NCBI RefSeq assembly: GCF_009650215.1
Contig: NZ_CP045851.1
Span: forward strand, 3,003,001 to 3,067,000
DNA from: Actinomarinicola tropica
Lineage (GTDB): Bacteria > Actinomycetota > Acidimicrobiia > Acidimicrobiales > SKKL01
Reading direction: 5' to 3'
DNA: 64,000 bases
Positions 1 through 64,000 of the stretch are shown in pieces; within the stretch, counting starts at the first letter, position 1; every line of letters starts with the position of its first letter. The notes under the pieces are model-generated. The model ran no database searches. It was not told the DNA's origin and saw nothing but the letters and a program-made list of their open reading frames with translations. Position numbers and translations under genes: made by a program.

Positions 1-650
1 TCGCGGCCGTAGGTGTGCTTGAGGTCCTCGGCGAACCCCTGGTTGTCGAGGAGGGCCTTGAAGATCTCGGCGTTGGTGTCCATCCGGCCGAGCACGACGT
101 TCATGAACTTCGTGGCGAACACGATCATGAAGTTCTCGAACGTGTTTGCCTTCGCCGCGGCGACGAGCTCGGGGTCGCTTGACCAGTCGCCCTTGAACTG
201 CTCGAAGAGCAGGGCGTCGGTGATCGAGAGTTGGAAGCCGTACTTCTCGTTGAGCCGACCCACGATGGCGGAGAGCCGCTCGGTCTGCGGGTCACCGGCG
301 GGACCGGCTCCCTCTCCGGGGAAGGCGTCGAGCGGACCGGTGGCGTTGTCGGCGCTGGCGGCGTCGACGGTGCCTCGAGCCTCGATGCGGAGGTGGGTGA
401 GCTCCACTTCGGAGCCGAGGTCGATCCCGGCGGCGCCGCTCCGAGCTGGCAGGTCGGCCAGTAGTGAGCGGGCGAACACGTAGAGCTTCTCGAGGTCGGT
501 GTCGGTCCAGTCGACGATCTGGGAGAGGAACGCGTAGGCCCGGCCATACGCCTGGAGGTCGCTGCGGAACTGGTCTTGATCGCTCTCGTCGAGTTCGTCT
601 GTGAAGCGCTGCCGCGGCCCCGCGAGCGCGGCGTAGAGGGCGCCGTTGCG
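1..650 (-). pseudogene. Type I restriction enzyme R subunit fragment (HsdR C-terminal region)
   Basis: Read on the minus strand, one frame is open from about 650 to the window edge, giving about 216 residues with no start or stop. The segments FTDELDESDQDQFRSDLQAY and FATKFMNVVLGRMDTNAEIF resemble the helical C-terminal region of HsdR, the ATP-dependent translocase/nuclease subunit of type I restriction systems. The motor and nuclease domains are missing because the frame starts abruptly where a P-type ATPase reading frame ends (about 651). The 3' end of the gene lies outside the window. No hsdM or hsdS is visible here. It is probably a non-functional remnant brought in by rearrangement; the family assignment is from memory of these motifs. 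Confidence 0.6.
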
Positions 651-651
651 C

Positions 652-2040
652 GGCGGCGTCGTTGACGCCGTCGCCGACGTACACCACTCGATGCCCGTCG
701 ACGCCGAGTCGGCGGATGGCGTCGGCCTTGCCGTCCGGCAGGAGGTCGTAAGCGTGGTGGTCGATGCCGACGGCAGTCGCGACCCGGCTGGCGCTGGTGA
801 TGCGGTCGCCGGTGAGGAGCCAGGTCTCACGCACCCCTCCATCGACGAGACACGCGACGGTGCAACTGGCTTCGACGCGGATCTCGTCGTCAAGCGTGAG
901 TCGGGCGCGGAGCGTGCCGTCGACCTCGATGCCGACGACGGTGTTGGCGTCGCCGGAATCGAGGTCACCGAGGAGTGCCGCGCCTCCGACCCGGACCCGT
1001 CGGCTGTCCACAGTGGCCTGTACGCCGCGCGAGGGAATCAACTCGACGTCGGTCGCTTCGGCGAGCGCAATGCCTCGTTCGGTGGCGGCGGTGACGATGG
1101 CCTGGCCGATGGGGTGTTCACTCCAGCGTTCAGCCGCCGCTGCGAGGCCGAGCAACGTGTCCTCGTCGAGTTGGTCGGCTGTGCCGGAGCGGCCGGAAAC
1201 GAGGGCGATGTCGACCACCTGGGGGGAGCCGATGGTGATGGTGCCGGTCTTGTCGAACGCGGCGAGGTCGACGGCGGCCAACCGTTCGAGGACCGCGCCG
1301 CCACGGATGAGGACGCCGTGTCGGGCGGCGGCGGCGAGCGCGGAGAGCGTGGTGGGCATGGTGGCGAGCACCACGGCGCAAGGGGATGCCACGACGAGGA
1401 AGGTCATGATCCGCATCACCGTGTCCTCGGTGGTCCACCCCCACCACCACGGCCCCACGACGACGAGGAGCACGGCGGTCGCGACGACACCGATCGAGTA
1501 GCGCTGCTCGAATCGCTCGATGAACAGTTGTGTGGGCGGCTGCTGTTCGATGGCCTCGTCCACTGCGGCGGCAAGGCGCGCCAAGGTGCTGTCGGCGGTC
1601 ACCTCGGTCGCCTCCACGACCAGGGCACCTTCGGTGACCGTCGCCCCGGCGAAGACCGTCCGGCCCGCAACCTTGCGAACCGGGAGCGGTTCGTCCGTGA
1701 GCGAGGACTCGTCGACAGCTGCCTCCCCGTCAACCACGACCCCGTCGCTCGGAATGCGGGCACCTGGTCGGACGAGGACCCGGTCGCCGACCAGCAGGTC
1801 GTCAGGCGCGACGTGAGTCGTCCCGCCATCCGCTTCGAGTCGCTCAGCCGACTCGGGGGCGTCGACCAGCAGAGCCCGCACGCCCGCTGCAGTGCGCTCG
1901 GTCGCCGCCTCTTCGAGTGCCCCGGTGGTCGCGAAGATGAAGATCAGCAACGAACCATCTCGCCACTGACCGAGCATCGCTGCCGCGACCGCGGCCACGA
2001 CCATCAACAGGTCGACATCGAGACGCCTAGCCACGATCTT
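652..2040 (-). pseudogene. Truncated P1B-type heavy-metal-transporting ATPase
   Basis: About 460 residues of a metal-pumping P-type ATPase. Visible in order are an actuator loop (DGEAAVDESSLTDEPLPV), a membrane metal site SPCAVVLATMP, the phosphorylation motif DKTGTIT, the nucleotide-binding SEHPIGQA, and the hinge GDGVNDA. An SPC rather than CPC site suggests the P1B-4 (Co/Zn-type) group, which is an inference. The gene is broken at both ends. The N-terminal helices and any metal-binding domain are lost at the IS1380 border near 2045, where a stop lies just upstream in frame. After GVNDAA the frame changes into the HsdR fragment, so the last helices are missing. It cannot make a working pump. 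Confidence 0.85.
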
Positions 2041-2045
2041 TCACA

Positions 2046-3241
2046 GCGGGCCTGAGTCGGCTCGCGAAAAGCCCTCCTGACCTGGGATGATGTGGGTCGT
2101 CGAACACACATCAGAACCCCAGAATCAAGAGGGCTTTCATCGTGGAATCTACCAGGCTCGCTTCGCCGCGGACCGTGACCGGCAACGCGGAGGTGCTCGT
2201 GTCCCGGGGCGGGCTTGTGTGGCTCGCCGAGACCGCTGATCTGTGCGGGCTGACCGCCGGGCTCGACGACGCGTTCGCCGGGCTCCCGCGTCGTGTTCAT
2301 CGGCCGGGCCGCACCATGGGCCAGATGGTGTTGGCGCTTGCCGATGGCGCCACGGCGTTGTCGGACATCGCGGTGTTGCGCAACCAGCCCGCGATCGCCG
2401 GGAAGGTGCCGTCGGACCCGACGGTGTGGCGCACGTTCAACGCCGTCGGCCCGACGGAGCTTCGCGGACTCGCTCGTTCCCGCGCCGTGGCCCGCGAGCG
2501 GGCGTGGGCGGCCGGCGCCGGCCCTGACGGCGAGGATCTGGTGATCGACATCGACGCCACGATCGTGACGACCAAGGCGGACAAGCAGGACGCGGCGCCG
2601 ACCTACAAGCGCACCTACGGGCACCACCCCTTGTTGGCGATGGCCGGTGACTGCGACGAGGTCCTCGCCGGGATGATGCGGCCCGGCAACGCCGGCGCCA
2701 ACACCGCGGTCGACCACATCGTCGTGCTGGAACACGCGATCGCCGCGCTCCCGCCCGAGTGGCGCGTCGGGCACCGCCGCGGTGACCACCGCGACGACGC
2801 GGCCAAAGAACTGGTCGTGCGAGCTGATTCTGCAGGCGCGTCGCACTGGCTCGCCGAGGACTGCCGGGCCCGCAACATCGGCTTCTCGATCGGCTACCAG
2901 ATCGACGAACGCGTCCGCGACGGCCTCTTGTTCATCGACGACAACACCTGGCAACCAGCGACCGACGGCCACGGCGCACTGCGTCCCGGCGCCGAGGTCG
3001 TCGAACTCACCGACCACGTGAACCTCGCCGCATGGCCGACCGGGACCCGCCTCATCGTGCGCCGCGAGACCCCACACCCCGGCGCGCAGCTCACCCTGTT
3101 CGACACCATCGAAGGCAAGCGCCACACCGCGTTCATCACCGACGACACCGACGACGACATCGCCAGCCTCGAGCTGTTCCAACGCCGCCGCGCCCGCGCC
3201 GAGAACGTCATCCGCGACACCAAAGCCTGCGGGCTCGCGAA
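2046..3241. mobile_element. IS1380-family insertion sequence, right part deleted
   Basis: The element starts close to 2046, within the ATPase gene, and holds one transposase reading rightwards from 2142. Its right part is missing: the transposase is cut at 3241 exactly where the terminal inverted repeat of the next element begins, and the missing part does not reappear beyond that element. The left boundary is set by where ATPase similarity stops and is uncertain by a few bases; I did not find a paired terminal repeat. Confidence 0.7.
2142..3241 (+). pseudogene. IS1380-family transposase, C-terminally truncated
   Basis: About 366 residues of an IS1380-type DDE transposase. The segments VIDIDATIVTTKADKQDAAP and YKRTYGHHPLLA contain the first catalytic Asp region, and VVRADSAGASHWLAEDC the second. 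The C-terminal part reaches AENVIRDTKACGLANVP, which carries the third acidic residue, and then runs into foreign sequence. Family members are usually about 450-480 residues, so roughly a hundred are missing. The frame reads on to 3305 through IS3 end sequence, but those residues are not part of the protein family. The ATG at 2142 follows a run of AAGAGGGCTTTC. Probably inactive. Confidence 0.85.
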
Positions 3242-3250
3242 TGTCCCGCT

Positions 3251-4189
3251 TCAGGAATCTGGCTCAGTTTCGGGGTGGGGAAAGTTGGGTGGGGTGGTCA
3301 GGTAGACGTCTCGGGGGAGGCGCCAGTCGAGGGCCTCGTGGGGTCGGCGGGTGTTGAAGATCTGGCGTTGGTGCTCGACATGGCGGGCGAGGTCGATGCC
3401 GTCATCGATGTCGTGGCGGTAGAGCTGTTCGTACTTCAGGGTGCCGAACCCGCGCTCGCGCACGCCGTTGGTGCCGGGTGATCGGTGACGGGTCCGGACA
3501 TGGGTCAGCTCGGGTCTGGACGCGATGAACCGGGCGAACGCGGCGGAGCGGAAGGCGGGGCCGTTGTCGGTGACGACCACGACGGGGTGGATCTCGCCGG
3601 TGAGCGGGTCGCAGATGTCCTCGATGAGTGGCCGGCCGAGGAGCTCTTCGGCTTCGGCGATCGCGGCTTTGACCGCTTCGATGGCGTCGTGGCGCATCTG
3701 GGTGGGTGAGATCCACCGGTCGAACTCGTACTTGGCGACGTAGTCGGCGCATCCGGCGATCTGCCAGCGGCCATCGCGGGTGGTCTCGAACTCAGAGAAG
3801 TCGAGCTGCCACACCTGGTTGCGGTGAGTGGGCGGGTCGACGAACGCCGCCCGCCGGGCCTTCGCGAGCTCGCGACGTTCTCGCTGGTAGCCCGCCGGTT
3901 GCAGCAGGTCGCGTCGTGCCATGGCCCGACGCACCGAGCTCTGCGACACCGGCTGGTCGGGATGGTCGAGGTTGTGCAACGCCCAGATCTTGCGGTGCCC
4001 CCACGCGGGGAACTCCGCAGCGAGCTTCGCCACGGTCGGCTCGATCCGCTCCACCGTCGGCGCCGGCCATGGGCCCTTCGGAGGCTCCCCGGCCATCCAG
4101 CGGGCTCGTTGACGGGTGTAGGTGCGGCGCGGGACCTCGATCAGCTCAGCGAACCGCGAGATGCTCATGCCGGCGTCGGTCCGGATCAT
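3251..4189 (-). CDS. IS3-family transposase OrfB (integrase catalytic domain)
   Basis: A 312-residue transposase of the retroviral-integrase type. An N-terminal helix-turn-helix-like part (FAELIEVPRRTYTRQRARW) is followed by the rve core with its DDE triad in WQLDFSEFE, VVVTDNGPAF and NGVRERGFGTLKYEQLY. The C-terminal FNTRRPHEALDWRLP is typical of the family. It overlaps the end of orfA by 4 bp (ATGA), so it is translated by coupling or as an OrfAB frameshift fusion, as usual for IS3 elements. No internal damage is visible. Confidence 0.9.
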   Translation of the reverse strand: MIRTDAGMSISRFAELIEVPRRTYTRQRARWMAGEPPKGPWPAPTVERIEPTVAKLAAEFPAWGHRKIWALHNLDHPDQPVSQSSVRRAMARRDLLQPAGYQRERRELAKARRAAFVDPPTHRNQVWQLDFSEFETTRDGRWQIAGCADYVAKYEFDRWISPTQMRHDAIEAVKAAIAEAEELLGRPLIEDICDPLTGEIHPVVVVTDNGPAFRSAAFARFIASRPELTHVRTRHRSPGTNGVRERGFGTLKYEQLYRHDIDDGIDLARHVEHQRQIFNTRRPHEALDWRLPRDVYLTTPPNFPHPETEPDS

Positions 4190-4506
4190 CTCGAGGTCCT
4201 CGATGGGGGGAGCAGCTCAGCTGAACGCTTCCACACACGCAGCTCCACATGGGCTTCGCCGAGCGCCGCCTTCACCTCCTCCAGCTCGGCGAGCAGCGCC
4301 CGCTCCCGGCTGTTCGGGCCGGGCTTGCCGCCCTCGGCGACCCCTTGGCGGCCGGCCTCGATGAACTGGCGTTTCCAGTTCGACACGGACTGCTCGGAAA
4401 CCTTCGCTTTGCGGGCAGCGTCGGCGACGCTCAACTCGCCGGCGAGGACCGACAGCACCAGCCGGGTCTTCTCCTCCGGCGGCAACGCACTCGGACGGGG
4501 CATCAA
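4186..4506 (-). CDS. IS3-family OrfA, helix-turn-helix DNA-binding protein
   Basis: 106 residues. The N-terminal half has a transposase-type helix-turn-helix (LSVADAARKAKVSEQSVSNW). The second half is a coiled-coil-like stretch (ERALLAELEEVKAALGEAHV) that in IS3 elements mediates pairing of OrfA with OrfAB. It lies directly upstream of, and overlaps, orfB. It would bind the terminal inverted repeats at 3242 and 4562. Confidence 0.85.
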   Translation of the reverse strand: MMPRPSALPPEEKTRLVLSVLAGELSVADAARKAKVSEQSVSNWKRQFIEAGRQGVAEGGKPGPNSRERALLAELEEVKAALGEAHVELRVWKRSAELLPPSRTSR

Positions 4507-4564
4507 GAACCTCCAGGGTCAGATCAAGCTACGACCTGAGCCGGATTTCCTGAAGCGGGACAGG

Positions 4565-4663
4565 TGGTCCCATCACTGGCGAACGGGTGGTCCCATCACT
4601 GGCGACGAGATGGCCCCATCCCATTGGCGAAACTCACACCCAGGTGGTCCCACCCCACTGGCG
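4565..4663. repeat. Four short repeats, probable remnant terminus of an IS21-like element
   Basis: A unit close to TGGTCCCATCACTGGCGA occurs at 4565 and 4588 (identical), and in diverged form near 4611 and 4644. Clusters of about 20-bp repeats are a known feature of IS21-family ends, where IstA binds. No istA or istB adjoins, so this is read as a leftover end of a deleted element. The M15 peptidase fragment begins directly after the last copy. Confidence 0.5.
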
Positions 4664-4670
4664 GGCGACA

Positions 4671-4862
4671 GAGAAGGGTCTCTACTCCCAAGGGGGACTC
4701 GCGGCTACTCCAGGCACGAGCAACCACGGATGGGGTCTCTCGGTCGACCTCGACCTGAACCCCGCGTCCGAGGCTTGGATGAAGGCGAACGCCCCACGCT
4801 TCGGCTTCGTGGAGGACGTGCCGCGAGAACCGTGGCACTGGACCTACCGACCAGCCCAGTAG
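4671..4862 (+). pseudogene. M15 (VanY/D,D-carboxypeptidase-like) peptidase, C-terminal fragment
   Basis: From EKGLYSQGGLAATPGTSNHG to the stop, about 63 residues match the C-terminal end of the intact M15 peptidase at 31901-32530 almost residue for residue. The fragment keeps the zinc-binding HxxGxxxD motif (NHGWGLSVDLD) and the ExxHW motif (EPWHWTY). The rest of the catalytic domain is absent and replaced by IS-end repeats. This is the tail of a second, diverged copy (for example NPASEAWMKANAPRF against DASGQAWMRDNAWRF), cut by insertion/deletion. It cannot fold as an enzyme. Confidence 0.85.
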
Positions 4863-5159
4863 CTGGCACCCCGTCCGCCGTCGTTCGACTCGGCGGTCGC
4901 CCGGTCGGCCACATGAGTCGTCGACGCACCGACGACACCGATCCCCTGAACGACGAAGGCCCAGATCGCGGCCGCATGGCGGCCCGCTGTGCGGGACCGC
5001 GCCCGACAACGTCAGGCTCCCGGTACAACCTCCAGGGCGCTGCCATCCGCAAGGGTCATCTCATCTGCGATCGCGCTTCTCTTTCGAGGTCCGTGGGCAC
5101 GCCTCCCGAGCCAAGACGATGTGTCGTACGGTCCTCTGATCGGCTGCGACCTCGTGATG
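4863..5159. other. Intergenic, no feature recognised
   Basis: I see no convincing gene, RNA or repeat between the M15 fragment and the convergent small gene that ends at 5160. Open frames crossing it have no family resemblance and no ribosome-binding site. Confidence 0.5.
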
Positions 5160-5462
5160 TCAGCGACCACCGACCATGTCCCGCATCCGACAGAAGTGTG
5201 CTTCGAGTTCGGCGACGAACACGGGATCGGTGAGGGCCTGCTCGAGCTGGGTGTCGTGCCACATGGGGTTGGCTTCGTCGCGCGACATTCCTTGTGTCAT
5301 CGTGAAGGCGGCGTGGAGCTCGTCCTCGGTGTAACGGCTGGTCGCCTCCGCGGGACAGGCGATGTCGGCTGGTTCCTCCTCGACGAAGAAGACGTCATAG
5401 ACGATCAGACCAGCGATGAACGCCACGATGATTGCTATGAGGGTGTAGAGAGTCTTGGTCAC
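5160..5462 (-). CDS. Small single-pass membrane protein, paralogue of the one at 7280
   Basis: 100 residues from a GTG start preceded by GAGGAG. A short N-terminus (VTKTLYT) leads into one hydrophobic helix (LIAIIVAFIAGLIVYDVFFV), then an acidic extracytoplasmic part. The C-terminal half reads MTQGMS, DTQL, DPVFVAELEAHF, RMRDM. It shares this pattern (MTQxMS ... DxQL ... DPxxV ... ExH ... RM) with the protein at 7280-7576, so the two are homologous. I do not recognise a named family; the Met/His content recalls periplasmic metal-binding proteins such as DUF305, but that is only a resemblance. Confidence 0.7.
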   Translation of the reverse strand: MTKTLYTLIAIIVAFIAGLIVYDVFFVEEEPADIACPAEATSRYTEDELHAAFTMTQGMSRDEANPMWHDTQLEQALTDPVFVAELEAHFCRMRDMVGGR

Positions 5463-5533
5463 GGGGCTCCTCTCGTATGCGCTGGTCGACGTCCGGGTCT
5501 GCCGCGGGTTCGGTTGACGGTGGTTGTGACTGA

Positions 5534-5633
5534 TCATGCCGCGTGGGCGGCGGGTGTGTTGTCGGGGGCGAAGGCGAGCTCGAACTCGACGGGGGTGAGC
5601 TTGCCGAGGCCGCGCTGACGGCATCGGGATCGC
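5534..5633 (-). pseudogene. IS3-type transposase C-terminal remnant, split by ISL3
   Basis: The minus-strand frame ends QRGLGKLTPVEFELAFAP and a few more residues, then a stop. RxLGxLTPxEFE is the characteristic last conserved block of IS3-family OrfB (compare LGRLTPIEYE in the remnant at 49102). The ISL3 element is inserted in this frame; the upstream codons continue on its other side from 7041 for a short way. No other part of the transposase remains. Confidence 0.6.
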
Positions 5634-7040
5634 GGCGCTTCGCGTTTCAGCGGGGAGTGACGGTGGCGAGTAGCGCCCAGTTGGGGCGGCCGGCGTAGAG
5701 CAGGGCGCGGACGCGGTAGTGGGCGAAGCGGCGGAACCCGAAGGCCACCCGCTTGACCCTCTTGATGAGGTTGTTGATCGCCTCGGTCGGCCCGTTGGAC
5801 ACGCGAGCCCGGTGCCAGGCGGCGATCTGGTGGCGCCACTTGGTGATGGTGCGGCCGAGCTGGCGGACCTCGGGCGGGCAGGACTCGTCTTGGAGGTCGT
5901 GGCCGAGCCGATCGATGAACTCGGCAGCGACGGTGGGGTCGTCGATGTCGTAGATGCCGCGCACGGTCTCCTTGGCGTGCCACGCGGTGCGGACCTCGCC
6001 TCGGGGGTCACCGGCGTCGAGCAGTCCCAACAGCTTCTCTCTGCCCTTGTCGTCGAGGCGTTCGTCGGCTCGGGTCAACAGCCGCCTGGATCGGTAGAGC
6101 GGGTCGTCCTTGCGGCCCCGATGCCCCAGGGTGTCCTGCTGGACGCGGCGGCGGACCTCGTCGAGGCGCTGGTTGGCGAGCTTGATGAGATGGAACGGGT
6201 CGGCGACCTGGCCGGCGTCGGGCAGCATCGTGTCGAACGCGAGGCGCCACGGCCCCGACAGGTCCAGCACCGCCCAGGCGATCGCGTCACGCCATGTGAC
6301 GGGCATGGCCGCCAACCACGCGCACAGCCCCGCCGAGGAGCGCCCTTCGATCACGTCGAGCAGCTGGCCCGAGGTGACATCGGTGATCGAGGTCGACCAC
6401 GCCTGGGTCCGCCATCGACCCAGCCGGGCGAACAGCACCTCATCGACCCCGAGCGCCGCCACCGCGCCGACCCGTGTCTGGTCGGCGTCGAGCAGCGCGG
6501 TCCCGTAGGCGATCACGGCGTCGTTGATCGCGTGCCAGTCCGCGCCGAGCTCAGCCGCGACATCGGACACGGCCCGGCCGTTGCGGCCGACCTGGCGGGT
6601 CGCCCACCGCCCAGCCCGGTCGGTCACCGACAACCGCGGCGCGGCGATCCGCGGGTCCTCATGGGTCCACGACCCCTGCCGGCACCACCGCCTCGGACAG
6701 CAGAACCGGTGCTTGCGCCACCGCAACGTCACCGGGCGGCCGAAGCAGGTGAGATCGACCAGCTCGACCACCGGCCGGTCCTTGACCCACGCCCGCTCCC
6801 CGCAGTTCGGACAGACCGGCGCGTCCACGATCGACTCGACGGTGATCTCGAGCCGGCCGACCAGCGGCTCGACCACCTCGAGGACCTTCACAGCGCCAAG
6901 ACCGACAAGAAGCTCGCACGCGCGCGTAGCGTTGAACACAGCAGGGGCACCTCGGACTCGACGACGTCAGACATCGCCAAGTTCGCAGGGCCCCTGCTAC
7001 GCGTCAGGGACCCTCACACCCCGCTCATCCGCGAAGCGCC
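5634..7040. mobile_element. ISL3-family insertion sequence, complete, with 8-bp target duplication
   Basis: A 1.41-kb element. The ends match as inverted repeats: inward from the left GGCGCTTCGCG then AGCGGGG, and inward from the right the same blocks. The flanking octamer GGGATCGC is present at 5626-5633 and again at 7041-7048, an 8-bp direct repeat as expected for ISL3. It carries one intact transposase gene. The perfect target duplication and intact ORF indicate a recent insertion with no later rearrangement at this spot. Confidence 0.93.
5647..6939 (-). CDS. ISL3-family transposase
   Basis: 430 residues. It has an N-terminal zinc-ribbon (CPNCGERAWVKDRP and later CCPRRWCRQGSW), a helix-turn-helix region (VSDVAAELGADWHAINDAV), and the DDE catalytic domain with GVDEVLFAR, VLDLSGPW, DPFHLIKLANQRLDEVRR and a terminal SNGPTEAINNLIKRVKRVAF. 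This layout and length are those of ISL3 transposases. The gene fills almost the whole element and shows no disruption. Confidence 0.92.
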   Translation of the reverse strand: MFNATRACELLVGLGAVKVLEVVEPLVGRLEITVESIVDAPVCPNCGERAWVKDRPVVELVDLTCFGRPVTLRWRKHRFCCPRRWCRQGSWTHEDPRIAAPRLSVTDRAGRWATRQVGRNGRAVSDVAAELGADWHAINDAVIAYGTALLDADQTRVGAVAALGVDEVLFARLGRWRTQAWSTSITDVTSGQLLDVIEGRSSAGLCAWLAAMPVTWRDAIAWAVLDLSGPWRLAFDTMLPDAGQVADPFHLIKLANQRLDEVRRRVQQDTLGHRGRKDDPLYRSRRLLTRADERLDDKGREKLLGLLDAGDPRGEVRTAWHAKETVRGIYDIDDPTVAAEFIDRLGHDLQDESCPPEVRQLGRTITKWRHQIAAWHRARVSNGPTEAINNLIKRVKRVAFGFRRFAHYRVRALLYAGRPNWALLATVTPR

Positions 7041-7279
7041 GGGATCGCTCCTGTTGGATCGTAGGAGCCATCAGCACACGGCGGGCTGTTCGTCGGTGAG
7101 CTCCATCGCCGCTCGGAGCCTACGCGTACGCCCCGGCACCAGCTTCGAATCGGATCACTGAGGCTGACCCGATGACCCTCGACGAGGCGGGCGGTGCCGC
7201 TGCCGATGTCCACCTAGGTCTTTGGCCGCTACCGGAGCCTTGGCGTTGAACGGCGCTCGACACTCCAGACCTGGGATGT
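7041..7279. other. Intergenic remnant beyond ISL3
   Basis: Begins with the second copy of the GGGATCGC target duplication and a few codons of the split IS3 transposase remnant (minus-strand IQQERSRC). Past about 7080 I see no gene or repeat. Confidence 0.5.
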
Positions 7280-7576
7280 CTACTGGGCGAGCATCCGGTC
7301 GATGTCTTCCTGGTGTTGTTCGAAGGCACGGACGTAGCCAGGATCCTGTGAGCGCCCAAGCTGCGCATCGTTCCTGTGAACCGGAGCGTTCGGTGTCGAC
7401 ATCTGCTGCGTCATCAAGGCGTCCTGCTGGAGCACCTCGTGGGAATAGCTAGGCGCCGGCCGAGCCGGGACCGCCGACCCGCCCTGCGGCTCGTTTGCAA
7501 GGCCGAGCGCGATGATCCCTGTGAAGAAGAGCCCCGCGAAGACGGCCAGTCGCTTGAAGGTGCGTTCTGCGTTCAT
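7280..7576 (-). CDS. Small secreted or membrane-anchored protein, paralogue of the one at 5160
   Basis: 98 residues. The ATG at 7576 has GGAGG eight bases upstream. A basic N-terminus and hydrophobic segment (LAVFAGLFFTGIIALGLA) act as signal or anchor. The outer part has MTQQMS, HRNDAQL, DPGYVRAFEQHQEDIDRML, matching position by position the conserved residues of the 5160-5462 protein. Both lie leftward, either side of the ISL3 copy, suggesting an old duplication later split by transposition. The conserved Met, His and acidic residues might bind metal, but no function is established. Confidence 0.7.
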   Translation of the reverse strand: MNAERTFKRLAVFAGLFFTGIIALGLANEPQGGSAVPARPAPSYSHEVLQQDALMTQQMSTPNAPVHRNDAQLGRSQDPGYVRAFEQHQEDIDRMLAQ

Positions 7577-7832
7577 CGTCGTCCTCCTGTTGTTCGAGTG
7601 TTTCCTGAGCATCGGACATCTCGAGAACAAGCGCACCGGCGGCAACTACGGATCGTTGCTGCGGCAATCGCGCACTCACCCCGAATCGCGCAGCCACCCG
7701 ATTGGTGACGCTTCGGAGATGACCGGGCTCTGACGGTGGCGGGCGTGGGGGGGGGGGGATCCACCGGGCGTGGCAGGGCCCCGGAGAATCAAGTCCCGAC
7801 ACCCGGGGTGCCGCTCACCTACGCCGTGAAGA

Positions 7833-8066
7833 TCAGTACCGGTGAGCGGCGGGGCGGCCTTCGTCGTGGACGTGGTTGGTATCGCTGCCGTGCTCGGCGC
7901 CTCCATGATCCATGCGACGCATCATGAAGACCATCATCAGCGGGCAGATCGCCACGATGGCGAGCAGCGGCAGGTAGGACAGGACCGGGATTCCCAACGC
8001 TGCGAGAACGACGAAGCCTGCCGCAGCAGCGAACATGAGCTTTGTATGGCTGCCGTGGTTGTGCAT
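7833..8066 (-). CDS. Small membrane protein with His-rich tails (DUF2933-like)
   Basis: 77 residues starting MHNHGSHTK. Two hydrophobic stretches (LMFAAAAGFVVLAALGIPVL and LPLLAIVAICPLMMVFMM) are followed by a His/Asp/Met tail (RRMDHGGAEHG). Small two-helix proteins of this shape with MMxRxxxHG tails are common beside copper-handling genes. The ATG at 8066 is chosen because GAGAGG precedes it; an upstream in-frame start at 8129 lacks a good ribosome site. It points away from the sensor kinase gene, so the region 8067-8295 is a divergent promoter region. Confidence 0.6.
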   Translation of the reverse strand: MHNHGSHTKLMFAAAAGFVVLAALGIPVLSYLPLLAIVAICPLMMVFMMRRMDHGGAEHGSDTNHVHDEGRPAAHRY

Positions 8067-8251
8067 GACGTGCACCTCTCTGGTCGAAGCTGACGTCGTC
8101 ATCGTGTCCCGCTTGCGCCGATGAGGCATCCGGCCTCACTACGGAGTCCGGCTGCGGCCCGATACCGACCCTGCCCAGGCAGACGGAGCGCGTTCATCGA
8201 CGGAGGTGGTGGATTGGCGGACAGCTCGATCCCCCGGCGGCGCCTATGATC

Positions 8252-8268
8252 TACTACACCATGTCATC
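8252..8268. promoter_or_regulatory. Dyad TACTAC-N5-GTCATC, regulon site 1
   Basis: TACTAC (8252-8257), five bases, then GTCATC (8263-8268). It is the most degenerate of eight copies of the island-wide dyad and lies about 28 bp before the preferred start of the sensor kinase gene. If the regulator binds here, it controls its neighbouring two-component operon, possibly by autoregulation. Confidence 0.5.
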
Positions 8269-8295
8269 GATGAGGCTGGCTCGACGCCGGCACCC

Positions 8296-9522
8296 GTGAC
8301 CACCGAAGATCCGAGCCCGTTGATCGGGGGCTGGCCGGAACGTCTACGCAGGCTGCTGCGCTCAGCCGTCGAGTTGAGCGCGCCCCACGAGCGCGACGAC
8401 GTCCTGCAGGAGATCGTCGAGAGCGCGGCCGACGTCGCAGACGCTCGCTACGTTGCGTTGGGCGTCTATGACGGATCGGGCCAGCTCACCACGTTCGCGC
8501 ACCACGGGGTCGACGCCGCCACCGTCGATGCGATCGGGGCCTACCCACGCGGCCGAGGTCTCCTGGGCGAGGTGATCATCGCTGAGGCACCTGTCCGACT
8601 CGCCGACCTGTCGGCTGATCCCCGCTCCATCGGCTTCCCGCGCGGGCACCCGCCGATGCGCACCTTCCTGGGTGTGCCCATCCTGCGGGCCGGGCGCCGG
8701 TACGGGAACCTCTACCTCACAGAGAAGGCAGACGGCGCCCCCTTCGACGACACCGACGAGGCCCTCGTGACGGCGTTGGCGGCCTTCGCGGCGGGCGCCA
8801 TCGAGACGGCAGAGCTACTGGCCAGCGAGCGCAGCCGTGCCGCCGCCGTGGAGCAAGCCCGCGCCCGGCGTGAGCTGTTCGGCCAGGTCATCGCCGCCCA
8901 GGAGGCCGAGCGTGCGCGGGTCAGCCGCGATCTCCACGATGACGTCGGCCAGGCTCTCACGTCAGTGCTGCTCGGGCTGCGGCTGGTGGAGGATTCCTTC
9001 GCCCAACCGGACGTCGACGCAGGCGACGCCCGGCGGCGGGTCGCCGAGCTTCGAGAGCTTGTGGCCGACGGCCTGCGCCGCACTCGGCAGCTGGCGTTCG
9101 ACCTCCGGCCGACCGTGCTCGATGACGTCGGCCTGGCCGCAGCGCTGCAGCGCCTCACCGACGACGTCGCCTCGCGCAGCGGTCTGAGCGTCGAGCTCGA
9201 CACCGCCGCGCTGGCACCCGACGAACGCCTCGCACCGGAGGTCGAGACCGTGATCTACCGGGTGGTGCAAGAGGCGATGACCAACGTCGTCCGCCACGCG
9301 TCCGCGACGACAGTCAGCGTCGCCCTCGTCGGCCGCGACGGCACGATCCGGGTCTTGGTCGAGGACGACGGAACCGGCTTCGATCCGCAGCAGGTTCCGA
9401 CACGACCTGCCCTCGGGATCGACGGCATGCTGGAGCGGGCCGACCTCGTCGGGGGCACCGTCTCGGTCACGTCAGCGCCTGGGGCCGGGACCACCGTCGT
9501 GTTGCAGGTGCGGCGTGGCTGA
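8296..9522 (+). CDS. DevS-like sensor histidine kinase (GAF, HisKA_3, HATPase)
   Basis: About 408 residues, cytoplasmic, with no membrane segments. A GAF domain (about residues 30-175) has the DevS-type signature GVPILRAGRRYGNLYLTEK; in mycobacterial DevS/DosT such GAF domains bind haem and sense O2, NO and CO, but whether this one does is not visible. HisKA_3 follows with the phospho-acceptor His in SRDLHDDVGQAL (about His214), then a HATPase_c domain with EAMTNVVRHA and VEDDGTGFD. The start is uncertain: GTG 8296 is preferred because the regulon dyad lies upstream of it, but the frame is open from 8206. It overlaps the response regulator by 8 bp. Confidence 0.88.
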   Translation: MTTEDPSPLIGGWPERLRRLLRSAVELSAPHERDDVLQEIVESAADVADARYVALGVYDGSGQLTTFAHHGVDAATVDAIGAYPRGRGLLGEVIIAEAPVRLADLSADPRSIGFPRGHPPMRTFLGVPILRAGRRYGNLYLTEKADGAPFDDTDEALVTALAAFAAGAIETAELLASERSRAAAVEQARARRELFGQVIAAQEAERARVSRDLHDDVGQALTSVLLGLRLVEDSFAQPDVDAGDARRRVAELRELVADGLRRTRQLAFDLRPTVLDDVGLAAALQRLTDDVASRSGLSVELDTAALAPDERLAPEVETVIYRVVQEAMTNVVRHASATTVSVALVGRDGTIRVLVEDDGTGFDPQQVPTRPALGIDGMLERADLVGGTVSVTSAPGAGTTVVLQVRRG

Positions 9523-10174
9523 CCACATCCGCATCGCCCTGTGCGACGACCACGCCGTCGTGCGCAGCGGACTGCGCCACATCCTCGAAGCCGAGACCGA
9601 CCTCGAGGTGGTCGGCGAGGCCGGCTCCGCGGCCGAGGCGGTGGCGATCGTCACCTCGACCAGGCCCGACGTGTTCGTGATGGATCTGGGCCTGCCGGAT
9701 CGCAGCGGAATCGCCGCCACCGCCGATGTGCGTGCGGTCAGCCCGGCGACTCGAGTGCTCGTGCTCACCGTGCACGACGACGTCGCCTACCTCCGCCGGG
9801 CGTTCGGCGCCGGCGCAGTCGGCTACCTCGTGAAGGAAGCGGCCGATGTCGACCTGGTCCAAGCGGTCCGCCAGGTCGCCGCAGGCAAGGACTACGTCCA
9901 TCCCAGCCTTGGCGCCGCCTTGCTCGCCCCCGATGCGCAGACTGCTCGCCCTGCCGGGCCCGGCGGTGAGTTGTCCGACCGCGAGGTCGAGGTCCTCGTA
10001 CTCATCGCCAACGGCCTCACGAACGCCGAAATCGCCGAACGCCTCTACGTCTCGGTTCGAACGGTCGAAACCCACCGAGCGCGCATCTACGAGAAGCTCA
10101 ACGTCCGCACCCGCGCCGCGCTCGTTCGCATCGCCAGGAACGCGGGACTGCTCGAAGGGGACGGATCGCCATAG
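9515..10174 (+). CDS. NarL/DevR-family response regulator
   Basis: 219 residues. The receiver domain has the acidic pair DD at 11-12, the phospho-acceptor Asp57 in VFVMDLGLPDRSG, and Lys in VGYLVKEA. A LuxR-type helix-turn-helix at the C-terminus reads LSDREVEVLVLIANGLTNAE and VSVRTVETHRARIYEKL. It is translationally coupled to the kinase gene and is its obvious partner. It is the best candidate in the window for the protein binding the repeated dyad: one copy precedes its own operon and one lies directly after it. DevR boxes also have a GAC...GTC core, but that link is inference. Confidence 0.92.
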   Translation: MADHIRIALCDDHAVVRSGLRHILEAETDLEVVGEAGSAAEAVAIVTSTRPDVFVMDLGLPDRSGIAATADVRAVSPATRVLVLTVHDDVAYLRRAFGAGAVGYLVKEAADVDLVQAVRQVAAGKDYVHPSLGAALLAPDAQTARPAGPGGELSDREVEVLVLIANGLTNAEIAERLYVSVRTVETHRARIYEKLNVRTRAALVRIARNAGLLEGDGSP

Positions 10175-10191
10175 CCGCCCCCAGAGCCTTG

Positions 10192-10208
10192 GACGACGCC
10201 ACGTAGTA
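10192..10208. promoter_or_regulatory. Dyad GACGAC-N5-GTAGTA, regulon site 2 (YHS-nuo operon)
   Basis: GACGAC (10192-10197), GCCAC, GTAGTA (10203-10208); on the other strand this is TACTAC-N5-GTCGTC. It lies 38 bp before the YHS start, in the only real gap between the response regulator gene and the long operon, so it is placed to control the operon from 10247 onwards. Confidence 0.6.
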
Positions 10209-10246
10209 GAACTGTTTGGGGAAGGTTCGACCGGAAGGAGGGAATC

Positions 10247-10393
10247 ATGGCCGATGTCAAAGATCCGGTGTGTGGGATGGTGATCGCCGAATCAGACGCT
10301 GTGGCGACCGTCGAGCACGGTGGCTCGACGTACTACTTCTGCAGCCAGGACTGCGCAGAGGAGTTCCGCGAGAACCCTGACGATTACACCTAG
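10247..10393 (+). CDS. YHS-domain small protein, first gene of the nuo-like operon
   Basis: 48 residues from an ATG preceded by GAAGGAGGG. It is essentially one YHS domain: DPVCGMVI near the start and TYYFCSQDCAEEFRENP near the end give three cysteines in the usual positions (CGM ... FCSxxC). YHS peptides are associated with copper or mercury binding, often beside P-type ATPases. Its stop is 3 bp before nuoA, so it is co-transcribed with the complex I-like genes. A metal-handling or assembly role for that complex is possible but not shown. Confidence 0.85.
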   Translation: MADVKDPVCGMVIAESDAVATVEHGGSTYYFCSQDCAEEFRENPDDYT

Positions 10394-10396
10394 CAC

Positions 10397-10759
10397 ATGG
10401 CCGCTCTGGGGTCGCTCGGTGCGGCGCTCGCCGTCTTCGTCTCTGCCACCGTCGCGCTCGTGGCGCTTCGGTCGGCAAGCGATGCCATAGCGGGGGTGGG
10501 CGAGACGGCATCGGAGCGGGTGCCGTTCCTCGGCGGCCATCCACCGGAGACGCACGCGTGGAGCCGGTTCCACGCCCGCTACTACGTGATGGCGCTGTTG
10601 TTTCTCGCCTTCGACATGGAGATGGTCTTCATGTACCCGTGGGCTGTCGTGTTCGTCCGGGAAGGAGGGATCGCCCTCGCCGAGATGGGCATGTTCATCA
10701 CGATCCTGCTCCTGGGCGTGCTCTACGCCTGGCGGGAGCGGGCGCTGCGGTGGGCCTGA
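10397..10759 (+). CDS. nuoA: NADH-quinone oxidoreductase subunit A-like protein
   Basis: 120 residues with three predicted membrane helices, the normal NuoA size. The diagnostic segment FHARYYVMALLFLAFDMEMV is present, including the Asp and Glu of FDMEMVFMYPWA that sit near the quinone cavity in complex I. The end overlaps the next gene's GTG start by 10 bp. Unlike the following subunit, this one looks canonical. Confidence 0.92.
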   Translation: MAALGSLGAALAVFVSATVALVALRSASDAIAGVGETASERVPFLGGHPPETHAWSRFHARYYVMALLFLAFDMEMVFMYPWAVVFVREGGIALAEMGMFITILLLGVLYAWRERALRWA

Positions 10760-12069
10760 GGGCTGCGGTCGATCGGGTCGCAGCGCAAGCTCCCGTGCCG
10801 GTGTTCGCCGTGGCGGGCATGGGCGCCCAAGTACAAGTCGATGACCTCCTGCTGGAGCCTCGGCTGCGCCTAGTCGACTCACCTGCTGCGGCGAACGTGC
10901 TGTTGATCGCCGGAGCGGTGCCACCTCACCTCTCCACGCAGCTCGCACAGCTGCACGATGCCTCGTCGCGACCACGCGTGCCGCTGTGGTGGTCGCTGGG
11001 CTCAAGCCTCGTGCCACCGATCCCACCGATGGTGCAGGTCCACGAGGTCGGCCCTTCGGGCCTCGTCGACGCCGTCGTCCACACCCACCGGGCTCTCCTG
11101 CTCGGCGAGCTGCCCTCGAGCCCTCCGGTACTTCCGGACGAGGACCCCGCGCCGTGGCGAGGGGTCGGCCCGTTCGGCCAGGGCGGAACGGGGATGACCG
11201 GAGGGGTGCCCTACGGGCGCCCGATGGCCGAAGTCGCTCCGGACCGAGACGGCCTGCGCCTGGACCAGCTGACCGTCCGCATCGGTCCGTTCTTCGCTCG
11301 CTTCCCGACCGGTCTCGTGCTCGCGGCCCGACTGCAGGGCGACGTGATCCAGCAAGCTGAAGTCATTGCGGCCCCCGAGGGGGAGCCAGCTGTCGAGATC
11401 GATGTGCGGACCCCCTTCCGCCAGGCGTTGCACGCCCCGGTTCCGGTGTCGGTCCTGGAGCTGGAGCGCGCCCGCTCGCACCTCCGCTCGATCGCGTCGG
11501 CCCTCGTTGCGCACCAGCTGTCCTCGCTCGCTCGACGGGTCCTCCGGTTCGCGAACCAGGCGCACCCGGATCAAGCTGAGGACGTCGAGCAGTTGCGCCG
11601 TCTCCTGCGCCGCTCACAAGTGCTCGGCTGGGCCACCAGGGGGGTCGGGACGATTCCGGCCGCCCAGCTCGAGGGCACGGCGACCGGACCCGTCGCCCGC
11701 GCGTCCGGAGTCGAGCAAGACGAGCGAGCCGCCGATCCCGCCTATCTCGGGCTCGGCTTCGAACCGGTCATCCACGACGGCGGTGACGCACGCTCTCGCA
11801 TCGCCCAGCGGCTCAACGAAGCAGACCAGGCCCTGAAGCTGGCCGGGCGGGCGCGCGATCGCTACCACGACCCCGAGGCGCCGTTGGAGTCACCCCGGGG
11901 ACGGCTGGCCGTAGGCGACCTACCGGCACAGCGTCTCCTTCCGCTGCTCCCGGCCGTGCTCGAAGGCATGGAGTGGGGCGATGCGGTGTCCACCGTGGTG
12001 AGCCTGGACCTCGATACCGACGAGGTCTTGGCGCTGCGCTCCCCCGACCGCGAGCTGCCAGTCCCGTGA
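10750..12069 (+). CDS. Cysteine-free NuoB/NuoD-like fusion subunit
   Basis: 439 residues from GTG 10750, which overlaps nuoA. The first 110 or so residues follow the NuoB fold pattern: ANVLLIAGAVPPHLSTQLAQ corresponds to the conserved (A)DLMIVAGxVxxKMAPxLxx block, and PLWWSLGSSLVPP to the MGxCASSGG block. From about residue 150 (VPYGRPMAEVAPDRDGLRLD) the protein resembles the NuoD / [NiFe]-hydrogenase large-subunit family. There is not one cysteine in the whole protein, so cluster N2 cannot be bound and the PGCPPRP ligand block is absent. It therefore looks like a structural fusion that caps the membrane arm without electron transfer. The NuoD-like assignment is less certain than the NuoB-like one. 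Confidence 0.65.
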   Translation: MGLRAAVDRVAAQAPVPVFAVAGMGAQVQVDDLLLEPRLRLVDSPAAANVLLIAGAVPPHLSTQLAQLHDASSRPRVPLWWSLGSSLVPPIPPMVQVHEVGPSGLVDAVVHTHRALLLGELPSSPPVLPDEDPAPWRGVGPFGQGGTGMTGGVPYGRPMAEVAPDRDGLRLDQLTVRIGPFFARFPTGLVLAARLQGDVIQQAEVIAAPEGEPAVEIDVRTPFRQALHAPVPVSVLELERARSHLRSIASALVAHQLSSLARRVLRFANQAHPDQAEDVEQLRRLLRRSQVLGWATRGVGTIPAAQLEGTATGPVARASGVEQDERAADPAYLGLGFEPVIHDGGDARSRIAQRLNEADQALKLAGRARDRYHDPEAPLESPRGRLAVGDLPAQRLLPLLPAVLEGMEWGDAVSTVVSLDLDTDEVLALRSPDRELPVP

Positions 12070-13001
12070 GGGCCTACCTGGAACCCGGTGCGGCAGTCGC
12101 CTCCGTGGCGTTTGCCATGGCCATCGGCGTCTATGTCGTGGCGGTCATCGACGGCACCGCCAGCCGCCTGGTCGCTGGAGGGGGCCGCAGCGACCTCGGC
12201 GCGCTCCTCGTCGATCCGCTCCGCACCGTCGCAGTGCTCCTCACCCAGCGGCGTCGACGCACCGAGCGCCCTGATGCGCCTGGGTGGGCCCTGGCGCCAG
12301 GTCTGCTCGGCGGACTCGCCGCAACCGGCCTCGCCGTCGTCCCTGTCGGCCCTGGCGCGGCGGTGGCGGACCCAAGTACCGGATTCGTCGTCTTCTCCGC
12401 GGCCATTGCGTTCGTGATGATCGCCGTGTTCCTGCACGGGTGGTCACCGAACTCGCTGTTTCCCATGATCGGCGCGTACCGCTACGGCGCCCAAGCACTG
12501 TCCCTGCAGATCCCGTTCCTCCTGGCCATGCTGGCGACTGCGCTCCCCGCCGAGTCGCTGGCCGTGATGGACATCGTCGAAGCCCAAGCTGACCTGTGGA
12601 ACGTGGTTCGCCAGCCGCTCGGTCTCCCGATCTACCTCATGGTCGGAGTGGGGGTGAGCTTTTGGGGCCCGTTGAACCTGCCCGACGGTGCCGACCTCGT
12701 CGGCGGGACGTCAGCCGAGGACGCTGGCACAGACCGGCTCGCTTGGGAGATTGCCCGTGCCGCAATGCTGGTCGCCATCGCCGCGATGGGGGCAGCGGTG
12801 TTCCTCGGTGGCTGGTGGGGCCCCCTGCTGCCCGGGCCGGTCTGGATGGTGCTCAAGACGATGGGGGTGCTGGCCGTTCTGGTCGCGAGCCGGCATCTCT
12901 TGGCCCGCGTCCGGATCGAGCCGTTCGTCGTCGCCTGCTGGGCTGTGTTCATCCCGCTGGCGTTGGTGAACATCTTCGTGAGCGGAGCACTCCTGCTGTG
13001 A
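12066..13001 (+). CDS. nuoH: Divergent NuoH-like membrane subunit
   Basis: 311 residues from GTG 12066 (4-bp GTGA overlap), about eight membrane helices. DIVEAQADLWNVVRQPLGL and PFVVACWAVFIPLALVNIF align with late NuoH helices. NuoH normally has a conserved ERKxxGRxQxRxGPNR loop after helix 1 and acidic residues in the quinone-site loop; here the first reads VIDGTASRLVAGGGRSD and the second WGPLNLPDGADLVGG, so both are degenerate. This fits a complex that no longer handles quinone in the standard way. It overlaps nuoJ by 4 bp. Confidence 0.75.
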   Translation: MRAYLEPGAAVASVAFAMAIGVYVVAVIDGTASRLVAGGGRSDLGALLVDPLRTVAVLLTQRRRRTERPDAPGWALAPGLLGGLAATGLAVVPVGPGAAVADPSTGFVVFSAAIAFVMIAVFLHGWSPNSLFPMIGAYRYGAQALSLQIPFLLAMLATALPAESLAVMDIVEAQADLWNVVRQPLGLPIYLMVGVGVSFWGPLNLPDGADLVGGTSAEDAGTDRLAWEIARAAMLVAIAAMGAAVFLGGWWGPLLPGPVWMVLKTMGVLAVLVASRHLLARVRIEPFVVACWAVFIPLALVNIFVSGALLL

Positions 13002-13567
13002 CCAGGTCTCTGACCGTTGACGTGCTGTTCTGGTGCTTCGCCGTCGGAAGCGTCGTCACCGCCTACCTGGTGTTCCGAACCGACTCCATGGTCCGTGCCG
13101 CATTCTGGCTGCTCGCCTCGTTCGTCGGGGTGGGGGCGATCCTGGTGATGTTGGCGGCCGAGTTCCTCGGAATGGTGCTGATCCTGATGATGGCCGGCGA
13201 GATGTTGATCATGGCTGTCGTGATGGTCATGTACATGATGAACCCGGCCGGTCTGAACCCAATGTTCATGGTGCACCAGCACCGCTTCGCTGTGGGCGCC
13301 GGCGTGGTGTCGTTCGTCGGCCTGTCCGTCGTGGCCCTCACGGTCGACTTCCCCGACCAGCCGGTCGATCCTGCGATCGACGCCACCGCCGAACTCGGCT
13401 TCGAACTGCTCGGCGACTCGATGCTGGTGTTCCAGACCGCTGGCGTCGCCCTGCTCGCCACGATGATCGGTGCCATCGCGCTGGCCAGCCGCAATGGCCG
13501 GTTCGGAACGGCTGACGAGGGGTCGCAAGAGCCCTCGCTGGAAATTGAGGAACTCGAATCGCCATGA
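12998..13567 (+). CDS. nuoJ: NuoJ-like membrane subunit
   Basis: 189 residues from GTG 12998, overlapping nuoH by 4 bp. It has five hydrophobic helices in NuoJ order: VLFWCFAVGSVVTAYLVF, RAAFWLLASFVGVGAILVML, EFLGMVLILMMAGEMLIMAV and two more. The third-helix block, usually xxQVxVYAGAIxVLFLFVVML, here carries MMAGEML with a buried Glu. The tail is acidic. Position between H and K matches the usual gene order. Confidence 0.8.
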   Translation: MTRSLTVDVLFWCFAVGSVVTAYLVFRTDSMVRAAFWLLASFVGVGAILVMLAAEFLGMVLILMMAGEMLIMAVVMVMYMMNPAGLNPMFMVHQHRFAVGAGVVSFVGLSVVALTVDFPDQPVDPAIDATAELGFELLGDSMLVFQTAGVALLATMIGAIALASRNGRFGTADEGSQEPSLEIEELESP

Positions 13568-13869
13568 CACTTCAAGCACTCCTCGTCGTCGCCGCGGCAC
13601 TGTTCGCCATCGGTCTGTACGGAGCGATCAGCCAGCAATCCTTCGTCATGTTGATGATGGGCCTCGAGCTGATGATCAACGGCGCCCTGCTCGCCCTCAT
13701 CGCTCTCTGGGCACTGAGCTCCGGAGGCAACCCGCAGGGACAGATGTTGGCGATCGTGTTCATGGCTGTGATGGCGATCGAGATGGCGCTCGGGTTCGCC
13801 CTCATCACGAACGTGTACCGGGTGCGTCGGGCCGACATCACCGAGAAGCTGCGGAGGCTCAAGGGATGA
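13564..13869 (+). CDS. nuoK: NuoK-like membrane subunit
   Basis: 101 residues, three helices, the standard NuoK length. Both buried glutamates used for proton transfer in complex I are present: GLELMINGALLAL in helix 2 and AIEMALGFALI in helix 3. ATGA overlaps join it to nuoJ and nuoL. This subunit looks functional. Confidence 0.9.
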   Translation: MTLQALLVVAAALFAIGLYGAISQQSFVMLMMGLELMINGALLALIALWALSSGGNPQGQMLAIVFMAVMAIEMALGFALITNVYRVRRADITEKLRRLKG

Positions 13870-15869
13870 CGGTCGCCCTCCTCTTGGTCCTTCCGGTCCT
13901 GGGATCCGCATCGGTCCTGGGGCTGCGGCATCGGCCTCGTGCGGTCGGTGCTGCTTCGGTCGCCTCGGCGGTCGCGACCCTCGCCGTCGCCGTGGTGGCA
14001 GCGGCGGCCGAACCCGAACTGGCATGGCGCTGGAGTGACGCTCTCGAACTGAGCGTCTCCGTCGACGGCTTCGCCCGAGTCATGGTCGTCCTAGTCTCCG
14101 CCGTGGCTGCACCCGTGCTGGCCTATGCCGCCGCCACCGTCGAGGAGGGCCGCACGAGACTGCTCGCCCTCATGCTGGGTTTCGTCGCCGCGATGGAGCT
14201 CCTCGTCGTGGCATCCGACCTGCTCACCCTCCTGTTCGCGTGGGAGCTGATCGGTGCGTGCTCGTGGGCGCTCATCGGGCACGGCTGGCGCGAACGGTCG
14301 AACAGCGCCGCCGCGGCGCAGGCGTTCATCACGACCCGCGTCGGCGACCTGGGTCTCTACATGGCCGCCGGAATGACGTTCGCGGCGACGGGCGGGTTTG
14401 GATACGACGATCTCGCCGCCGTCGACGGCACTCACCAGCACGCCCTCGCCGCAGGAATCTTGCTCGCCGTCGCTGCCAAGTCGGCGCAGCTCCCGTTCTC
14501 CCCATGGTTGTTCTCGGCCATGGCGGGCCCGACCCCGGTGTCGGCGCTGCTGCACTCCGCGACCTTGGTTTCGGCTGGCGCGTACCTGCTCATCCGGGTG
14601 GCTCCGGCGCTGGAGGCTGTCGGATGGTTCCTGCCTGCCGTCGCGGGCATCGGGATGGCGACCGCCCTGGCGGGTGGCGTGATCGCTGTACTTCAGGCGC
14701 AGGCAAAGCGAGTGCTGGCCGCCTCGACGTCGGCGCAGTACGGGCTGATGTTCGTGGCCGTCGGAGCCGGTTCGACCGCTGCCGCTGGCGCCCAGCTCGT
14801 CACCCACGCAGCGTTCAAGTCGTTGCTGTTCCTCGGCGCCGGGGTCGCCATCCATGCGGCAGGTAGCGGTGACCTGGGCGGCATGGGCCTGGGCCGGGTG
14901 CTGCCGCGCATCGCCGGGCTGTCGCTCGTGGGTGCGGCCGCCCTCGCAGCCATCCCGCCGCTCGGCGGAGCGTGGTCGAAGCAGGAGATCGGCGCGGCCG
15001 CCGCGCACAGCAGCCTGTGGCTGCTCCTCGGGGTTCTCGTCGCTGGCGGTCTGAGCGTGGCCTACGCCTTCCGGTACCAGCTCCTCGCCTTCGGGCGGGG
15101 TTCCGCCGACGGCGCCATCGGTCGCCGCGTCGACGCTCAGCCAACGACAGCGGAGCGCTGGTCGCTCGGCGTCCTCGCCGCCATCACCGTGGGTCTGTCC
15201 CTGTTGTGGCTGCCGGGAAGCGGTGAGGTCTTGGAGCGGGCGACCGGCGGTGTGCTGTTCGAGGCTCCCCTGTGGGAGGTGGCCGTCACGCTCGCCATCA
15301 CCGGCGCCGTCGCCGCCGTTGTGGTGTGGGCGTGGCAGGCTCATCGCCTGAACGCGTCGGCACCAGAGGGGACTCTGGCGGTGGTAGCGGACTGGTACGG
15401 CTTGGCCCGGCTGAGCCGGGTGGTGGTGGTCGACTCGACGTTGGCGTTGTCCCGTGGTCTTGCCCGCGTCGACGACCGGGTCGTGGACGCTGGCGTGCGC
15501 GGCGCCGAGCGGCTCACTCGCACGCTGTCTCGGCTCGCCTGGAGACGTGCAGAGTGGAGCCTCGACGTTCTCCTCCACGGGCTGGCCGAGGCGGTCGGCC
15601 TCGGGGCCCGAGGGGCTCGCAGGGCGGACGAGCGCTCCGTCGACGGTGCCGTCCGGGTGCTGGCGGCCCTCACCCTCAAGAGCGCCGATGTCTCGGGAGT
15701 CGCCGACGACCGCGTCGTCGACGGGACGGTGGAGGGTTCTGCACGGCTCGTCGGGATCGGCGGACACGCGAGTCGCAAGCTCCAGACCGGCCAAGCCCAC
15801 CACTACTACGTGATCGTGGCGGTGGGCTTCGTCGTGGCCGCCGCAGTCCTTCTGGCCCTGTCGAGCTGA
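13866..15869 (+). CDS. nuoL: NuoL-like antiporter-type subunit
   Basis: 667 residues. The first 500 or so form the antiporter-like core, with LLFAWELIGACSWALIG (helix 5 Glu), AKSAQLPFSPWLFSAMAG (helix 7 Lys), and SALLHSATLVSAG (His). These are the residues of the proton channel, so proton movement is plausible. The C-terminal 170 residues (LALSRGLARVDDRVVDAG and LTRTLSRLAWRRAEWSLD) form the long amphipathic region corresponding to the lateral helix, ending in LQTGQAHHYYVIVAVGFVV as in normal NuoL. A 28-bp gap leads to nuoM. Confidence 0.92.
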   Translation: MTVALLLVLPVLGSASVLGLRHRPRAVGAASVASAVATLAVAVVAAAAEPELAWRWSDALELSVSVDGFARVMVVLVSAVAAPVLAYAAATVEEGRTRLLALMLGFVAAMELLVVASDLLTLLFAWELIGACSWALIGHGWRERSNSAAAAQAFITTRVGDLGLYMAAGMTFAATGGFGYDDLAAVDGTHQHALAAGILLAVAAKSAQLPFSPWLFSAMAGPTPVSALLHSATLVSAGAYLLIRVAPALEAVGWFLPAVAGIGMATALAGGVIAVLQAQAKRVLAASTSAQYGLMFVAVGAGSTAAAGAQLVTHAAFKSLLFLGAGVAIHAAGSGDLGGMGLGRVLPRIAGLSLVGAAALAAIPPLGGAWSKQEIGAAAAHSSLWLLLGVLVAGGLSVAYAFRYQLLAFGRGSADGAIGRRVDAQPTTAERWSLGVLAAITVGLSLLWLPGSGEVLERATGGVLFEAPLWEVAVTLAITGAVAAVVVWAWQAHRLNASAPEGTLAVVADWYGLARLSRVVVVDSTLALSRGLARVDDRVVDAGVRGAERLTRTLSRLAWRRAEWSLDVLLHGLAEAVGLGARGARRADERSVDGAVRVLAALTLKSADVSGVADDRVVDGTVEGSARLVGIGGHASRKLQTGQAHHYYVIVAVGFVVAAAVLLALSS

Positions 15870-15897
15870 TGCCGACATCGACGCACACGGAGCTCAC

Positions 15898-17418
15898 GTG
15901 CTGACCACCGCCATCTTCATCCCGATCGCTGCCGCCGCCGTGTTCGCGCTTCTCCCCCGGCGGCTCCGATCCCCGGCCGATGCGGGATCTGAAGCCGACG
16001 ATCCGTGGGCGTCCCGGCTGCGTCTGATCGCCAGCGTGGTCGGTGTCGTTCCCCTGATTCTCCTCCTCGGAGCGTGGGCCCGGTTCGACGGCGGCGGCGG
16101 CTTCGAGCTCGTCGAGTCGACCGAGTGGATCCCGACGTTGGGTGTCGGCTACCGGGTCGGCGTCGACGGCTTGTCGCTCCCGCTCGCCCTCATGGCCGCT
16201 CTCGTGTTCGCCGTCGCCATCGCCTACCCAGTCGACGTGCGCGGCCGCGCCGGGCCCTACTACGCGCTCATGCTGTTCCTCGAGGGCGTGTCGGTCGGCC
16301 TCTTCCTGTCGCTCGACCTGTTCCTCTTCTTCGTGTTCTGGGACCTGAGCCTGGTCGGCATCTACTTCCTGATCGGCGTGTGGGGCCACGGTGACGCCCG
16401 GCGCTCGGCGCTGAAGTTCTTCGTCTACACCTTCGCCGGTTCGCTCGCCCTCTTGCTCGCCATCCTCGGCCTCTACCTCGCCACCGAACCCCGGACGTTC
16501 GACATGGCAGAGATCATCCGCCAGCAACCACTGCCCGCAGGCGGGGTCTACGCAACGCTGGTCTTCTTCGGGTTCTTCATCGGCTTCGCGGTGAAGACGC
16601 CGATCGTCCCCTTCCACACCTGGCTCCCACCCGCCCACGTCGACGCCCCGGGGCCGGCATCGGCCGTCCTCGCCGGTGTGCTGCTCAAGATGGGCACGTA
16701 CGGGTTCGTGCGCGTCCTCATGTCCATGCAGCCCGAGACCTTCGCCCGCTTCGCGTTCCCGATCGGCGTGGTCGCCGTCGTCTCCATCGTCTACGGCGCG
16801 CTCGTCGCCATGGCCCAGACGAACCTCAAACGGCTCATCGCCTACACCAGCGTCAACCACATGGGCTACGTGATGCTGGGCTTGGCGGCAGCGGGCGCCA
16901 GCCTCGCCGGACAGGAAGGCGCCCAGGCGCTGGCCCTGACCGGCGCCACCGTGGAGATGATCGCGCACGGCCTGATCACCGGCGCCCTGTTCCTCATCAG
17001 CGGATCGATCCTCACCCGAGGCGGGACGTACGAGATGGACGCGTACGGCGGCCTCGCTGCTCGGGCCCCGGCACTCACCGGCATCACCGTCGTCGCGGCC
17101 TTCGCCAGCCTCGGCATGCCGGGTCTCGCCGGGTTCGTCGCCGAGTTCCAGATCTTCGCCGGCGCCCTCGCCGTCTACCCCTGGCTCGCCGGCATCGGCC
17201 TGCTCGGCATCGTCATCACCGCTGCGCTGTTCCTGCGCATGCTGCAACAGGTCTTCCTCGGCCCGCTCCCGGAGCGGTGGTCGACGTGGCCAGACCTGGG
17301 CTGGGTCGAACGGGTGACCCTTGGCGCTCTCGTCGTCCTCATCATCGGCATCGGCGTCGCCCCGGCCCTGCTGCTCGACGCGATCGACACCTTCGCCGGC
17401 CCCTTCGTCGGCAGATAG
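15898..17418 (+). CDS. nuoM: NuoM-like antiporter-type subunit
   Basis: 506 residues from GTG 15898, about 14 helices. The helix-5 block reads FVFWDLSLVGIYFLIG, with Asp where NuoM normally has Glu. The helix-7 Lys is present (GFAVKTPIVPFHTWLP) and so is the second Lys (LLKMGTYGFVRVL). The protein also has ITGALFLISGSIL and MPGLAGFVAEFQI, classic NuoM segments. The Glu-to-Asp change is conservative. Next gene begins 19 bp after the stop. Confidence 0.92.
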   Translation: MLTTAIFIPIAAAAVFALLPRRLRSPADAGSEADDPWASRLRLIASVVGVVPLILLLGAWARFDGGGGFELVESTEWIPTLGVGYRVGVDGLSLPLALMAALVFAVAIAYPVDVRGRAGPYYALMLFLEGVSVGLFLSLDLFLFFVFWDLSLVGIYFLIGVWGHGDARRSALKFFVYTFAGSLALLLAILGLYLATEPRTFDMAEIIRQQPLPAGGVYATLVFFGFFIGFAVKTPIVPFHTWLPPAHVDAPGPASAVLAGVLLKMGTYGFVRVLMSMQPETFARFAFPIGVVAVVSIVYGALVAMAQTNLKRLIAYTSVNHMGYVMLGLAAAGASLAGQEGAQALALTGATVEMIAHGLITGALFLISGSILTRGGTYEMDAYGGLAARAPALTGITVVAAFASLGMPGLAGFVAEFQIFAGALAVYPWLAGIGLLGIVITAALFLRMLQQVFLGPLPERWSTWPDLGWVERVTLGALVVLIIGIGVAPALLLDAIDTFAGPFVGR

Positions 17419-17437
17419 CGCACGACGGCCAGCGACG

Positions 17438-18913
17438 ATGGACCACACCTTGGGCTCTTCGACGATGGACGACACCATGGGCTCTGCGGCGATGGACATG
17501 GGCTCGATGCTGGGCGACGTCGTCCCCGAACTCGTCCTCGTCGTCGGCGGTGTCATCGTCTTGCTCTACGCCCTCGCCGCACCCCGACGCCTCCAGGGCG
17601 GCGCTGCCGTCCTGGCCATGCTCACCGTCGCCATCGCCGCCGCCGCGACGATCCCCATGTTGGACGGGCCCGAGGCATACACGTTCGCCGAGACCTACGC
17701 CCGCGATCTGCCGGCCGTCTGGGCGAAGCTGATCGTCCTGGTGGCGACCGCTGCGGTGATCGCACTCTCGGTGCCCTGGTTCCGCAGCGATCCCCGCAGC
17801 GGCGAGTACTACACCTTGCTGCTGTTCTCCTCCCTCGGTGCCGTGCTCCTCGCCGGTGCGACCGATCTGAAGCAGTTCGTCGTCTCGATGCTGCTGTCCT
17901 CAGCGACCGGGTTCGTCCTCGTGGCCTACCACCGGTTGTCCCGCGCCTCGGCCGAAGCAGGCATCAAGTACTACCTCCTCGGGGCGATGACCAGCGCCAG
18001 CATGCTGATCGGCGTCGCCTACCTGTTCGGCTTGGGCGGAACCACGACGTTGCCGGGTCTGAGCACCGGCCTCGCCGCCGAAAGCGGGACCGGCTTGGCC
18101 GTCGCGGCCGCCCTGGTCATCATCGCCGTCGCGTTCAAGCTCGGCGCCGTGCCCGCACACGCCTGGATGCCCGACGTCGCCGAAGGCGCACCAGCGCCTG
18201 TCGCCGCGTTCGTGACGTCGGTACCCAAGGTCGGAGCGTTCCTCTTCCTTGCACGACTGATGCTCGCGCTGCCGCTCGATGGTCTCGGCTGGCGACCTCT
18301 CGTCGCCGTCATCGCCGCCGCCACGATGACCCTTGGCAACCTGGCCGCGCTGTGGCAGGACGACGTGCGACGCCTATTGGGCTGGTCGTCGGTCTCCCAG
18401 ACCGGCTACGGACTGCTCGCCATCGTCGCCCTCGAACGGAGCGATCTCGCCCTGCCGGCCTTGCTGTACTTCCTCCTCGCCTACGTCCTCGCCAACGTCG
18501 CTGCCTTCGGTGTTGTCGTACAGCTGCGGGGGCGCACCGACCGGTCCGCCTACAGGGGTCTGGCCCGAGCCCGTCCGGTCCTGGCCGCCATCCTCACCAT
18601 CACCATGCTCTCCTTCATCGGTGTGCCCCCACTCGCTGGCTTCGCCGCCAAGCTGGCCTTGTTCGCCGCCGCCATCGACGCAGGCTATGTCTGGCTGGCG
18701 ATCCTGGGAGCGATCAACACGGTGGTGTCCATCGCCTACTACGCCCGGGTCTTGGCGCCGATGTACTTCAAGGATCTAGAGGGTCCGGTCCCGGTCCTCA
18801 GCCGCAGTGCCGGGATTGCTGCGGTCGCCACCGGCGCGGCCGTGGTGCTCGTCGGCATCGGAGCAGAACCGTTTTTTGGTGCGTTCGACGGGATCGGTCT
18901 GCTGCCCGGCTGA
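17438..18913 (+). CDS. nuoN: NuoN-like antiporter-type subunit
   Basis: 491 residues. The ATG at 17438 gives a Met/Asp-rich N-terminus (MDHTLGSSTMDDTMG) before the first helix. SAEAGIKYYLLGAMTSASML and FKLGAVPAHAWMPDVAEGAP are diagnostic and keep the helix-7 Lys; SVPKVGAFLFL keeps the second Lys. The helix-5 segment FVVSMLLSSATGFVLVAY has no acidic residue where NuoN normally has a Glu, so this channel may be altered. It is the last Nuo gene in the operon. Confidence 0.9.
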   Translation: MDHTLGSSTMDDTMGSAAMDMGSMLGDVVPELVLVVGGVIVLLYALAAPRRLQGGAAVLAMLTVAIAAAATIPMLDGPEAYTFAETYARDLPAVWAKLIVLVATAAVIALSVPWFRSDPRSGEYYTLLLFSSLGAVLLAGATDLKQFVVSMLLSSATGFVLVAYHRLSRASAEAGIKYYLLGAMTSASMLIGVAYLFGLGGTTTLPGLSTGLAAESGTGLAVAAALVIIAVAFKLGAVPAHAWMPDVAEGAPAPVAAFVTSVPKVGAFLFLARLMLALPLDGLGWRPLVAVIAAATMTLGNLAALWQDDVRRLLGWSSVSQTGYGLLAIVALERSDLALPALLYFLLAYVLANVAAFGVVVQLRGRTDRSAYRGLARARPVLAAILTITMLSFIGVPPLAGFAAKLALFAAAIDAGYVWLAILGAINTVVSIAYYARVLAPMYFKDLEGPVPVLSRSAGIAAVATGAAVVLVGIGAEPFFGAFDGIGLLPG

Positions 18914-19033
18914 GTGGTCAGCGCCGAGACCAACAGGATCATCGCCATGATGACGATCCGTACTTCCACCGCCGGTGAACCCTGGGTCCGGCTGGCCCCA
19001 CGGGCCGCGCCCGGCACCGTCGAGGAGCGATGA
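18914..19033 (+). CDS. Possible 39-residue ORF coupled to nuoN
   Basis: A GTG directly follows the nuoN stop and opens 39 codons (VVSAETNRIIAMMTIRTST and on) whose stop overlaps the next ATG by 4 bp. Coupling at both ends is the only argument for it. There is no recognised motif, and the EamA gene it leads into is broken, so it may be chance. Confidence 0.3.
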   Translation: MVSAETNRIIAMMTIRTSTAGEPWVRLAPRAAPGTVEER

Positions 19034-19390
19034 TGCGCAAGCAGGCAGCGTCCCGCGACGGCCCACCCCCAGCTGCTGATCCGTCGCCGCTCGGTCGGCC
19101 CCGCCCGGCGCGGATGCTGTGGATCACCGGGGCGTGGGGTGCCTGCTTCGTCATGATCCGGTGGGGGCTACGGGATGCACCGTTGTTGTGGTTCGCCGCG
19201 CTGCGGGCGCTCGTGCCGGCGTTGCGCTTTTGACCGTCGCGGCCGTGCAACGGCGCCCGACACCCACCGGACCCCGCACCTGGTGGCTCATCGGCGAGCG
19301 GGTGACCGGTGGTCGGCAGCCGGGATGGTGCTCGTCCTCGCGTCGCTCTGGGCAACGGTCCGGTCGCCCGCAGCGATGGGCGCCACATGA
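19030..19390 (+). pseudogene. EamA/DMT-family transporter remnant
   Basis: Pieces of one transporter appear in three frames. LWITGAWGACFVMIRWGLRD then PLLWFAALRALV is the first helix pair; a +1 shift continues VALLTVAAVQRRPTPTGPRTW. Then only the last helix remains: GERVTGG, and in another frame AAGMVLVLASLWATVRSP, which is the usual EamA C-terminal LGExxTxxQxxGxxLxxxG block. The central 200 or so residues are deleted. It is a decayed gene inside the long operon. Confidence 0.7.
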
Positions 19391-19525
19391 GCCTCTCTTG
19401 CCCCGGTCCGCTACGTCCCGGGGAGTTGCGGCAAGCCCACACCCAGGATCGGTGATCCGCACCGATGCCCCCGGTGCCGGCGGTTCGTACGGTCGACGCG
19501 GCACAGCTCGCGGGAGGACATCGAC

Positions 19526-20299
19526 ATGGACTACGGCTACGGGCTCTGGGCCCTCGTCATCATCAACTCGGCGATCTTCATCGTCTTCGCGCTCAGCTTC
19601 TTCCGTCCCGGGAACCGCCGGGACTGGAAGGCGATGGGCGGCTTCACTGCCTTCATCGTCGCTCTGTTCACCGAGATGTACGGCTTCCCGCTCACCGTCT
19701 ACCTGTTGACCGGGACGCTCGGCAGCCGCTTCGAGTCGCTCAACCTCACCCACGACGGCGGTCACCTGTGGTCCGAACTCGTCGGCTGGCAGGGCGATCC
19801 CCACATGAGCCCGTTCCACCTCGCCAGCTACCTGTTGATCGCTGGCGGGATGTGGTTGATCGTCAGCGCCTGGCGGGTGCTCTGGGCCGCAGCCCGTGCT
19901 GGCACTCTCGCTACAGCGGGCCCTTACTCCTGGGTGCGTCACCCCCAGTACGCCGGGTTCCTCGCGGTGATGGTGGGCTTCCTCTTGCAATGGCCCACCC
20001 TGCCGACGCTGGTGATGTTCCCGATCCTCGTGGTCGTGTACCGGCGCCTCGCCACAGCCGAGGAGCGCAGCGTCCGCGACGAGTTTGCCGAGGCGTGGGA
20101 CACCTACGCGGCGACGACCCCGAGGTTCATCCCGCGCCGCGGACCCGCCCGAACGTCCGTCCCCACACCACCCGGCACGTCCGACAACGTGGTCCCGGCA
20201 TACCACCCCGCAACGCAGGAGCGCCACGAGGTGGCGTCTCGACGAAGTGGCCCGGCCGGGGATGAGCCACCGGATGCCGACACCAGAGGAGTTCGGTAG
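19526..20299 (+). CDS. ICMT/PEMT-like membrane methyltransferase family protein
   Basis: 257 residues, ATG with GGGAGGA upstream. About five helices are followed by the conserved C-terminal block GPYSWVRHPQYAGFLAVMVG and TAEERSVRDEFAEAWDTYAA, typical of the isoprenylcysteine carboxyl methyltransferase / phospholipid methyltransferase fold (SAM-binding HPxY and E residues). The substrate is unknown; bacterial members are often of unknown role. The last 50 residues are Pro/Arg-rich and probably disordered. It follows the nuo genes in the same direction. Confidence 0.75.
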   Translation: MDYGYGLWALVIINSAIFIVFALSFFRPGNRRDWKAMGGFTAFIVALFTEMYGFPLTVYLLTGTLGSRFESLNLTHDGGHLWSELVGWQGDPHMSPFHLASYLLIAGGMWLIVSAWRVLWAAARAGTLATAGPYSWVRHPQYAGFLAVMVGFLLQWPTLPTLVMFPILVVVYRRLATAEERSVRDEFAEAWDTYAATTPRFIPRRGPARTSVPTPPGTSDNVVPAYHPATQERHEVASRRSGPAGDEPPDADTRGVR

Positions 20300-20408
20300 G
20301 AATCCGCAGACGCGATCAGCGTTTCGTGCCGATGATATCGGTGGCCCCGTTTCGTACGGTCAGCTCACGGCTCAGCGCCTGGAACCAACGAACTGGAAGG
20401 AGCCCACG

Positions 20409-21011
20409 ATGTCTGAACCGACCGTCACCCGTCCCTCTCAACCTCTCACCGTCGAGACCATCCTGAAGGAATCCCGCCCCGATCCACCCCAGCGGGTGGC
20501 GTCGGGCTGGCTCGCAGCGCTGCGCCTGGCCGTCGGCTGGGTGTTCCTGTGGGCGTTCGCTGACAAGCTGTTCGGGCTCGGCTACTCGACTCCGACTGAG
20601 CGGTCCTGGCTCAACGGCGGATCCCCCACCAGGGGCTTCCTGAGCAACGTCGACGTCGGCCCCTTCGCAGGGTTCTTCCGCGACCTCGCCGGGAACCCCG
20701 TCGTCGACTGGTTGTTCATGCTCGGCCTGCTCGGCATCGGCGTTGCCGTCGTGTCCGGGGTAGCGCTGCGCATCGCTGCGGCGAGCGGCACGCTCATGAT
20801 GGTGCTGATGTGGGTCGCCGAGTGGCACCCGGCCCGGTTCACAGGCGCCGGTGAGCCAACCGGGTCGACCGATCCGCTCCTCAGCTACCACCTGATCTAC
20901 GCCCTGGCCCTCATCGTGTTCGCGGTGACCTACGCCGGTGATCGCTTCGGACTCGGACGCTGGTGGGCGCAGTTGCCCTTCGTCCGTCGGAACGCCTCGA
21001 TCCTGCGGTAG
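20409..21011 (+). CDS. DoxX-family membrane protein
   Basis: 200 residues, ATG preceded by GGAAGGAG. After a 35-residue hydrophilic N-terminus come four helices with the DoxX-like pattern: LAALRLAVGWVFLWAFADKLFG, then VVDWLFMLGLLGIGVAVVSG, RIAAASGTLMMVLMWVAEW, and YHLIYALALIVFAVTYAGDRF. DoxX proteins relate to thiosulfate:quinone oxidoreductase subunits and to redox-stress membrane complexes in actinobacteria. A strong hairpin follows, so this is the likely end of the operon that starts at 10247. Confidence 0.8.
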   Translation: MSEPTVTRPSQPLTVETILKESRPDPPQRVASGWLAALRLAVGWVFLWAFADKLFGLGYSTPTERSWLNGGSPTRGFLSNVDVGPFAGFFRDLAGNPVVDWLFMLGLLGIGVAVVSGVALRIAAASGTLMMVLMWVAEWHPARFTGAGEPTGSTDPLLSYHLIYALALIVFAVTYAGDRFGLGRWWAQLPFVRRNASILR

Positions 21012-21032
21012 CCAACTGAAGCGTGCCGACCG

Positions 21033-21066
21033 AATGCGCTCCGCCTTGTTCTGGGCGGAGCGCATT
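21033..21066 (+). terminator. Strong hairpin after doxX
   Basis: AATGCGCTCCGCC pairs perfectly with GGCGGAGCGCATT (13 bp) around an 8-base loop, followed by TGTCTGT. Its place 21 bp after the DoxX stop fits a terminator for the nuo-doxX transcript, although there is no U-tract. Confidence 0.7.
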
Positions 21067-21131
21067 TGTCTGTACTGATGACCTGAACGGCAGATCGGCG
21101 AAGCACCGACGACGGACTGGATGATGATGGG

Positions 21132-21160
21132 CGATGCTACGACGTGTCGTCGTAGCATCG
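21132..21160. promoter_or_regulatory. Long perfect dyad, regulon site 3 (rhodanese)
   Basis: Two perfect 12-base arms with a 5-base centre; the core is TACGAC (21138-21143)-N5-GTCGTA (21149-21154), extended outwards by GATGC/GCATC. It is the best copy of the island-wide dyad. It ends only 5 bp before the rhodanese ATG, leaving no room for a ribosome site, so it may also form an RNA hairpin at the start or the message may be leaderless. Confidence 0.75.
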
Positions 21161-21165
21161 TTCGC

Positions 21166-21657
21166 ATGCCCAGCGAACTCGATCCCGTCGACCGCCTCAT
21201 GCAACACATCGGACGTGCGCTGGCCGTCGCCGGCGTGGCTGCCGGCGCATTGTTCCTCGCGTACATGACCCTGGGCATGCCCGGCATGGACCACGGACCG
21301 GCCGGGGATCCGGGGTCGATGGCGTCGATGGACCATGGATCCATGACGTACGCGTCTCTCCCGGTTGACGAGTTCGACGCCCGGATGTCGCAGGACGCCT
21401 TCGTGGTGAACGTGCACCGACCCTACGAGGGTGAGATCGATGGCACCGACGCGTTCATCGACTTCGACGACATCGTCGGCGACCAACGGTTGCCATCCGA
21501 CACCGACAGCTCGATCCTGCTGTACTGCGCGTCGGGTCGGATGTCGGCGACCGCGGCCGATGCGCTCGTGAGCGCGGGGTACACCCACGTGGGGCACCTC
21601 GAAGGCGGAATGGAGGCGTGGGAGGCCTCGGGCATGCCCATCCGTCGAGGGTCCTGA
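21166..21657 (+). CDS. Membrane-anchored rhodanese-like sulfurtransferase
   Basis: 163 residues. ATG 21166 is chosen because it starts after the regulatory dyad. One N-terminal helix (ALAVAGVAAGALFLAYMTLG) is followed by a Met/His/Asp linker (MPGMDHGPAGDP, MDHGSM) that could bind metal. Then comes a single rhodanese domain with the active-site loop YCASGRMS and the closing GHLEGGMEAWEASGMPI. The cysteine is present, so persulfide transfer is possible. It would act on the outer face of the membrane. It converges with the ferric-reductase-like gene. Confidence 0.85.
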   Translation: MPSELDPVDRLMQHIGRALAVAGVAAGALFLAYMTLGMPGMDHGPAGDPGSMASMDHGSMTYASLPVDEFDARMSQDAFVVNVHRPYEGEIDGTDAFIDFDDIVGDQRLPSDTDSSILLYCASGRMSATAADALVSAGYTHVGHLEGGMEAWEASGMPIRRGS

Positions 21658-21679
21658 GGACAGCAGGACGGACGTTCCA

Positions 21680-22447
21680 TCATGCCGGCACCCCCTGACG
21701 AGAGCGCTTGCCCGCCGTCTTGATGAAGGCGGCGATCTGTAGCCCCATCAGGGCAGCGCCCGAGATCACGAAGGGCAGCCGGAACCAGTCGGGCGGCGGG
21801 ACATCCTTGTGGAAGGAAAGCGTGTAGTGCACGAACAGGAAGTAGCCGACGTGGAGCAGCGTCAGGTAGAAGACGAACCGGGCTCCGTGGTGCAGCCACT
21901 TCCACGCCGGCGCTCCAAGGAGCCGCAACGCCCGATCCGATGACGTGGCGGCGAGCACGAGCGCGAACGCCAGCGCGGTCGCGCCAACGACGTTGGCCAG
22001 GCCGAAACCGGGCTCGAGTCGTACCTCCCGCCCCAGTTGAGGGACCATCTCGTACCCGAGGAAGCGCCGCAGGCTCCACCGGGCCCATCCGTGCACGACC
22101 AAGAGGCCGTGGGCCAGCGCGACCAGGGCGAACCAGATGCCCAGCTGTCGTCGCCACGCGAGCCAGCGGGTGAAGCGACGATCGAGACGCGCCAGCGGAC
22201 CCAGCGCCAGCGCCAGCAACAGCAGGACGAGCGCTGCATCCCCCACCGCCTTCCAGAGCCGCATCTCCGGTGACCACGTTGGGCGACTGGCCCAGAAACC
22301 GACCACGGCGGCTCCGGCGATGCCGGCGGTCACGAGGTGGCGCATCAGGGCTCGATGCCGATTCGGGGCAGCAAGTGGCTCGCCCACCGGGCGGCGCCCG
22401 GCAGGTCGCCAGGTCGGAGTCGAGCGTCGCTTCATCCTCTTGGCCAT
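21680..22447 (-). CDS. Ferric-reductase-like transmembrane protein
   Basis: 255 residues, ATG with GGAGG eight bases upstream. A basic, Arg/Pro-rich N-terminus of about 35 residues precedes six helices. Paired histidines occur in FALVALAHGLLVVHGW and in KWLHHGARFVFYLTLLHVGY, as in the haem-b-binding ferric reductase-like domain (MsrQ/YedZ type). No FAD or NAD domain follows. The C-terminal AALMGLQIAAFIKTAGKRS is cytoplasmic. It may pass electrons between the quinone pool and an extracytoplasmic partner. Regulon site 4 lies 61 bp upstream. Confidence 0.72.
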   Translation of the reverse strand: MAKRMKRRSTPTWRPAGRRPVGEPLAAPNRHRALMRHLVTAGIAGAAVVGFWASRPTWSPEMRLWKAVGDAALVLLLLALALGPLARLDRRFTRWLAWRRQLGIWFALVALAHGLLVVHGWARWSLRRFLGYEMVPQLGREVRLEPGFGLANVVGATALAFALVLAATSSDRALRLLGAPAWKWLHHGARFVFYLTLLHVGYFLFVHYTLSFHKDVPPPDWFRLPFVISGAALMGLQIAAFIKTAGKRSRQGVPA

Positions 22448-22507
22448 GGTCGAACCTCCGGTCTGCGGCCTCGCGCACCCCTCTGACGGGCCCGACGCAG
22501 GCCAGAC

Positions 22508-22524
22508 TACGACACACTGTCGTT
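22508..22524. promoter_or_regulatory. Dyad TACGAC-N5-GTCGTT, regulon site 4
   Basis: TACGAC (22508-22513), ACACT, GTCGTT (22519-22524). It sits upstream of the leftward ferric-reductase-like gene; the DUF305 gene on the other side has its own copy 125 bp away. The two sites therefore frame a divergent promoter region. Confidence 0.65.
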
Positions 22525-22648
22525 GCCGGTGGTCGCGGCACGTCGGCGGGACCGGGCCCGAAGGATGGATCGACGCTGGTTGGCGGATCGACGGTCCTTT
22601 GAGCGGATCGGGTAGGTGACTTGAGCACGTTCCCTCAGCGTGCAAACC

Positions 22649-22665
22649 TACGACGACGTGTAGTA
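22649..22665. promoter_or_regulatory. Dyad TACGAC-N5-GTAGTA, regulon site 5
   Basis: TACGAC (22649-22654), GACGT, GTAGTA (22660-22665), 21 bp before the DUF305 ATG, with the ribosome site GGAAGG between. Its closeness to the start suggests it overlaps the promoter and would act by blocking or recruiting polymerase. Confidence 0.65.
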
Positions 22666-22686
22666 TTCAACCCTGGAAGGCTCCCC

Positions 22687-23319
22687 ATGACCGCTGTCCT
22701 TCGTCTCCGCTCCCTCCTCGTCCTGGTCGCAGCTGCCGTCCTCTTCACAGCGTGCGGCGACGACAGCGGCGACGATTCAACACAGCCCACACCCGTGGAG
22801 CAGGACGGCGCCGGGGGATCCGAAGGGACCGAACCCAACCAGGCGGACATCGAGTTCACCCGGGCGATGATCGTGCACCACGAGCAGGCCATCGAGATGT
22901 CCGCCCTGGCCGAGGATCGAGCTGAGGCCGAGGAGGTGCGAGGGCTGGCGACCCGGATCGGCGAGGCCCAGCAGCCCGAGATCGATCGCATGCAGGAATG
23001 GCTGGAGGCCTGGGGCGAAGACGCTGCGGATGCGGGCACCGGGATGGACCACGACGGCATGGAGATGGGCGACGGCAACAGCATGGGGATGATGTCTGGT
23101 GACGACATGGAGCAGCTGGAGGCCGCGAACGGCCCGGAGTTCGACCGCGCCTTCCTCGAGATGATGATCGAGCACCACCGAGGCGCCATCGCGATGGCGC
23201 AGGACGTCCTGACCGAGGGTTCCCACCCCGCTGTGCTCGCGCTCGCTGACGGCATCGTGTCCGACCAGGAGGCTGAAGTGGAGGAGATCGAACGGCTTCT
23301 CGCAGGCCTCGACACCTGA
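22687..23319 (+). CDS. DUF305 lipoprotein
   Basis: 210 residues. A signal peptide ends in the lipobox LFTAC (Cys about 21), followed by an acidic linker. DUF305 then follows in two halves: FTRAMIVHHEQAIEMSALAEDR with IDRMQEWLEAWG, and FLEMMIEHHRGAIAMAQDVL with DQEAEVEEIERLL. The His and Met pairs (HHEQA, HHRGA, MDHDGMEMGDGNSMGMM) suit copper or silver binding on the outer membrane face. It has its own regulon dyad 21 bp upstream. The lipoprotein would need Lgt, whose gene at 24621 has a dyad too. Confidence 0.9.
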   Translation: MTAVLRLRSLLVLVAAAVLFTACGDDSGDDSTQPTPVEQDGAGGSEGTEPNQADIEFTRAMIVHHEQAIEMSALAEDRAEAEEVRGLATRIGEAQQPEIDRMQEWLEAWGEDAADAGTGMDHDGMEMGDGNSMGMMSGDDMEQLEAANGPEFDRAFLEMMIEHHRGAIAMAQDVLTEGSHPAVLALADGIVSDQEAEVEEIERLLAGLDT

Positions 23320-23352
23320 GCGGAGTGAGCCCCCACGCCGTCCGATCTCAGG

Positions 23353-23817
23353 ATGCCCTCACGGTCGTCAGGCCCTCAGTGGCAACGGCCCGCGTTCTCG
23401 TGGACCAACGCCCCGAAGAACTCGAAGCCTTGCGTGCCGACCGGACTCGTCCTTCGGTGCTCGGCGTGGGGCCTCCGTGAGACGGAGGCAAGCAGAGGAG
23501 GTGCAGCCGCGTTCGTCAACGTCGTGAAGTTCCCTCTCATCGTGGAGGGTCGTGACGCCGAGTTTCGGTCTTGGTTCGAGTGGTCCAACCAGGTCTTCGC
23601 CGGTTTCGAGGGCTTCGTGTCCCGCCGGCTGCTGGAGGACACCACGGTACCGGAGCGATACGCAGCGGTCGTCGAGCACCAGAGCGAAGCCACCTTCATG
23701 GCCATGCATCGCAGTGTCGCTCGCCAAGAAGCGTGGGAGCGGGTTGAGCCGCTGTTAGACGGTTCGCCGGAACCTCACTTCTACACCGAGGTGTCCGCAT
23801 CGGACGCACCGAACTAG
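23353..23817 (+). CDS. Antibiotic-biosynthesis-monooxygenase (ABM) domain-like protein
   Basis: The recognisable part runs from VNVVKFPLIVEGRDAEFRSW through FAGFEGFVSRRLLED to EQSEATFMAMHRSVARQEAW-like sequence: a single ABM ferredoxin-like fold of about 95 residues, small cofactor-free oxygenases or haem-binding proteins. The start is unclear. The frame is open from 23353, but the first 55 residues (MPSRSSGPQWQRPAF) look non-coding, and GTG 23524 at the domain start lacks a well-placed ribosome site. Function not predictable. Confidence 0.5.
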   Translation: MPSRSSGPQWQRPAFSWTNAPKNSKPCVPTGLVLRCSAWGLRETEASRGGAAAFVNVVKFPLIVEGRDAEFRSWFEWSNQVFAGFEGFVSRRLLEDTTVPERYAAVVEHQSEATFMAMHRSVARQEAWERVEPLLDGSPEPHFYTEVSASDAPN

Positions 23818-23921
23818 CGGTCTCCACCGCACATGGCATCCGGCGCGCTGTGCGCCATCGGGACGCGCCCCCGGTCGGTGGGTTACGTAGAAGTCCGCAG
23901 CCGATCCCGTAGACGGGACTG

Positions 23922-24518
23922 ATGTCAGACCTGTTGCGACCGCGGATAGTGAACGTCGTGAGCCCGGAAACCTGCCCTGCGTGCGACAGCACCACTCGAG
24001 TGCTCGTGGCGATCCGACATCCCGTGATGCGGCGCTTCGCCACCGAGCTGCTCGCTCGGGAGTGCGGCTGCTGGGCATCCGACGACGTCGCCGTCGGCGA
24101 GATGTTGCCGAGCGCCATCGATCGGTTTCGGCCGGACCTCCTCGTCGTCGACGCTGGCGACTTCCCGGCGTGTTGCCAGGACGCGATCGACGCCTTTCCC
24201 CGCAGTCGGGTGGTGGTCATCGGTCCGGAGCCTGATCCAGGCTACGGCGCCGCGGCCCTGGCCCAGGGAGCAGCGGCCTGCATCACGCGAGACACCGTCG
24301 GCGATGAGCTCGTCCCCGCAATCCGAGCGGCTCTCGGCGACCGCGACGATGACTCGTTACCTTGGACCCGCCTCGACAGGCACGCCGGAAGGGCGTGGGA
24401 CGAGGACCACCTATCCCGATCTCGTCCGCGCCTCGCGCACTCTCATGCAGACGTCCAACCGTTGTACAGTGCCCGATCGTGCTACTACACGGTGTCGGAC
24501 CATACGCGGACCTCGTGA
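23922..24518 (+). CDS. Receiver-like (REC fold) protein without output domain
   Basis: 198 residues. From about residue 30 it follows a receiver fold: RVLVAIRHPVMRRFATELL, then DLLVVDAGDF (Asp in the phospho-acceptor strand), then ALAQGAAACITRDTVGDELV, as in NarL-type receivers. The acidic pair near the first strand is missing (AIRHP), so phosphorylation is doubtful. The N-terminus has CPACD, a possible metal or zinc pair, and there is no DNA-binding domain. The last 45 residues overlap regulon site 6 and may not be conserved. An inverted repeat (TCCCGT/ACGGGA) lies just upstream at 23905-23918. Confidence 0.55.
   Translation: MSDLLRPRIVNVVSPETCPACDSTTRVLVAIRHPVMRRFATELLARECGCWASDDVAVGEMLPSAIDRFRPDLLVVDAGDFPACCQDAIDAFPRSRVVVIGPEPDPGYGAAALAQGAAACITRDTVGDELVPAIRAALGDRDDDSLPWTRLDRHAGRAWDEDHLSRSRPRLAHSHADVQPLYSARSCYYTVSDHTRTS
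24483..24499. promoter_or_regulatory. Dyad TACTAC-N5-GTCGGA, regulon site 6 (Cys peptide-lgt)
   Basis: TACTAC (24483-24488), ACGGT, GTCGGA (24494-24499). It falls inside the 3' end of the receiver-like gene, 35 bp before the small Cys-peptide ORF, and would control that ORF and lgt. Confidence 0.55.
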
Positions 24519-24534
24519 CACAGGAGGAAGCCGG

Positions 24535-24624
24535 ATGACGCGCTTCGTTGCCCGCTACACCTATTGCTGCACGGTGACCGGACACTGCGATGCGGGCAGG
24601 GAAGGAACCCCCGTCGTCGAGTGA
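24535..24624 (+). CDS. 29-residue Cys-rich peptide upstream of lgt
   Basis: ATG 24535 has a very strong ribosome site (CAGGAGGAAG) and the regulon dyad 35 bp upstream. The peptide starts MTRFVARYTYCCTVTGHCDA and ends in GREGTPVVE; three cysteines sit in CCxxxxGHC. Its stop overlaps the lgt GTG start (GTGA). The strong initiation signal and coupling argue that it is translated. It could be a metal- or redox-responsive leader peptide, or a small metal-binding protein. No family recognised. Confidence 0.6.
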   Translation: MTRFVARYTYCCTVTGHCDAGREGTPVVE

Positions 24625-25472
24625 CGACCGGACCGCCCATGCTCACCTTCCTCATCGCCTCGATCCCCAGCCCACCGGGCAAGAGCATTGGCATCGACCC
24701 GGTCCAGCTGCGCGCCTACGGCCTGGCCATCGCGGTCGGCGTACTGGTCGCGGTGTGGATCGCACAGCGGCGCTACGCCCGCCGGGGCGGCGACCCCGAA
24801 GCCCTGGCCACCATCGCCATGTGGGCCGTGCCGATGGGGCTCGTGGGCGCTCGCCTGTACCACGTCGTCACCGACTACCAGCGCTTCCAAGGACGCTGGT
24901 GGAGCGTCGTCGAGGTCTGGGAGGGCGGTCTCGGCATCCCCGGCGGCCTCCTCGCCGGGGTGATCACCGGAGTCGTCCTCGCCCGCCGTCGGGGTCTCGA
25001 CGTCCCCACTTTGCTCGACGTCGCCGCACCGGCCATCCCCATCGCTCAGGCCATCGGCCGTCTCGGCAACTGGTTCAACCAGGAGCTCTTCGGCCGGCCC
25101 AGCGACCTGCCATGGGCCGTCCGGATCGACCCCGCGCATCGCCCCGACGGGCTCGAGCACGTCGCCACCTACCACCCAACGTTCCTCTACGAGGCGCTGT
25201 GGAACGTCGCACTCGCCGCGCTGCTCATCCGACTCGACCGCACCGGCCGGCTCCGCCGCGGGCAGCTCTTCACCCTCTACGTCGCCGGCTACGCTCTCGG
25301 CCGCCTGTGGGTGGAAGCACTCCGCATCGACTCCGCGAACGAGGTTCTCGGGCTGCGGGTCAACATCTGGATGAGCTTCGCCGCGCTGGCGATCGCCGCC
25401 GCCGTGTTCGCCGTGCAATCCCGCCACGCTGATCCGATGCCCGCCCCCGAGCAGGGCGCAACGCAGAGGTGA
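24621..25472 (+). CDS. lgt: Prolipoprotein diacylglyceryl transferase
   Basis: 283 residues. Lgt moves diacylglycerol from phosphatidylglycerol to the lipobox Cys of prolipoproteins in the membrane. Seven helices are visible. The Lgt signature GRLGNWFNQELFG (about residues 150-162) and the HPTFLYEALWN block are intact, as is the first-helix block LRAYGLAIAVGVLVA. GTG 24621 is chosen for its overlap with the Cys peptide; ATG 24639 is the alternative. An extra lgt in an island rich in lipoproteins (DUF305, cytochrome c) is fitting; the chromosome should carry its own. Confidence 0.93.
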   Translation: MTTGPPMLTFLIASIPSPPGKSIGIDPVQLRAYGLAIAVGVLVAVWIAQRRYARRGGDPEALATIAMWAVPMGLVGARLYHVVTDYQRFQGRWWSVVEVWEGGLGIPGGLLAGVITGVVLARRRGLDVPTLLDVAAPAIPIAQAIGRLGNWFNQELFGRPSDLPWAVRIDPAHRPDGLEHVATYHPTFLYEALWNVALAALLIRLDRTGRLRRGQLFTLYVAGYALGRLWVEALRIDSANEVLGLRVNIWMSFAALAIAAAVFAVQSRHADPMPAPEQGATQR

Positions 25473-25503
25473 GAACGATGACCATCCTCTCTGACGTCTC
25501 GTG

Positions 25504-26789
25504 ATGCCCGCAGGCCGCGGACGCCCCCAGAGCGCCGCCGACACCCTGGGGCCCGTTCTCGCTGCGTTGATCGGGCCGATCGGCGTGCGGTTCCACCTCT
25601 GGGACGGGTCGGCCTGGGGGCCTCCGGACGCGCCCGCCACCATCCGCCTCCGCTCACCGGATGCGCTGCGACGGCTCCTCTGGGCCCCTGGCGAGCTCGG
25701 CATCGCCCGAGCGTTCGTGGCCGAGGATGTCGACGTCGACGGCGACACCTACGAAGCGCTGCGGGCGCTGCGACCGGCGGGTCGTAGGCTGCACACAGCG
25801 TGGCGGTCCATCCCCCGCGCCACCATCGCAGCCAAGCGCCTGGGCGCCGCAGGGCGGCCGCTCCCGCCGCCCCCGGAAGAGCTGCGCCCGCATGGCCGGC
25901 GCCACTCGTCCCGTCGAGACGCCGAGGTCGTCGGGCATCACTACGACGTCGGGAACGACTTTTACGCGCTGATCCTCGGACCCTCGCTCACCTACTCCTG
26001 CGCACGGTTCTCACGTCCAGGGGTGTCGCTGGTCGAGGCACAGGAGTCGAAGCACGACCTCATCTGCCGCAAGCTCGGGCTGCAGGACCGGTCGGGCATG
26101 CGGTTGCTCGACGTGGGCTGCGGATGGGGGTCCCTCGCCCTCCACGCCGCACGCGAATACGGTGCCCAGGTCGTCGGCGTGACGATCAGCACGCAGCAAG
26201 TCCACGCGGCACGCCAGCGGGTCGACCAGGCGGGGCTCGCCAGCCAGATCGACATCCGGTTGCAGGACTACCGCCGACTCGATGGCGAGGAGTTCGACGT
26301 CATCGCCTCCATCGGCATGTCCGAGCATGTCGGGCACGAGCGCATCGACCAGTACTTCGCCGTGCTTCACTCGCGCCTCGCTCCAGGCGGCCGCATGCTC
26401 AACCACGCCATCTCCGCCGTGGGCGCCTCGCGAATCGGGCGCCGGACGTTCATGGGCCGATATGTCTTCCCCGATGGAGAGCTCCTCGACGTGGCCGACA
26501 CCGTGTCGTCCATGGAGCGCGCCGGTTCGAGGTCCGGGACATCGAAGGCCTGCGCGAGCACTACGCGCTCACCCTGCGAGCGTGGGTGGCAAACCTCGAG
26601 CAGCACTGGGACGACGCCGTCGCGCTCGTCGGTGTCCGCCGGGCACGGGTCTGGCGGCTCTACATGGCGGCATCGGCTGTCGGGTTCGACGACGGGGGTC
26701 TGGGGGTGCACCAGGTACTGGGCGTGGTCTCGGCCCCGAGCGGCGCCAGCGGCATGCCACCGACGCGTGATGACTGGGCGACGCGATGA
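25504..26789 (+). pseudogene. Cyclopropane-fatty-acid synthase family methyltransferase, one-base frameshift
   Basis: The protein matches SAM-dependent cyclopropane-fatty-acyl-phospholipid synthases: an N-terminal lipid-binding half, then VVGHHYDVGNDFYALILGPS, the SAM loop LLDVGCGWGSLALHAA, QDYRRLDGEEFDVIASIGMS and EHVGHERIDQYF. At about 26521 the frame breaks: SSMERAG should continue FEVRDIEGLREHYALTLRAW, which is found in the +2 frame to 26789. One missing base in GCCGG(C)TTC explains it. The rest is intact, so this is either a very recent mutation or a sequencing error. Without it, the enzyme would be about 428 residues. Confidence 0.85.
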
Positions 26790-26892
26790 GGACCGGCCGT
26801 CATCTCATCAGCCGTCGACGCCCGCGCCAGTCGGCGCCGATGCTGGCCCAGGATCACCAGCGCTGCGCTCAAGTGGGCGGACAGCCGGCCGA

Positions 26893-26909
26893 TACTACGA
26901 GTTGTAGTC
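26893..26909. promoter_or_regulatory. Dyad TACTAC-N5-GTAGTC, regulon site 7
   Basis: TACTAC (26893-26898), GAGTT, GTAGTC (26904-26909), 40 bp before the ATG of the Cys-rich membrane protein. It is one of the clearest copies, in plain intergenic sequence. Confidence 0.65.
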
Positions 26910-26948
26910 GTCCCATCCTTGTCCGCCGGTAGGGCTGGAGGTACTTAA

Positions 26949-27428
26949 ATGCGGTTCGTCTTCGCAGCAGGGCTCATGGTGGTGTGTGCAGGCGGCATCG
27001 GCCGGCTTCTGTGGCTGCTCGAGGGGAAGCCTCCGCTCGACCGGCCGGCGTGGTGGCCGGCCAGGCGGTCGATCGAGACCAGCGCGGGCAGGCCGACGTC
27101 TTCCAGCTCGGCGGACTGCCACTCGGTCGCCTCTGGGCCCCGTCGGCGTGGCCGACTCGCCGCCGTCGGCGCGTGCGCCGCGTGCTGCGGCATCCCGGTG
27201 TTGCTGCTGGCAGGCATCGCCGTCTTCGGCGTCGTGGCCAGCGTGAGCTTCTTGGGGGCGCTGCTGCTCCTTGCCGGCCTGGCGGCCTGGCGTCTCACCG
27301 CACGCCGGGTCAGGTCACACCATCACAAGTCGTCTGCCTCAACGGGAATGGGCGTGTCGTGCTGCGGGACCACTGACGGCGACCGCAACCCGGAGGCGGA
27401 GCTGGCGTCGGCCGGCCGCCACGGCTGA
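26949..27428 (+). CDS. Small membrane protein with paired cysteines
   Basis: 159 residues, ATG after GGAGGTACTTAA. There is one N-terminal helix, a Ser/Arg-rich middle of about 50 residues, then two helices beginning GACAACCGIPVLLLAGIAVFG and SFLGALLLLAGLAAWRL. The tail has HHHK and SCCGTTDG. The CC pair at the start of a helix recalls MerT/MerC-type mercury or metal transporters, but the rest does not align. Three CC-type sites and a His run suggest thiophilic-metal handling. No firm family. The IS21 element starts 20 bp after the stop. Confidence 0.55.
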   Translation: MRFVFAAGLMVVCAGGIGRLLWLLEGKPPLDRPAWWPARRSIETSAGRPTSSSSADCHSVASGPRRRGRLAAVGACAACCGIPVLLLAGIAVFGVVASVSFLGALLLLAGLAAWRLTARRVRSHHHKSSASTGMGVSCCGTTDGDRNPEAELASAGRHG

Positions 27429-27582
27429 AACGGTCGACACCCGGCAGTGACGGCGCTCAGGTGAATCTCCCCAGAGTTGCTCACTGAAATTCCCCACCCG
27501 TGGGGCTCCACCAACTGGGGTGGGGCTCCCTCGATGCTGACGGTCTTCGACCACCACCAGCACGACGAGGGAGCCCCGTCTC

Positions 27583-28902
27583 ATGCTCACACGGGAGGAA
27601 GATGTGGACGCGCACGCGCTCCATGCCAGAGGCTGGAAGATCGCTGTGATCGCTCGGCACTTGGGCCGCGAGCGCAAGACGATCCGGGCCTACTTGAACG
27701 GCGACCGCGTCGCTGGCGAACGGGCGAGCCCGGCGGTTGATCCGTTCGAGCCGTTCGTCGACTACGCCCGGGAGCGGCTGGGCGAGGACCCGCACCTGTG
27801 GGCCACGACGCTGTTCGACGAGCTCGTCGCGTTGGGGTTCGAGCAGAGCTACCAGACCTTGACCCGCCAGGTCCGCGCCCGGGGGCTGCGCCCGGCGTGT
27901 GAGACGTGCCGGCCGGCGAAGGGCCGGGCGGTCACGGTGATCGAGCACCCGCCGGGCGAAGAGACCCAGTGGGACTGGCTCGAGCTCCCCGACCCGCCCG
28001 CCGCGTGGGGGTGGGGCAGCTCGGCGAACCTGTTCGTCGGCGCGCTCGCGCACTCGGCCCGCTGGCGCGGGGTGCTGGCTGAGTCGATGGACCAGGCCCA
28101 TGTCATCGACGGCCTCGACCGGGTGAGCCGCGAGTTGGGCGGGCTCACGTCGGTGTGGCGCTTCGATCGCATGGCCACGGTCTGTCACCCCGCGACCGGT
28201 CGGATCACCGCGTCGTTCGCCGGCGTCGCGAAGCACTACGGGGTGTCGGTCGCGATCTGCCCGCCGCGGCACGGCAACCGCAAGGGCGTCGTCGAGAAGG
28301 CCAACCACACCGCAGCCCAGCGCTGGTGGCGCAACCTCTCCGACGACGTCACCGTCGAGGAGGCCCAGGCGTCACTCGACCGGCTCTGCGCGGAGCGCCT
28401 CGACCAACGAACCCGGGTCATCGGCGACCGGCGCGCCACCGTCGCCGCCCACGCCGAGACTGAGCGGCTCCGGCCGGTCCCGAGCCCGTTCCCCGCCACG
28501 GTCACCGTCGACCGGCGCGTCGCCGCCAACGCCCGGGTCGCCTACCGCGGGAACTTCTACTCGGTCCCACCCGAGCTCGCCCACACCGCAGTGACCGTCA
28601 CCGCCCGGCTCGGCGACGCCCACCTCGACATCGCCACCGACACCGGCATCGTGGTCGCCCGCCACCGTCTCGCCGGGACCGGCGCCGTCGTCGCCGACCA
28701 CGGCCACGTCACCGCTCTCAACCGCGCCGCCCTGGCTGCGTTCAGCGACGCACCACCGCACCGGTCCAAGCAACGCATCCCGCCAGGCCCCGCTGCGCTC
28801 GCCGCGGCCGCCGCCCTGCGCGGCACCGACCCCGCCGGGGCGACGGTCATCGATCTCGCCCGCTACGCCCAAGCCGCCAACGGAAGGAACACCCTGACAT
28901 GA
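27583..28902 (+). CDS. istA: IS21-family transposase IstA
   Basis: 439 residues. The N-terminal helix-turn-helix WKIAVIARHLGRERKTIRAY is followed by the DDE core with WDWLELPDPPAAWGWG, LTSVWRFDRMATVC and the catalytic Glu near KGVVEKANHTAAQRWW. The mu-transposase-type C-terminal part (YRGNFYSVPPELAHTAVTV) binds the element ends. Its stop overlaps the istB ATG by 4 bp, the usual coupling. No disruption visible. Confidence 0.92.
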   Translation: MLTREEDVDAHALHARGWKIAVIARHLGRERKTIRAYLNGDRVAGERASPAVDPFEPFVDYARERLGEDPHLWATTLFDELVALGFEQSYQTLTRQVRARGLRPACETCRPAKGRAVTVIEHPPGEETQWDWLELPDPPAAWGWGSSANLFVGALAHSARWRGVLAESMDQAHVIDGLDRVSRELGGLTSVWRFDRMATVCHPATGRITASFAGVAKHYGVSVAICPPRHGNRKGVVEKANHTAAQRWWRNLSDDVTVEEAQASLDRLCAERLDQRTRVIGDRRATVAAHAETERLRPVPSPFPATVTVDRRVAANARVAYRGNFYSVPPELAHTAVTVTARLGDAHLDIATDTGIVVARHRLAGTGAVVADHGHVTALNRAALAAFSDAPPHRSKQRIPPGPAALAAAAALRGTDPAGATVIDLARYAQAANGRNTLT

Positions 28903-29722
28903 CCACCACCACGAGCCCGCCGGCCACCGCCGGCGAAGCCTCGACCTACCAACAACTGCGAGGCCACCTCGCGACCTCAAGCTCACCGCCTGCGCCGAAG
29001 CGCTCCCGGTCGTGCTCGACCAAGCCCAAGCCGAAGGGCTCACGATGACCGCCGCGCTCGAGCGGCTGTTGGCGATCGAGGTCAACGCGACCGAAGCCCG
29101 CCGGCTCGCCGGGCGGCTCCGCTTCGCGTCGCTCCCGACCCCGGCCACCCTCGAGGACTTCGACTACGACGCCCAACCCGGCGTCGACCCGAACCTCATC
29201 GCCGAGCTCGGCACCGGCCGCTACCTCGAGACCGCGACCAACGTGTTGCTCATCGGACCGCCCGGCGTCGGCAAGACCCACCTCGCCGTCGGCCTCGCCC
29301 GCCGCGCCGCCGAGACCGGCTACCGCACCTACTTCACCACCGCAGCCGACCTCGCAGCCCGATGCCACCGCGCCGCCATCGAAGGCCGCTGGGCGCACAC
29401 CATGCGCTTCTTCAACGGACCCACCCTGCTCGTGATCGACGAGCTCGGCTACCTCCCGCTGCCCGCCGAAGCCGCGGCCGCGCTCTTCCAGGTCGTGTCG
29501 CAGCGCTACCTGCGCACCTCGATCGTGATGACGACCAACCGCGGGGTCGCCGCCTGGGGCGAGATCCTCGGCGACACCACCGTCGCCGCAGCGATGCTCG
29601 ACCGGCTCCTGCACCGCTCCGTCGTGCTCAACCTCGACGGCGACAGCTACCGCCTCCGCGACCACCACGCCCGCACCGACACCCTCCGACGCAGTTGGCG
29701 TCCCGTGAGGTGGTGTAGGTAG
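28899..29722 (+). pseudogene. istB: IS21 helper ATPase IstB, frameshifted and 3'-interrupted
   Basis: AAA+ helper protein that activates IstA. ATG 28899 starts TTTTSPPATAGEASTYQQLR, but after RGHLA the frame fails: LKLTACAEALPVVLDQAQAE lies one base off, so one base is missing near 28975. The remainder has Walker A (IGPPGVGKTHLA), Walker B (LLVIDELGYLPL) and the sensor MTTNRG. The last residues after WRP come from IS256 sequence; the natural tail seems to be on the far side of IS256 (before 31132). A start at 29012 could still give most of the ATPase. Confidence 0.85.
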
Positions 29723-31081
29723 CGAGACGGTCCCCCCATGGGTTGGGCCATCGCGTGAGCCTTGGTGAGACCTGCGAAAGCACTCACTGGAAGGAACTCA
29801 CGCGATGACCCATGACGATGATGCCCGAGTTGCTGACCTGCTGGCGCGTCTGGGCGATGGTGACAGCAAGGAGCTGTTCCGCCGGCTGCTCGAGGCGGGG
29901 ATGCAGGAGTTGATCGACGCCGAGCTCACCGCCGCGATCGGTGCCGGCCCCCACGAGCGAACCGACAGCCGCACCAACCAGCGCAACGGCTCTCGGAGCC
30001 GACTGCTGTCCACGCCGGCGGGTGATGTGGAGCTGCGGATCCCCAAGGTGCGGGTCGGGTCGTTCTTCCCGTCGCTGCTCGAGCCGCGCCGGCGGGTCGA
30101 CAAGGCGCTGTGGGGTGTGATCATGACCGCCTACACCACCGGCACCTCGACCCGGAAGGTCGACGATCTGGTCCAGGCGCTGGGGTGTGAGTCGGGGGTG
30201 TCGAAGTCGACGGTGTCGCGGATCTGCGCGGGGATCGACGAAGAGGTCGCCGTGTTCCGCACCCGACGCCTGGACCACGTCGAGTTCCCCTACCTGTACC
30301 TCGACGCCACCTACATCAAGGCCCGCATCAACCACCGGATCATCTCCCGGGCCGTCGTGGTCGCCACCGGTGTCACCGCCAATGGTGACCGCGAGGTCCT
30401 CGGTGTCGACGTCGGCGACAGCGAAGACGAGGTGTTCTGGACCGCGTTCCTCCGCGGCCTCAAGGACCGAGGCCTCAGCGGAGTGCGCCTCGTCATCTCC
30501 GACGCCCACGCCGGGCTGAAGGCGTCGATCCCACGAGTGCTCGCCGGCGCGTCCTGGCAGCGCTGCAAGGTGCATCTGATGCGCAACATCTTGGGCACCG
30601 TGCCCTCCGCGTCCAAAGACATGGTCGCCGCGACGGTCCGCACGATCTTCGCCCAGCCCTCCGCCGAGGGGTGCCGGGCCCAGCTGCATGAGGTCGTCGG
30701 GGTCCTCGAGGGTCAGTTCCCCAAGGCCGCCGCGATCTTGGAGGGCGCCGAAGCGGACGTGTTGGCCCACACCGCGTTCCCCCGGGCGCATTGGCGCAAG
30801 ATCGCCTCCACGAACCCGCTCGAGCGGATCAACAAGGAGATCAAGCGCCGCAGCAACGTCGTCGGGATCTTCCCCGACGACGCCTCGGTCATCCGCCTCG
30901 TCGGCGCCGTCCTGCTCGACCAACACGACGACTGGGCCATCTCCGAACGCCGCTACCTCTCCGAAGAGAGCATGGCCGCCATCGATCCCGACCCCACGGA
31001 GGTGACCACGACGAACCCTGCGCTGCCAGCCGCGTAACCTCAGGCTGGCGAAGCCAAGGCTCACAGACCTACTTCCACCAC
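29710..31081. mobile_element. IS256-family insertion sequence nested in istB
   Basis: The outer ends are related inverted sequences, GTGGTGTAGGTAG at the left and GTGGTGGAAGTAG read inwards from the right. Both have a GAGCCTTGG-type block further in (left CGTGAGCCTTGGTGAG, right TGTGAGCCTTGGC). It holds one intact transposase. I found no convincing 8-bp target duplication, so the exact borders are approximate. Confidence 0.75.
29805..31037 (+). CDS. IS256-family (mutator-type) transposase
   Basis: 410 residues. DDE residues are in YLYLDATYIKARINHR, VRLVISDAHAGLKASIPRVL-like sequence, and NPLERINKEIKRRSNVVGIF. The sequence QRCKVHLMRNIL (Cys-x-x-His type block) is typical of mutator-type transposases. 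Full length for the family and uninterrupted, so likely active. Confidence 0.93.
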   Translation: MTHDDDARVADLLARLGDGDSKELFRRLLEAGMQELIDAELTAAIGAGPHERTDSRTNQRNGSRSRLLSTPAGDVELRIPKVRVGSFFPSLLEPRRRVDKALWGVIMTAYTTGTSTRKVDDLVQALGCESGVSKSTVSRICAGIDEEVAVFRTRRLDHVEFPYLYLDATYIKARINHRIISRAVVVATGVTANGDREVLGVDVGDSEDEVFWTAFLRGLKDRGLSGVRLVISDAHAGLKASIPRVLAGASWQRCKVHLMRNILGTVPSASKDMVAATVRTIFAQPSAEGCRAQLHEVVGVLEGQFPKAAAILEGAEADVLAHTAFPRAHWRKIASTNPLERINKEIKRRSNVVGIFPDDASVIRLVGAVLLDQHDDWAISERRYLSEESMAAIDPDPTEVTTTNPALPAA

Positions 31082-31406
31082 TCCACGGGGCACGATCCCG
31101 ACGCACCACCACCGGCAACCGCCGACCACTAACCTGACCACCGCTCACACAGGTGGGGAATTTCGATGAGCGACACCGGGGAATTCCGGCGAGCGCCGTC
31201 AGCAGGTCCAACACCAACCGCTGACGTTGCGCCGACGACTGGACATTTGCAGCCGCGAGCCATTGTCCAAGACTCGCGGGGAACACATCGTCAGCTTGCA
31301 TTGCATGATCGTCGATGAGTGAAGGACCTGGTGAAGTCCATATCCCCGGGTTACCGCGCAGCGACGGGTCGAGGTCGGCTGCTGTGGCGAGCGGTATCGT
31401 GTCGAC

Positions 31407-31814
31407 GTGCACTCAGCTCCAACCCTTGTCCTCAAGCGGCTCGCGCGAGCCGTTCTCGTGGCCGCCACGACCATGGTTGTTCTGGTGTCGTGCTCGGGCG
31501 GGGAAGATGATCCTGAGGCAGCAACGGCCGCCGATGGCGCGGCGCTCTATCAGCAGTCGTGTGCCTCCTGCCATGGCAGCGATCTGCGGGGCACCGACCA
31601 GGGGCCGTCGCACCTCTCGCAGGTCTACGCGCCGGACCACCATCCCGATGCGTCGTTTCGGGCCGCGATCACCCAGGGCTCACCTGCCCATCACTGGCAG
31701 TTCGGCGACATGGCACCGGTCGCCGGACTTGATGACGATGAGATCGACGTGATCATCGCCTACATCCGCGAGCAACAGGAGCAGCACGGGTTCGAGCCCT
31801 ACCCTCCGAAGTGA
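31407..31814 (+). CDS. Cytochrome c lipoprotein (class I type)
   Basis: 135 residues from GTG 31407. The signal peptide ends in a lipobox (VLVSC, Cys about 31), so the protein should be lipid-anchored outside the membrane. A single c-type haem site CASCHG and a likely axial Met in FGDMAPVAGLDDDE follow, ending with DVIIAYIREQQEQHG, the usual last helix of small cytochromes c. It could accept electrons at the membrane surface. No regulon dyad is seen upstream. It stands alone 205 bp after the IS21 element. Confidence 0.88.
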   Translation: MHSAPTLVLKRLARAVLVAATTMVVLVSCSGGEDDPEAATAADGAALYQQSCASCHGSDLRGTDQGPSHLSQVYAPDHHPDASFRAAITQGSPAHHWQFGDMAPVAGLDDDEIDVIIAYIREQQEQHGFEPYPPK

Positions 31815-31900
31815 CCCCAGCCTTCACCGGTGTGCGGATCGTGATCCGGCCCCAACGATCTGGGCCAAGCCCGGCCGGTTGCTGACCGCCTTCCTCGGGT

Positions 31901-32530
31901 TCACCTCCTGCCGCCGGACTCGGCGGCGGGCCGATACGTCCAATGCCAGGGTTCGCGAGGGACATCCTCGACGAAGCCGAATCTCCAGGCGTTGTCTCTC
32001 ATCCACGCTTGACCTGATGCGTCGAGATCAAGGTCGAGCGAGAGTCCCCAGCCGTGGTTGCTGGTTCCCGGCGCTGCGGCCAGTCCGCCCTGCGAGTACA
32101 GACCCTTCTCCGACGCGAGCCGCTGCTGTGTCGCGAAGTCCCGGTAGGAGCTGATGACGCCCAGGCTGACTCCATCCGCAGATGCCGCTGACCGCAGCAG
32201 GGTGAACGCCTCGGCCGCAGGCGCGTGAAGTTGGTGACCGTCGACGCCGATGGAGGTGAGCTCGGTAACCGGAATACGACCGTTTCCGAACGCGACCAGC
32301 TCCGCTGGTGGCTGCAACCGCCCATAGGCGCCAGGCGCCAGCCGATGTGCGGGCGTCGGCGAAGCAAGTGAGCGAACAGAAGTGGAGTAGATGCTGCTGA
32401 AACCGTCCGTAGCCTGGGGCGGAAGCCGCGAACCAGCACCAGCGGTCCCCTCGGCGATGCGGGGTTGACGTCCACCAAATCGGTTCTCGATCGTCGCCAT
32501 GCGGCTCTGGATCACAGCGATGCCATCCAT
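31901..32530 (-). CDS. M15-family D,D-carboxypeptidase-like peptidase
   Basis: 209 residues from ATG 32530; a longer frame from 32665 is possible. Zinc and catalytic motifs of VanY-type M15B peptidases are complete: SSYRDFATQQRL, the HxxGxxxD block NHGWGLSLDLD, and EPWHWTY. The N-terminal half is a Met/Gln-rich helix and a Ser/Pro linker with no clear signal peptide. It would cut D-Ala-D-Ala or a similar peptide in the wall. It is the last gene of the leftward operon. A diverged fragment of the same gene lies at 4671-4862. Confidence 0.85.
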   Translation of the reverse strand: MDGIAVIQSRMATIENRFGGRQPRIAEGTAGAGSRLPPQATDGFSSIYSTSVRSLASPTPAHRLAPGAYGRLQPPAELVAFGNGRIPVTELTSIGVDGHQLHAPAAEAFTLLRSAASADGVSLGVISSYRDFATQQRLASEKGLYSQGGLAAAPGTSNHGWGLSLDLDLDASGQAWMRDNAWRFGFVEDVPREPWHWTYRPAAESGGRR

Positions 32531-32651
32531 CGCCTGGTTTGGTCGGCCCCGTGGCCGACGAGCTGAGGGATGTGACCGGATCTGGCGCATGGACGTCGGA
32601 TGCATTGCGACGCCCTCGTGTGCCCGCTGGGCCGGTGCGGGTTCGGCTCCG

Positions 32652-33206
32652 TCAGAACCGCTCAACTGCGGCGATGACGCGACGAGCTACATCTGCCACG
32701 TCGCCGACTCCGTCGACCCGGACCAGGCGACGCTTTGTCTCGTACCAGGTCAGCACCGCTCCCCCATCGTGCTGCCACACCTGGATGCGATGGGCAATGA
32801 CGTCTGGTTTGTCGTCGGCGCGGCCTCGTTGAAGTAGTCGACTCCGAACCTCGGAGTCGGGGACGTCGAGCGCGATCACGCACTCGACGGGAGCTTCAAG
32901 ATCGTCGAGCCAATCGTCCAGCGCCTCGGCCTGGGTGAGCGTGCGGGGTGCTCCGTCAAGCACCCACCCTCCCGAACCGGTCGCCCCGACCAACCGCGTC
33001 TCCAAGATCGCCAGCACGTCGGCGGTGTCAACGAGCTCGCCGGCGGCCACCGTCGCCTCGATCCGTTCGCCCAACGGAGACTGCTTCGCCACCTCGTCGC
33101 GAAGGGCCGCCCCAACGGACAGGTGAATGACCGTGAGGTGCTCGGCAAGCAGTCGAGCGTGCGTGCTCTTGCCAGAGCCCGGCGGACCGAGCATGACCAC
33201 CCTCAT
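32652..33206 (-). CDS. adk: Adenylate kinase (short form, no LID zinc domain)
   Basis: 184 residues. P-loop GPPGSGKSTHA, the NMP-binding LSVGAALRDEVAKQSPLGE and DGAPRTLTQAEALD, and RLLQRGRADDKPDVIAHR place it in the short-LID adenylate kinase group. It balances ATP, ADP and AMP. The start overlaps the ackA stop by 4 bp, tying it to ATP-making acetate kinase. Some usual residues are changed (DGAPRT for DGFPRT), so it is a diverged, probably additional copy. Confidence 0.9.
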   Translation of the reverse strand: MRVVMLGPPGSGKSTHARLLAEHLTVIHLSVGAALRDEVAKQSPLGERIEATVAAGELVDTADVLAILETRLVGATGSGGWVLDGAPRTLTQAEALDDWLDDLEAPVECVIALDVPDSEVRSRLLQRGRADDKPDVIAHRIQVWQHDGGAVLTWYETKRRLVRVDGVGDVADVARRVIAAVERF

Positions 33207-34309
33207 GGTCGTTCCGCCGACCAGCCGAGGAGCCCGCGCACCTGCCGTGTGATCTCGAGGTCTTCGCGAGAGGTGATGACGACGGTCCTCACGGCAGCGC
33301 CAGCAGGGCTGATATCGGTGTCGCTGGAAGCCGTCTCGTTCGCTCTACGGTCGACGTTCACTCCGAGAAACCCTAAGCCTTCAGCAGTGTCCGCCCGGAC
33401 GGGGGCTGCGTGTTCTCCGACACCACCGGTGAAGACGAGTAGGTCGAGACCACCCATGGATGCCGCCATGGCGGCGATGCCCTGACGTAGCCGATGCACG
33501 TACACGTCGAAGCCGAGCACGGCACCGGGGTCACCCCCATCCCGTGCGGCAAGAACCTTGCGCATATCGCCGCTCTCGACAAAGCCTGCGAGCCCCGCGT
33601 GGCGCTCGAGGCCTTCGGCGACCTCGCCGGCGTCGAGTCCGCCGTCGGTGAGGAGCCACAGCAGCAGTCCGGGGTCGACCGCTCCGGCGCGGGTGGCCAT
33701 GACGATGCCGTCGAGTGGGGTGAAACCCATCGTGGTGTCGATGGATCGTCCATCGACCACGGCGCACAGCGAAGCGCCACTTCCGAGGTGGCAGGTGATG
33801 ATGCGAGCAGTGCCGGGAAGTCCAGCGATGGTCGCCCCACGGGCTGCGGCCCAAGCGTGGGAGAGGCCGTGGAACCCGAACCGATGGAGGTGCCATCGCT
33901 CTCGCCATTCGGATGGCAGTGCGTACGTGCGGGCTGCCATCGGCAACGTCGAGTGGAAGGCGGTGTCGAAGCAGGCGACGTGCGGACTCTGCGGCAAGAT
34001 CCGACGGGCGGCGGCGAGTGCCGACAGCGCGCGGTCCTGATGCAGCGGTGCCAGTGGAGCGAGGGCGGCGATCGTTGCTTCCACCTCGGCCGTCACGAGC
34101 GTTGGCTCCCTGAGATCACTCCCGCCGTGAACGATGCGATGGCCGACGGCGTCGACTGCTGGCCCGTCGGCGAGGAACCGACGAAAATCGGCGGCGGACC
34201 CCCCGCCGTCCCACGGATCGACATCGTGCCCTTTGACGACGTCGCTGCGCTCGTCGATGATCCGCAACTTGAGCGTGGAGGAGCCAGCGTTCACGACGAG
34301 GACGTGCAT
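33203..34309 (-). CDS. ackA: Acetate kinase
   Basis: 368 residues, ATG with GGAGGTGG upstream. Acetyl phosphate + ADP to acetate + ATP. Key blocks are present: VVNAGSSTLKLRI, VGHRIVHGG, the catalytic Asp in CFDTAFHSTLP, FGFHGLSH, HLGSGAS, the active-site Arg in ATRAGAVDPG, and TGGVGEHA. Acetyl phosphate would come directly from the phosphoketolase two genes upstream; no phosphotransacetylase is present in the cluster, which fits. Coupled to adk. Confidence 0.95.
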   Translation of the reverse strand: MHVLVVNAGSSTLKLRIIDERSDVVKGHDVDPWDGGGSAADFRRFLADGPAVDAVGHRIVHGGSDLREPTLVTAEVEATIAALAPLAPLHQDRALSALAAARRILPQSPHVACFDTAFHSTLPMAARTYALPSEWRERWHLHRFGFHGLSHAWAAARGATIAGLPGTARIITCHLGSGASLCAVVDGRSIDTTMGFTPLDGIVMATRAGAVDPGLLLWLLTDGGLDAGEVAEGLERHAGLAGFVESGDMRKVLAARDGGDPGAVLGFDVYVHRLRQGIAAMAASMGGLDLLVFTGGVGEHAAPVRADTAEGLGFLGVNVDRRANETASSDTDISPAGAAVRTVVITSREDLEITRQVRGLLGWSAERP

Positions 34310-34346
34310 CGGTACCACCTCCGTCGATGACAAGCGAACGAGCTGG

Positions 34347-37300
34347 TCACAATTCCACGTCCACTGCGGTGTTGCCGGGGAGGCGCACTCGACGATGCCC
34401 GACGCGCACCTCGATGGGTGCCGAGGGGCCGTCGGCCGCTGTGGTCAGCCGTAGCCGGTCGTGGTCGAGGGACACGCCAATGAGCTGTCCGCGATGGTGA
34501 AGCCGGAAGTCGACGTGGTGCAGCCCGCTCGGGAGGTGGGGATGGAAGCTCGGCGGATCGTCCAACAGAGCTAGGCCAGCGAAGGCGCGGGTCACGATGT
34601 CGATCGTCCCCGCCATGGCACCCAGGTGGATCCCTTCAGCGGTGGTGCCGCCCTGGGTGTCGTCGAGGTCGGCGACGAGGGCGTCGCGGAACAGGTCCCA
34701 GGCGCGGGCGGGATCGAGTCGGGCGAGAACCGACGCGTGCACGACCCGGCTGAGGGTCGAGCCATGGGCGGTGCGGTCGAGGTAGTAGTCGACTGTCCGC
34801 CGAAGGGAATCGCCGCTCACGCGATAGCCGAGGCGGTCGAGCTGCGCGAGGAGCTGATCGGGTCCGAGCAGGTAGAGGACCATGAGGACGTCGGCCTGCT
34901 TGGAGAGCTTGTAGCGGTTGGTGGCGTCACCTTCGGATTCGAGGATGAGGTCGAGGCGGCCGATGTTGCCGTAGGTCGCGCGGTAGTGGTCCCAGTCGAA
35001 CTCGGTGAGGTCTGTGTAGCCGTCGAACTGGCTGATCACGCCGTCCTCGTGGAAGCAGACGTTCAGCCGTCGGCTGAGTTGTTCCCAGCGTTCGACCTCA
35101 CCGATGGCGATGTCGAGTCGGTCCCGGGCTTCGTCGCCAGCGTAGCCGGCCAGCTCAGCGAGCGTGTCGACGGCTCGCCCGCACACCCAGGCTGCGAGGA
35201 CATTCGTGTAGGCGTTGTCGCGAAGCCCGGAGCCGGGCGTGCCCGGGTAGCCGTCGTGGTACTCGTCGGGTCCCATCACGCCCTCGATGTGGAACCGGTC
35301 GCTGGCAGCATCGTGGGTAGCGAGGGAGGCGAAGAGACGGGCCACCTCGATGATCAGATCCGTACCCCGCTCGGCCAGCCAGGCACGATCGTCGGTGGCC
35401 TGGTAGTGGAGCCAGGCGTTGAAGGCGACGGCCAGGCCGACGTGGTACTGGCGTCGCGAGTTGTCGGGCATCCACCTACCGGAGCGCAGGTTGAAAAGCT
35501 GTTCGGGCGTCTCCTCGCGGCCGTCGCTGCCGCTCTGCCACGGGAAACGGGCTCCGGCAAGGCCGGCGACGCGGGCAGCCTGCCGGGCAGCCGGGAGTCG
35601 ACGCCAGCGGTACTCGAGCAGGGCCCGGCTGACCTCGGGGAGGTGGACCCCGACGACGGGGAGGACGAACAGCTCGTCCCAGAAGACGTGACCTCGATAC
35701 CCCTCCCCGTGCAGACCACGTGCGGGGACTCCGGCGTCGACCTCGGCGGTGTGGGGCGAGATGGCGCTGAGCAGGTGGTATGCGTGCAAGTTGAGGACCA
35801 GCTGTACATCTCGCTCTGCGTCGAGCTCGATGCGGAAGTGACCCCATAGGCGTCGCCACGCGGCCTCGTGGGCTTCGAGACGTCCGGTGAAGCCGCCGTG
35901 TGCCCTCGAGAGCTCTGCGAGGGCACCGTCTTCCGGTGAGGCGATCGCCACGTCACGTGAGGTGGCGAAGGCGATGGTCTTGTCGACGACGATTGGGCTC
36001 TGGTCTGTCAGCTCGATCGTCAGGTCGTGGACGTGTCGTCCGTCGCCGAGGTCGATGTGGCCGCTGCGCACGGGGGTGACACTGGCGACGGTCGTGCGAG
36101 CGGCAGTCGCGATGCGGATCCGGCTCTGGCTGGTCTCGGTCACCACCACGAGGGTGTCGGCAGCGGCATCCCAGGCATCGACGTCGGTGAGGTGACGGTT
36201 TGCGAGCGCCGCGTACTCGGCGACGTTGGAGTTCGTGATCCCGGCGTCGATCCCGGAACGGACGGTGACGACCCCGGTCCAACCGTCGGCGACGAGAGTC
36301 GTTTCCAGAGCAGCGACGTGGGGACGGTCCATCGAGGCCAGGCGCCGCTGGGTGAGGCGCAGCCGCCGGCCGTCGCCGTCTGTGAGGATCGCCGTGCGGG
36401 TGAGCACGGCGCGACGGAGGTCGAGCTCACGTCGTTCGTCGCTGATGTGCAGTCCACCGTCTGACCACCAGCGGCCCTCGTCGATGCGCACATCCAGCAG
36501 CAGCCAGTTCGGGGCGTTGACGAGGTGCTCGTCCTCCACCTCGCGGTCTTCGACCATGCTCGTAAGACGGTTGTAGATCCCCGCCAGGTAGGTCCCGGGA
36601 TAGTGGATGCCGTCGGCGCGCCGTTCGGGAGCTGCGCCGCGGGTGCCCAGGTAGCCGTTGCCGACGGTGGTGAGCGCCTCGCGGTGACCTTCGTGTGCGG
36701 GGTCGAAGCCGGCGTAGGCCGCGACCCAAGGGTCGGTGCGCAGCACACCGAGGTCGAGTAGCGCGACGTCGTCGAGCACGAGGTCAGCCCCAGCTGCTTC
36801 CAGTGCGGCGCGCTGGTCGGCTCGGTTGACCCCGACCACCAGCCGGAACCCTCCGGCGCTGGCCGCGGCCACTCCCGATACCGCGTCTTCGACCACCGCG
36901 ACCCGGGCGGGGTCGACCGCTAGGCGCCGCGCCGCTTCCAGGAACATGGCCGGGTCGGGTTTGCCGGGTAGTGCGAGATCGACTGCGAGAGCACCGTCGA
37001 CGACCACGTCGAAGAGGTCTTTGATCTCGGCGGCGGCGAGCAGCTTGTCTGCGTCGCGGCTGGCGGTCACGAGGCCGACCGGGATGCCACCGGCGCGGAG
37101 CCGTCGAATGAGGTCCGTCGTACCGGCGAACACCCGGACTCCGTGCTCGGTCAGCCGTTTCAGGTACAGATCGTTCTTGCGGGCGGCGAGACCGTGCACG
37201 GTCCACGCGTCAGGAGGGTCGCCTTCCTGGCCCAGCGGAACGTCGACGCTGCGCGAGTCGAGGAACGTGGCGACGCCGTCTTCGCGCGAGCGGCCGTCGA

Positions 37301-37550
37301 CATACCTGCGGTAGTCGCCGCCGGGGTCGAAGGGGATCGGTGCGGCACGCCCCGCCCGCGGGTCGTGCAACGCGTCGTCGAACAGCTCGGCCCATGCGGC
37401 GGCGTGCACCGACGCGGTGTCGGTGACCACACCGTCCATGTCGAAGATGACGGCGTCGTACGGCGGCGCCGCCCCTGTCGGCGCCAATGGAAGAGGATCG
37501 CGCGGAGACTCGGGCTGGCGACGTTCCTCGCGGGGGTTGGCGGCGACCAC
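34347..37550 (-). CDS. Fused beta-phosphoglucomutase / GH65 disaccharide phosphorylase
   Basis: 1,067 residues from GTG 37550, which has GGAGG 11 bases upstream and lies 14 bp after the phosphoketolase stop. Residues about 25-250 are a HAD phosphomutase: VIFDMDGVVTDTASVHAAAW, TASRDADKLL, LPGKPDPAMFLEAARR, VVEDAVSGVAAA. Residues about 265-1067 are GH65: VGNGYLGTRGAAPER, GHVFWDELFVLPV, and the catalytic Glu in GVMGPDEYHDG. GH65 enzymes split trehalose, maltose or kojibiose with phosphate to beta-glucose-1-phosphate, which the HAD domain turns into glucose-6-phosphate without ATP. The substrate cannot be told from sequence. Confidence 0.93.
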   Translation of the reverse strand: MVAANPREERRQPESPRDPLPLAPTGAAPPYDAVIFDMDGVVTDTASVHAAAWAELFDDALHDPRAGRAAPIPFDPGGDYRRYVDGRSREDGVATFLDSRSVDVPLGQEGDPPDAWTVHGLAARKNDLYLKRLTEHGVRVFAGTTDLIRRLRAGGIPVGLVTASRDADKLLAAAEIKDLFDVVVDGALAVDLALPGKPDPAMFLEAARRLAVDPARVAVVEDAVSGVAAASAGGFRLVVGVNRADQRAALEAAGADLVLDDVALLDLGVLRTDPWVAAYAGFDPAHEGHREALTTVGNGYLGTRGAAPERRADGIHYPGTYLAGIYNRLTSMVEDREVEDEHLVNAPNWLLLDVRIDEGRWWSDGGLHISDERRELDLRRAVLTRTAILTDGDGRRLRLTQRRLASMDRPHVAALETTLVADGWTGVVTVRSGIDAGITNSNVAEYAALANRHLTDVDAWDAAADTLVVVTETSQSRIRIATAARTTVASVTPVRSGHIDLGDGRHVHDLTIELTDQSPIVVDKTIAFATSRDVAIASPEDGALAELSRAHGGFTGRLEAHEAAWRRLWGHFRIELDAERDVQLVLNLHAYHLLSAISPHTAEVDAGVPARGLHGEGYRGHVFWDELFVLPVVGVHLPEVSRALLEYRWRRLPAARQAARVAGLAGARFPWQSGSDGREETPEQLFNLRSGRWMPDNSRRQYHVGLAVAFNAWLHYQATDDRAWLAERGTDLIIEVARLFASLATHDAASDRFHIEGVMGPDEYHDGYPGTPGSGLRDNAYTNVLAAWVCGRAVDTLAELAGYAGDEARDRLDIAIGEVERWEQLSRRLNVCFHEDGVISQFDGYTDLTEFDWDHYRATYGNIGRLDLILESEGDATNRYKLSKQADVLMVLYLLGPDQLLAQLDRLGYRVSGDSLRRTVDYYLDRTAHGSTLSRVVHASVLARLDPARAWDLFRDALVADLDDTQGGTTAEGIHLGAMAGTIDIVTRAFAGLALLDDPPSFHPHLPSGLHHVDFRLHHRGQLIGVSLDHDRLRLTTAADGPSAPIEVRVGHRRVRLPGNTAVDVEL

Positions 37551-37563
37551 TGGGGCGGTCCTC

Positions 37564-39999
37564 CTAGACGGGCTCGTCGAGGGGCTCGTTCTCGCCTCGC
37601 ATCTCGGGCCCAGGTACGCCGGTCCACTGCCAGTCGCGGATCTCGGGGAGGTCCTCGCCGTGGGTGCGGATGTACTGCGTGTGCTCGATGAGCTTGTTCT
37701 TGAGTGCCTCGCGGGCGTGGGCGGCGACGTTGTGCAGGCGCGGCACGAAGTCGAGTGCCGCCATAGCAAGGTTGAAACGGTCGATCCGGTTGAGGACGCA
37801 CATGTCGAACGGCGTCGTCGTGGTGCCTTCCTCGACGTAGCCGCGCACGTGGAGGTTGTGGTGGTTGGTGCGGCGGTAGGTGAGCCGGTGGATCAGCCAC
37901 GGGTAACCGTGATAGGCGAACAGAACCGGGCGGTCGGTCGTGAAGAGGGCATCGAAATCACGGTCGGACAGACCGTGGGGGTGCTCCCTGTCGTCCTGGA
38001 GACGCATGAGGTCGACGACGTTGACGACCCGGATCCGTAGGTCGGGGAACCAGCCGACGAGCAGCTCGGCTGCAGCCAGGGTCTCCATGGTCGGCACGTC
38101 ACCAGCGCAGCCGAGCACGATGTCAGGCTCGCCGGCGGCGTCGGTGCTCGCCCACTCCCAGATCCCGATGCCCTTGGTGCAGTGCACGATGGCGTCATCG
38201 ATGTCGAGGTACTGGAGCTGAGGTTGCTTGCCAGCAACGATCACGTTCACGTACTGCCGGCTGCGAAGGCAGTGGTCCGCGACCGACAGCAGGGTGTTGG
38301 CGTCGGGCGGCAGGTAGACCCGGATGACCTCCGCCTTCTTGTTGACGACGTGGTCGATGAAGCCGGGATCCTGATGGGAGAAGCCATTGTGGTCCTGGCG
38401 CCAGACGTGGGAGGTCAGCAGGTAGTTGAGCGACGGAATCGGGCGCCGCCACTCGATGTCGTTGGTGACCTTGAGCCACTTGGCGTGCTGGTTGAACATC
38501 GAGTCGACGATGTGGATGAACGCTTCGTAGCAGGAGAAGAGACCGTGACGACCAGTGAGCAGGTAGCCCTCGAGCCAGCCCTGGCAGAGGTGCTCGGAGA
38601 GGATCTCCATCACTCGTCCATCGGGCGCGAGGCCATCGTCGCTGTCGACCGTGCCGGCGTTCCAGGTCCGGTCGGTCACATCCAGCACCGCGTTCAGGCG
38701 ATTGGAGTTGTTCTCGTCGGGGGCAAAGACGCGAAACGTCGACATGTTCTCCGCCATGACGTCGCGCAGGAACGTTCCCAGCACACGGGTGGCCTCGACC
38801 GCACCCGTACCGGGAGCGTCGACGGGGACTGCATAGTCACGGAAGTCGGGCATTGCGAGGTCTCGCACGATCGGGCCGCCGTTGGCGTGCGGGTTGGCGC
38901 TCATCCGTCGATCGCCCCCCGGGTGAAGTTCTCGGATCGCCGGCACGGGCGCGCCGTCGTCGTCGAAGAGCTCCTCTGGTCGGTAGCTGCGCAGCCATCG
39001 CTCCAGCACGGCCCGGTGGTCGTCGTCGCTGCGAGCGTCGGCGAACGGCACCTGGTGCGACCGCCACGACCCTTCGACCGGGCGGCCGTCGACCTCCGCA
39101 GGCCCGGTCCACCCCTTCGGTGAGCGCAGGACCAGCATGGGCCACCGCGGCCGCTCGTTGAGCTCGCCGCTGCGGGCGCGTCGCTGGATCTCGGCGATGT
39201 CGTCGAGGCAGCGGTCAAGCGCCGCGGCGAACGCTTGGTGCATCGTGTCTGGGTCGTCGCCCTCGACGATGTGGGGCGTGTGGCCGAAGCCGCGCAGCAG
39301 CCCGTCAAGCTCGTCGCTGTCGATCCGAGCGAGCACGGTCGGGCTGGCGATCTTGTAACCGTTGAGGTGAAGGATCGGCAGCACTGCGCCGTCCCGGCGA
39401 GGGTCGATGAACTTGGTGGAGTGCCAGCTGGCCGCCAACGGACCGGTCTCAGCCTCACCGTCCCCCACCACCGCGGCGACGATCAGGTCCGGGTTGTCGA
39501 ACGCCGCCCCGTAGGCGTGTGCCAACGAGTAGCCGAGCTCCCCGCCCTCGTGGATCGATCCTGGCGTCTCGGGCGCCACATGGCTGGGGATCCCGCCCGG
39601 GAAAGAGAACTGGGTGAACAGCCGCCGCATCCCCGCCTCGTCCTGGGAGACGTCCGCGTAGACCTCGCTGTAGGTACCTTCGAGCCAGGCCGCGGCCACC
39701 GGACCGGGCCCGCCGTGGCCGGGACCCATCACGTACATCATGTCGAGATCCCGGGCGGTGATGGCCCGGTTCAGGTGGGCATAGATGAAGTTGAGCCCGG
39801 GTGTGGTGCCCCAGTGGCCAAGCAGGCGCGGCTTGACGTGCTCCGCCAGGAGCGGCTCGCGCAGCAGCGGATTGTCCATGAGGTAGATCTGTCCCACCGA
39901 CAAGTAGTTGGCTGCTCGCCACCAGGCATCGATGCGGGACACCGACTCGTCATGTAGGCGATGTTCCGTCGTTGTCACGGTCGGGTCGTCCTCGCTCAT
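37564..39999 (-). CDS. xfp: Xylulose-5-phosphate/fructose-6-phosphate phosphoketolase
   Basis: 811 residues, full length. ATG 39999 follows a GAGGT. The thiamine-diphosphate enzyme splits xylulose-5-P or fructose-6-P with phosphate to acetyl phosphate plus an aldose phosphate. Signature blocks are [65 protein letters not shown], and SPKGWTGP. The middle ([20 protein letters not shown]) is also typical. The first gene after GAPDH in the operon, 10 bp downstream of it. Confidence 0.96.
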
Positions 40000-40009
40000 C
40001 TGTCGTACC

Positions 40010-41098
40010 TCAGGGCGTCGAGACGTCGGAGTCGCTGGCCTGGGCGATCGGGTTCGTGGTGGCCGGTAGGAAGGTCTTGGTGATGCCCAGCGACTTGTCG
40101 GTCTTCGCGATCGACGTGGCTGCGTCAGCCTCAATGCCACTCATGGCTCGGATGCAGTCGATGGTCTCGGGAACAACGATCGCTTCGTTGTCTACTTGGA
40201 GGGTGAGGTAGACCTCTCGGCCGTCGGTGGAAAGGGAGTCCTCCCATACCGCCACCTCCCACATGTCGCCGCGTGGACGCCCCATGTCACGCATGAGCTC
40301 CACGACCGAGTTCGCCGCCACCACACCGTCCGCGGCGCGAACGAAAGCGATTCGGGGTTCGTCCGCCAAAGCTGCCTTGAGCTCCTCGATGCTGACCGGC
40401 CGGGTGGTCTCCACCATGGCGAAGTGGACGTGGCTCAGGTTGAACGGACCGGATCCGGCCATCGTGGTGATGTCGAGGTCAGGGAGCATGGTCTGGACGT
40501 CGGGTCCCTGGTGGCTCGGCACCTTCATCTCTGGCACAACCGTGTTGATCGTGCCGTTGATGTGTGACTCCCAGGGATCGGTTGCCCGCCGAAGAAGGAC
40601 CGCTCTGACGCGGTGGACCCAGCCTTGCCGGTGAAGCGCATGCATGGTGCGGCTGAGTGCCGTCGTGTTGCACGAGACAACCCGCGCCCAATCACGGTTG
40701 ATCGCATCGGCGTAGTTGACCTGCGCGCAGAAGGAGAGGCCAGTGAGTTCATGGCTTTCGCCGCCCTGCCAGATGCCCTTCACCCCGGCGGCCTCGTATC
40801 GAGCCTTGTTCGCAGCGGCAAGCTTCTTCGGGGCGCAGTCGGCCACGACGTCGACCGCCCCGAGGAGATCATCCAAGGTCCCCACGGTCGGTATTCCTGC
40901 CGCCTCCATCTCGGTGCGTGCGGCGTCGTCGGAGGCGAACACGCGGTGCCCGCGCTCAGCCGCGATCCGAATCCGATAGTCCGATGCCATATCGGCGATC
41001 CCGACCAGCTCCATGTCGTCTTGAAGCGTGACGGCATCGGCCACGCGCTTGCCGATCACGCCGTAGCCGTTGACCGCAACCCGAACCTTTTGATCCAT
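40010..41098 (-). CDS. Type II (archaeal-type) glyceraldehyde-3-phosphate dehydrogenase
   Basis: 362 residues, ATG with AAGGAG. NAD(P)-binding [14 protein letters not shown] and the catalytic Cys in [16 protein letters not shown] are typical of the type II family (archaeal Gap), not of ordinary bacterial GapA, whose active site reads SCTTN. Also seen: [20 protein letters not shown] and [15 protein letters not shown]. It would convert the glyceraldehyde-3-P released by the phosphoketolase to 1,3-bisphosphoglycerate. First gene of the leftward operon; regulon site 8 is 89 bp upstream. Confidence 0.9.
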
Positions 41099-41186
41099 GA
41101 CGCATCTCCTTGGTTCAACCGGGCCCGTCGTCCCGATAGATCCGAACGGCTTGGTCTGAGTGAACGCCGCAACCTGACGCCGCGAC

Positions 41187-41203
41187 TACGACAAACCGTA
41201 GTC
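41187..41203. promoter_or_regulatory. Dyad TACGAC-N5-GTAGTC, regulon site 8 (GAPDH-phosphoketolase operon)
   Basis: TACGAC (41187-41192), AAACC, GTAGTC (41198-41203). With GACTACG/CGTAGTC as an alternative pairing it makes a good dyad. It lies between the MBL gene stop and the GAPDH start, pointing to control of the six-gene carbohydrate operon. Confidence 0.65.
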
Positions 41204-41231
41204 GTCTAGATCACTCCGCGCAGCAGCCCTC

Positions 41232-42590
41232 CTAGGCGAGTTCGACGGCGTCGCCGTGGGCCGGAACGTTGGTGTTCCAACCGAGGTCGTCGCGCAGCGA
41301 GCGACGGAGCGCGTCGGCAGAGGCCGGTTCGCCATGAACGATGTGCGTGGTTCGCGGCGCAAGCTCAGAGGACCTGAACCAGTCGGTGAGTTCGTCGGCA
41401 TCGGCGTGGGCCGAAAGGCCACCGATCGTCGCAACCTCAGCTCGGATCGGCACGTACGAACCGAACACCTTCACCCGGTTCGCGCCTGCGAGGAGTGCCT
41501 GACCGCGGGTGCCTGCGGCCTGGTGACCCACGAGAAGAACCGTGCTGCGATGGTCTGGCCCCACCTGTTGCAGGTGGTGCAAGACTCGCCCACCGGTCAG
41601 CATGCCACTCGCCGAAAGGACGACCATCGGTCCCGACCGAGACGTCAGTTGCTTGGATTCCTCCACGGAACGAACGAAGACGACGTCGTCGCACATGGCT
41701 TTACATTGTTGGACTGTCAATCGATGTTCGTCGAGATGATCGCAGAACAAGTCGGTGGCGCTGACGGCCATCGGGCTGTTCATGTAGATAGGAACGCGGG
41801 GTATGCGGCCCGACGACATCAGTTCGCTGAGCAGATGAAGCGCGGTCTGTGCACGCCCGACGGCGAAGACTGGAACCAGCAAGGTACCGCCTCGCTCCAT
41901 CGTGCGGACCACCACGTCGGCGAGCGCATCGGATGGGTCGCTCTGCTCGTGGATGCGATCTCCATATGTCGACTCGGTGACGATGTGATCAGTAAGGGGG
42001 GCTGGCGCAGGGGCCTTCATCACGGGGTCGACCGGGCGTCCGACGTCGCCGGTGAACAACACGGATGTGTTCTCATCAGCGACTCGAACAGCAGCGGCGC
42101 CAAGGATGTGGCCCACCGGGCTGAAGAGAACTTCGACACCGGGGACAGGTTCGAATGGCTCCAAGAAAGGTTGGGGACGGAATGCCTTCAGGGCCTGTAG
42201 GGCGTCCTCTGAGGTGTAGAGCGGAACAGCCCGCTGGTGGCGGCTCGACTTCCGTCTGTTCGCATAGCGAGCATCCTCTTCGTGGATGTGCGCCGAGTCT
42301 GGGAGGAGGATCTTGCCGAGATCGGCGGTGGCGGGGGTGCACCAAATCTGTCCGCGGAAGCCATCCCGAACGAGTGCTGGCAGGTAGCCTGTGTGGTCGA
42401 TATGGGCGTGGGTCAGCACGACGGCATCGATGGTTGCGGGGTCCACCGGGAACGGGTCCCAATTTCGCTTTCGAATCCGCTTCACCCCTTGGAACAGGCC
42501 GCAATCGATGAGTAGTCGTCGGCCCCCGGTTTCAACTAGAAACCGTGAGCCGGTCACGGTCTCGGCCGCACCCCAGAATGTGACACGCAT
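41232..42590 (-). CDS. MBL-fold beta-CASP ribonuclease/exonuclease-like protein
   Basis: 452 residues, ATG with AAGGAAC upstream. The metallo-beta-lactamase domain has VVLTHAHIDHTGYLPALV and later SPVGHILGAAAV with FTGDVG; the beta-CASP domain has ESTYGDRIHE, VPVFAVGRAQ, ASGMLTGGR and GGLSAHADADEL. These are the complete two-metal and CASP motifs of the CPSF-like RNA exonuclease group (YSH1-type). It probably processes RNA. The IVHGEPASADALRRSL block near the end is also standard. Upstream of the GAPDH promoter, transcribed in the same direction as the following copper genes. Confidence 0.9.
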   Translation of the reverse strand: MRVTFWGAAETVTGSRFLVETGGRRLLIDCGLFQGVKRIRKRNWDPFPVDPATIDAVVLTHAHIDHTGYLPALVRDGFRGQIWCTPATADLGKILLPDSAHIHEEDARYANRRKSSRHQRAVPLYTSEDALQALKAFRPQPFLEPFEPVPGVEVLFSPVGHILGAAAVRVADENTSVLFTGDVGRPVDPVMKAPAPAPLTDHIVTESTYGDRIHEQSDPSDALADVVVRTMERGGTLLVPVFAVGRAQTALHLLSELMSSGRIPRVPIYMNSPMAVSATDLFCDHLDEHRLTVQQCKAMCDDVVFVRSVEESKQLTSRSGPMVVLSASGMLTGGRVLHHLQQVGPDHRSTVLLVGHQAAGTRGQALLAGANRVKVFGSYVPIRAEVATIGGLSAHADADELTDWFRSSELAPRTTHIVHGEPASADALRRSLRDDLGWNTNVPAHGDAVELA

Positions 42591-42654
42591 GATGTTCCTT
42601 CTTCTTGTGCGCCGATCAAGGCGTCGTGGTGGGTCGACCCGACCCAAGGTCGCT

Positions 42655-43401
42655 TCAGGAGAGCCCCAAGGTGGCGAGTTGTGCTTGATGCCCGCGTACC
42701 ACGATGTCCACAACCTCGTCGGGTTCGTCGGTGAGATGGACCAGATCAAGGTCCATCGGGGAGATCAGTCCCTCATCGCGAAGCTGGACGCGCAGCCACT
42801 CGAGCAGCCCGGACCAGTACTCGGTCCCGACCAGCACGACAGGAAAGTTCTTGATCTTCTCGGTCTGGATGAGGGTCAGGGCTTCGAACAGCTCATCGAG
42901 GGTCCCGAATCCGCCGGGCAGCGCGACAAAGGCGGCCGCGTAACGGACGAACATGACCTTCCTAGCGAAGAAGTAGTCGAAGTGGACCGCTCGGTCGACG
43001 TGCTCATTGGTCTCCTGCTCGTGCGGGAGCTCGATGGTCAGGCCGATCGACAACGCGTTGGCATCGCGTGCACCCCGGTTGGCGCCCTCCATCACACCGG
43101 GACCTCCACCGGTGATCACCGCAAAGCCGGCGTGGCCCAAAGCTTCGGCAACCGCCCTTCCTCCAGCATATTCAGCGCTCGCAGGCCCGGTTCGGGCCGA
43201 GCCGAACACCGATACCGCCTTCACCACACCGCGAAGCTCGGCGAACCCGTTTTCGAGTTCAGCGGCCATACGTGCAACCCGCTCGGGATCATCGCTTGCA
43301 AACTCGAGATGGCCGCAAGAGCACAAGAGATCTTCGTCAGCTGTCCGAGGCCGCCAGTCGGAGCTGCGGACTTTCGACTCCGCGTCTCCGGTCGACGTCA
43401 C
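42655..43401 (-). CDS. LOG-family protein (cytokinin riboside monophosphate phosphoribohydrolase-like)
   Basis: 248 residues. The Rossmann-type core has VSVFGSARTGPAS, FAVITGGGPGVMEGANRGA and the PGGxGTxxE motif (ALPGGFGTLDELFEAL). LOG proteins cleave nucleoside monophosphates to base and ribose phosphate. The N-terminal extension with LCSCGHLEF has a Cys pair not needed by the family. The start overlaps the stop of the small membrane protein gene by 4 bp. Confidence 0.88.
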   Translation of the reverse strand: MTSTGDAESKVRSSDWRPRTADEDLLCSCGHLEFASDDPERVARMAAELENGFAELRGVVKAVSVFGSARTGPASAEYAGGRAVAEALGHAGFAVITGGGPGVMEGANRGARDANALSIGLTIELPHEQETNEHVDRAVHFDYFFARKVMFVRYAAAFVALPGGFGTLDELFEALTLIQTEKIKNFPVVLVGTEYWSGLLEWLRVQLRDEGLISPMDLDLVHLTDEPDEVVDIVVRGHQAQLATLGLS

Positions 43402-43631
43402 CGGTGTGCACCGCGGTCGACACTATGGCTGTGACCAGCATGGCGCTGAACCATGACGGCGATGCACACCCCGGCGGCAATCAATCCCAGGCTCAGAGCT
43501 GCCGCCCAGCCCAAAGTAACGCCGACCACCGATGTGAGGACCACGATCAAGAGCATCGGTCCTATGCAGCAGATTGCCAGTGCGATGAGAAGTCCTCGGT
43601 CGGAACTCTTCGTTTGCCCCGCTTCTTCCAT
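43398..43631 (-). CDS. Small two-helix membrane protein with His tail
   Basis: 77 residues. ATG 43631 with AAAGGGA upstream. Two helices (LLIALAICCIGPMLLIVVLT and ALSLGLIAAGVCIAVMV) and a His-rich tail (RHAGHSHSVDRG). It sits 13 bp after copB and is coupled to the LOG gene. Cys pair and His tail suggest a small copper-binding accessory, similar in layout to the 7833 protein, but no family is certain. Confidence 0.65.
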   Translation of the reverse strand: MEEAGQTKSSDRGLLIALAICCIGPMLLIVVLTSVVGVTLGWAAALSLGLIAAGVCIAVMVQRHAGHSHSVDRGAHR

Positions 43632-43644
43632 CGAAATATCCCTT

Positions 43645-45762
43645 TCATGTGGAGACCCCTGCATGGGCCCGTTCGCCTTCCTGGTCTTCGAGCGCGGGCG
43701 GGCGAAGCTCCACCCTCCGCAACAACTGAGCATTGAGCGCTACCACGATGGTCGACGTGCTCATCAGCACCGCGGCGAGGGCCGGTGGCATGTTGATCCC
43801 AGCCCAGCTGAGTGCGCCGGCCGCGATCGGGATGGCCAGGATGTTGTAGCCAGCCGCCCACCAAAGGTTCTGGAGGCTCTTGCGGTACGCCGCCTTCGAA
43901 AGACGGACGATGCCAACAACCGCTCGTGGATCTGAGCTAGCCAGGATCAGCCCCGCGGATTCGATGGCGACATCGGTGCCAGCGCCGATGGCGATGCCGA
44001 CATCGGCGCGCGCTAGCGCCGGAGCGTCGTTCACGCCGTCGCCGACCATCGCCACGTTCAACCCTCGGGCTTGCAGCTCGGCAACCTTGGCATCCTTGTC
44101 CTCGGGGAGGACCTCGGCCATCACCTCGTCGACTCCGAGATCTCGACCGACCGCATCAGCGACCTCACGGGCATCACCGGTGATCAACACCACTCTGCGG
44201 CCCATCGCTTGGACCTGTCTCACGGCTTCGCGGGCCTCAGGTCGAACCTCGTCCTCGAGGGCGATGCCGCCGATGATGGCGTCGCCGCGTGTCACGTAGA
44301 GGACTGACGAGCCCCGCTCCCTCCAGCCCTGCGCCCACTCGGTGAGGTCGTCGGGCTCGGCGAGGCCACGCTCCCGGACCATGTTGGGGCCACCGACGGC
44401 ATGGGTCTCGCCTTCGACGGTGGCTTCGACGCCGCGTCCGGTTATGGAGCGGAAATCCCTAGCCGTCGCCACGTCCCCCCGTTCCTTCGCTGCGGCGACA
44501 ATGGCGCGGGCCAAGGGGTGTTCGCTGTCGGACTCCACGCCTGCCGCGAGCCTCAGGACCGCGTCATCGCTGGTGCCACCTGCGCCGGACGCCCCGACGA
44601 CAACGTGTTCGCCCTTGGTGAGCGTGCCGGTCTTGTCGAACAGGAAGGCGTCGACGGTGCGGCTCTGCTCGAGCGCGAGCCGATCCTTGACCAGAATCCC
44701 GTTGCGAGCCGCCAGCGCTGACGAGATCGACGTCGTCAACGGGATGGCAAGACCAAGCGCATGGGGGCACGAGATGATGAGCACCGTGACGACTCGGGTC
44801 ACAGCTTCGCTGCTGTCACCCATCGCGGTCCACACGATCGCCGTGATCACCGCCGCCCCGGTTGCCACGTAGAACAGCAAGGCAGCGGCCCGGTCAGCCA
44901 ACACCTGAGTGCGTGACCGCGACGCCTCTGCCTCAGCAACCAGCCTCTGGATGCCCGCCAGGGTCGTCTCCTCGCCGACCGCGTCGATCCGCACTCGGAT
45001 CGCCGAGTCGGTTGACACCGTGCCCGCCACGACAGGGTCACCGATGCCCTTGGCAACCGGCTTCGATTCGCCGGTGATCATCGACTCGTCCAGCTCCGCA
45101 GACCCGTCGACGATCTCGCCATCCGCTGGGACTCGGGCACCGGAGCGGACCAACACCACATCGCCCACCTGGAGCGAGTCGATCGCCACCGGCTCGACCG
45201 ATCCGTCCTCGCGGACGCGCTCAGCCTCGTCGGGCAACAGTTCGGCTAGTGCGGCGACGGCGTCCTGGGCCTGGCCGAGCGCCTTCATCTCCTGCCAGTG
45301 TCCCAGCAACATGATGGTGACCAGCAGCGCCAGCTCCCACCAGAAGTCCAGGTCGAACATATCGAGCGACGTCGCCATCGACGCCACGAAGGCGACGGTG
45401 ATCGCCATCGAGATCAACAGCATCATGCCGGGCTGACGGTCCTTGGCCTCCCGCCAACCGCCCTCGAGGAACGGCCAGCCGGCCCAGAAGAAGATCACCG
45501 ATCCCAGTACGGGACCGATCCACTCGATGCCATAGAAGTCCAGGTCGTAACCGAACCAGTCCATGATCATGTGACTGGTGATGACCACCGGAACCGTCAG
45601 CAGCAGGCTCCACCAGAACCGCTTGCGGAACTGCTCAGTGTGGTGGCCGGCGTGCTTCCCGTGTCCGTGCGAACCGTGACCACCACTTCCAGCGTGACCA
45701 GAGTGGGCAGGCTCGTCGTGACCTCGGTGGCCGTCGTGGTGAGAATCGTGGTCGGTGCTCAT
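43645..45762 (-). CDS. copB: CopB-type copper/silver-exporting P-type ATPase
   Basis: 705 residues. The N-terminal 45 residues are a His/Gly-rich metal site (HDSHHDGHRGHDE, GHGSHGHGKHAGHH). Key motifs: membrane site ISCPHALGLAIPL (CPH, the P1B-3 CopB type), actuator ESMITGESKPV, DKTGTLTKGE, SEHPLARAI and [14 protein letters not shown]. The pump probably exports Cu(I/II) or Ag. It follows copA through a coupled 35-codon ORF. The whole series copZ-copA-ORF-copB-43398-LOG is leftward and tightly packed. Confidence 0.95.
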   Translation of the reverse strand: MSTDHDSHHDGHRGHDEPAHSGHAGSGGHGSHGHGKHAGHHTEQFRKRFWWSLLLTVPVVITSHMIMDWFGYDLDFYGIEWIGPVLGSVIFFWAGWPFLEGGWREAKDRQPGMMLLISMAITVAFVASMATSLDMFDLDFWWELALLVTIMLLGHWQEMKALGQAQDAVAALAELLPDEAERVREDGSVEPVAIDSLQVGDVVLVRSGARVPADGEIVDGSAELDESMITGESKPVAKGIGDPVVAGTVSTDSAIRVRIDAVGEETTLAGIQRLVAEAEASRSRTQVLADRAAALLFYVATGAAVITAIVWTAMGDSSEAVTRVVTVLIISCPHALGLAIPLTTSISSALAARNGILVKDRLALEQSRTVDAFLFDKTGTLTKGEHVVVGASGAGGTSDDAVLRLAAGVESDSEHPLARAIVAAAKERGDVATARDFRSITGRGVEATVEGETHAVGGPNMVRERGLAEPDDLTEWAQGWRERGSSVLYVTRGDAIIGGIALEDEVRPEAREAVRQVQAMGRRVVLITGDAREVADAVGRDLGVDEVMAEVLPEDKDAKVAELQARGLNVAMVGDGVNDAPALARADVGIAIGAGTDVAIESAGLILASSDPRAVVGIVRLSKAAYRKSLQNLWWAAGYNILAIPIAAGALSWAGINMPPALAAVLMSTSTIVVALNAQLLRRVELRPPALEDQEGERAHAGVST

Positions 45763-45866
45763 GCAATCTCCATGATCGACTTTTCTTCCAACCGGACTGT
45801 GCCGCTACGGGTGGCGACCCGGACGCGAACGACCTCATCTTCGGTGGGTTCGGGCTGAGGATTCAT
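45759..45866 (-). CDS. 35-residue ORF coupled between copA and copB
   Basis: The ATG overlaps the copA stop and the stop overlaps the copB ATG, both as ATGA. The product begins [18 protein letters not shown] and ends [11 protein letters not shown]. No Cys, Met or His motif for copper binding beyond ordinary residues. Double coupling keeps ribosomes passing from copA to copB, so it is surely translated, but its protein function is unknown; it might serve only as a translational bridge. Confidence 0.65.
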
Positions 45867-48376
45867 GAACCCGTCTTCACGGGTCGCGGCGGGAGGCGCA
45901 TCGGCTTCCTTCCGCCCCTTGTGTGAGTGTCCTGTGGGCGCTCCCCGAAGCGGCGGAGCCGGAGGCTGTTGGCGACCACACTGACCGAGGAGAACGCCAT
46001 GGCGGCACCAGCGATCATCGGGCTGAGGAAACCAAACGCCGCGAGGGGGATGGCCGCCGTGTTGTACGCGAACGCCCAGAAGAGGTTCTGCATGATGGTG
46101 CGGTGCGTCCGCCGCGATAGGGCAATAGCGACGACGACCCCGCCCAGGTCACCACGCATGAGCGTGAGATCACTGGACTCGATCGCCACATCGGTTCCGC
46201 TTCCGATCGCCATTCCCAGATCGGCCTGCACCAGGGCAGGGGCATCGTTCACCCCGTCACCGACGAAGGCAACCACCTGCCCATCCGCCTGGAGTCGGGC
46301 AACTTCGGACTGCTTCTCTTCAGGAAGCACTTCCGCGAGCACACGATCGATGCCCACCTGAGAAGCGATCGCACCCGCAGTGCGGGCGTTGTCGCCCGTG
46401 ATCATCGCCACCTGCAGACCCATCCGGTGCAACTGGGCCACGACGTCCGCCGCCTCGTCCTTGAGCGTGTCTGCGACGGCCAGGACACCGCGCACCTGAC
46501 CGTCCCAGCCAGCAAAGACAGCGGTGCGGCCTTGCGCCTCAAGCTCAGTAGCTGCGATCTCAAGGCTTGGAGACATCCGCATCCCGGCTTCGCCCATGAG
46601 CTTGCGTCGTCCGACGGTCACGTCGGTGCCGTCAACATTGGCTCGCACCCCGTGTCCGGCGAGAGCCCGAAAGTCTGTGGAGGCGGACAGTGCCGCACCG
46701 AGCCGCTCGCGAGCGCCGACAGCCACCGCTTGGCCGATCGGGTGCTCACTGTCAGCCTCGACTGCTCCGGCGAAGTTCAAGAGCGTGGCTTCCTCGGTGC
46801 TGTCCAAGACCACGTCGGTCAGTGTCATCGCGCCCCTGGTGAGGGTCCCGGTCTTGTCGAACACCACGGTGCTGATGTGGCGGGTGCGCTCCAGCACCTC
46901 GACCGACTTGATGAGGACGCCTAGCTGAGCGCCACGACCTGTGCCAACCATGATCCCCATGGGCGTGGCAAGGCCGAGAGCACAGGGGCATGCGATGATG
47001 AGCACGGCCACCGACGCCAGCAGCCCAGCTTGTGGGTCACCCCCGATGGTCGCCCACACCACGAACGTGACGGCAGCTATGGCGATGACAACCGGCACGA
47101 AGACCGCCGACACCTTGTCAGCGAGCCGCTGCGCCGCACCCTTGCCCGCCTGGGCTTCCTCGACGAGACGAACGATCTGGGCGAGCGACGAATCACCACC
47201 AATAGCGGTAGCTGAGACGGTCAGCACGCCAGAGGTGTTGATGGTCGCACCGGCGACGCGCGTGCCAGGCGTCTTGTCAATGGGGATCGATTCGCCGGTG
47301 AGCATCGACTCGTCCACCGCAGACGAGCCGTCGACGACCGTCCCATCGACAGGGATCTTCTCGCCAGGCCGAACCCTGATGAGGTCCCCAACGACGACGT
47401 CCTCGATCGGGACCAGGACCTCCTCACCGTCTCGCAGAAGGCGTGCCTCCTTGGCGCCGAGCTCGAGAAGAGCGCGGATGGCCTTGCCCGCCCGGCCTTT
47501 GGCGCGGGACTCGAGGTACCGACCCAGGATGATGAAGGCGATGATGACGACCTGCGCCTCGAAGTAGAGGTCGTGACCGCCGATGATCAGCTGATAGGTG
47601 CTGAACAAGTAGGCGGCGGAGGTGCCCATGGCGATCAGGGTGTCCATGTTCGCGGACGCCCTTCGAGCTCTTCGGGCCGCCTCACGTAGGAAAGGCCAAC
47701 CAGCCCAGAACTGCACCGGCGTGGCGATGGCCCATTGAGCGAACCGCACGTATGGGTTCATCGTCGCCACGTCGTGCCAGAACATGGTGGAAGCCATCGC
47801 CAGCGCCAACGGCAGGGTCACGACCATCCGGACGAACCAGGTGCGTCGTTGGCGCTCCTCGGCTTCTTCGGTCGCCGCTGCTCGGTCAGCGGCCGGCGCC
47901 TGGGTACCTCCCAGTGGTCGCATCTGGTAGCCGGTCTTTTCGACTGCCGCTGTGAGAGCCGTCAGGTCGACCGGGCGGCCCTGTGTGACCCTCGCCCGGC
48001 CGGTGGCGAAGTTCACCTCAGCCGAGGCGACCCCGTCGTGTCGCTCGATCACCCGCTGCACTCGGGCCGCGCAGGATCCACAGGTCATCCCGTCGACATC
48101 GAACTCCACCACTTCTGGCGGCTCTTGAGGCGCCTGGAGCTTGTAGCCGGCCCGGTCGATCGCTTCGACCAGGCCGTCCCAGGAGACCGAGCCGATGGTG
48201 TGTATCCGTGCTTGGCCAGTCGCGAAGTTCACTCCGGCCTTGGTGACTCCTGGCTGGCGAGTCAGCACCCGCTCGACGCGAGCGGCGCAGGACCCACAGG
48301 TCATGCCTTCGACGGCCACGTCGACAACAGCTTCGGCGTCGACGCGCGGGGCGGTCGTCTGGTGAGTGTTCACCAT
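45863..48376 (-). CDS. copA: CopA-type copper-exporting P-type ATPase
   Basis: 837 residues from ATG 48376 (GGAGAG upstream). Two N-terminal heavy-metal-associated domains, each with [11 protein letters not shown], are followed by eight helices. The membrane site is [15 protein letters not shown] (CPC, P1B-1 Cu(I)). Phosphorylation [18 protein letters not shown] (HP locus), TGDNARTAG and [16 protein letters not shown] are all intact. It exports Cu(I) and would take it from the CopZ-like protein encoded upstream. Under the CsoR-type operators at 48657-48691. Confidence 0.97.
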
Positions 48377-48413
48377 CGTGTTCAGCTCTCCATTCCCCTG
48401 CAGGCCCTGAGGC

Positions 48414-48650
48414 TCAGCCCGTGATGCCGGCGACGTCGTACCCGGCATCACCGATGAGCGCTGCGATCTTCGTAGCGTCGATGAGGTGGGGATCGAACGC
48501 CACCTTGACGGACTTCGAGTCCAGGTCGGTCTCGGTCGAGACGATCCCCTCGAGAGGATCGAGCGCGTCGCTGATGTTGGCGAGGCACGAGCCGCAGTGG
48601 ACCGTGGGCGTGGAGAAGGTGACGATGGTGGGCTCTGGGCTATTGGTCAT
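48414..48650 (-). CDS. CopZ-like heavy-metal-associated domain protein
   Basis: 78 residues, a single HMA domain with [15 protein letters not shown] as metal site (CxxC) and [18 protein letters not shown] near the end. It would carry Cu(I) to CopA, whose start is 37 bp beyond its stop. The ATG lies just 7 bp from the CsoR-type dyad, with little room for a ribosome site, so it may be read from a leaderless message. Confidence 0.88.
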
Positions 48651-48656
48651 TTCTAC

Positions 48657-48691
48657 ACCATACCCCCCTATGGTACCCTTGGCAAGGGTAC
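48657..48691. promoter_or_regulatory. Two adjacent dyads, CsoR-type copper operators
   Basis: Dyad one is ACCATA-(C)6-TATGGT (48657-48674), a G/C-tract palindrome typical of CsoR sites. Dyad two is GTACCCTT-GGC-AAGGGTAC (48673-48691), perfect 8-base arms. They share two bases and fill the gap between the copZ-like gene and csoR, so one regulator could shut both promoters. CsoR binding to such sites is known; binding here is inferred. Confidence 0.8.
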
Positions 48692-48724
48692 GCAACACGA
48701 CGTCGGGTCGAGGAGGATCATCAG

Positions 48725-49009
48725 GTGAGGGGATACAGCATCAGCAAGGAGGACTACCTGAAGCGGCTCCGTCGGATCGAAGGACAGGTCCGTGGGCTGC
48801 AACGGATGATCGAGGAGGACACCTACTGCATAGATGTGCTCACCCAGATCACTGCAGCCACCAAGGCACTCCAGAGCGTCTCCATGGGCCTGCTCGATCA
48901 GCACGTCCGACACTGCGTGGCGGAAGCGGCAGGCGGTGAGGATCGGGAGCACGCCGACGCCATGGTCGAAGAGGCCCTCCAAGCGATCGCTCGCATCGTT
49001 AGAACCTGA
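48725..49009 (+). CDS. csoR: CsoR copper-sensing repressor
   Basis: 94 residues from GTG 48725 with GAGGAGGA upstream. All-helical DUF156 family. The copper ligands are in place: Cys in DTYCIDVLTQ, then His and Cys in LDQHVRHCVAEA. RRIEGQVRGLQRMI is the DNA-facing first helix. It should release the operators at 48657-48691 when Cu(I) binds. It faces away from the copper genes it controls. Confidence 0.96.
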   Translation: MRGYSISKEDYLKRLRRIEGQVRGLQRMIEEDTYCIDVLTQITAATKALQSVSMGLLDQHVRHCVAEAAGGEDREHADAMVEEALQAIARIVRT

Positions 49010-49101
49010 TGCGTCCGGGGAAATGACACTCGGCCCCAAGCGGCGAGCAACGCGGGACGCCGGAAGCGCGGGACTGCCGCGCGTTGAGGTGACAGGTGGG
49101 G

Positions 49102-49840
49102 TCAGGCGGCGGTTGCCGTCTGTGGGGTGATGATCGTTTCGTACTCGATGGGGGTCAATCGGCCGAGAGCGGCTTGGCGGCGTCGGCGGTGGTAGGTCCG
49201 TTCGATCCAGGTCACGATCGCGATGCGGAGCTGGTCGCGGGTCGCCCAGCGTTGGCGATCGAGGACGTTGCGCTGCAGGAGAGCGAAGAACGACTCCATG
49301 GCGGCGTTGTCGCCGGCCGCGCCGACCTGGCCCATGGAGCCGACGAGCCGGTGGCGGGTGAGGGCCCGTTGCACCTTGCGGGCGCGAAATTGCGATCCTC
49401 GGTCCGAGTGCAGGATGCAGCCGGCCACGTCACCGCGGCGGGCGACGGCCATCTCGATGGCGGCGACCACGAGTCGGGCCTTCATCCTCGAGTCGAGGGA
49501 CCAGCCGACGATCCGGTTGGAGTAGAGGTCCTTGATCGCGCAGCAGTAGAGCTTGCCCTCGGCGGTGGGGTGCTCGGTGATGTCGGCGACCCACAGCTGG
49601 TTCGGGGCGCTGGCCGAGAACCGGCGGAGGACGAGGTCGTCGTGGGCGGGGGTGCCGGTCCGCGATCCCTTGCGGCGGCGGGGCTTGCCGAAGCAGGACC
49701 ACCAGCCCATGTCGCGACAGATCCGCCACACCACCCGATCCGACACCTCAAAGCCTTGGGCGCGGACCTCGTCGGCGAGGAACCGGTAACCGAACTCCGG
49801 ATCGTCGCGATGGGCGTCGAAGATGGCGTTCTGGGATGTG
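49102..49840 (-). pseudogene. IS3-family transposase OrfB, 5'-truncated
   Basis: About 245 residues. The catalytic rve domain is complete: WVADITEHPTAEGKLYCCA, GCILHSDRGSQF and NAAMESFFALLQRN carry DDE, ending with LGRLTPIEYE. The N-terminal part and the whole of orfA are missing: the frame begins in AIFDAHRDDPEFGYRFLADE and upstream sequence belongs to abiEii. So the copy is a fragment, and it destroyed the abiEii end. Confidence 0.85.
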
Positions 49841-50311
49841 GTCGATCTCGTCACCCATGCCACCTTCGACGGCGGCGACCTCCATCTTCACGGTCATGAC
49901 GGACTTGCCTCGGTACGCGAGCTTGATCTCGCATCGGGCGGCGCCGGTGTCCTTCACGGGTTCCAGCTCGGTCCTCGTCGCGGTGAAGTCGCCGTGCCCG
50001 GCCCGGAGCGCTGGGTCGAGGTGGCCAGTCACTGCATCCATGCTGGCTCGGAAGGCCGTATCGAAGTCCTTGGTCGCACGCGCGCCCGAGTCAATGCGCA
50101 GCTCCATCGCCACCCCGCCCTTCACGAGGAACAGCGGCTCGCCGTCTTCGGCATGCCGGGCCTCGTCGAGCATCGCCGCGACGACCATGAAGCCGAGCCA
50201 GCGCCGCAGGCGCCCGGCCGCCACGCCGGTCTCCTTGGATGCCTCAGTGAGCCAGCGTTCCAGCACGCTGACGTTGTGCGGCGGCTTGTCCTTCACCGGG
50301 AAGCCCTCCAT
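49836..50311 (-). pseudogene. AbiEii-type nucleotidyltransferase toxin, C-terminally truncated
   Basis: About 158 residues remain. LFLVKGGVAMELRIDSGARA followed by TKDFD is the GG ... DxD nucleotidyltransferase motif of AbiEii toxins (type IV toxin-antitoxin/abortive infection). The later two thirds are gone at the IS3 junction near 49838. It starts within the abiEi stop (TGATG), so the pair was an operon. The fragment is probably harmless. Confidence 0.8.
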
Positions 50312-50853
50312 CAGCCGGCAGCCTCCACCACCGGGAGCTCCTCGCGGGTGATCAGCCCGCGTCGCCGGGCCGAGTCGACCGCCTGGTCGATCAGTCGACG
50401 ATCGAGGTGGCGTTCCTGTCCGTCGAGGATCGCACGGAGCGCTGTCACGACCGGGATTCCCTCGAAGCGGGTGACGTCGACGGGCTCGAGGTCGCGTGTG
50501 TGCACGACGTACTCGGGCGGAGTCGCCCGGCGAAGGCGCGCCGCCTTCGGCACCGTGACGTGGATCTTGGCGGGGTTGACGTCACAGAGGTCCCAGAGGT
50601 CGAGGGCGGAGTCGTGGGAGATCACGCCCAGCCGTCGCGGCCACAGGGTGGCCTGCATGAACTCGTCCAGCGGCCCCGCTGGAAACGAGTGGAAGCGGTA
50701 CAGGCCATGAGCCACCCGGTCGACGTGTCCGTGGCGACGCATGTCGACGAGCACTTGGGCGTCACCACCGAGGTGCTGGAGGTCTTCGGTGGTGACGAAG
50801 CCGTACTGGTCGGCGGCGATGTCGAAGAGCTCCGAGTACCAGCGGCCAGGCAT
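50311..50853 (-). CDS. AbiEi-type antitoxin / autorepressor
   Basis: 180 residues from ATG 50853; an ATG 24 bp upstream lies within the operator. The N-terminal winged helix (ELFDIAADQYGFVTTEDLQH and VLVDMRRHGHVDRVAHGLYR) is followed by the AbiEi domain (VISHDSALDLWDLCDVNPA and IHVTVPKAARLRR). AbiEi proteins silence the toxin and bind inverted repeats at their own promoter; such a repeat is directly upstream. It survives intact while its toxin is broken. Confidence 0.85.
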   Translation of the reverse strand: MPGRWYSELFDIAADQYGFVTTEDLQHLGGDAQVLVDMRRHGHVDRVAHGLYRFHSFPAGPLDEFMQATLWPRRLGVISHDSALDLWDLCDVNPAKIHVTVPKAARLRRATPPEYVVHTRDLEPVDVTRFEGIPVVTALRAILDGQERHLDRRLIDQAVDSARRRGLITREELPVVEAAG

Positions 50854-50854
50854 G

Positions 50855-50885
50855 CCAAAAGTATGGAAGAAATCCATAGTTTTGG
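50855..50885. promoter_or_regulatory. Inverted repeat at the abiE promoter
   Basis: CCAAAAGTATGG (50855-50866) and CCATAGTTTTGG (50874-50885) pair at 11 of 12 positions around AAGAAAT. It is the only AT-rich patch nearby and ends 1 bp before the AbiEi start. AbiEi is known to autoregulate through such repeats, so this is its likely operator. Confidence 0.75.
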
Positions 50886-51088
50886 CAACGGCCCCAGGGA
50901 GAGCTGCCGTGCGCGTGGTGGGTACGCTCGGTCGGGCCCCTGCACCCGATCGCCGCGAGCGGCGACGCCGCCGAGCGTACCCACCGTGTCAACGACCGTG
51001 GTGGACCGACCATGGGACGCGCCCAATTCGAATAGCCCGGCCTCCTGGTCGATACAGATCTTGGCGAGCAACTGATCGGGAGGTTCTC

Positions 51089-51361
51089 ATGGCGCTGAAC
51101 AACTTGGACCCCGCCAGCCTGCGGTGGTCGCACAACGACAGGACGGACGAGCTCTACCGGGTCCACGACGGCGACGAAGCATGGGCCGCTGTGCTCGTCG
51201 CTCCGCGCGCCCGCCCGTCGGGCGATCTCGGGCGTCGTGTCACCGACGCCGAAGCGGAGGAGATCGTGCGGCAGCGGAGCGACTGGCACCCCTATTGCTG
51301 GGAGGACGACCTTCGTTCCGCCGATCATCGGGTCCGGATGCAGGTCCTCGAGGGCCGATGA
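51089..51361 (+). CDS. Hypothetical 90-residue protein
   Basis: ATG 51089 follows GGGAGG. Hydrophilic, no membrane segment or Cys motif: begins MALNNLDPASLRWSHNDRTD, with EAEEIVRQRSDWHPYCWEDD near the end. The good ribosome site and codon use argue that it is real. No family recognised. It stands between the AbiE antitoxin and the integrase remnant. Confidence 0.6.
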   Translation: MALNNLDPASLRWSHNDRTDELYRVHDGDEAWAAVLVAPRARPSGDLGRRVTDAEAEEIVRQRSDWHPYCWEDDLRSADHRVRMQVLEGR

Positions 51362-51375
51362 ATCCGAGCCGGGCC

Positions 51376-51567
51376 TCACAGCCCGAGTCCCCGGCTGGGG
51401 CCGACCGCCCGATCGGTACCGCAGGCCGGAAGGTTGTCGAGCTGCGCACGGACGGCCTGAGCGCTGAGGCGTCTGAGCTGTCGCTCGGTGGAGTGGATGT
51501 CGGTCCGGAGTGCGTCGGCCTCGGGTTCGACGACGGCGGCCCACTGCCTCGTAGCCGTGTCGGCCAT
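51376..51567 (-). CDS. Possible small ORF beside the integrase remnant
   Basis: 63 residues, starts MADTATRQWAAVVEPEADAL, with a charged helix (STERQLRRLSAQAVRAQLDN). The amino-acid make-up is protein-like, but there is no clear ribosome site or family. It may be the tail of a broken gene of the mobile island. Confidence 0.35.
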   Translation of the reverse strand: MADTATRQWAAVVEPEADALRTDIHSTERQLRRLSAQAVRAQLDNLPACGTDRAVGPSRGLGL

Positions 51568-51699
51568 CGCGGTGAGCCTCGGTAGTCCTTGGCTGCTGCT
51601 CGACGCCCGCGTCGAGTCGCAGTCGGGTCGCTGGCGGCACGGCGGCTCTCGTCGAGGGCGTCGGCGGGGCGGTTGTAGGCGCGGGCGGCGTCACCGGCT

Positions 51700-52027
51700 G
51701 GTGGGCCAGTCCAGCGTCCGGTGCCCGCAAGGAGTTCGTCGAGATCGTCGTGCAGTTCGATCAGCCGACGTTGAGCATCGCCTCGACGCTCCGCCCTTGG
51801 TCGGGGTTGCCACTCGGCCCCCTGCTCGGCCAGCCACCCGCGGGCCCAGTGGTGCACGCCGAGGTCGGCCAGCGGCAGGCTCCATGACGCCGGCTCGCCG
51901 GTGCCTAGGTCGAACCGGTCACCCGCGTGGGTGGCCTTCAGCAGTTCGACGCGGAAACGCTCGGCCTCGGCCTTCGTGCGGAACGACCGGCTGCGGTGGC
52001 CGTCGTCGATAGCCCACCGGACGATCT
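51700..52027 (-). pseudogene. Tyrosine-recombinase (phage-type integrase) N-terminal remnant
   Basis: The minus-strand frame reads RWAIDDGHRSRSFRTKAEAE then RFRVELLKATHAGDRFDLGT, WARGWLAEQ and so on. This is the arm-binding N-terminal region of actinobacterial integrases (RSFRTKAEAERFR...LxxGxxFDxxTGEP). A stop lies just upstream in frame and the catalytic domain with RHRY residues is missing. It abuts the 3' tRNA fragment at 52166, as an integrase does beside its attachment site. The island has lost its own integrase. Confidence 0.65.
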
Positions 52028-52165
52028 ACGGGAAGGAAACCGAGTCGAGAACTGCCGGATGCCCTGGTCAGCCGCTCAGATCTGATCGAGATACCCCGAT
52101 TCCTCCCACGCTCCTCCCACAGATGGAGGACAAGGGCGCGGCCTGGGGCGTCACAGGGAGGCAGT

Positions 52166-52205
52166 AAACCGTGCGTCGCAGGTTCGAATCCTGCCGGGGG
52201 CACCA
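52166..52205 (+). other. 3' tRNA fragment, probable attachment (att) site and island boundary
   Basis: From about 52166: AAACCG, a variable stretch, the T arm GCAGG-TTCGAAT-CCTGC (52178-52194), acceptor strand CGGGGGC (52195-52201), A and CCA (to 52205). No matching GCCCCCG acceptor strand, D arm or anticodon stem lies upstream, and position 33 is not T. It is the duplicated 3' end left when an element integrates into a tRNA gene. The amino acid cannot be assigned. Everything to the left is accessory; everything to the right looks chromosomal. Confidence 0.75.
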
Positions 52206-52222
52206 CGCGAGCGAGAACGCGG

Positions 52223-52246
52223 ACGTATTCCTTGACAGGAATACGT
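52223..52246. promoter_or_regulatory. Perfect dyad at the ArsR operon promoter
   Basis: ACGTATTCC (52223-52231) and GGAATACGT (52238-52246) pair perfectly; the centre TTGACA could itself be a -35 box. The first gene of the operon starts 21 bp later. ArsR-family repressors commonly bind such dyads over their own promoters. Confidence 0.7.
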
Positions 52247-52267
52247 CTCCCTCCGTACCGTGGACGC

Positions 52268-52477
52268 ATGACACGGAGCCGATCGTTTCGCCAGGCCCAC
52301 CGGTGGCTCGCCATGACGTTCACCGTCACCGTGGTCATCGTCACCGCCTCGGGGGCCCTCGGAGGCCCCGAGTGGGTCAGCTACATCTCGCTCCCACCGC
52401 TGGCGGTGCTGCTCGTGACCGGGCTCTACCTCTTCGCCCTGCCCTACCGGGCCCGCAGCCGCACGGGCGCGACCTAG
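52268..52477 (+). CDS. Small two-helix membrane protein
   Basis: 69 residues. Two helices (LAMTFTVTVVIVTASGALGG and LPPLAVLLVTGLYLFALPY) with basic ends. Its stop overlaps the GTG of the ArsR gene (TAGTG), so it is the first gene of that operon. No family recognised. Confidence 0.7.
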   Translation: MTRSRSFRQAHRWLAMTFTVTVVIVTASGALGGPEWVSYISLPPLAVLLVTGLYLFALPYRARSRTGAT

Positions 52478-52812
52478 TGGCCCCGGTGCAGGCCACGGTC
52501 TTCCACGCACTCGGCGAACCGAGCCGGCTCCGGATCGTGGAGCTGCTCAGGTCCCGCCCGTTCGCCGTGAGCGAGATCGCCGAGACCCTCGACATCCGCC
52601 AGCCGCAGGTGTCCAAGCACCTCAAGGTCCTGGCCGAGTCGGGCCTGGTGCGCGTCGAGCCGCGGGCCCGCCAGCGGATCTACCACCTCGAAGCCGAGCC
52701 GTTCGACGAGATCGCCCGGTGGGCCGAGTCCTTCGAGCACCTCTGGGCGACGCGCCTCGACTCCCTCGGCGACTTCCTGCGCCCCGACGAGACCAAGGAG
52801 CAACCCTCGTGA
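52477..52812 (+). CDS. ArsR-family transcriptional regulator
   Basis: 111 residues from GTG 52477. Winged helix with FHALGEPSRLRIVELLRSRP, then VSEIAETLDIRQPQVSKHLK, then LAESGLVRVEPRARQRIYHL, typical ArsR. No metal-binding cysteines (ELCVCD-type) are present, so it is of the non-metal class usually paired with SRPBCC proteins. It probably represses this operon through the dyad at 52223. It overlaps the next gene by 4 bp. Confidence 0.92.
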   Translation: MAPVQATVFHALGEPSRLRIVELLRSRPFAVSEIAETLDIRQPQVSKHLKVLAESGLVRVEPRARQRIYHLEAEPFDEIARWAESFEHLWATRLDSLGDFLRPDETKEQPS

Positions 52813-53303
52813 TCCAGAACCCGCTGCGACGCCGCAAGGACCTGCACTTCCAGCGCTCCTACCCCGCGAGCCTCGACGCCGTCTGGAGCGCGTGGACCGA
52901 CGCGGACCAGCTGCGCCAGTGGTGGGGGCCGGAGAAGACGACGATCGACGAGTGCGAGGTCGACCTGCGGGTCGGCGGCCGCCTTCGGGTCGTCACCGTC
53001 GCCACCGAGGAGATGGGCAAGTACGCCGGCACCCGCTGGCCGATGGAGGGCACGTTCACCCACGTCGAGGCGCCGCGCCACCTCGCCTACGACGCCCGGT
53101 CCTGGACCGAGGGTGAGGAGGAGTCGGCCACGATCCACCACACCAACGACCTCACGCTGACGGGCGACGGCACGAGCACGACGGTCACGTTGCACGTGGC
53201 CATCACCGAGATCGGGCCGAAGGCGAAGATGGCGGCGTTCGGCATGAAGTGGGGCTACAAGGCCCAGCTCGACGCGCTCGAGCAGCTCCTGGGCGGCGCC
53301 TGA
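52809..53303 (+). CDS. SRPBCC (AHSA1-like) domain protein
   Basis: 164 residues from GTG 52809. The START-like fold begins FQRSYPASLDAVWSAWTDAD, then LRQWWGPEKTTIDECEVDLR and VGGRLRV, and ends MKWGYKAQLDALEQLLGGA, the AHSA1 family signature. Ligand unknown. ArsR-AHSA1 pairs are widespread in actinobacteria. Confidence 0.9.
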   Translation: MIQNPLRRRKDLHFQRSYPASLDAVWSAWTDADQLRQWWGPEKTTIDECEVDLRVGGRLRVVTVATEEMGKYAGTRWPMEGTFTHVEAPRHLAYDARSWTEGEEESATIHHTNDLTLTGDGTSTTVTLHVAITEIGPKAKMAAFGMKWGYKAQLDALEQLLGGA

Positions 53304-53435
53304 GCGGACCGCGGGCGGGTCGGGCAGCCCGGCGGGAACCCTCAGGTCGAGCGGCTGACCGCCGACGCGGGAAGTGGTGGGCGCGGCCGGATGGCGTCGT
53401 CCGCCGTCCGAACCCCGTCGAAGAGGAACCCCGCC

Positions 53436-54152
53436 ATGACCACCTCCGTTCGACGCGCCTCCCGGCGCGCCGCGCTCCTGCTCGCTGCGCTCACCCTGCT
53501 CGCCGCCGCCTGCGGCGACGGCGACGGCGGGGTCGCGCCAGCGCCGGCCGACTCGGACACCACGAGCGAGACGACCGCCGCCGACGCGAGCGGCACCGAC
53601 GACGAGGGGTCCGAGGAGGAGGACACCGAGGATGCGTCCACCGACGCCGACTCGGAGTCCGGCGACGAGCAGTCGGCGGAGCGCGACGCGAACATCGACG
53701 GCCTGGACCACACCGCCTGTGAGTCCTTCGACCTCTCCGAGCTCAACGCCGTGACCGGGATCGACTTCACCTTCCTCCACGGCGACCAGGACGCCTCGGC
53801 CGAGGGCGCAGGCGAGGCCACCTGCCTGTTCGGGCTCGAGGAGGGCAGCACCAACTACCTCTACGTCGACTGGCAGGTCCGGTGGGAGGAGTTCGCCGCC
53901 GGCAACTACGGCGCGGCCCTGAACGACGCGGACGTGGGCAACGTGACCTCGATGCCCTACGAGCTCGGCGACTACGAGGACGCCACCCTCATCGTCGAGG
54001 GCGACGGCGACGGCCTCCAGGTGCTCGCGCTCGACGCGCCGGCCGTGTACCAGGTGCGCGTGGCCCTGGCCGACGAGATCACGGACCCCGACGCCGTCGC
54101 CGCGGCGCTCCTGCCGGTGCTCGAGCAGCTGGAGAGCGCCGTCTTCGACTGA
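53436..54152 (+). CDS. Secreted lipoprotein with acidic linker
   Basis: 238 residues. Signal peptide with lipobox LAAAC, a 60-residue Asp/Glu/Ser/Thr linker (DDEGSEEEDTEDASTDADSE), then a globular part (CESFDLSELNAVTGIDFTFL, ATCLFGLEEGS) with two cysteines that could form a disulfide. It resembles actinobacterial DUF3558-type lipoproteins in layout. Function unknown. Confidence 0.8.
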   Translation: MTTSVRRASRRAALLLAALTLLAAACGDGDGGVAPAPADSDTTSETTAADASGTDDEGSEEEDTEDASTDADSESGDEQSAERDANIDGLDHTACESFDLSELNAVTGIDFTFLHGDQDASAEGAGEATCLFGLEEGSTNYLYVDWQVRWEEFAAGNYGAALNDADVGNVTSMPYELGDYEDATLIVEGDGDGLQVLALDAPAVYQVRVALADEITDPDAVAAALLPVLEQLESAVFD

Positions 54153-54167
54153 CGACGCACCGGGCAC

Positions 54168-54749
54168 TCAGGCCCGGCGGCCCAGCCAGTCGGTGATCGA
54201 GCGGTCGGGGCGGGCCTGATCCGGGTCGGCCCCGGCGACGACACCTCGTCCGTTGCTCACGTCGACGACGGTGTCGTCGCCCATGGCCTCGGCCGACTCG
54301 GTCAGGTCGACGTGGGCCCGCTGGGCGAACCCCATCTCCTCGTGGTCGACGGCGGACTCGTCGACGATCGACGCCGCGAGGATGCGGGCGATGATGTGGG
54401 TGACCGTCGGTTCCCGCATGCTCTGGCGGGCGCAGATCCGGCCGATCTCGTCCTGCAGCGGCGCCGCCAGCCACGACGGCAGGGCGTCGGGCACGTTCAT
54501 CCGGGCCTGGGCCTCCGTGCGGGGGTCGACGCCCGGCGGCGGTGCGGTGATCTGCCCCACGATGTCGGCCGCCTCGGCGAGACCGGCACGCAGCTCGAGG
54601 GCCGACAGCTGGAGTCGGGCCTGGCGGTGGTTGCCCTGGGTGACGAGCCCGACGACGAGGTCGACGACCCGGCGGACGCTGCCCAGGTTCGGTTGCTGCC
54701 CGGCGACCGGCACGGTCGGTCCTCCTTCGACGTCCTCGTTGCGGCGCAC
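54168..54749 (-). CDS. Hypothetical soluble protein
   Basis: 193 residues, converging with the lipoprotein gene. Helical, no signal peptide: VVDLVVGLVTQGNHRQARLQ, LSALELRAGLAEAADIVGQI, PTVTHIIARILAASIVDESA. The start is uncertain (MRRNEDVEGG is the longest choice). No family recognised. Confidence 0.6.
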   Translation of the reverse strand: MRRNEDVEGGPTVPVAGQQPNLGSVRRVVDLVVGLVTQGNHRQARLQLSALELRAGLAEAADIVGQITAPPPGVDPRTEAQARMNVPDALPSWLAAPLQDEIGRICARQSMREPTVTHIIARILAASIVDESAVDHEEMGFAQRAHVDLTESAEAMGDDTVVDVSNGRGVVAGADPDQARPDRSITDWLGRRA

Positions 54750-54867
54750 GGCCGCTCACTACCCGCTGTGGTCGGGAGGCTACCCAAGATGGGTCGTTCG
54801 GCGCACTCGCGCGAGCGGCGCGAGCGGGGCGTGGGCCCCGACTCGCGCCGCGGGCGACTGCGTGGTG

Positions 54868-55506
54868 TCAGCGTCCCCGACCGGGGCCACCGCCGTGGCC
54901 GGGACCGCCGCCGTGGCCGTTGCCGTTGCCGTTGCCGTTGCCACCGGCGTTGGCGTGGGCCGGCGGGGCGTCACCGGTGCGACCCGGCGCGTTGCCGCTG
55001 TTGCCGGGAGCCGGTGCGGGTGCGGGCTCCTCGATCGGCTCCTCGACCTCGTCCTCGCCGTCCTCGGCCGGGACGCAGTCGTCGAGGCCGCGGGCCACCG
55101 AGCTCACCCAGCGGCCGTGGTTGCCGCACCGCTCGTCGTTGCTGTGATCCTGGGCTGCGGCCGAGACCGCGGCGCCGTGGTTGTCGGGACGCTCGCCCTC
55201 GTCCTCGTCGGTGCCGTCCTCACCGTCGGTCCCGTCCTCACCATCGGTCCCGTCCTCACCATCGGTCCCGTCCTCACCATCGGTGCCGTCCTCGCCGTCG
55301 GTCCCGTCGTCGACGTCCTCGCCGTCGTCGGGGATCTCGCCCTCCTCGCCGAGCAGCTCCGACGTGGTGGTCGTCTCCTCGATGGTGGTCGTCGTCTCCT
55401 CCGACCCGTCACCGCCGACGGCGTCGTCGGCGACCGCCGCGCCCGTGCCCATGATCAGGACCGCCGCGATCACCGCACCCGTGCGGCTGAACTTGCTGGA
55501 CAACAT
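54868..55506 (-). CDS. Secreted acidic repeat protein
   Basis: 212 residues. A signal peptide (FSRTGAVIAAVLIMGTGAAVA) is followed by Thr-rich and Asp/Glu-rich parts, six or so DGTDGE hexapeptides encoded by an 18-bp tandem repeat, a middle with two cysteines (NDERCGNHGRWVSSVARGLD), and a C-terminus of Pro-Ala and Gly-Asn/Gly-His repeats. No membrane anchor. The acidic repeats would bind calcium or other cations weakly. Likely cell-surface or secreted; function unknown. Confidence 0.75.
   Translation of the reverse strand: MLSSKFSRTGAVIAAVLIMGTGAAVADDAVGGDGSEETTTTIEETTTTSELLGEEGEIPDDGEDVDDGTDGEDGTDGEDGTDGEDGTDGEDGTDGEDGTDEDEGERPDNHGAAVSAAAQDHSNDERCGNHGRWVSSVARGLDDCVPAEDGEDEVEEPIEEPAPAPAPGNSGNAPGRTGDAPPAHANAGGNGNGNGNGHGGGPGHGGGPGRGR
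55214..55320. repeat. 18-bp tandem repeats encoding DGTDGE units
   Basis: About six copies of an 18-bp unit near CCGTCCTCACCATCGGTC, three of them identical. Copy number could change by slippage without shifting the frame, altering the length of the acidic stalk. Confidence 0.8.
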
Positions 55507-55746
55507 GTGACGTCTCCTGTGGTTGGTCGTCGGCGGACCCGCGCCACCGCCTCTGTTCCTGAGTCAACGCCGCGCGTCATCCAGGGGATACGGCCACGGT
55601 GGGTCGTCCGGCCCACTCGCAGCGTGGCGACCGTCGCGACCGGACCCCGGACGCGGCGACGGCGCCGCCTCGGGCCGGGGGGATGGCCGAGGGGCGCCGT
55701 GCGCGTCCACCGACGCCGGGAAGGGGAGGACCCGGCGCGATCGGAG

Positions 55747-56076
55747 TCAGTGAGGCAGGGAGTCGAGCGCCCCGGCGACCGCGGCGTCGTCGGTGAGGAA
55801 GGCGTGGAAGGCGAGCAGGTCGTCGTAGTCGAACGCCGGAGCGGTCGGGTCGAGTGGGCTCTCGGCCGGGGTGCCCCAGGTCGAGTACCGCACACCGGCG
55901 GACACGAGCAGGTCGATCGTGTGTCGCGGGCTGCCCTTCACGACCACGTCCTGGCAGTGCGGGCAACGGAACGAGTAGGTGCCCTCGCCCGTCTCCTCGC
56001 TGATCATCACCTGCACGTCGGCGGTCGTCAGCTCGACGTCTCCGCATGCTCCGCAGGTCGCTCGAATCGTGGTCAT
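55747..56076 (-). CDS. Zinc-ribbon protein
   Basis: 109 residues. CGACG near the N-terminus and CPHCQ at about residue 39 make a CxxC...CxxC zinc ribbon. The rest is acidic (FDYDDLLAFHAFLTDDAAVA). No catalytic motif. Similar small proteins are widespread in actinobacteria. The 240 bp before the next gene (55507-55746) show no feature. Confidence 0.7.
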   Translation of the reverse strand: MTTIRATCGACGDVELTTADVQVMISEETGEGTYSFRCPHCQDVVVKGSPRHTIDLLVSAGVRYSTWGTPAESPLDPTAPAFDYDDLLAFHAFLTDDAAVAGALDSLPH

Positions 56077-56233
56077 CTCCGTGCCCCTTCTCCGCTGTCA
56101 CACCCAGGATCGGAGGCTGCCCGGCCCCTCTTGAGAGCCCGGCGCGAAGTTGATCCGCGCGGCCCAGGTCGTGCGACCTATGCCCGCCGTCACCCCGTGG
56201 CGAGCGGGTGCGGGCGGCCCGCGCGGGGCGTGG

Positions 56234-57976
56234 TCAGGCGGTGGTGTCGACGACCACCACGGTGTCGGGGAGCAGCTCGATCCCCGACGCCTCGACCCGG
56301 CCGGGAAGTGCCTGGTCGGAGGCCAGAACGACCTGTCCCGCCGGGACCGGCACCACGACCGGAGCGGACCCGAGGTGGGCCGCGATCGACCACCGCCCGC
56401 GGTCGAACCGGAGCCACCCGGCGGCAGGGTCGACCTCGACGGTCGTCGGGCAGTCCCCGGCGCGCAGGTCGGGGTCCCCGAGCCGCAGCGCGACGAGGTC
56501 GCGGTACCAGTCGAGCAGGGCGGCGTGACGGGCCTGGCCGAGCTCGGACCAGTCGAGACGGGACCGCTCGAAGGTCGCCGGATCCTGCGGGTCGGGCACC
56601 TGGTCGGGCTCCCACCCGAAGGCGCCGAACTCCGAGCGGCGGCCCTGGGCGACCGCCCGCCCGAGCTCCGAGTCCTGGTGGTCGGTGAAGTACTGGAACG
56701 GGGCCGACGTGCCCCACTCCTCGCCCTGGAACAGCATCGGCACGAACGGTGCGGTCAGCACGAGCGCCGCGGCGACGCGGAGCCGACCGTCGCTGACGTT
56801 CGCCGACAGGCGGTCGCCCACGGCCCGGTTGCCCACCTGGTCGTGGTTCTGCGCGTAGCCGAGCAGGTTCCGGCAGCTGATGTGCTCCGGGGCCCGACCG
56901 TGCCGGCGGCGCCGGTGGTCGGACCAGCCGCCCGTGTAGACCCAGCCGTCCCGCAGGCTGGCGGCGAGGGACGACAAGCCGTCGAAGTCCTCGTAGTAGC
57001 CCGACGTCTCCCCCGTGAGGGCCACGTGGAGCGCGTGGTGGAAGTCGTCGCTCCACTGGGCGTGGAGACCGTAGCCGCCGAGGTCCCGCGAGCGGCAGAG
57101 CCGCGGGTCGTTCTGGTCGCTCTCGGCGATGAGCGTGAGCGGCCGGCCGACCTCGGCGGCGAGGTCCTCGACCCTCTGCACCATCTCCTCGAGGAGGTGC
57201 GTGGCGGACGTGTCGATGATGGCGTGCACCGCATCGAGGCGGAGCGCGTCGACGTGGTAGTCCCGCAGCCACATCAGCGCGTTGTCGAGGGCGAAGGCAC
57301 GGACCTCGTCGCTGTCGGCGCGGTCGTAGTTCACCGCCGCCCCCCACGGCGTGGAGTAGAAGTCCGTGAAGTACGGCCCGTAGGCGCCGAGGTAGTTCCC
57401 CTCCGGCCCGAGGTGGTTGTAGACGACGTCGAGCACGACCGCGAGGCCGCGCCCGTGGCAGGCGTCGACGAGCCGCTTCAGGCCGTCCGGTCCGCCGTAG
57501 GCGTGGTGGGGCGCGTAGAGGGCGACGCCGTCGTACCCCCAGTTGCGGGTGCCGGGGAACTCGACGACGGGCAGCAGCTCGACCGCCGTGACCCCGAGGT
57601 CGACGAGGTGGTCGAGCCGTTCGACCACGCCGTCGAAGTCGCCCCGGGGCGAGAACGTCCCGACGTGCAGCTCGTACAGCACGCCGTCGCGGACGTCGGC
57701 GCCCCGCCAGTCGCCGTCGGTCCACTCGAAGGCGCCGTGGTCGACGAGCCGCGACGGGCCGTGGACCCCCGACGGCTGGTGCGGCGACCGCGGATCGGGG
57801 AAGGGACCGCGGCCGTCGACGACGAACGCGTAGTCGTCACCCGGCTCGAGGTCGGGGACGTCGACGGAGAACCACCCTCGCTCGCCGCGCGCCATGCGGA
57901 CGCGGCGGCGGTCGGCGCCGACGACGGCGACGACGTCGTGGCGGGCACGCGGCGCCCACACGCGCAGCTCGGTCAT
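56234..57976 (-). CDS. treZ: Malto-oligosyltrehalose trehalohydrolase
   Basis: 580 residues, ATG with GGAGG. Releases trehalose from maltooligosyl trehalose. An N-terminal E-set domain (VWAPRARHDVVAVVGADRRR) is followed by the GH13 barrel: ELLPVVEFPGTRNWGYDGV, VVLDVVYNHLGPEGNYL, the nucleophile in VDALRLDAVHAI, acid in LIAESDQNDPRL, and NHDQVGNRAVGDRL. Final gene of treX-treY-treZ, overlapping treY by 4 bp. Confidence 0.95.
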   Translation of the reverse strand: MTELRVWAPRARHDVVAVVGADRRRVRMARGERGWFSVDVPDLEPGDDYAFVVDGRGPFPDPRSPHQPSGVHGPSRLVDHGAFEWTDGDWRGADVRDGVLYELHVGTFSPRGDFDGVVERLDHLVDLGVTAVELLPVVEFPGTRNWGYDGVALYAPHHAYGGPDGLKRLVDACHGRGLAVVLDVVYNHLGPEGNYLGAYGPYFTDFYSTPWGAAVNYDRADSDEVRAFALDNALMWLRDYHVDALRLDAVHAIIDTSATHLLEEMVQRVEDLAAEVGRPLTLIAESDQNDPRLCRSRDLGGYGLHAQWSDDFHHALHVALTGETSGYYEDFDGLSSLAASLRDGWVYTGGWSDHRRRRHGRAPEHISCRNLLGYAQNHDQVGNRAVGDRLSANVSDGRLRVAAALVLTAPFVPMLFQGEEWGTSAPFQYFTDHQDSELGRAVAQGRRSEFGAFGWEPDQVPDPQDPATFERSRLDWSELGQARHAALLDWYRDLVALRLGDPDLRAGDCPTTVEVDPAAGWLRFDRGRWSIAAHLGSAPVVVPVPAGQVVLASDQALPGRVEASGIELLPDTVVVVDTTA

Positions 57977-60681
57977 GGTGTGCCTCCTCGGTCGTCGCGC
58001 AGCAGCGCCACGGGGAACCGCTCCAGCAGATCGGCCAGTCGGATGCTGCCACCGTCCCACCGGCGCTCGCCGAGCTCGTCCCACCACGACCCCTCGGGCA
58101 GCTCGACGGTGGTGTCCTGCCAGCCGCCGGCGGCCTCGAGGCCGAGGGGCAGCCGGGGGACGACGGCGGCGGCGTGCCCGCCTCGCAGGTAGGCGAACGC
58201 GTGCCCGGCCGCCGCGCCACCGACGGCGAGCGGCGCGTAGGAGGCGCCGTCGAACCACTCCGGCCGCTCGGCCCGGAGCGCGAGGGCCCGGTGCACCACC
58301 CACAGCTTCGGCGTGCCCTCGTCGTCGGCGTCGCGCCGCTGCTCGGGCGTGAGCTCCCGGGCGCGGGACAGGAGCCTCCGGCGCAGGTCGTGGTCGACCG
58401 GGCGGCGGTTGTCGGGGTCGACGAGGCTGAGGTCCCACAGCTCGGTGCCCTGGTAGATGTCGGGCACGCCGGGTGCCGTCAGCTGCACCAGCTTCTGGGC
58501 CAGGGCGTTGAGGCGTCCGGCGGGCACGAGCGGCTCGACGAACGCGGCGAGGTCGGCCGTCAGCTCCTCGTCCTCGCACACGGCACGCACGAAGGCGGCG
58601 AGGGCGTCGTCGAACGCAGGGACGGGGTCGACCCACGACGTGTGGCGCTTGGCCTCCTTGGCGGCCTTCTCCATGTAGGCGACGGCCCGGTCGGCTCCGA
58701 GCGGGTGCGCCCCGACCAGGGTCTGCCACAAGAGGTGCTCCATCCGGGGGTCCGGCCACCCCGGGGCGTCCTGGGCTGCGCGGTGAGGAGCGGCCATGGC
58801 CGTCCAGCGCCGCACGGCCTCGCTCCACGCGCCGGGCACCTCCGAGAGGAGCGCGAGGCGGGCACGCACGTCCTCCGAGCGCTTCGTGTCGTGCGTCGAG
58901 AGGGCCAACATGGCGCGGGGCGCCGCGTCGGCGGCCAGGGCCAGCGCCGCGTGCACCTCCGCGGGCTCCAGGGCGAACACCGACGGATCGGAGCCGACCT
59001 CGTTGAGCGACGCCAGGGGCACGTGGTCGTAGAAGGCGGTGTCCTCGACCCCCTTGGCCATCACCGGGCCGGTGATCTGCTGGAACCGCATGCGCAGCTC
59101 GGTGGCGGCCGTGCCGGCACCGGGCTCGAGGTCGCCACGGAGGACGAGGCCGAGGAACTCGAACACCTCCGGATCGAGGTCGTCGCGCCGCTCGGCGGCC
59201 TCGGCGAGCGCCTCTTCGATCACGCGGGCATCGGTCGGCGTGCACCGGCCGTCCTCGCCGACGTAGGTGCGGTACACCGAGAAGCACGCCGCGGTCTCCT
59301 CGAGGGCGTCGTGCAGGTCGCGGCGGGTGAAGTCCCGCCAGCGCCGGTGGTGCTCCGACACGGCGACGAACAGCTCCGTGGCCCGGCCCAGGTCCGCGGC
59401 GAGCGAGTCGCGCATCACCGCGTGCTTGGCCCGGTGGACGACCGCGGCGAGGGCCTCCTCGGCGTCGTCGGGGTCGACGCCGATCACCTCGGCGTGCAGT
59501 GCGCGGACCGGCGCCTCGCCACGAGGGTCGTGGAGCAGGCGCGTGACCACGTGGCAGAAGTCGTACCCGGTCGTGCCGTCGACGGGCCACGACGACGGCA
59601 GCGCCTCACCGGGTTCGAGGATCTTCTCGATCACGATCCACGCCGCGGGCCCCGCGGCGCGCAGCAGCTCGACGTAGGCCGCCGGGTCGCGCAGGCCGTC
59701 CGGGTGGTCCACGCGCATCCCGTCGACCTCGCCGTCGGCCAGCCACCGCAGGACGAGCTGGTGCGTGTCGGCGAACACCTTCGGGTCCTCGACCCGCAGC
59801 CCGACGAGCGAGTTGATGTCGAAGAACCGGCGGTAGTCGAGGTCGTGGCCCGCGGTGCGCCAGAAGGCGAGCCGGTGGTTCTGGTGGTCGAGCAGGTCGT
59901 CGAGCGCATCGACGTCGTCGTTGATCGACGCGACCTCGGCCTCGACGGCGGCTCTCGCCCCGGGGTCCTCGTGGCGCAGGGTGCGCAGCAGGTCGTGCAG
60001 GACCTCCTTGTCGCGGTGACGGGTCACCACGTCGGCGTGGCTCGTGGTGGTCGCCGAGGGCAGGCGGCCGAACGAGTGCCCGATGAACGCGAGGCGATCG
60101 GCGGTCCCCCCGTCGGCGCGGCGCGCGGCACCGAGGAGGACGCGGTCGAGCGTGCGGGGGGCCACGGGGAGGACGTGGTCGAAGTAGCGGATCCGGAAGC
60201 GGGCGTCCTCGCCCCACTCGAGGGTGATCTCGCCGCGCTCGAGCACCCGCCCGTACTGGTCGCCGAGGATGGGCATCAGCACCCGGTTGCGCAGCTTCGA
60301 CTCCGGCGGGTCCCAGTCCACGTCGAAGTGGCCGGCGAAGCGGCTCGACCGGCCGTTCTCGAGGACGTCCCACCACCAGAGGTTGAGCGGCGAGCCGATC
60401 GCCATGTGGTTGGGCACGATGTCGACCACCTGCGCGAGGCCGAGCTCCCCCAGGCGATCGACGAAGCGCCGGTGCGCCTCGGGGCCGCCGAGCTCGTCGT
60501 TCACGCGGCTGTGGTCGACGACGTCGTAGCCGTGCGTGCTGCCGGGGGCGGCCTGGAGGTAGGGCGACGTGTAGACGTGGCTCACGCCCAGCTCGGCCAG
60601 TCGGTCGGCCACGTCGGCCGCGTCGTCGAACCCGAAGTCGGGCCGCAGCTGCAGCCGGTAGGTGGCGCGCGGTGCGGGCAC
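57973..60681 (-). CDS. treY: Maltooligosyl trehalose synthase
   Basis: 902 residues. Converts the reducing end of malto-oligosaccharides to a trehalose unit. TYRLQLRPDFGFDDAADVAD and GVSHVYTSPYLQAAPGSTHG open the GH13 domain; VDIVPNHMAIGSPLNLWWWD, DGMRVDHPDGLRDPAAYVEL (nucleophile) and IVIEKILEPGEALPSSW (acid) follow. KGVEDTAFYDHVPLASLNEV and GVPDIYQGTELWDLSLVDPD complete the signature. Begins 3 bp after treX. Confidence 0.96.
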   Translation of the reverse strand: MPAPRATYRLQLRPDFGFDDAADVADRLAELGVSHVYTSPYLQAAPGSTHGYDVVDHSRVNDELGGPEAHRRFVDRLGELGLAQVVDIVPNHMAIGSPLNLWWWDVLENGRSSRFAGHFDVDWDPPESKLRNRVLMPILGDQYGRVLERGEITLEWGEDARFRIRYFDHVLPVAPRTLDRVLLGAARRADGGTADRLAFIGHSFGRLPSATTTSHADVVTRHRDKEVLHDLLRTLRHEDPGARAAVEAEVASINDDVDALDDLLDHQNHRLAFWRTAGHDLDYRRFFDINSLVGLRVEDPKVFADTHQLVLRWLADGEVDGMRVDHPDGLRDPAAYVELLRAAGPAAWIVIEKILEPGEALPSSWPVDGTTGYDFCHVVTRLLHDPRGEAPVRALHAEVIGVDPDDAEEALAAVVHRAKHAVMRDSLAADLGRATELFVAVSEHHRRWRDFTRRDLHDALEETAACFSVYRTYVGEDGRCTPTDARVIEEALAEAAERRDDLDPEVFEFLGLVLRGDLEPGAGTAATELRMRFQQITGPVMAKGVEDTAFYDHVPLASLNEVGSDPSVFALEPAEVHAALALAADAAPRAMLALSTHDTKRSEDVRARLALLSEVPGAWSEAVRRWTAMAAPHRAAQDAPGWPDPRMEHLLWQTLVGAHPLGADRAVAYMEKAAKEAKRHTSWVDPVPAFDDALAAFVRAVCEDEELTADLAAFVEPLVPAGRLNALAQKLVQLTAPGVPDIYQGTELWDLSLVDPDNRRPVDHDLRRRLLSRARELTPEQRRDADDEGTPKLWVVHRALALRAERPEWFDGASYAPLAVGGAAAGHAFAYLRGGHAAAVVPRLPLGLEAAGGWQDTTVELPEGSWWDELGERRWDGGSIRLADLLERFPVALLRDDRGGTP

Positions 60682-60684
60682 CGA

Positions 60685-62823
60685 TCAGACGCCGTCGACG
60701 ACGGGACGGGTGGCGGCGACGGGGTCGGCGCGCCGCAGCAGCACGAGGGACCGACCCTCGGCACGGATCCGCTCGCCCGGGCGCCACTGCCGCCGGGTGG
60801 GCCCGGTGCGGGCCTCGCTCGTATCGATCACCCGCACCCAACGCTCGCCCCAGGCCTGGCTGGGGAGGGTGAAGTTGAGCCGGGCGTGGTGGGCGTTGAA
60901 GATGACGTAGAAGGACTCGTCCACGATCTGCTCGCCCTGCGGACCCGGCGTGTGGATCCCCTCGCCGTTGAGGAAGACGCCGATCGACTTGGCGTCGCCG
61001 CGCTGCCAGTCCTCCTCGGTCATCAGCTGCCCGTCGGGACGGAACCAGGCGATGTCGGCGGTGCCCTCGTCGGCGACCTCCTCCTCGCCCCTGAACCAGC
61101 GCCGCCGGCGGAACACCGGGTGCGCCTTGCGCAGCGAGATGAGGTCGCGGGTGAAGGCGAGGAGGTCGTCGTCGACGGCGTCCCAGTCGGTCCAGGAGAT
61201 CTCGTTGTCCTGGCAGTAGACGTTGTTGTTGCCGCCCTGCGTGCGCCCGAGCTCGTCGCCGCCGAGCAGCATCGGGACGCCCTGGGACAAGAACAAGGTG
61301 GCCAGGAAGTTGCGGCGCTGGCGGGCGCGCAGCTCGAGGACCTTCGGGTCGTCGGTCGGGCCCTCGACCCCGCAGTTCCACGACCGGTTGTGGCTCTCGC
61401 CGTCGCGGTTGTCCTCGCCGTTGGCCTCGTTGTGCTTGTCGTTGTAGGAGACGAGGTCGTTCAGCGTGAAGCCGTCGTGCGCGGTGACGAAGTTGATCGA
61501 GGCGTGCGGACGGCGGCCGGTGGTCTCGTACAGGTCGGAGCTGCCCGTGAAGCGGGAGGCGAACTCGCCGAGCGTCTGGTCCATCGAGCGCCAGTAGTCG
61601 CGCACGGTGTCGCGGTACTTCCCGTTCCACTCCGTCCAGAGCGGCGGGAAGTTGCCGACCTGGTAGCCGCCCTCGCCGACGTCCCACGGCTCGGCGATGA
61701 GCTTCACCTGGCTCACCACAGGGTCCTGCTGGATGAGGTCGAAGAACGCCGAGAGCCGGTCGACGGCGTGCAGCTCGCGGGCGAGGGCCGAGGCCAGGTC
61801 GAAGCGGAACCCGTCGACGTGCATCTCGGTCACCCAGTACCGGAGGCTGTCCATGATGAGCTGGAGCACGTGCGGGTGCCGGGTGTTCATGCTGTTCCCG
61901 GTGCCCGTGTAGTCCATGTAGTACTGCGGGTCGTCGCCCACGAGGTGGTAGTAGGCCGGGTTGTCGAGCCCCCGGAACGACAGCATCGGCCCGAGGTGGT
62001 TGCCCTCGGCTGTGTGGTTGTAGACGACGTCGAGGATGACCTCGATGCCCGCGTCGTGCAGCGCCTTCACCATCGACTTGAACTCGGTGACCTGCTGGCC
62101 GCGCTGGCCGCGGGTGGCGTACTCGTTGTGCGGGGCGAAGAAGCCGATCGAGTTGTAGCCCCAGTAGTTGCGCAGGCCCTTCTCGAAGAGCGTGTGGTCG
62201 TGGATGAACTGGTGGACCGGCATGAGCTCGATGGCGGTGACGCCGAGCTTGCGCAGGTGCTCGACGACCGGCGGCGACGCCACCCCCAGGTACGTGCCCC
62301 GCAGGTCCGGGTGCACATCGGGGTGCGTCATCGTCAGGCCCTTGACGTGGGCCTCGTAGACCACCGTCTCGTGCCAGGGCGTCGCCGGCGGACGGTCGTG
62401 GCCCCAGTCGAACCACGGGTTGACCACGACCGACTTGGGGACGTGCGGGGCACTGTCGTCGTCGTTGATCGAGCCGTCGTCGAACCGGTACGGGAAGGCG
62501 GCCTCGCTCCAGTCCATGCCGCCCTCGATGGCCTTGGCGTAGGGATCGAGCAGGAGCTTCGCCGGGTTGCAGCGCAGACCGTGCTCGGGCTCGTAGGGCC
62601 CGTGGACACGGAAGCCGTAGCGGTCGCCGGGCCCGACGTCGGGAAGGAACCCGTGCCAGCAGAACCCCGTGACCTCGGGCAGGTCGACGCGCCGCTCGGT
62701 GCCGTCCTCGTCGAAGAGGCAGAGCTCGACGCGGTCGGCGAGCTCGGAGAAGACCGAGAAGTTGGTCCCGGACCCGTCGTAGGTCGCACCGAGGGGGTAG
62801 GGGTTGCCGGGCCAGACGCGCAT
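60685..62823 (-). CDS. treX: Glycogen debranching enzyme (isoamylase type)
   Basis: 712 residues. GlgX/TreX family: N-terminal CBM48 (YPLGATYDGSGTNFSVFSEL), then YEAHVKGLTMTHPDVHPDLR, VILDVVYNHTAEGNHLGPML, nucleophile in VDGFRFDLASALAREL, acid in KLIAEPWDVGEGGYQVGNFP, and NFVTAHDGFTLNDLVSYNDK. It debranches glycogen to linear chains for TreY. First gene of the trehalose operon; the divergent potassium-uptake gene starts 70 bp away. Confidence 0.95.
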   Translation of the reverse strand: MRVWPGNPYPLGATYDGSGTNFSVFSELADRVELCLFDEDGTERRVDLPEVTGFCWHGFLPDVGPGDRYGFRVHGPYEPEHGLRCNPAKLLLDPYAKAIEGGMDWSEAAFPYRFDDGSINDDDSAPHVPKSVVVNPWFDWGHDRPPATPWHETVVYEAHVKGLTMTHPDVHPDLRGTYLGVASPPVVEHLRKLGVTAIELMPVHQFIHDHTLFEKGLRNYWGYNSIGFFAPHNEYATRGQRGQQVTEFKSMVKALHDAGIEVILDVVYNHTAEGNHLGPMLSFRGLDNPAYYHLVGDDPQYYMDYTGTGNSMNTRHPHVLQLIMDSLRYWVTEMHVDGFRFDLASALARELHAVDRLSAFFDLIQQDPVVSQVKLIAEPWDVGEGGYQVGNFPPLWTEWNGKYRDTVRDYWRSMDQTLGEFASRFTGSSDLYETTGRRPHASINFVTAHDGFTLNDLVSYNDKHNEANGEDNRDGESHNRSWNCGVEGPTDDPKVLELRARQRRNFLATLFLSQGVPMLLGGDELGRTQGGNNNVYCQDNEISWTDWDAVDDDLLAFTRDLISLRKAHPVFRRRRWFRGEEEVADEGTADIAWFRPDGQLMTEEDWQRGDAKSIGVFLNGEGIHTPGPQGEQIVDESFYVIFNAHHARLNFTLPSQAWGERWVRVIDTSEARTGPTRRQWRPGERIRAEGRSLVLLRRADPVAATRPVVDGV

Positions 62824-62892
62824 GGCGCTGACGCTACCTGCGGGTCGCCTCGCTCAACCCTGTGATCTTCGGCCGGGGACGCGTCTGACAGG

Positions 62893-64000
62893 ATGGCCGC
62901 CGTGGCCCGCTCCGGGATCTTCGGCATCCGCCTCCACCACCCGGCCCAGGTCGTGGTCGCGGCGTTCGGCGTGACCATCCTCGCCGGCGCGTCGCTGCTC
63001 ATGCTGCCGATCGCGACGGCGGGTCCGGGGAGCACCCGGCCGATCACCGCCCTGTTCACGGCGACGTCGGCCGTGTGCGTCACCGGCCTCGTCACGGTGG
63101 ACACGCCCACCTACTGGTCCGGGTTCGGGCAGGGCGTGATCATGCTGCTCATCCAGCTCGGCGGCTTCGGGATCATGACGCTCGCCTCGCTCGCCGCGAT
63201 CTTCGTCAGCCACAAGCTCGGTCTCCGCTCGCGCCTGCTGGCCCGGGCCGAGACCGGGACTCTCGACCTCGGCGACGTCCGCTCGATCCTCTTCGGCATC
63301 ATCCGCTTCACCCTGCTGTTCGAGGGCGCGGCGGCGCTCCTGCTCACCCTGCGGTTCTGGATCTCCTACGACGAGGGCCTCCTGCGCGCTGTCTGGCTCG
63401 GCGTGTTCCACGCCATCTCGGCGTTCAACAACGCCGGGTTCGCCCTCTTCAGCGACAACCTGATGGGGTTCGCCGGCGACGAGCTGCTGCTCCTCGTCAT
63501 CGGGGCCGCGGTGGTGAGCGGCGGCCTGGGGTTCCCCGTGTGGCTCGACCTCCGCAACGAGCGCACCCGCTTCACGCGGTGGTCCCTGCACACCAAGCTC
63601 GTGGTGACGATGACGGCGGCGCTCCTCCTCGTCGGGATGGTGACGCTCACCGCGTTCGAGTGGGACAACCCCGAGACGCTCGGCGACCGCAGCGCCGTCG
63701 ACACCGTCGCCAACGGCACCTTCGCCTCGCTGACGCCCCGCACCGCGGGGTTCAACACCTTCGACTACGGCGAGGCGAACGACGAGACGATCCTCGTCAC
63801 CACGCTCCTCATGTTCATCGGCGCCGGGCCGGCGTCCACCGGCGGTGGGGTCAAGGTCACGACGGCGGCTGTGCTCGCCCTCATGGTGTGGGCCGAGCTG
63901 CGTGGCGACCCCGACGTCAACCGGTTCAGCCGCCGCATCCCGGCCACGGCGCAGCGCCAGGCCCTCTCGGTGGTGCTCATCGGCCTGACCGCGCTGTTCG
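62893..64000 (+). CDS. Trk/Ktr-type potassium uptake membrane subunit (partial, runs off the window)
   Basis: At least 369 residues from ATG 62893. KtrB/TrkH channel architecture: repeats of two helices and a P-loop. Filter segments are TSAVCVTGLVTVDT, AISAFNNAGFALFSDN, ASLTPRTAGFNTFDY and, near the end, GAGPASTGGGVKVTT. The subunit takes up potassium with a cytoplasmic TrkA/KtrA partner, not in view. The frame is open to the last base, so the gene continues past 64000. Pairing with trehalose synthesis genes suits osmotic adaptation. Confidence 0.93.
   Translation, partial: MAAVARSGIFGIRLHHPAQVVVAAFGVTILAGASLLMLPIATAGPGSTRPITALFTATSAVCVTGLVTVDTPTYWSGFGQGVIMLLIQLGGFGIMTLASLAAIFVSHKLGLRSRLLARAETGTLDLGDVRSILFGIIRFTLLFEGAAALLLTLRFWISYDEGLLRAVWLGVFHAISAFNNAGFALFSDNLMGFAGDELLLLVIGAAVVSGGLGFPVWLDLRNERTRFTRWSLHTKLVVTMTAALLLVGMVTLTAFEWDNPETLGDRSAVDTVANGTFASLTPRTAGFNTFDYGEANDETILVTTLLMFIGAGPASTGGGVKVTTAAVLALMVWAELRGDPDVNRFSRRIPATAQRQALSVVLIGLTALF

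Follow-up and report, generated by a model that had tools for sequence, protein, structure and literature searches.

An operon in the chromosome of Actinomarinicola tropica raises the question of what the membrane arm of complex I (NDH-1) would do once the electron-transfer part of the enzyme is gone. The locus was analysed within a window of 64,000 nucleotides (assembly GCF_009650215.1, contig NZ_CP045851.1, positions 3,003,001 to 3,067,000), and all coordinates below refer to this window unless another scale is given.

Gene content and the fused BD subunit

The operon opens with a small YHS gene, followed by nuoA, a gene for a fused, degenerate NuoB + NuoD protein (hereafter BD), and nuoH, J, K, L, M and N (Table 1). 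NuoA, H, J, K, L, M and N each exceed their own Pfam cut-offs (7/7). Neighbouring genes from nuoA through nuoL overlap by 4–10 bases each, and gaps of 28 and 19 bases separate L from M and M from N, respectively. For nuoN, an in-frame TTG at 17321, upstream of the listed start, provides an alternative start. The original prediction, made from the DNA sequence, had named A, a B/D-like fusion, H, J, K, L, M and N, and Pfam, profile and fold matches bear out both content and order. The YHS gene was overlooked as a separate gene, the first 147 bases (10247–10393) lying outside nuoA.

Table 1. Features of the operon and of the copper-type genes in the same window
Feature	Position	Strand	Evidence
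YHS metal-binding domain protein, 48 aa, 4 bases upstream of nuoA	10247..10393	+	Pfam YHS, 52 bits
NuoA-type subunit, 120 aa	10397..10759	+	Pfam Oxidored_q4, 94 bits
BD, fused degenerate NuoB + NuoD	10750..12069	+	profile matches, AF2 fold
NuoH-type subunit	12066..13001	+	Pfam NADHdh, 141 bits
NuoJ-type subunit	12998..13567	+	Pfam Oxidored_q3, 74 bits
NuoK-type subunit	13564..13869	+	Pfam Oxidored_q2, 61 bits
NuoL-type antiporter-like subunit	13866..15869	+	Pfam Proton_antipo_M, 160 bits
NuoM-type antiporter-like subunit	15898..17418	+	TIGR01972 NDH_I_M, 476 bits, above cut-off
NuoN-type antiporter-like subunit	17438..18913	+	Pfam Proton_antipo_M, 184 bits
P-type ATPase, copper-type	43645-45762	-	Pfam E1-E2_ATPase
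P-type ATPase, copper-type	45863-48451	-	Pfam E1-E2_ATPase
HMA-domain chaperone	48414-48698	-	Pfam HMA
CsoR-type repressor	48725-49009	+	Pfam Trns_repr_metal

No matches to the NADH and Fe–S subunits C, E, F, G or I were obtained in the whole window or in a second copy of the operon, and their predicted absence thus stands. A complete 14-gene nuo is present in the A. tropica chromosome as a separate operon, at a distance of about 0.9 Mb on the assumption that the closed contig forms a circle. The same eight-gene order recurs in dozens of genomes, and purifying selection acts on each of the eight genes (dN/dS 0.05–0.28); the operon is therefore not a chance arrangement. The same dN/dS values, together with the invariant channel residues described below, rule out a pseudogene or relic.

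BD is a genuine B/D fusion. Its N-terminal part gives profile matches to NuoB/PSST chains (E 1.5e-8 to 6e-8), and its C-terminal part, modelled with AlphaFold2 (pLDDT 84.9 and pTM 0.85 for BD), superposes on NuoD with Z 26.5 and 2.7 Å over 256 residues. The cluster N2 cysteines of NuoB are absent from BD. The window protein has zero cysteines, and no conserved cysteine column exists in the BD family, the fullest being occupied in 7 of 27 sequences. By inspection of the alignment, the NuoD motif GPxHPxTHG is replaced by a GPFFxxxPxGL-type sequence. The operon carries no electron-transfer chain of its own, as had been claimed. A selenocysteine encoded by an in-frame TGA was considered for the Rubrobacter BD genes and rejected, the TGA being the terminal stop in 8/8 genes checked.

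In most clades BD contains heavy-metal-binding domains or His/Met-rich linkers. The Rubrobacter/Rhodobacterales clade carries one to four HMBD domains within BD, and other clades show linkers such as MDHGGMDHGDMNHGGMDHG. BD of the window lacks an HMBD and is poor in Met and His, and a search for the HMBD domain elsewhere in the A. tropica genome found none; its clade has the separate YHS gene instead. A YHS gene about 0.2–0.3 kb upstream of nuoA is also found in a Chloroflexota MAG (L052), a Gemmatimonadota MAG (L053) and a further locus, L119. The YHS protein probably stands in, in trans, for the metal-binding domains fused into BD in other clades.

Channel residues, quinone region and conserved methionines

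Residues were compared in family alignments, for NuoA with 70 BD-type and 15 canonical sequences. The NuoL channel residues E144, K229, H254, H338, K342 and K399 (E. coli numbering) are all invariant in the family. In NuoM, K234, K265 and E407 are invariant and the E144 position is D or E; in NuoN, K247 and K395 are near-invariant, K217 is kept in most sequences and E133 is replaced by Leu. NuoK retains Glu35 and Glu73. Conversely, the quinone-cavity loops of NuoH are degenerate: E218 and R37/R38/K66/K70 of the E. coli protein are gone and E220 is changed to D, while E228, R148 and K274 are retained. The proton-channel residues are thus intact in L and M and mostly so in N, and the quinone region is degenerate. 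The predicted descent from complex I with channel residues kept is thus upheld, and the membrane arm is complete.

A second set of changes concerns methionine. In NuoJ, Met31, 64, 65, 69, 72, 76, 80, 89 and 91 as well as His93 are near-invariant, and a new Glu68 is found in TM3. Ten Met occur among 20 near-invariant NuoJ columns (P 3e-6, even allowing for the Met content of NuoJ itself). Conserved positions in NuoA are Met74, Met76, Met79, Met97 and His59, and NuoK has gained invariant Met29 and Met70. True complex I carries mostly aliphatic or aromatic residues at these Met positions. Overall Met content follows the same pattern when BD-type and canonical subunits are compared: 8.7% versus 1.5% in NuoJ, 7.8% versus 3.05% in NuoK, and 4.6% versus 1.7% in NuoA, with no enrichment in H, L, M or N. 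Additional Pseudomonadota loci fetched afterwards all carried the NuoJ core motif MM..EM..MA..M.M.M (9/9). A helix-face test of NuoJ TM3 placed five of eight Met on one face, albeit for a subset chosen post hoc, and all eight taken together are not one-sided. As significance was confined to the post hoc five, a one-face Met stripe was dropped as main evidence.

Copper neighbourhood and distribution

The copper-type genes in Table 1 (43645..49009) belong to the same island as the operon. Among sampled Actinomycetota loci, copper genes were found in the flanks of 25 of 34, compared with 3 of 32 random 20-kb regions from the same genomes (Fisher p 8e-8); with Rubrobacter left out, the counts were 12 of 21 loci and 1 of 20 controls. 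At the other nine of the 34 sampled loci, no member of the copper-gene panel lies in the flank of about 11 kb. A replicate in Pseudomonadota gave a lower frequency, with copper genes at only 3/9 loci and 0/11 controls. Taken together, the copper linkage of the operon is well supported.

The BD-type operon was found at about 80 loci, spread over at least four phyla, and forms a single clade in the NuoM tree (support 100/99). It is often plasmid-borne and close to copper-resistance genes: plasmid copies adjoin copA, csoR/cueR, multicopper oxidases and copCD. Among its carriers are plasmids of Mycobacterium avium and of marine bacteria, in which copper may exert selection.

Proposed function and related systems

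Since the electron-carrying sites have been lost and a conserved string of Met has been gained, the proton gradient probably moves copper rather than serving respiration. The original prediction allowed for another driving force or an unknown electron donor; the YHS gene, the copper-island context and the Met substitutions, none of which it had picked up, make copper, and not such a donor, the likely substrate or driver. On balance we favour, with modest confidence, a redox-free, complex I-derived Cu(I) exporter driven by the proton-motive force and serving under copper (or silver) stress. In such a machine, cytoplasmic Cu(I) would be captured by the BD cap via fused heavy-metal-binding domains or the His/Met-rich linker, in the clade of the window probably via the separate YHS protein. 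The ion would then enter a path lined by methionines where NuoA, J and K meet, the site in complex I of the gate from the quinone cavity to the antiporters, and inward proton flow through NuoL/M/N would power its outward push. Four elements of this scheme are inferred: the lining of a path by Met, the passage of Cu(I) across the membrane, its outward direction and proton flow as the driving force. The more specific proposal, a complex I converted to a multi-subunit Cu(I)/H+ antiporter with a metal-binding cap for the quinone site, a Met-lined path for the E-channel and the proton channels reversed, is possible, with a little under an even chance of being right.

The gene order itself has been published. 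The claim that no system with this exact gene set had been described therefore fails: earlier papers, Penn & Jensen 2012 and Almeida 2019 among them, describe a partial NDH-1 operon 2, or nuoAHJKLMN, of Salinispora, Kocuria and Streptomyces SM17/SM18 as a locus for marine or osmotic adaptation (PMC3314556, PMC6002675, PMC6676996). By its published description it shares the order nuoA, hypothetical protein, nuoHJKLMN with the BD-type operon, and like the latter it is horizontally spread and seen beside a complete nuo. In these papers the second gene is hypothetical or omitted, no link between operon and copper is drawn and a salt or osmotic role is proposed. No description of a copper-linked complex I, or of the apparent copper nature of the operon, was found in the open-access literature.

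The published role, an Mrp-like Na+(K+)/H+ antiporter or ion pump for salt or osmotic adaptation, we regard as unlikely. In its favour, published comparative genomics finds nuoAHJKLMN associated with marine or hyperosmotic isolates, the channels of the antiporter-like subunits are intact, and several host plasmids are of marine-strain origin. Still, marine isolation cannot tell salt from metal, the published hosts include a copper-rich mine-water strain and a copper-miner or copper-mine isolate, and the HMBD and His/Met linkers, copper neighbours and invariant Met are left unexplained. Mrp (CPA3) does share antiporter-like subunits and the lack of electron transfer with the BD-type complex but is devoid of NuoH, NuoA and NuoB/D parts, and none of the eight operon genes resembles MrpE/F/G.

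Similarly improbable is a copper-responsive proton pump or dissipator without copper transport, in which Cu(I) on BD and NuoJ would gate proton flow and thereby protect or adjust the proton-motive force. The same sequence evidence applies to it, the Met residues are located at the NuoJ TM3 water-wire gate of complex I, and NuoH shows no enrichment; however, the conserved Met extend over several helices and loops of A, J and K, seemingly beyond one sensing site.

An electron-transferring complex, with a borrowed Fe–S partner or copper redox chemistry driving proton pumping, is very unlikely. BD retains the relationship and fold of NuoB/NuoD, in keeping with complex I descent, and cytochromes c and multicopper oxidases adjoin some loci, but BD has no conserved cysteine, the NuoD motif is replaced, NuoH has lost or relaxed its quinone-facing residues, and no Fe–S gene was seen regularly adjoining the operon. 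It is also very unlikely that the complex imports copper (or Ag) or loads metal to supply cuproenzymes such as multicopper oxidases: genes for the latter lie beside several loci, the second copy in A. tropica among them, but the neighbours are mainly resistance or efflux genes (copA, csoR, cueR, copB) and metal islands on plasmids usually detoxify.

The favoured Cu(I) exporter can be placed against known machines. With complex I it shares homologous A, H, J, K, L, M and N in operon order, the channel Lys/Glu, and NuoB- and NuoD-related parts in BD; it differs in the absence of C, E, F, G, I and the Fe–S cysteines, the degenerate quinone region, the Met-rich A/J/K and the metal-binding insertions in BD. 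Energy-converting hydrogenases and Mbs have an Fe–S small subunit and [NiFe] or Fe–S catalytic cysteines, whereas BD has no conserved Cys, which sets the operon outside that group. CusA, a copper exporter of the HME-RND type, works by proton-driven antiport and has a ladder of methionines for Cu(I) (PMC7558416); its fold and subunit make-up are unrelated, and the likeness lies in the proposed way of working.

It has long been asked how complex I links what happens at its quinone site to the proton movement that it drives far away. If the proposal is correct, the operon would be a natural complex I mutant with a complete membrane arm and a coupling site that has exchanged quinone chemistry for metal binding, and such a redox-free version would let coupling be probed with a metal ion. 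It would also constitute a further class of bacterial copper exporter outside P1B ATPases and HME-RND pumps, spread across phyla by plasmids, and give another explanation for a locus classed for >10 years as marine or osmotic adaptation.

The A. tropica genome holds further related loci. The second copy of the BD-type operon adjoins a multicopper oxidase. A second partial nuo of the Streptomyces type at 225–236 kb (A, B, CD, H–N, without E, F and G) likewise is an incomplete nuo accompanying a complete one; its B, C, D and I are kept at normal similarity, and its NuoM falls outside the BD clade. Two more antiporter-type genes near 2.84 Mb may be Mrp.

A complex I-like operon and its distribution

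The eight nuo-type genes of the window, which follow a YHS gene (see table), encode, as the original prediction had it, a membrane arm (A, H and J–N) and a fused, here degenerate, NuoB + NuoD protein (BD), and E. coli queries for NuoC, E, F, G and I found no match in the 64-kb window. A normal nuo set, which had been proposed as a check, is present elsewhere in the closed 3.7 Mb host genome. A second, partial nuo set directly follows it, and the BD-type operon itself occurs in a second, paralogous copy, so that this genome carries nuo operons of three kinds.

Coordinates of nuo operons and associated genes
Feature	Position	Remarks
YHS gene, then nuoA, BD, nuoH, J, K, L, M, N	window 10247–18913	neighbours mostly overlap by a few bases
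Adenylate kinase, acetate kinase, phosphoketolase-like and type II GAPDH-like genes	window 32652–41098	read by eye
Two copper-type ATPases, HMA chaperone, CsoR-type repressor	window 43.6–49.0 kb	same lower-GC, transposase-rich stretch as the operon
Lower-GC, transposase-rich stretch	window 1–51,600	GC 0.63–0.70; ends near tRNA-Lys (51551–51648)
Full NuoC/E/F/G/I set	host chromosome, ~208–224 kb	E. coli queries
Second partial nuo (A, B, CD, H–N, no E/F/G; L021)	host chromosome, 225,300–235,600	A, B, CD, H–M via E. coli queries; NuoN-like gene from gene list
Second BD-type operon (L022)	host chromosome, 575,500–584,000	BD 78% identical to window BD
Operon of Mycobacterium avium plasmid pMAH135	L153, 10120–18262	
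egtB/egtD, Halomonas sp. KO116	L044, 22015–24287	

The same eight genes were found in Actinomycetota, Pseudomonadota, Chloroflexota and Gemmatimonadota, with only partial sets on short contigs. Outside the host genome, the closest relative found of the window BD belongs to an Acidimicrobiaceae MAG (83% identical). Strong-scoring BD proteins occur in about 35 of 396 sampled genomes of the window's phylum and about 10 of 397 from that of Caenispirillum. BD is also present in 20 plasmid records. In a NuoM tree, 65 BD-type loci form one clade (support 100/99) that excludes the 15 canonical and second-type sequences; because phyla are intermixed within this clade, the tree indicates horizontal transfer of the operon. 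Three actinobacterial loci (L112, L113, L114) form a deep, separate branch of it.

The original prediction knew of no described system with this gene set. The gene order is, however, already published as a nuoAHJKLMN locus interpreted as marine or osmotic adaptation (Penn & Jensen 2012, PMC3314556; PMC6002675; PMC6676996), equated with the BD-type operon by gene order only. The word "copper" is absent from the 2012 paper, and in an open-access collection of papers we found none tying the operon to copper, naming the BD fusion or noting the methionines.

Redox sites and proton channels

A profile of 27 BD sequences matched NuoB/PSST chains over the segment SPAAANVLLIAGAVPPHL (best E 1.5e-8) and, more weakly, NuoD-type chains over the C-terminal half; hhalign of BD against NuoB gave E 9.6e-6. 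In the AlphaFold2 model of BD (pLDDT 84.9, pTM 0.85), residues 169–427 superpose on NuoD (Z 26.5, 2.7 Å, 256 residues). As the window BD has no cysteine and no column is conserved as cysteine in the family (at most seven per column among the 27 sequences), BD cannot form cluster N2. By inspection, the NuoD quinone motif GPxHPxTHG is replaced by GPFFxxxPxGL.

Conservation was counted over 65–67 BD-type sequences (E. coli numbering). Retention of channel residues in NuoL and mostly in NuoM, noted from the window, extends across the family: NuoL E144, K229, H254, H338, K342 and K399 and NuoM K234, K265 and E407 are invariant. NuoN keeps K247, K395 and, in 57 of 65 sequences, K217, and has lost E133. 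In NuoH, E218 and several quinone-side basic residues are gone, E157, D213 and E216 vary, position 220 holds either D or E, and there is retention of E228, R148 and K274. Judged from these residues, the proton channels are kept up, unlike the quinone cavity.

Methionines and metal-binding modules

Of 20 near-invariant NuoJ columns, ten are methionine (Met31, 64, 65, 69, 72, 76, 80, 89, 91 and 142), a number with a chance probability of 3e-6 even at NuoJ's own methionine frequency; His93 and Glu68 are also near-invariant. Canonical complex I has mostly V, I, L, Y or P at the Met/His positions and A at that of Glu68. All nine loci retrieved after the core motif MM..EM..MA..M.M.M had been defined carried it. 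Methionine content is raised over canonical subunits in NuoJ (8.7% vs 1.5%), NuoK (7.8 vs 3.05%) and NuoA (4.6 vs 1.7%), and not in NuoH, L, M or N. Channel methionines of the proton-driven antiporter CusA have been proposed to relay Cu(I) (PMC7558416).

BD proteins of the Rubrobacter and Rhodobacterales clade carry one to four HMBD domains by motif counts (Pfam HMBD, 95–107 bits in two scanned proteins), and those of Streptomyces, Mycobacterium, Pseudonocardia and others a His/Met-rich linker (e.g. MDHGGMDHGDMNHGGMDHGEMDHGDM, Nonomuraea L069). In the window clade the linker (GQGGTGMTGGVPYGRPMA) is shorter; what this clade has instead is the YHS gene immediately upstream of nuoA, which recurs in L052 (Chloroflexota MAG), L053 (Gemmatimonadota MAG) and a further locus, L119.

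Copper linkage and proposed function

Neighbours of the plasmid copies include, though not universally, copper-type P-type ATPases, CsoR/CueR regulators, copper chaperones, CopC/CopD, multicopper oxidases and DUF305 proteins. Among 34 Actinomycetota loci sampled regardless of context, 25 had a copper-panel match within the ~11 kb flank, compared to 3 of 32 regions of 20 kb drawn at random from those genomes (Fisher p 8e-8). A panel match means similarity, at E 1e-6, to a set of proteins most of which came from the window and from the plasmid loci; two sampled loci identical to those plasmids were excluded. Without the Rubrobacter group the counts were 12/21 and 1/20 (p 5e-4). The panel is incomplete: among the further cases that went unregistered are CusA/CusB/CusF-like genes read by eye directly upstream in Novosphingobium L059. 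A later Pseudomonadota sample was weaker by itself (3/9 loci vs 0/11 controls). The second host copy adjoins a multicopper oxidase as well as a DUF305-like match, and the first 51.6 kb of the window resembles a genomic island whose right end holds copper genes.

The redox sites are lost but the proton channels are intact; taken with the metal-binding caps, the Met-rich junction and the linkage to copper islands, this is best fitted by the model of a proton-motive-force-driven Cu(I) exporter derived from complex I. That the operon has to do with copper, or with a soft metal like it, appears highly probable; outward transport is about an even call. With protons flowing inward through the three antiporter-like subunits, several of them could be spent on each exported ion, which would suffice to build a steep gradient.

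The kinase and phosphoketolase-like block inside the island may be a carbon-shunt module travelling with copper resistance. On pMAH135 the operon has a heavy-metal P-type ATPase and an HMA-domain protein as neighbours. In Halomonas sp. KO116 the operon is directly followed by egtB/egtD, genes of ergothioneine biosynthesis, and egtB-like genes were read by eye just after nuoN in two similar Pseudomonadota loci, L181 and L182.
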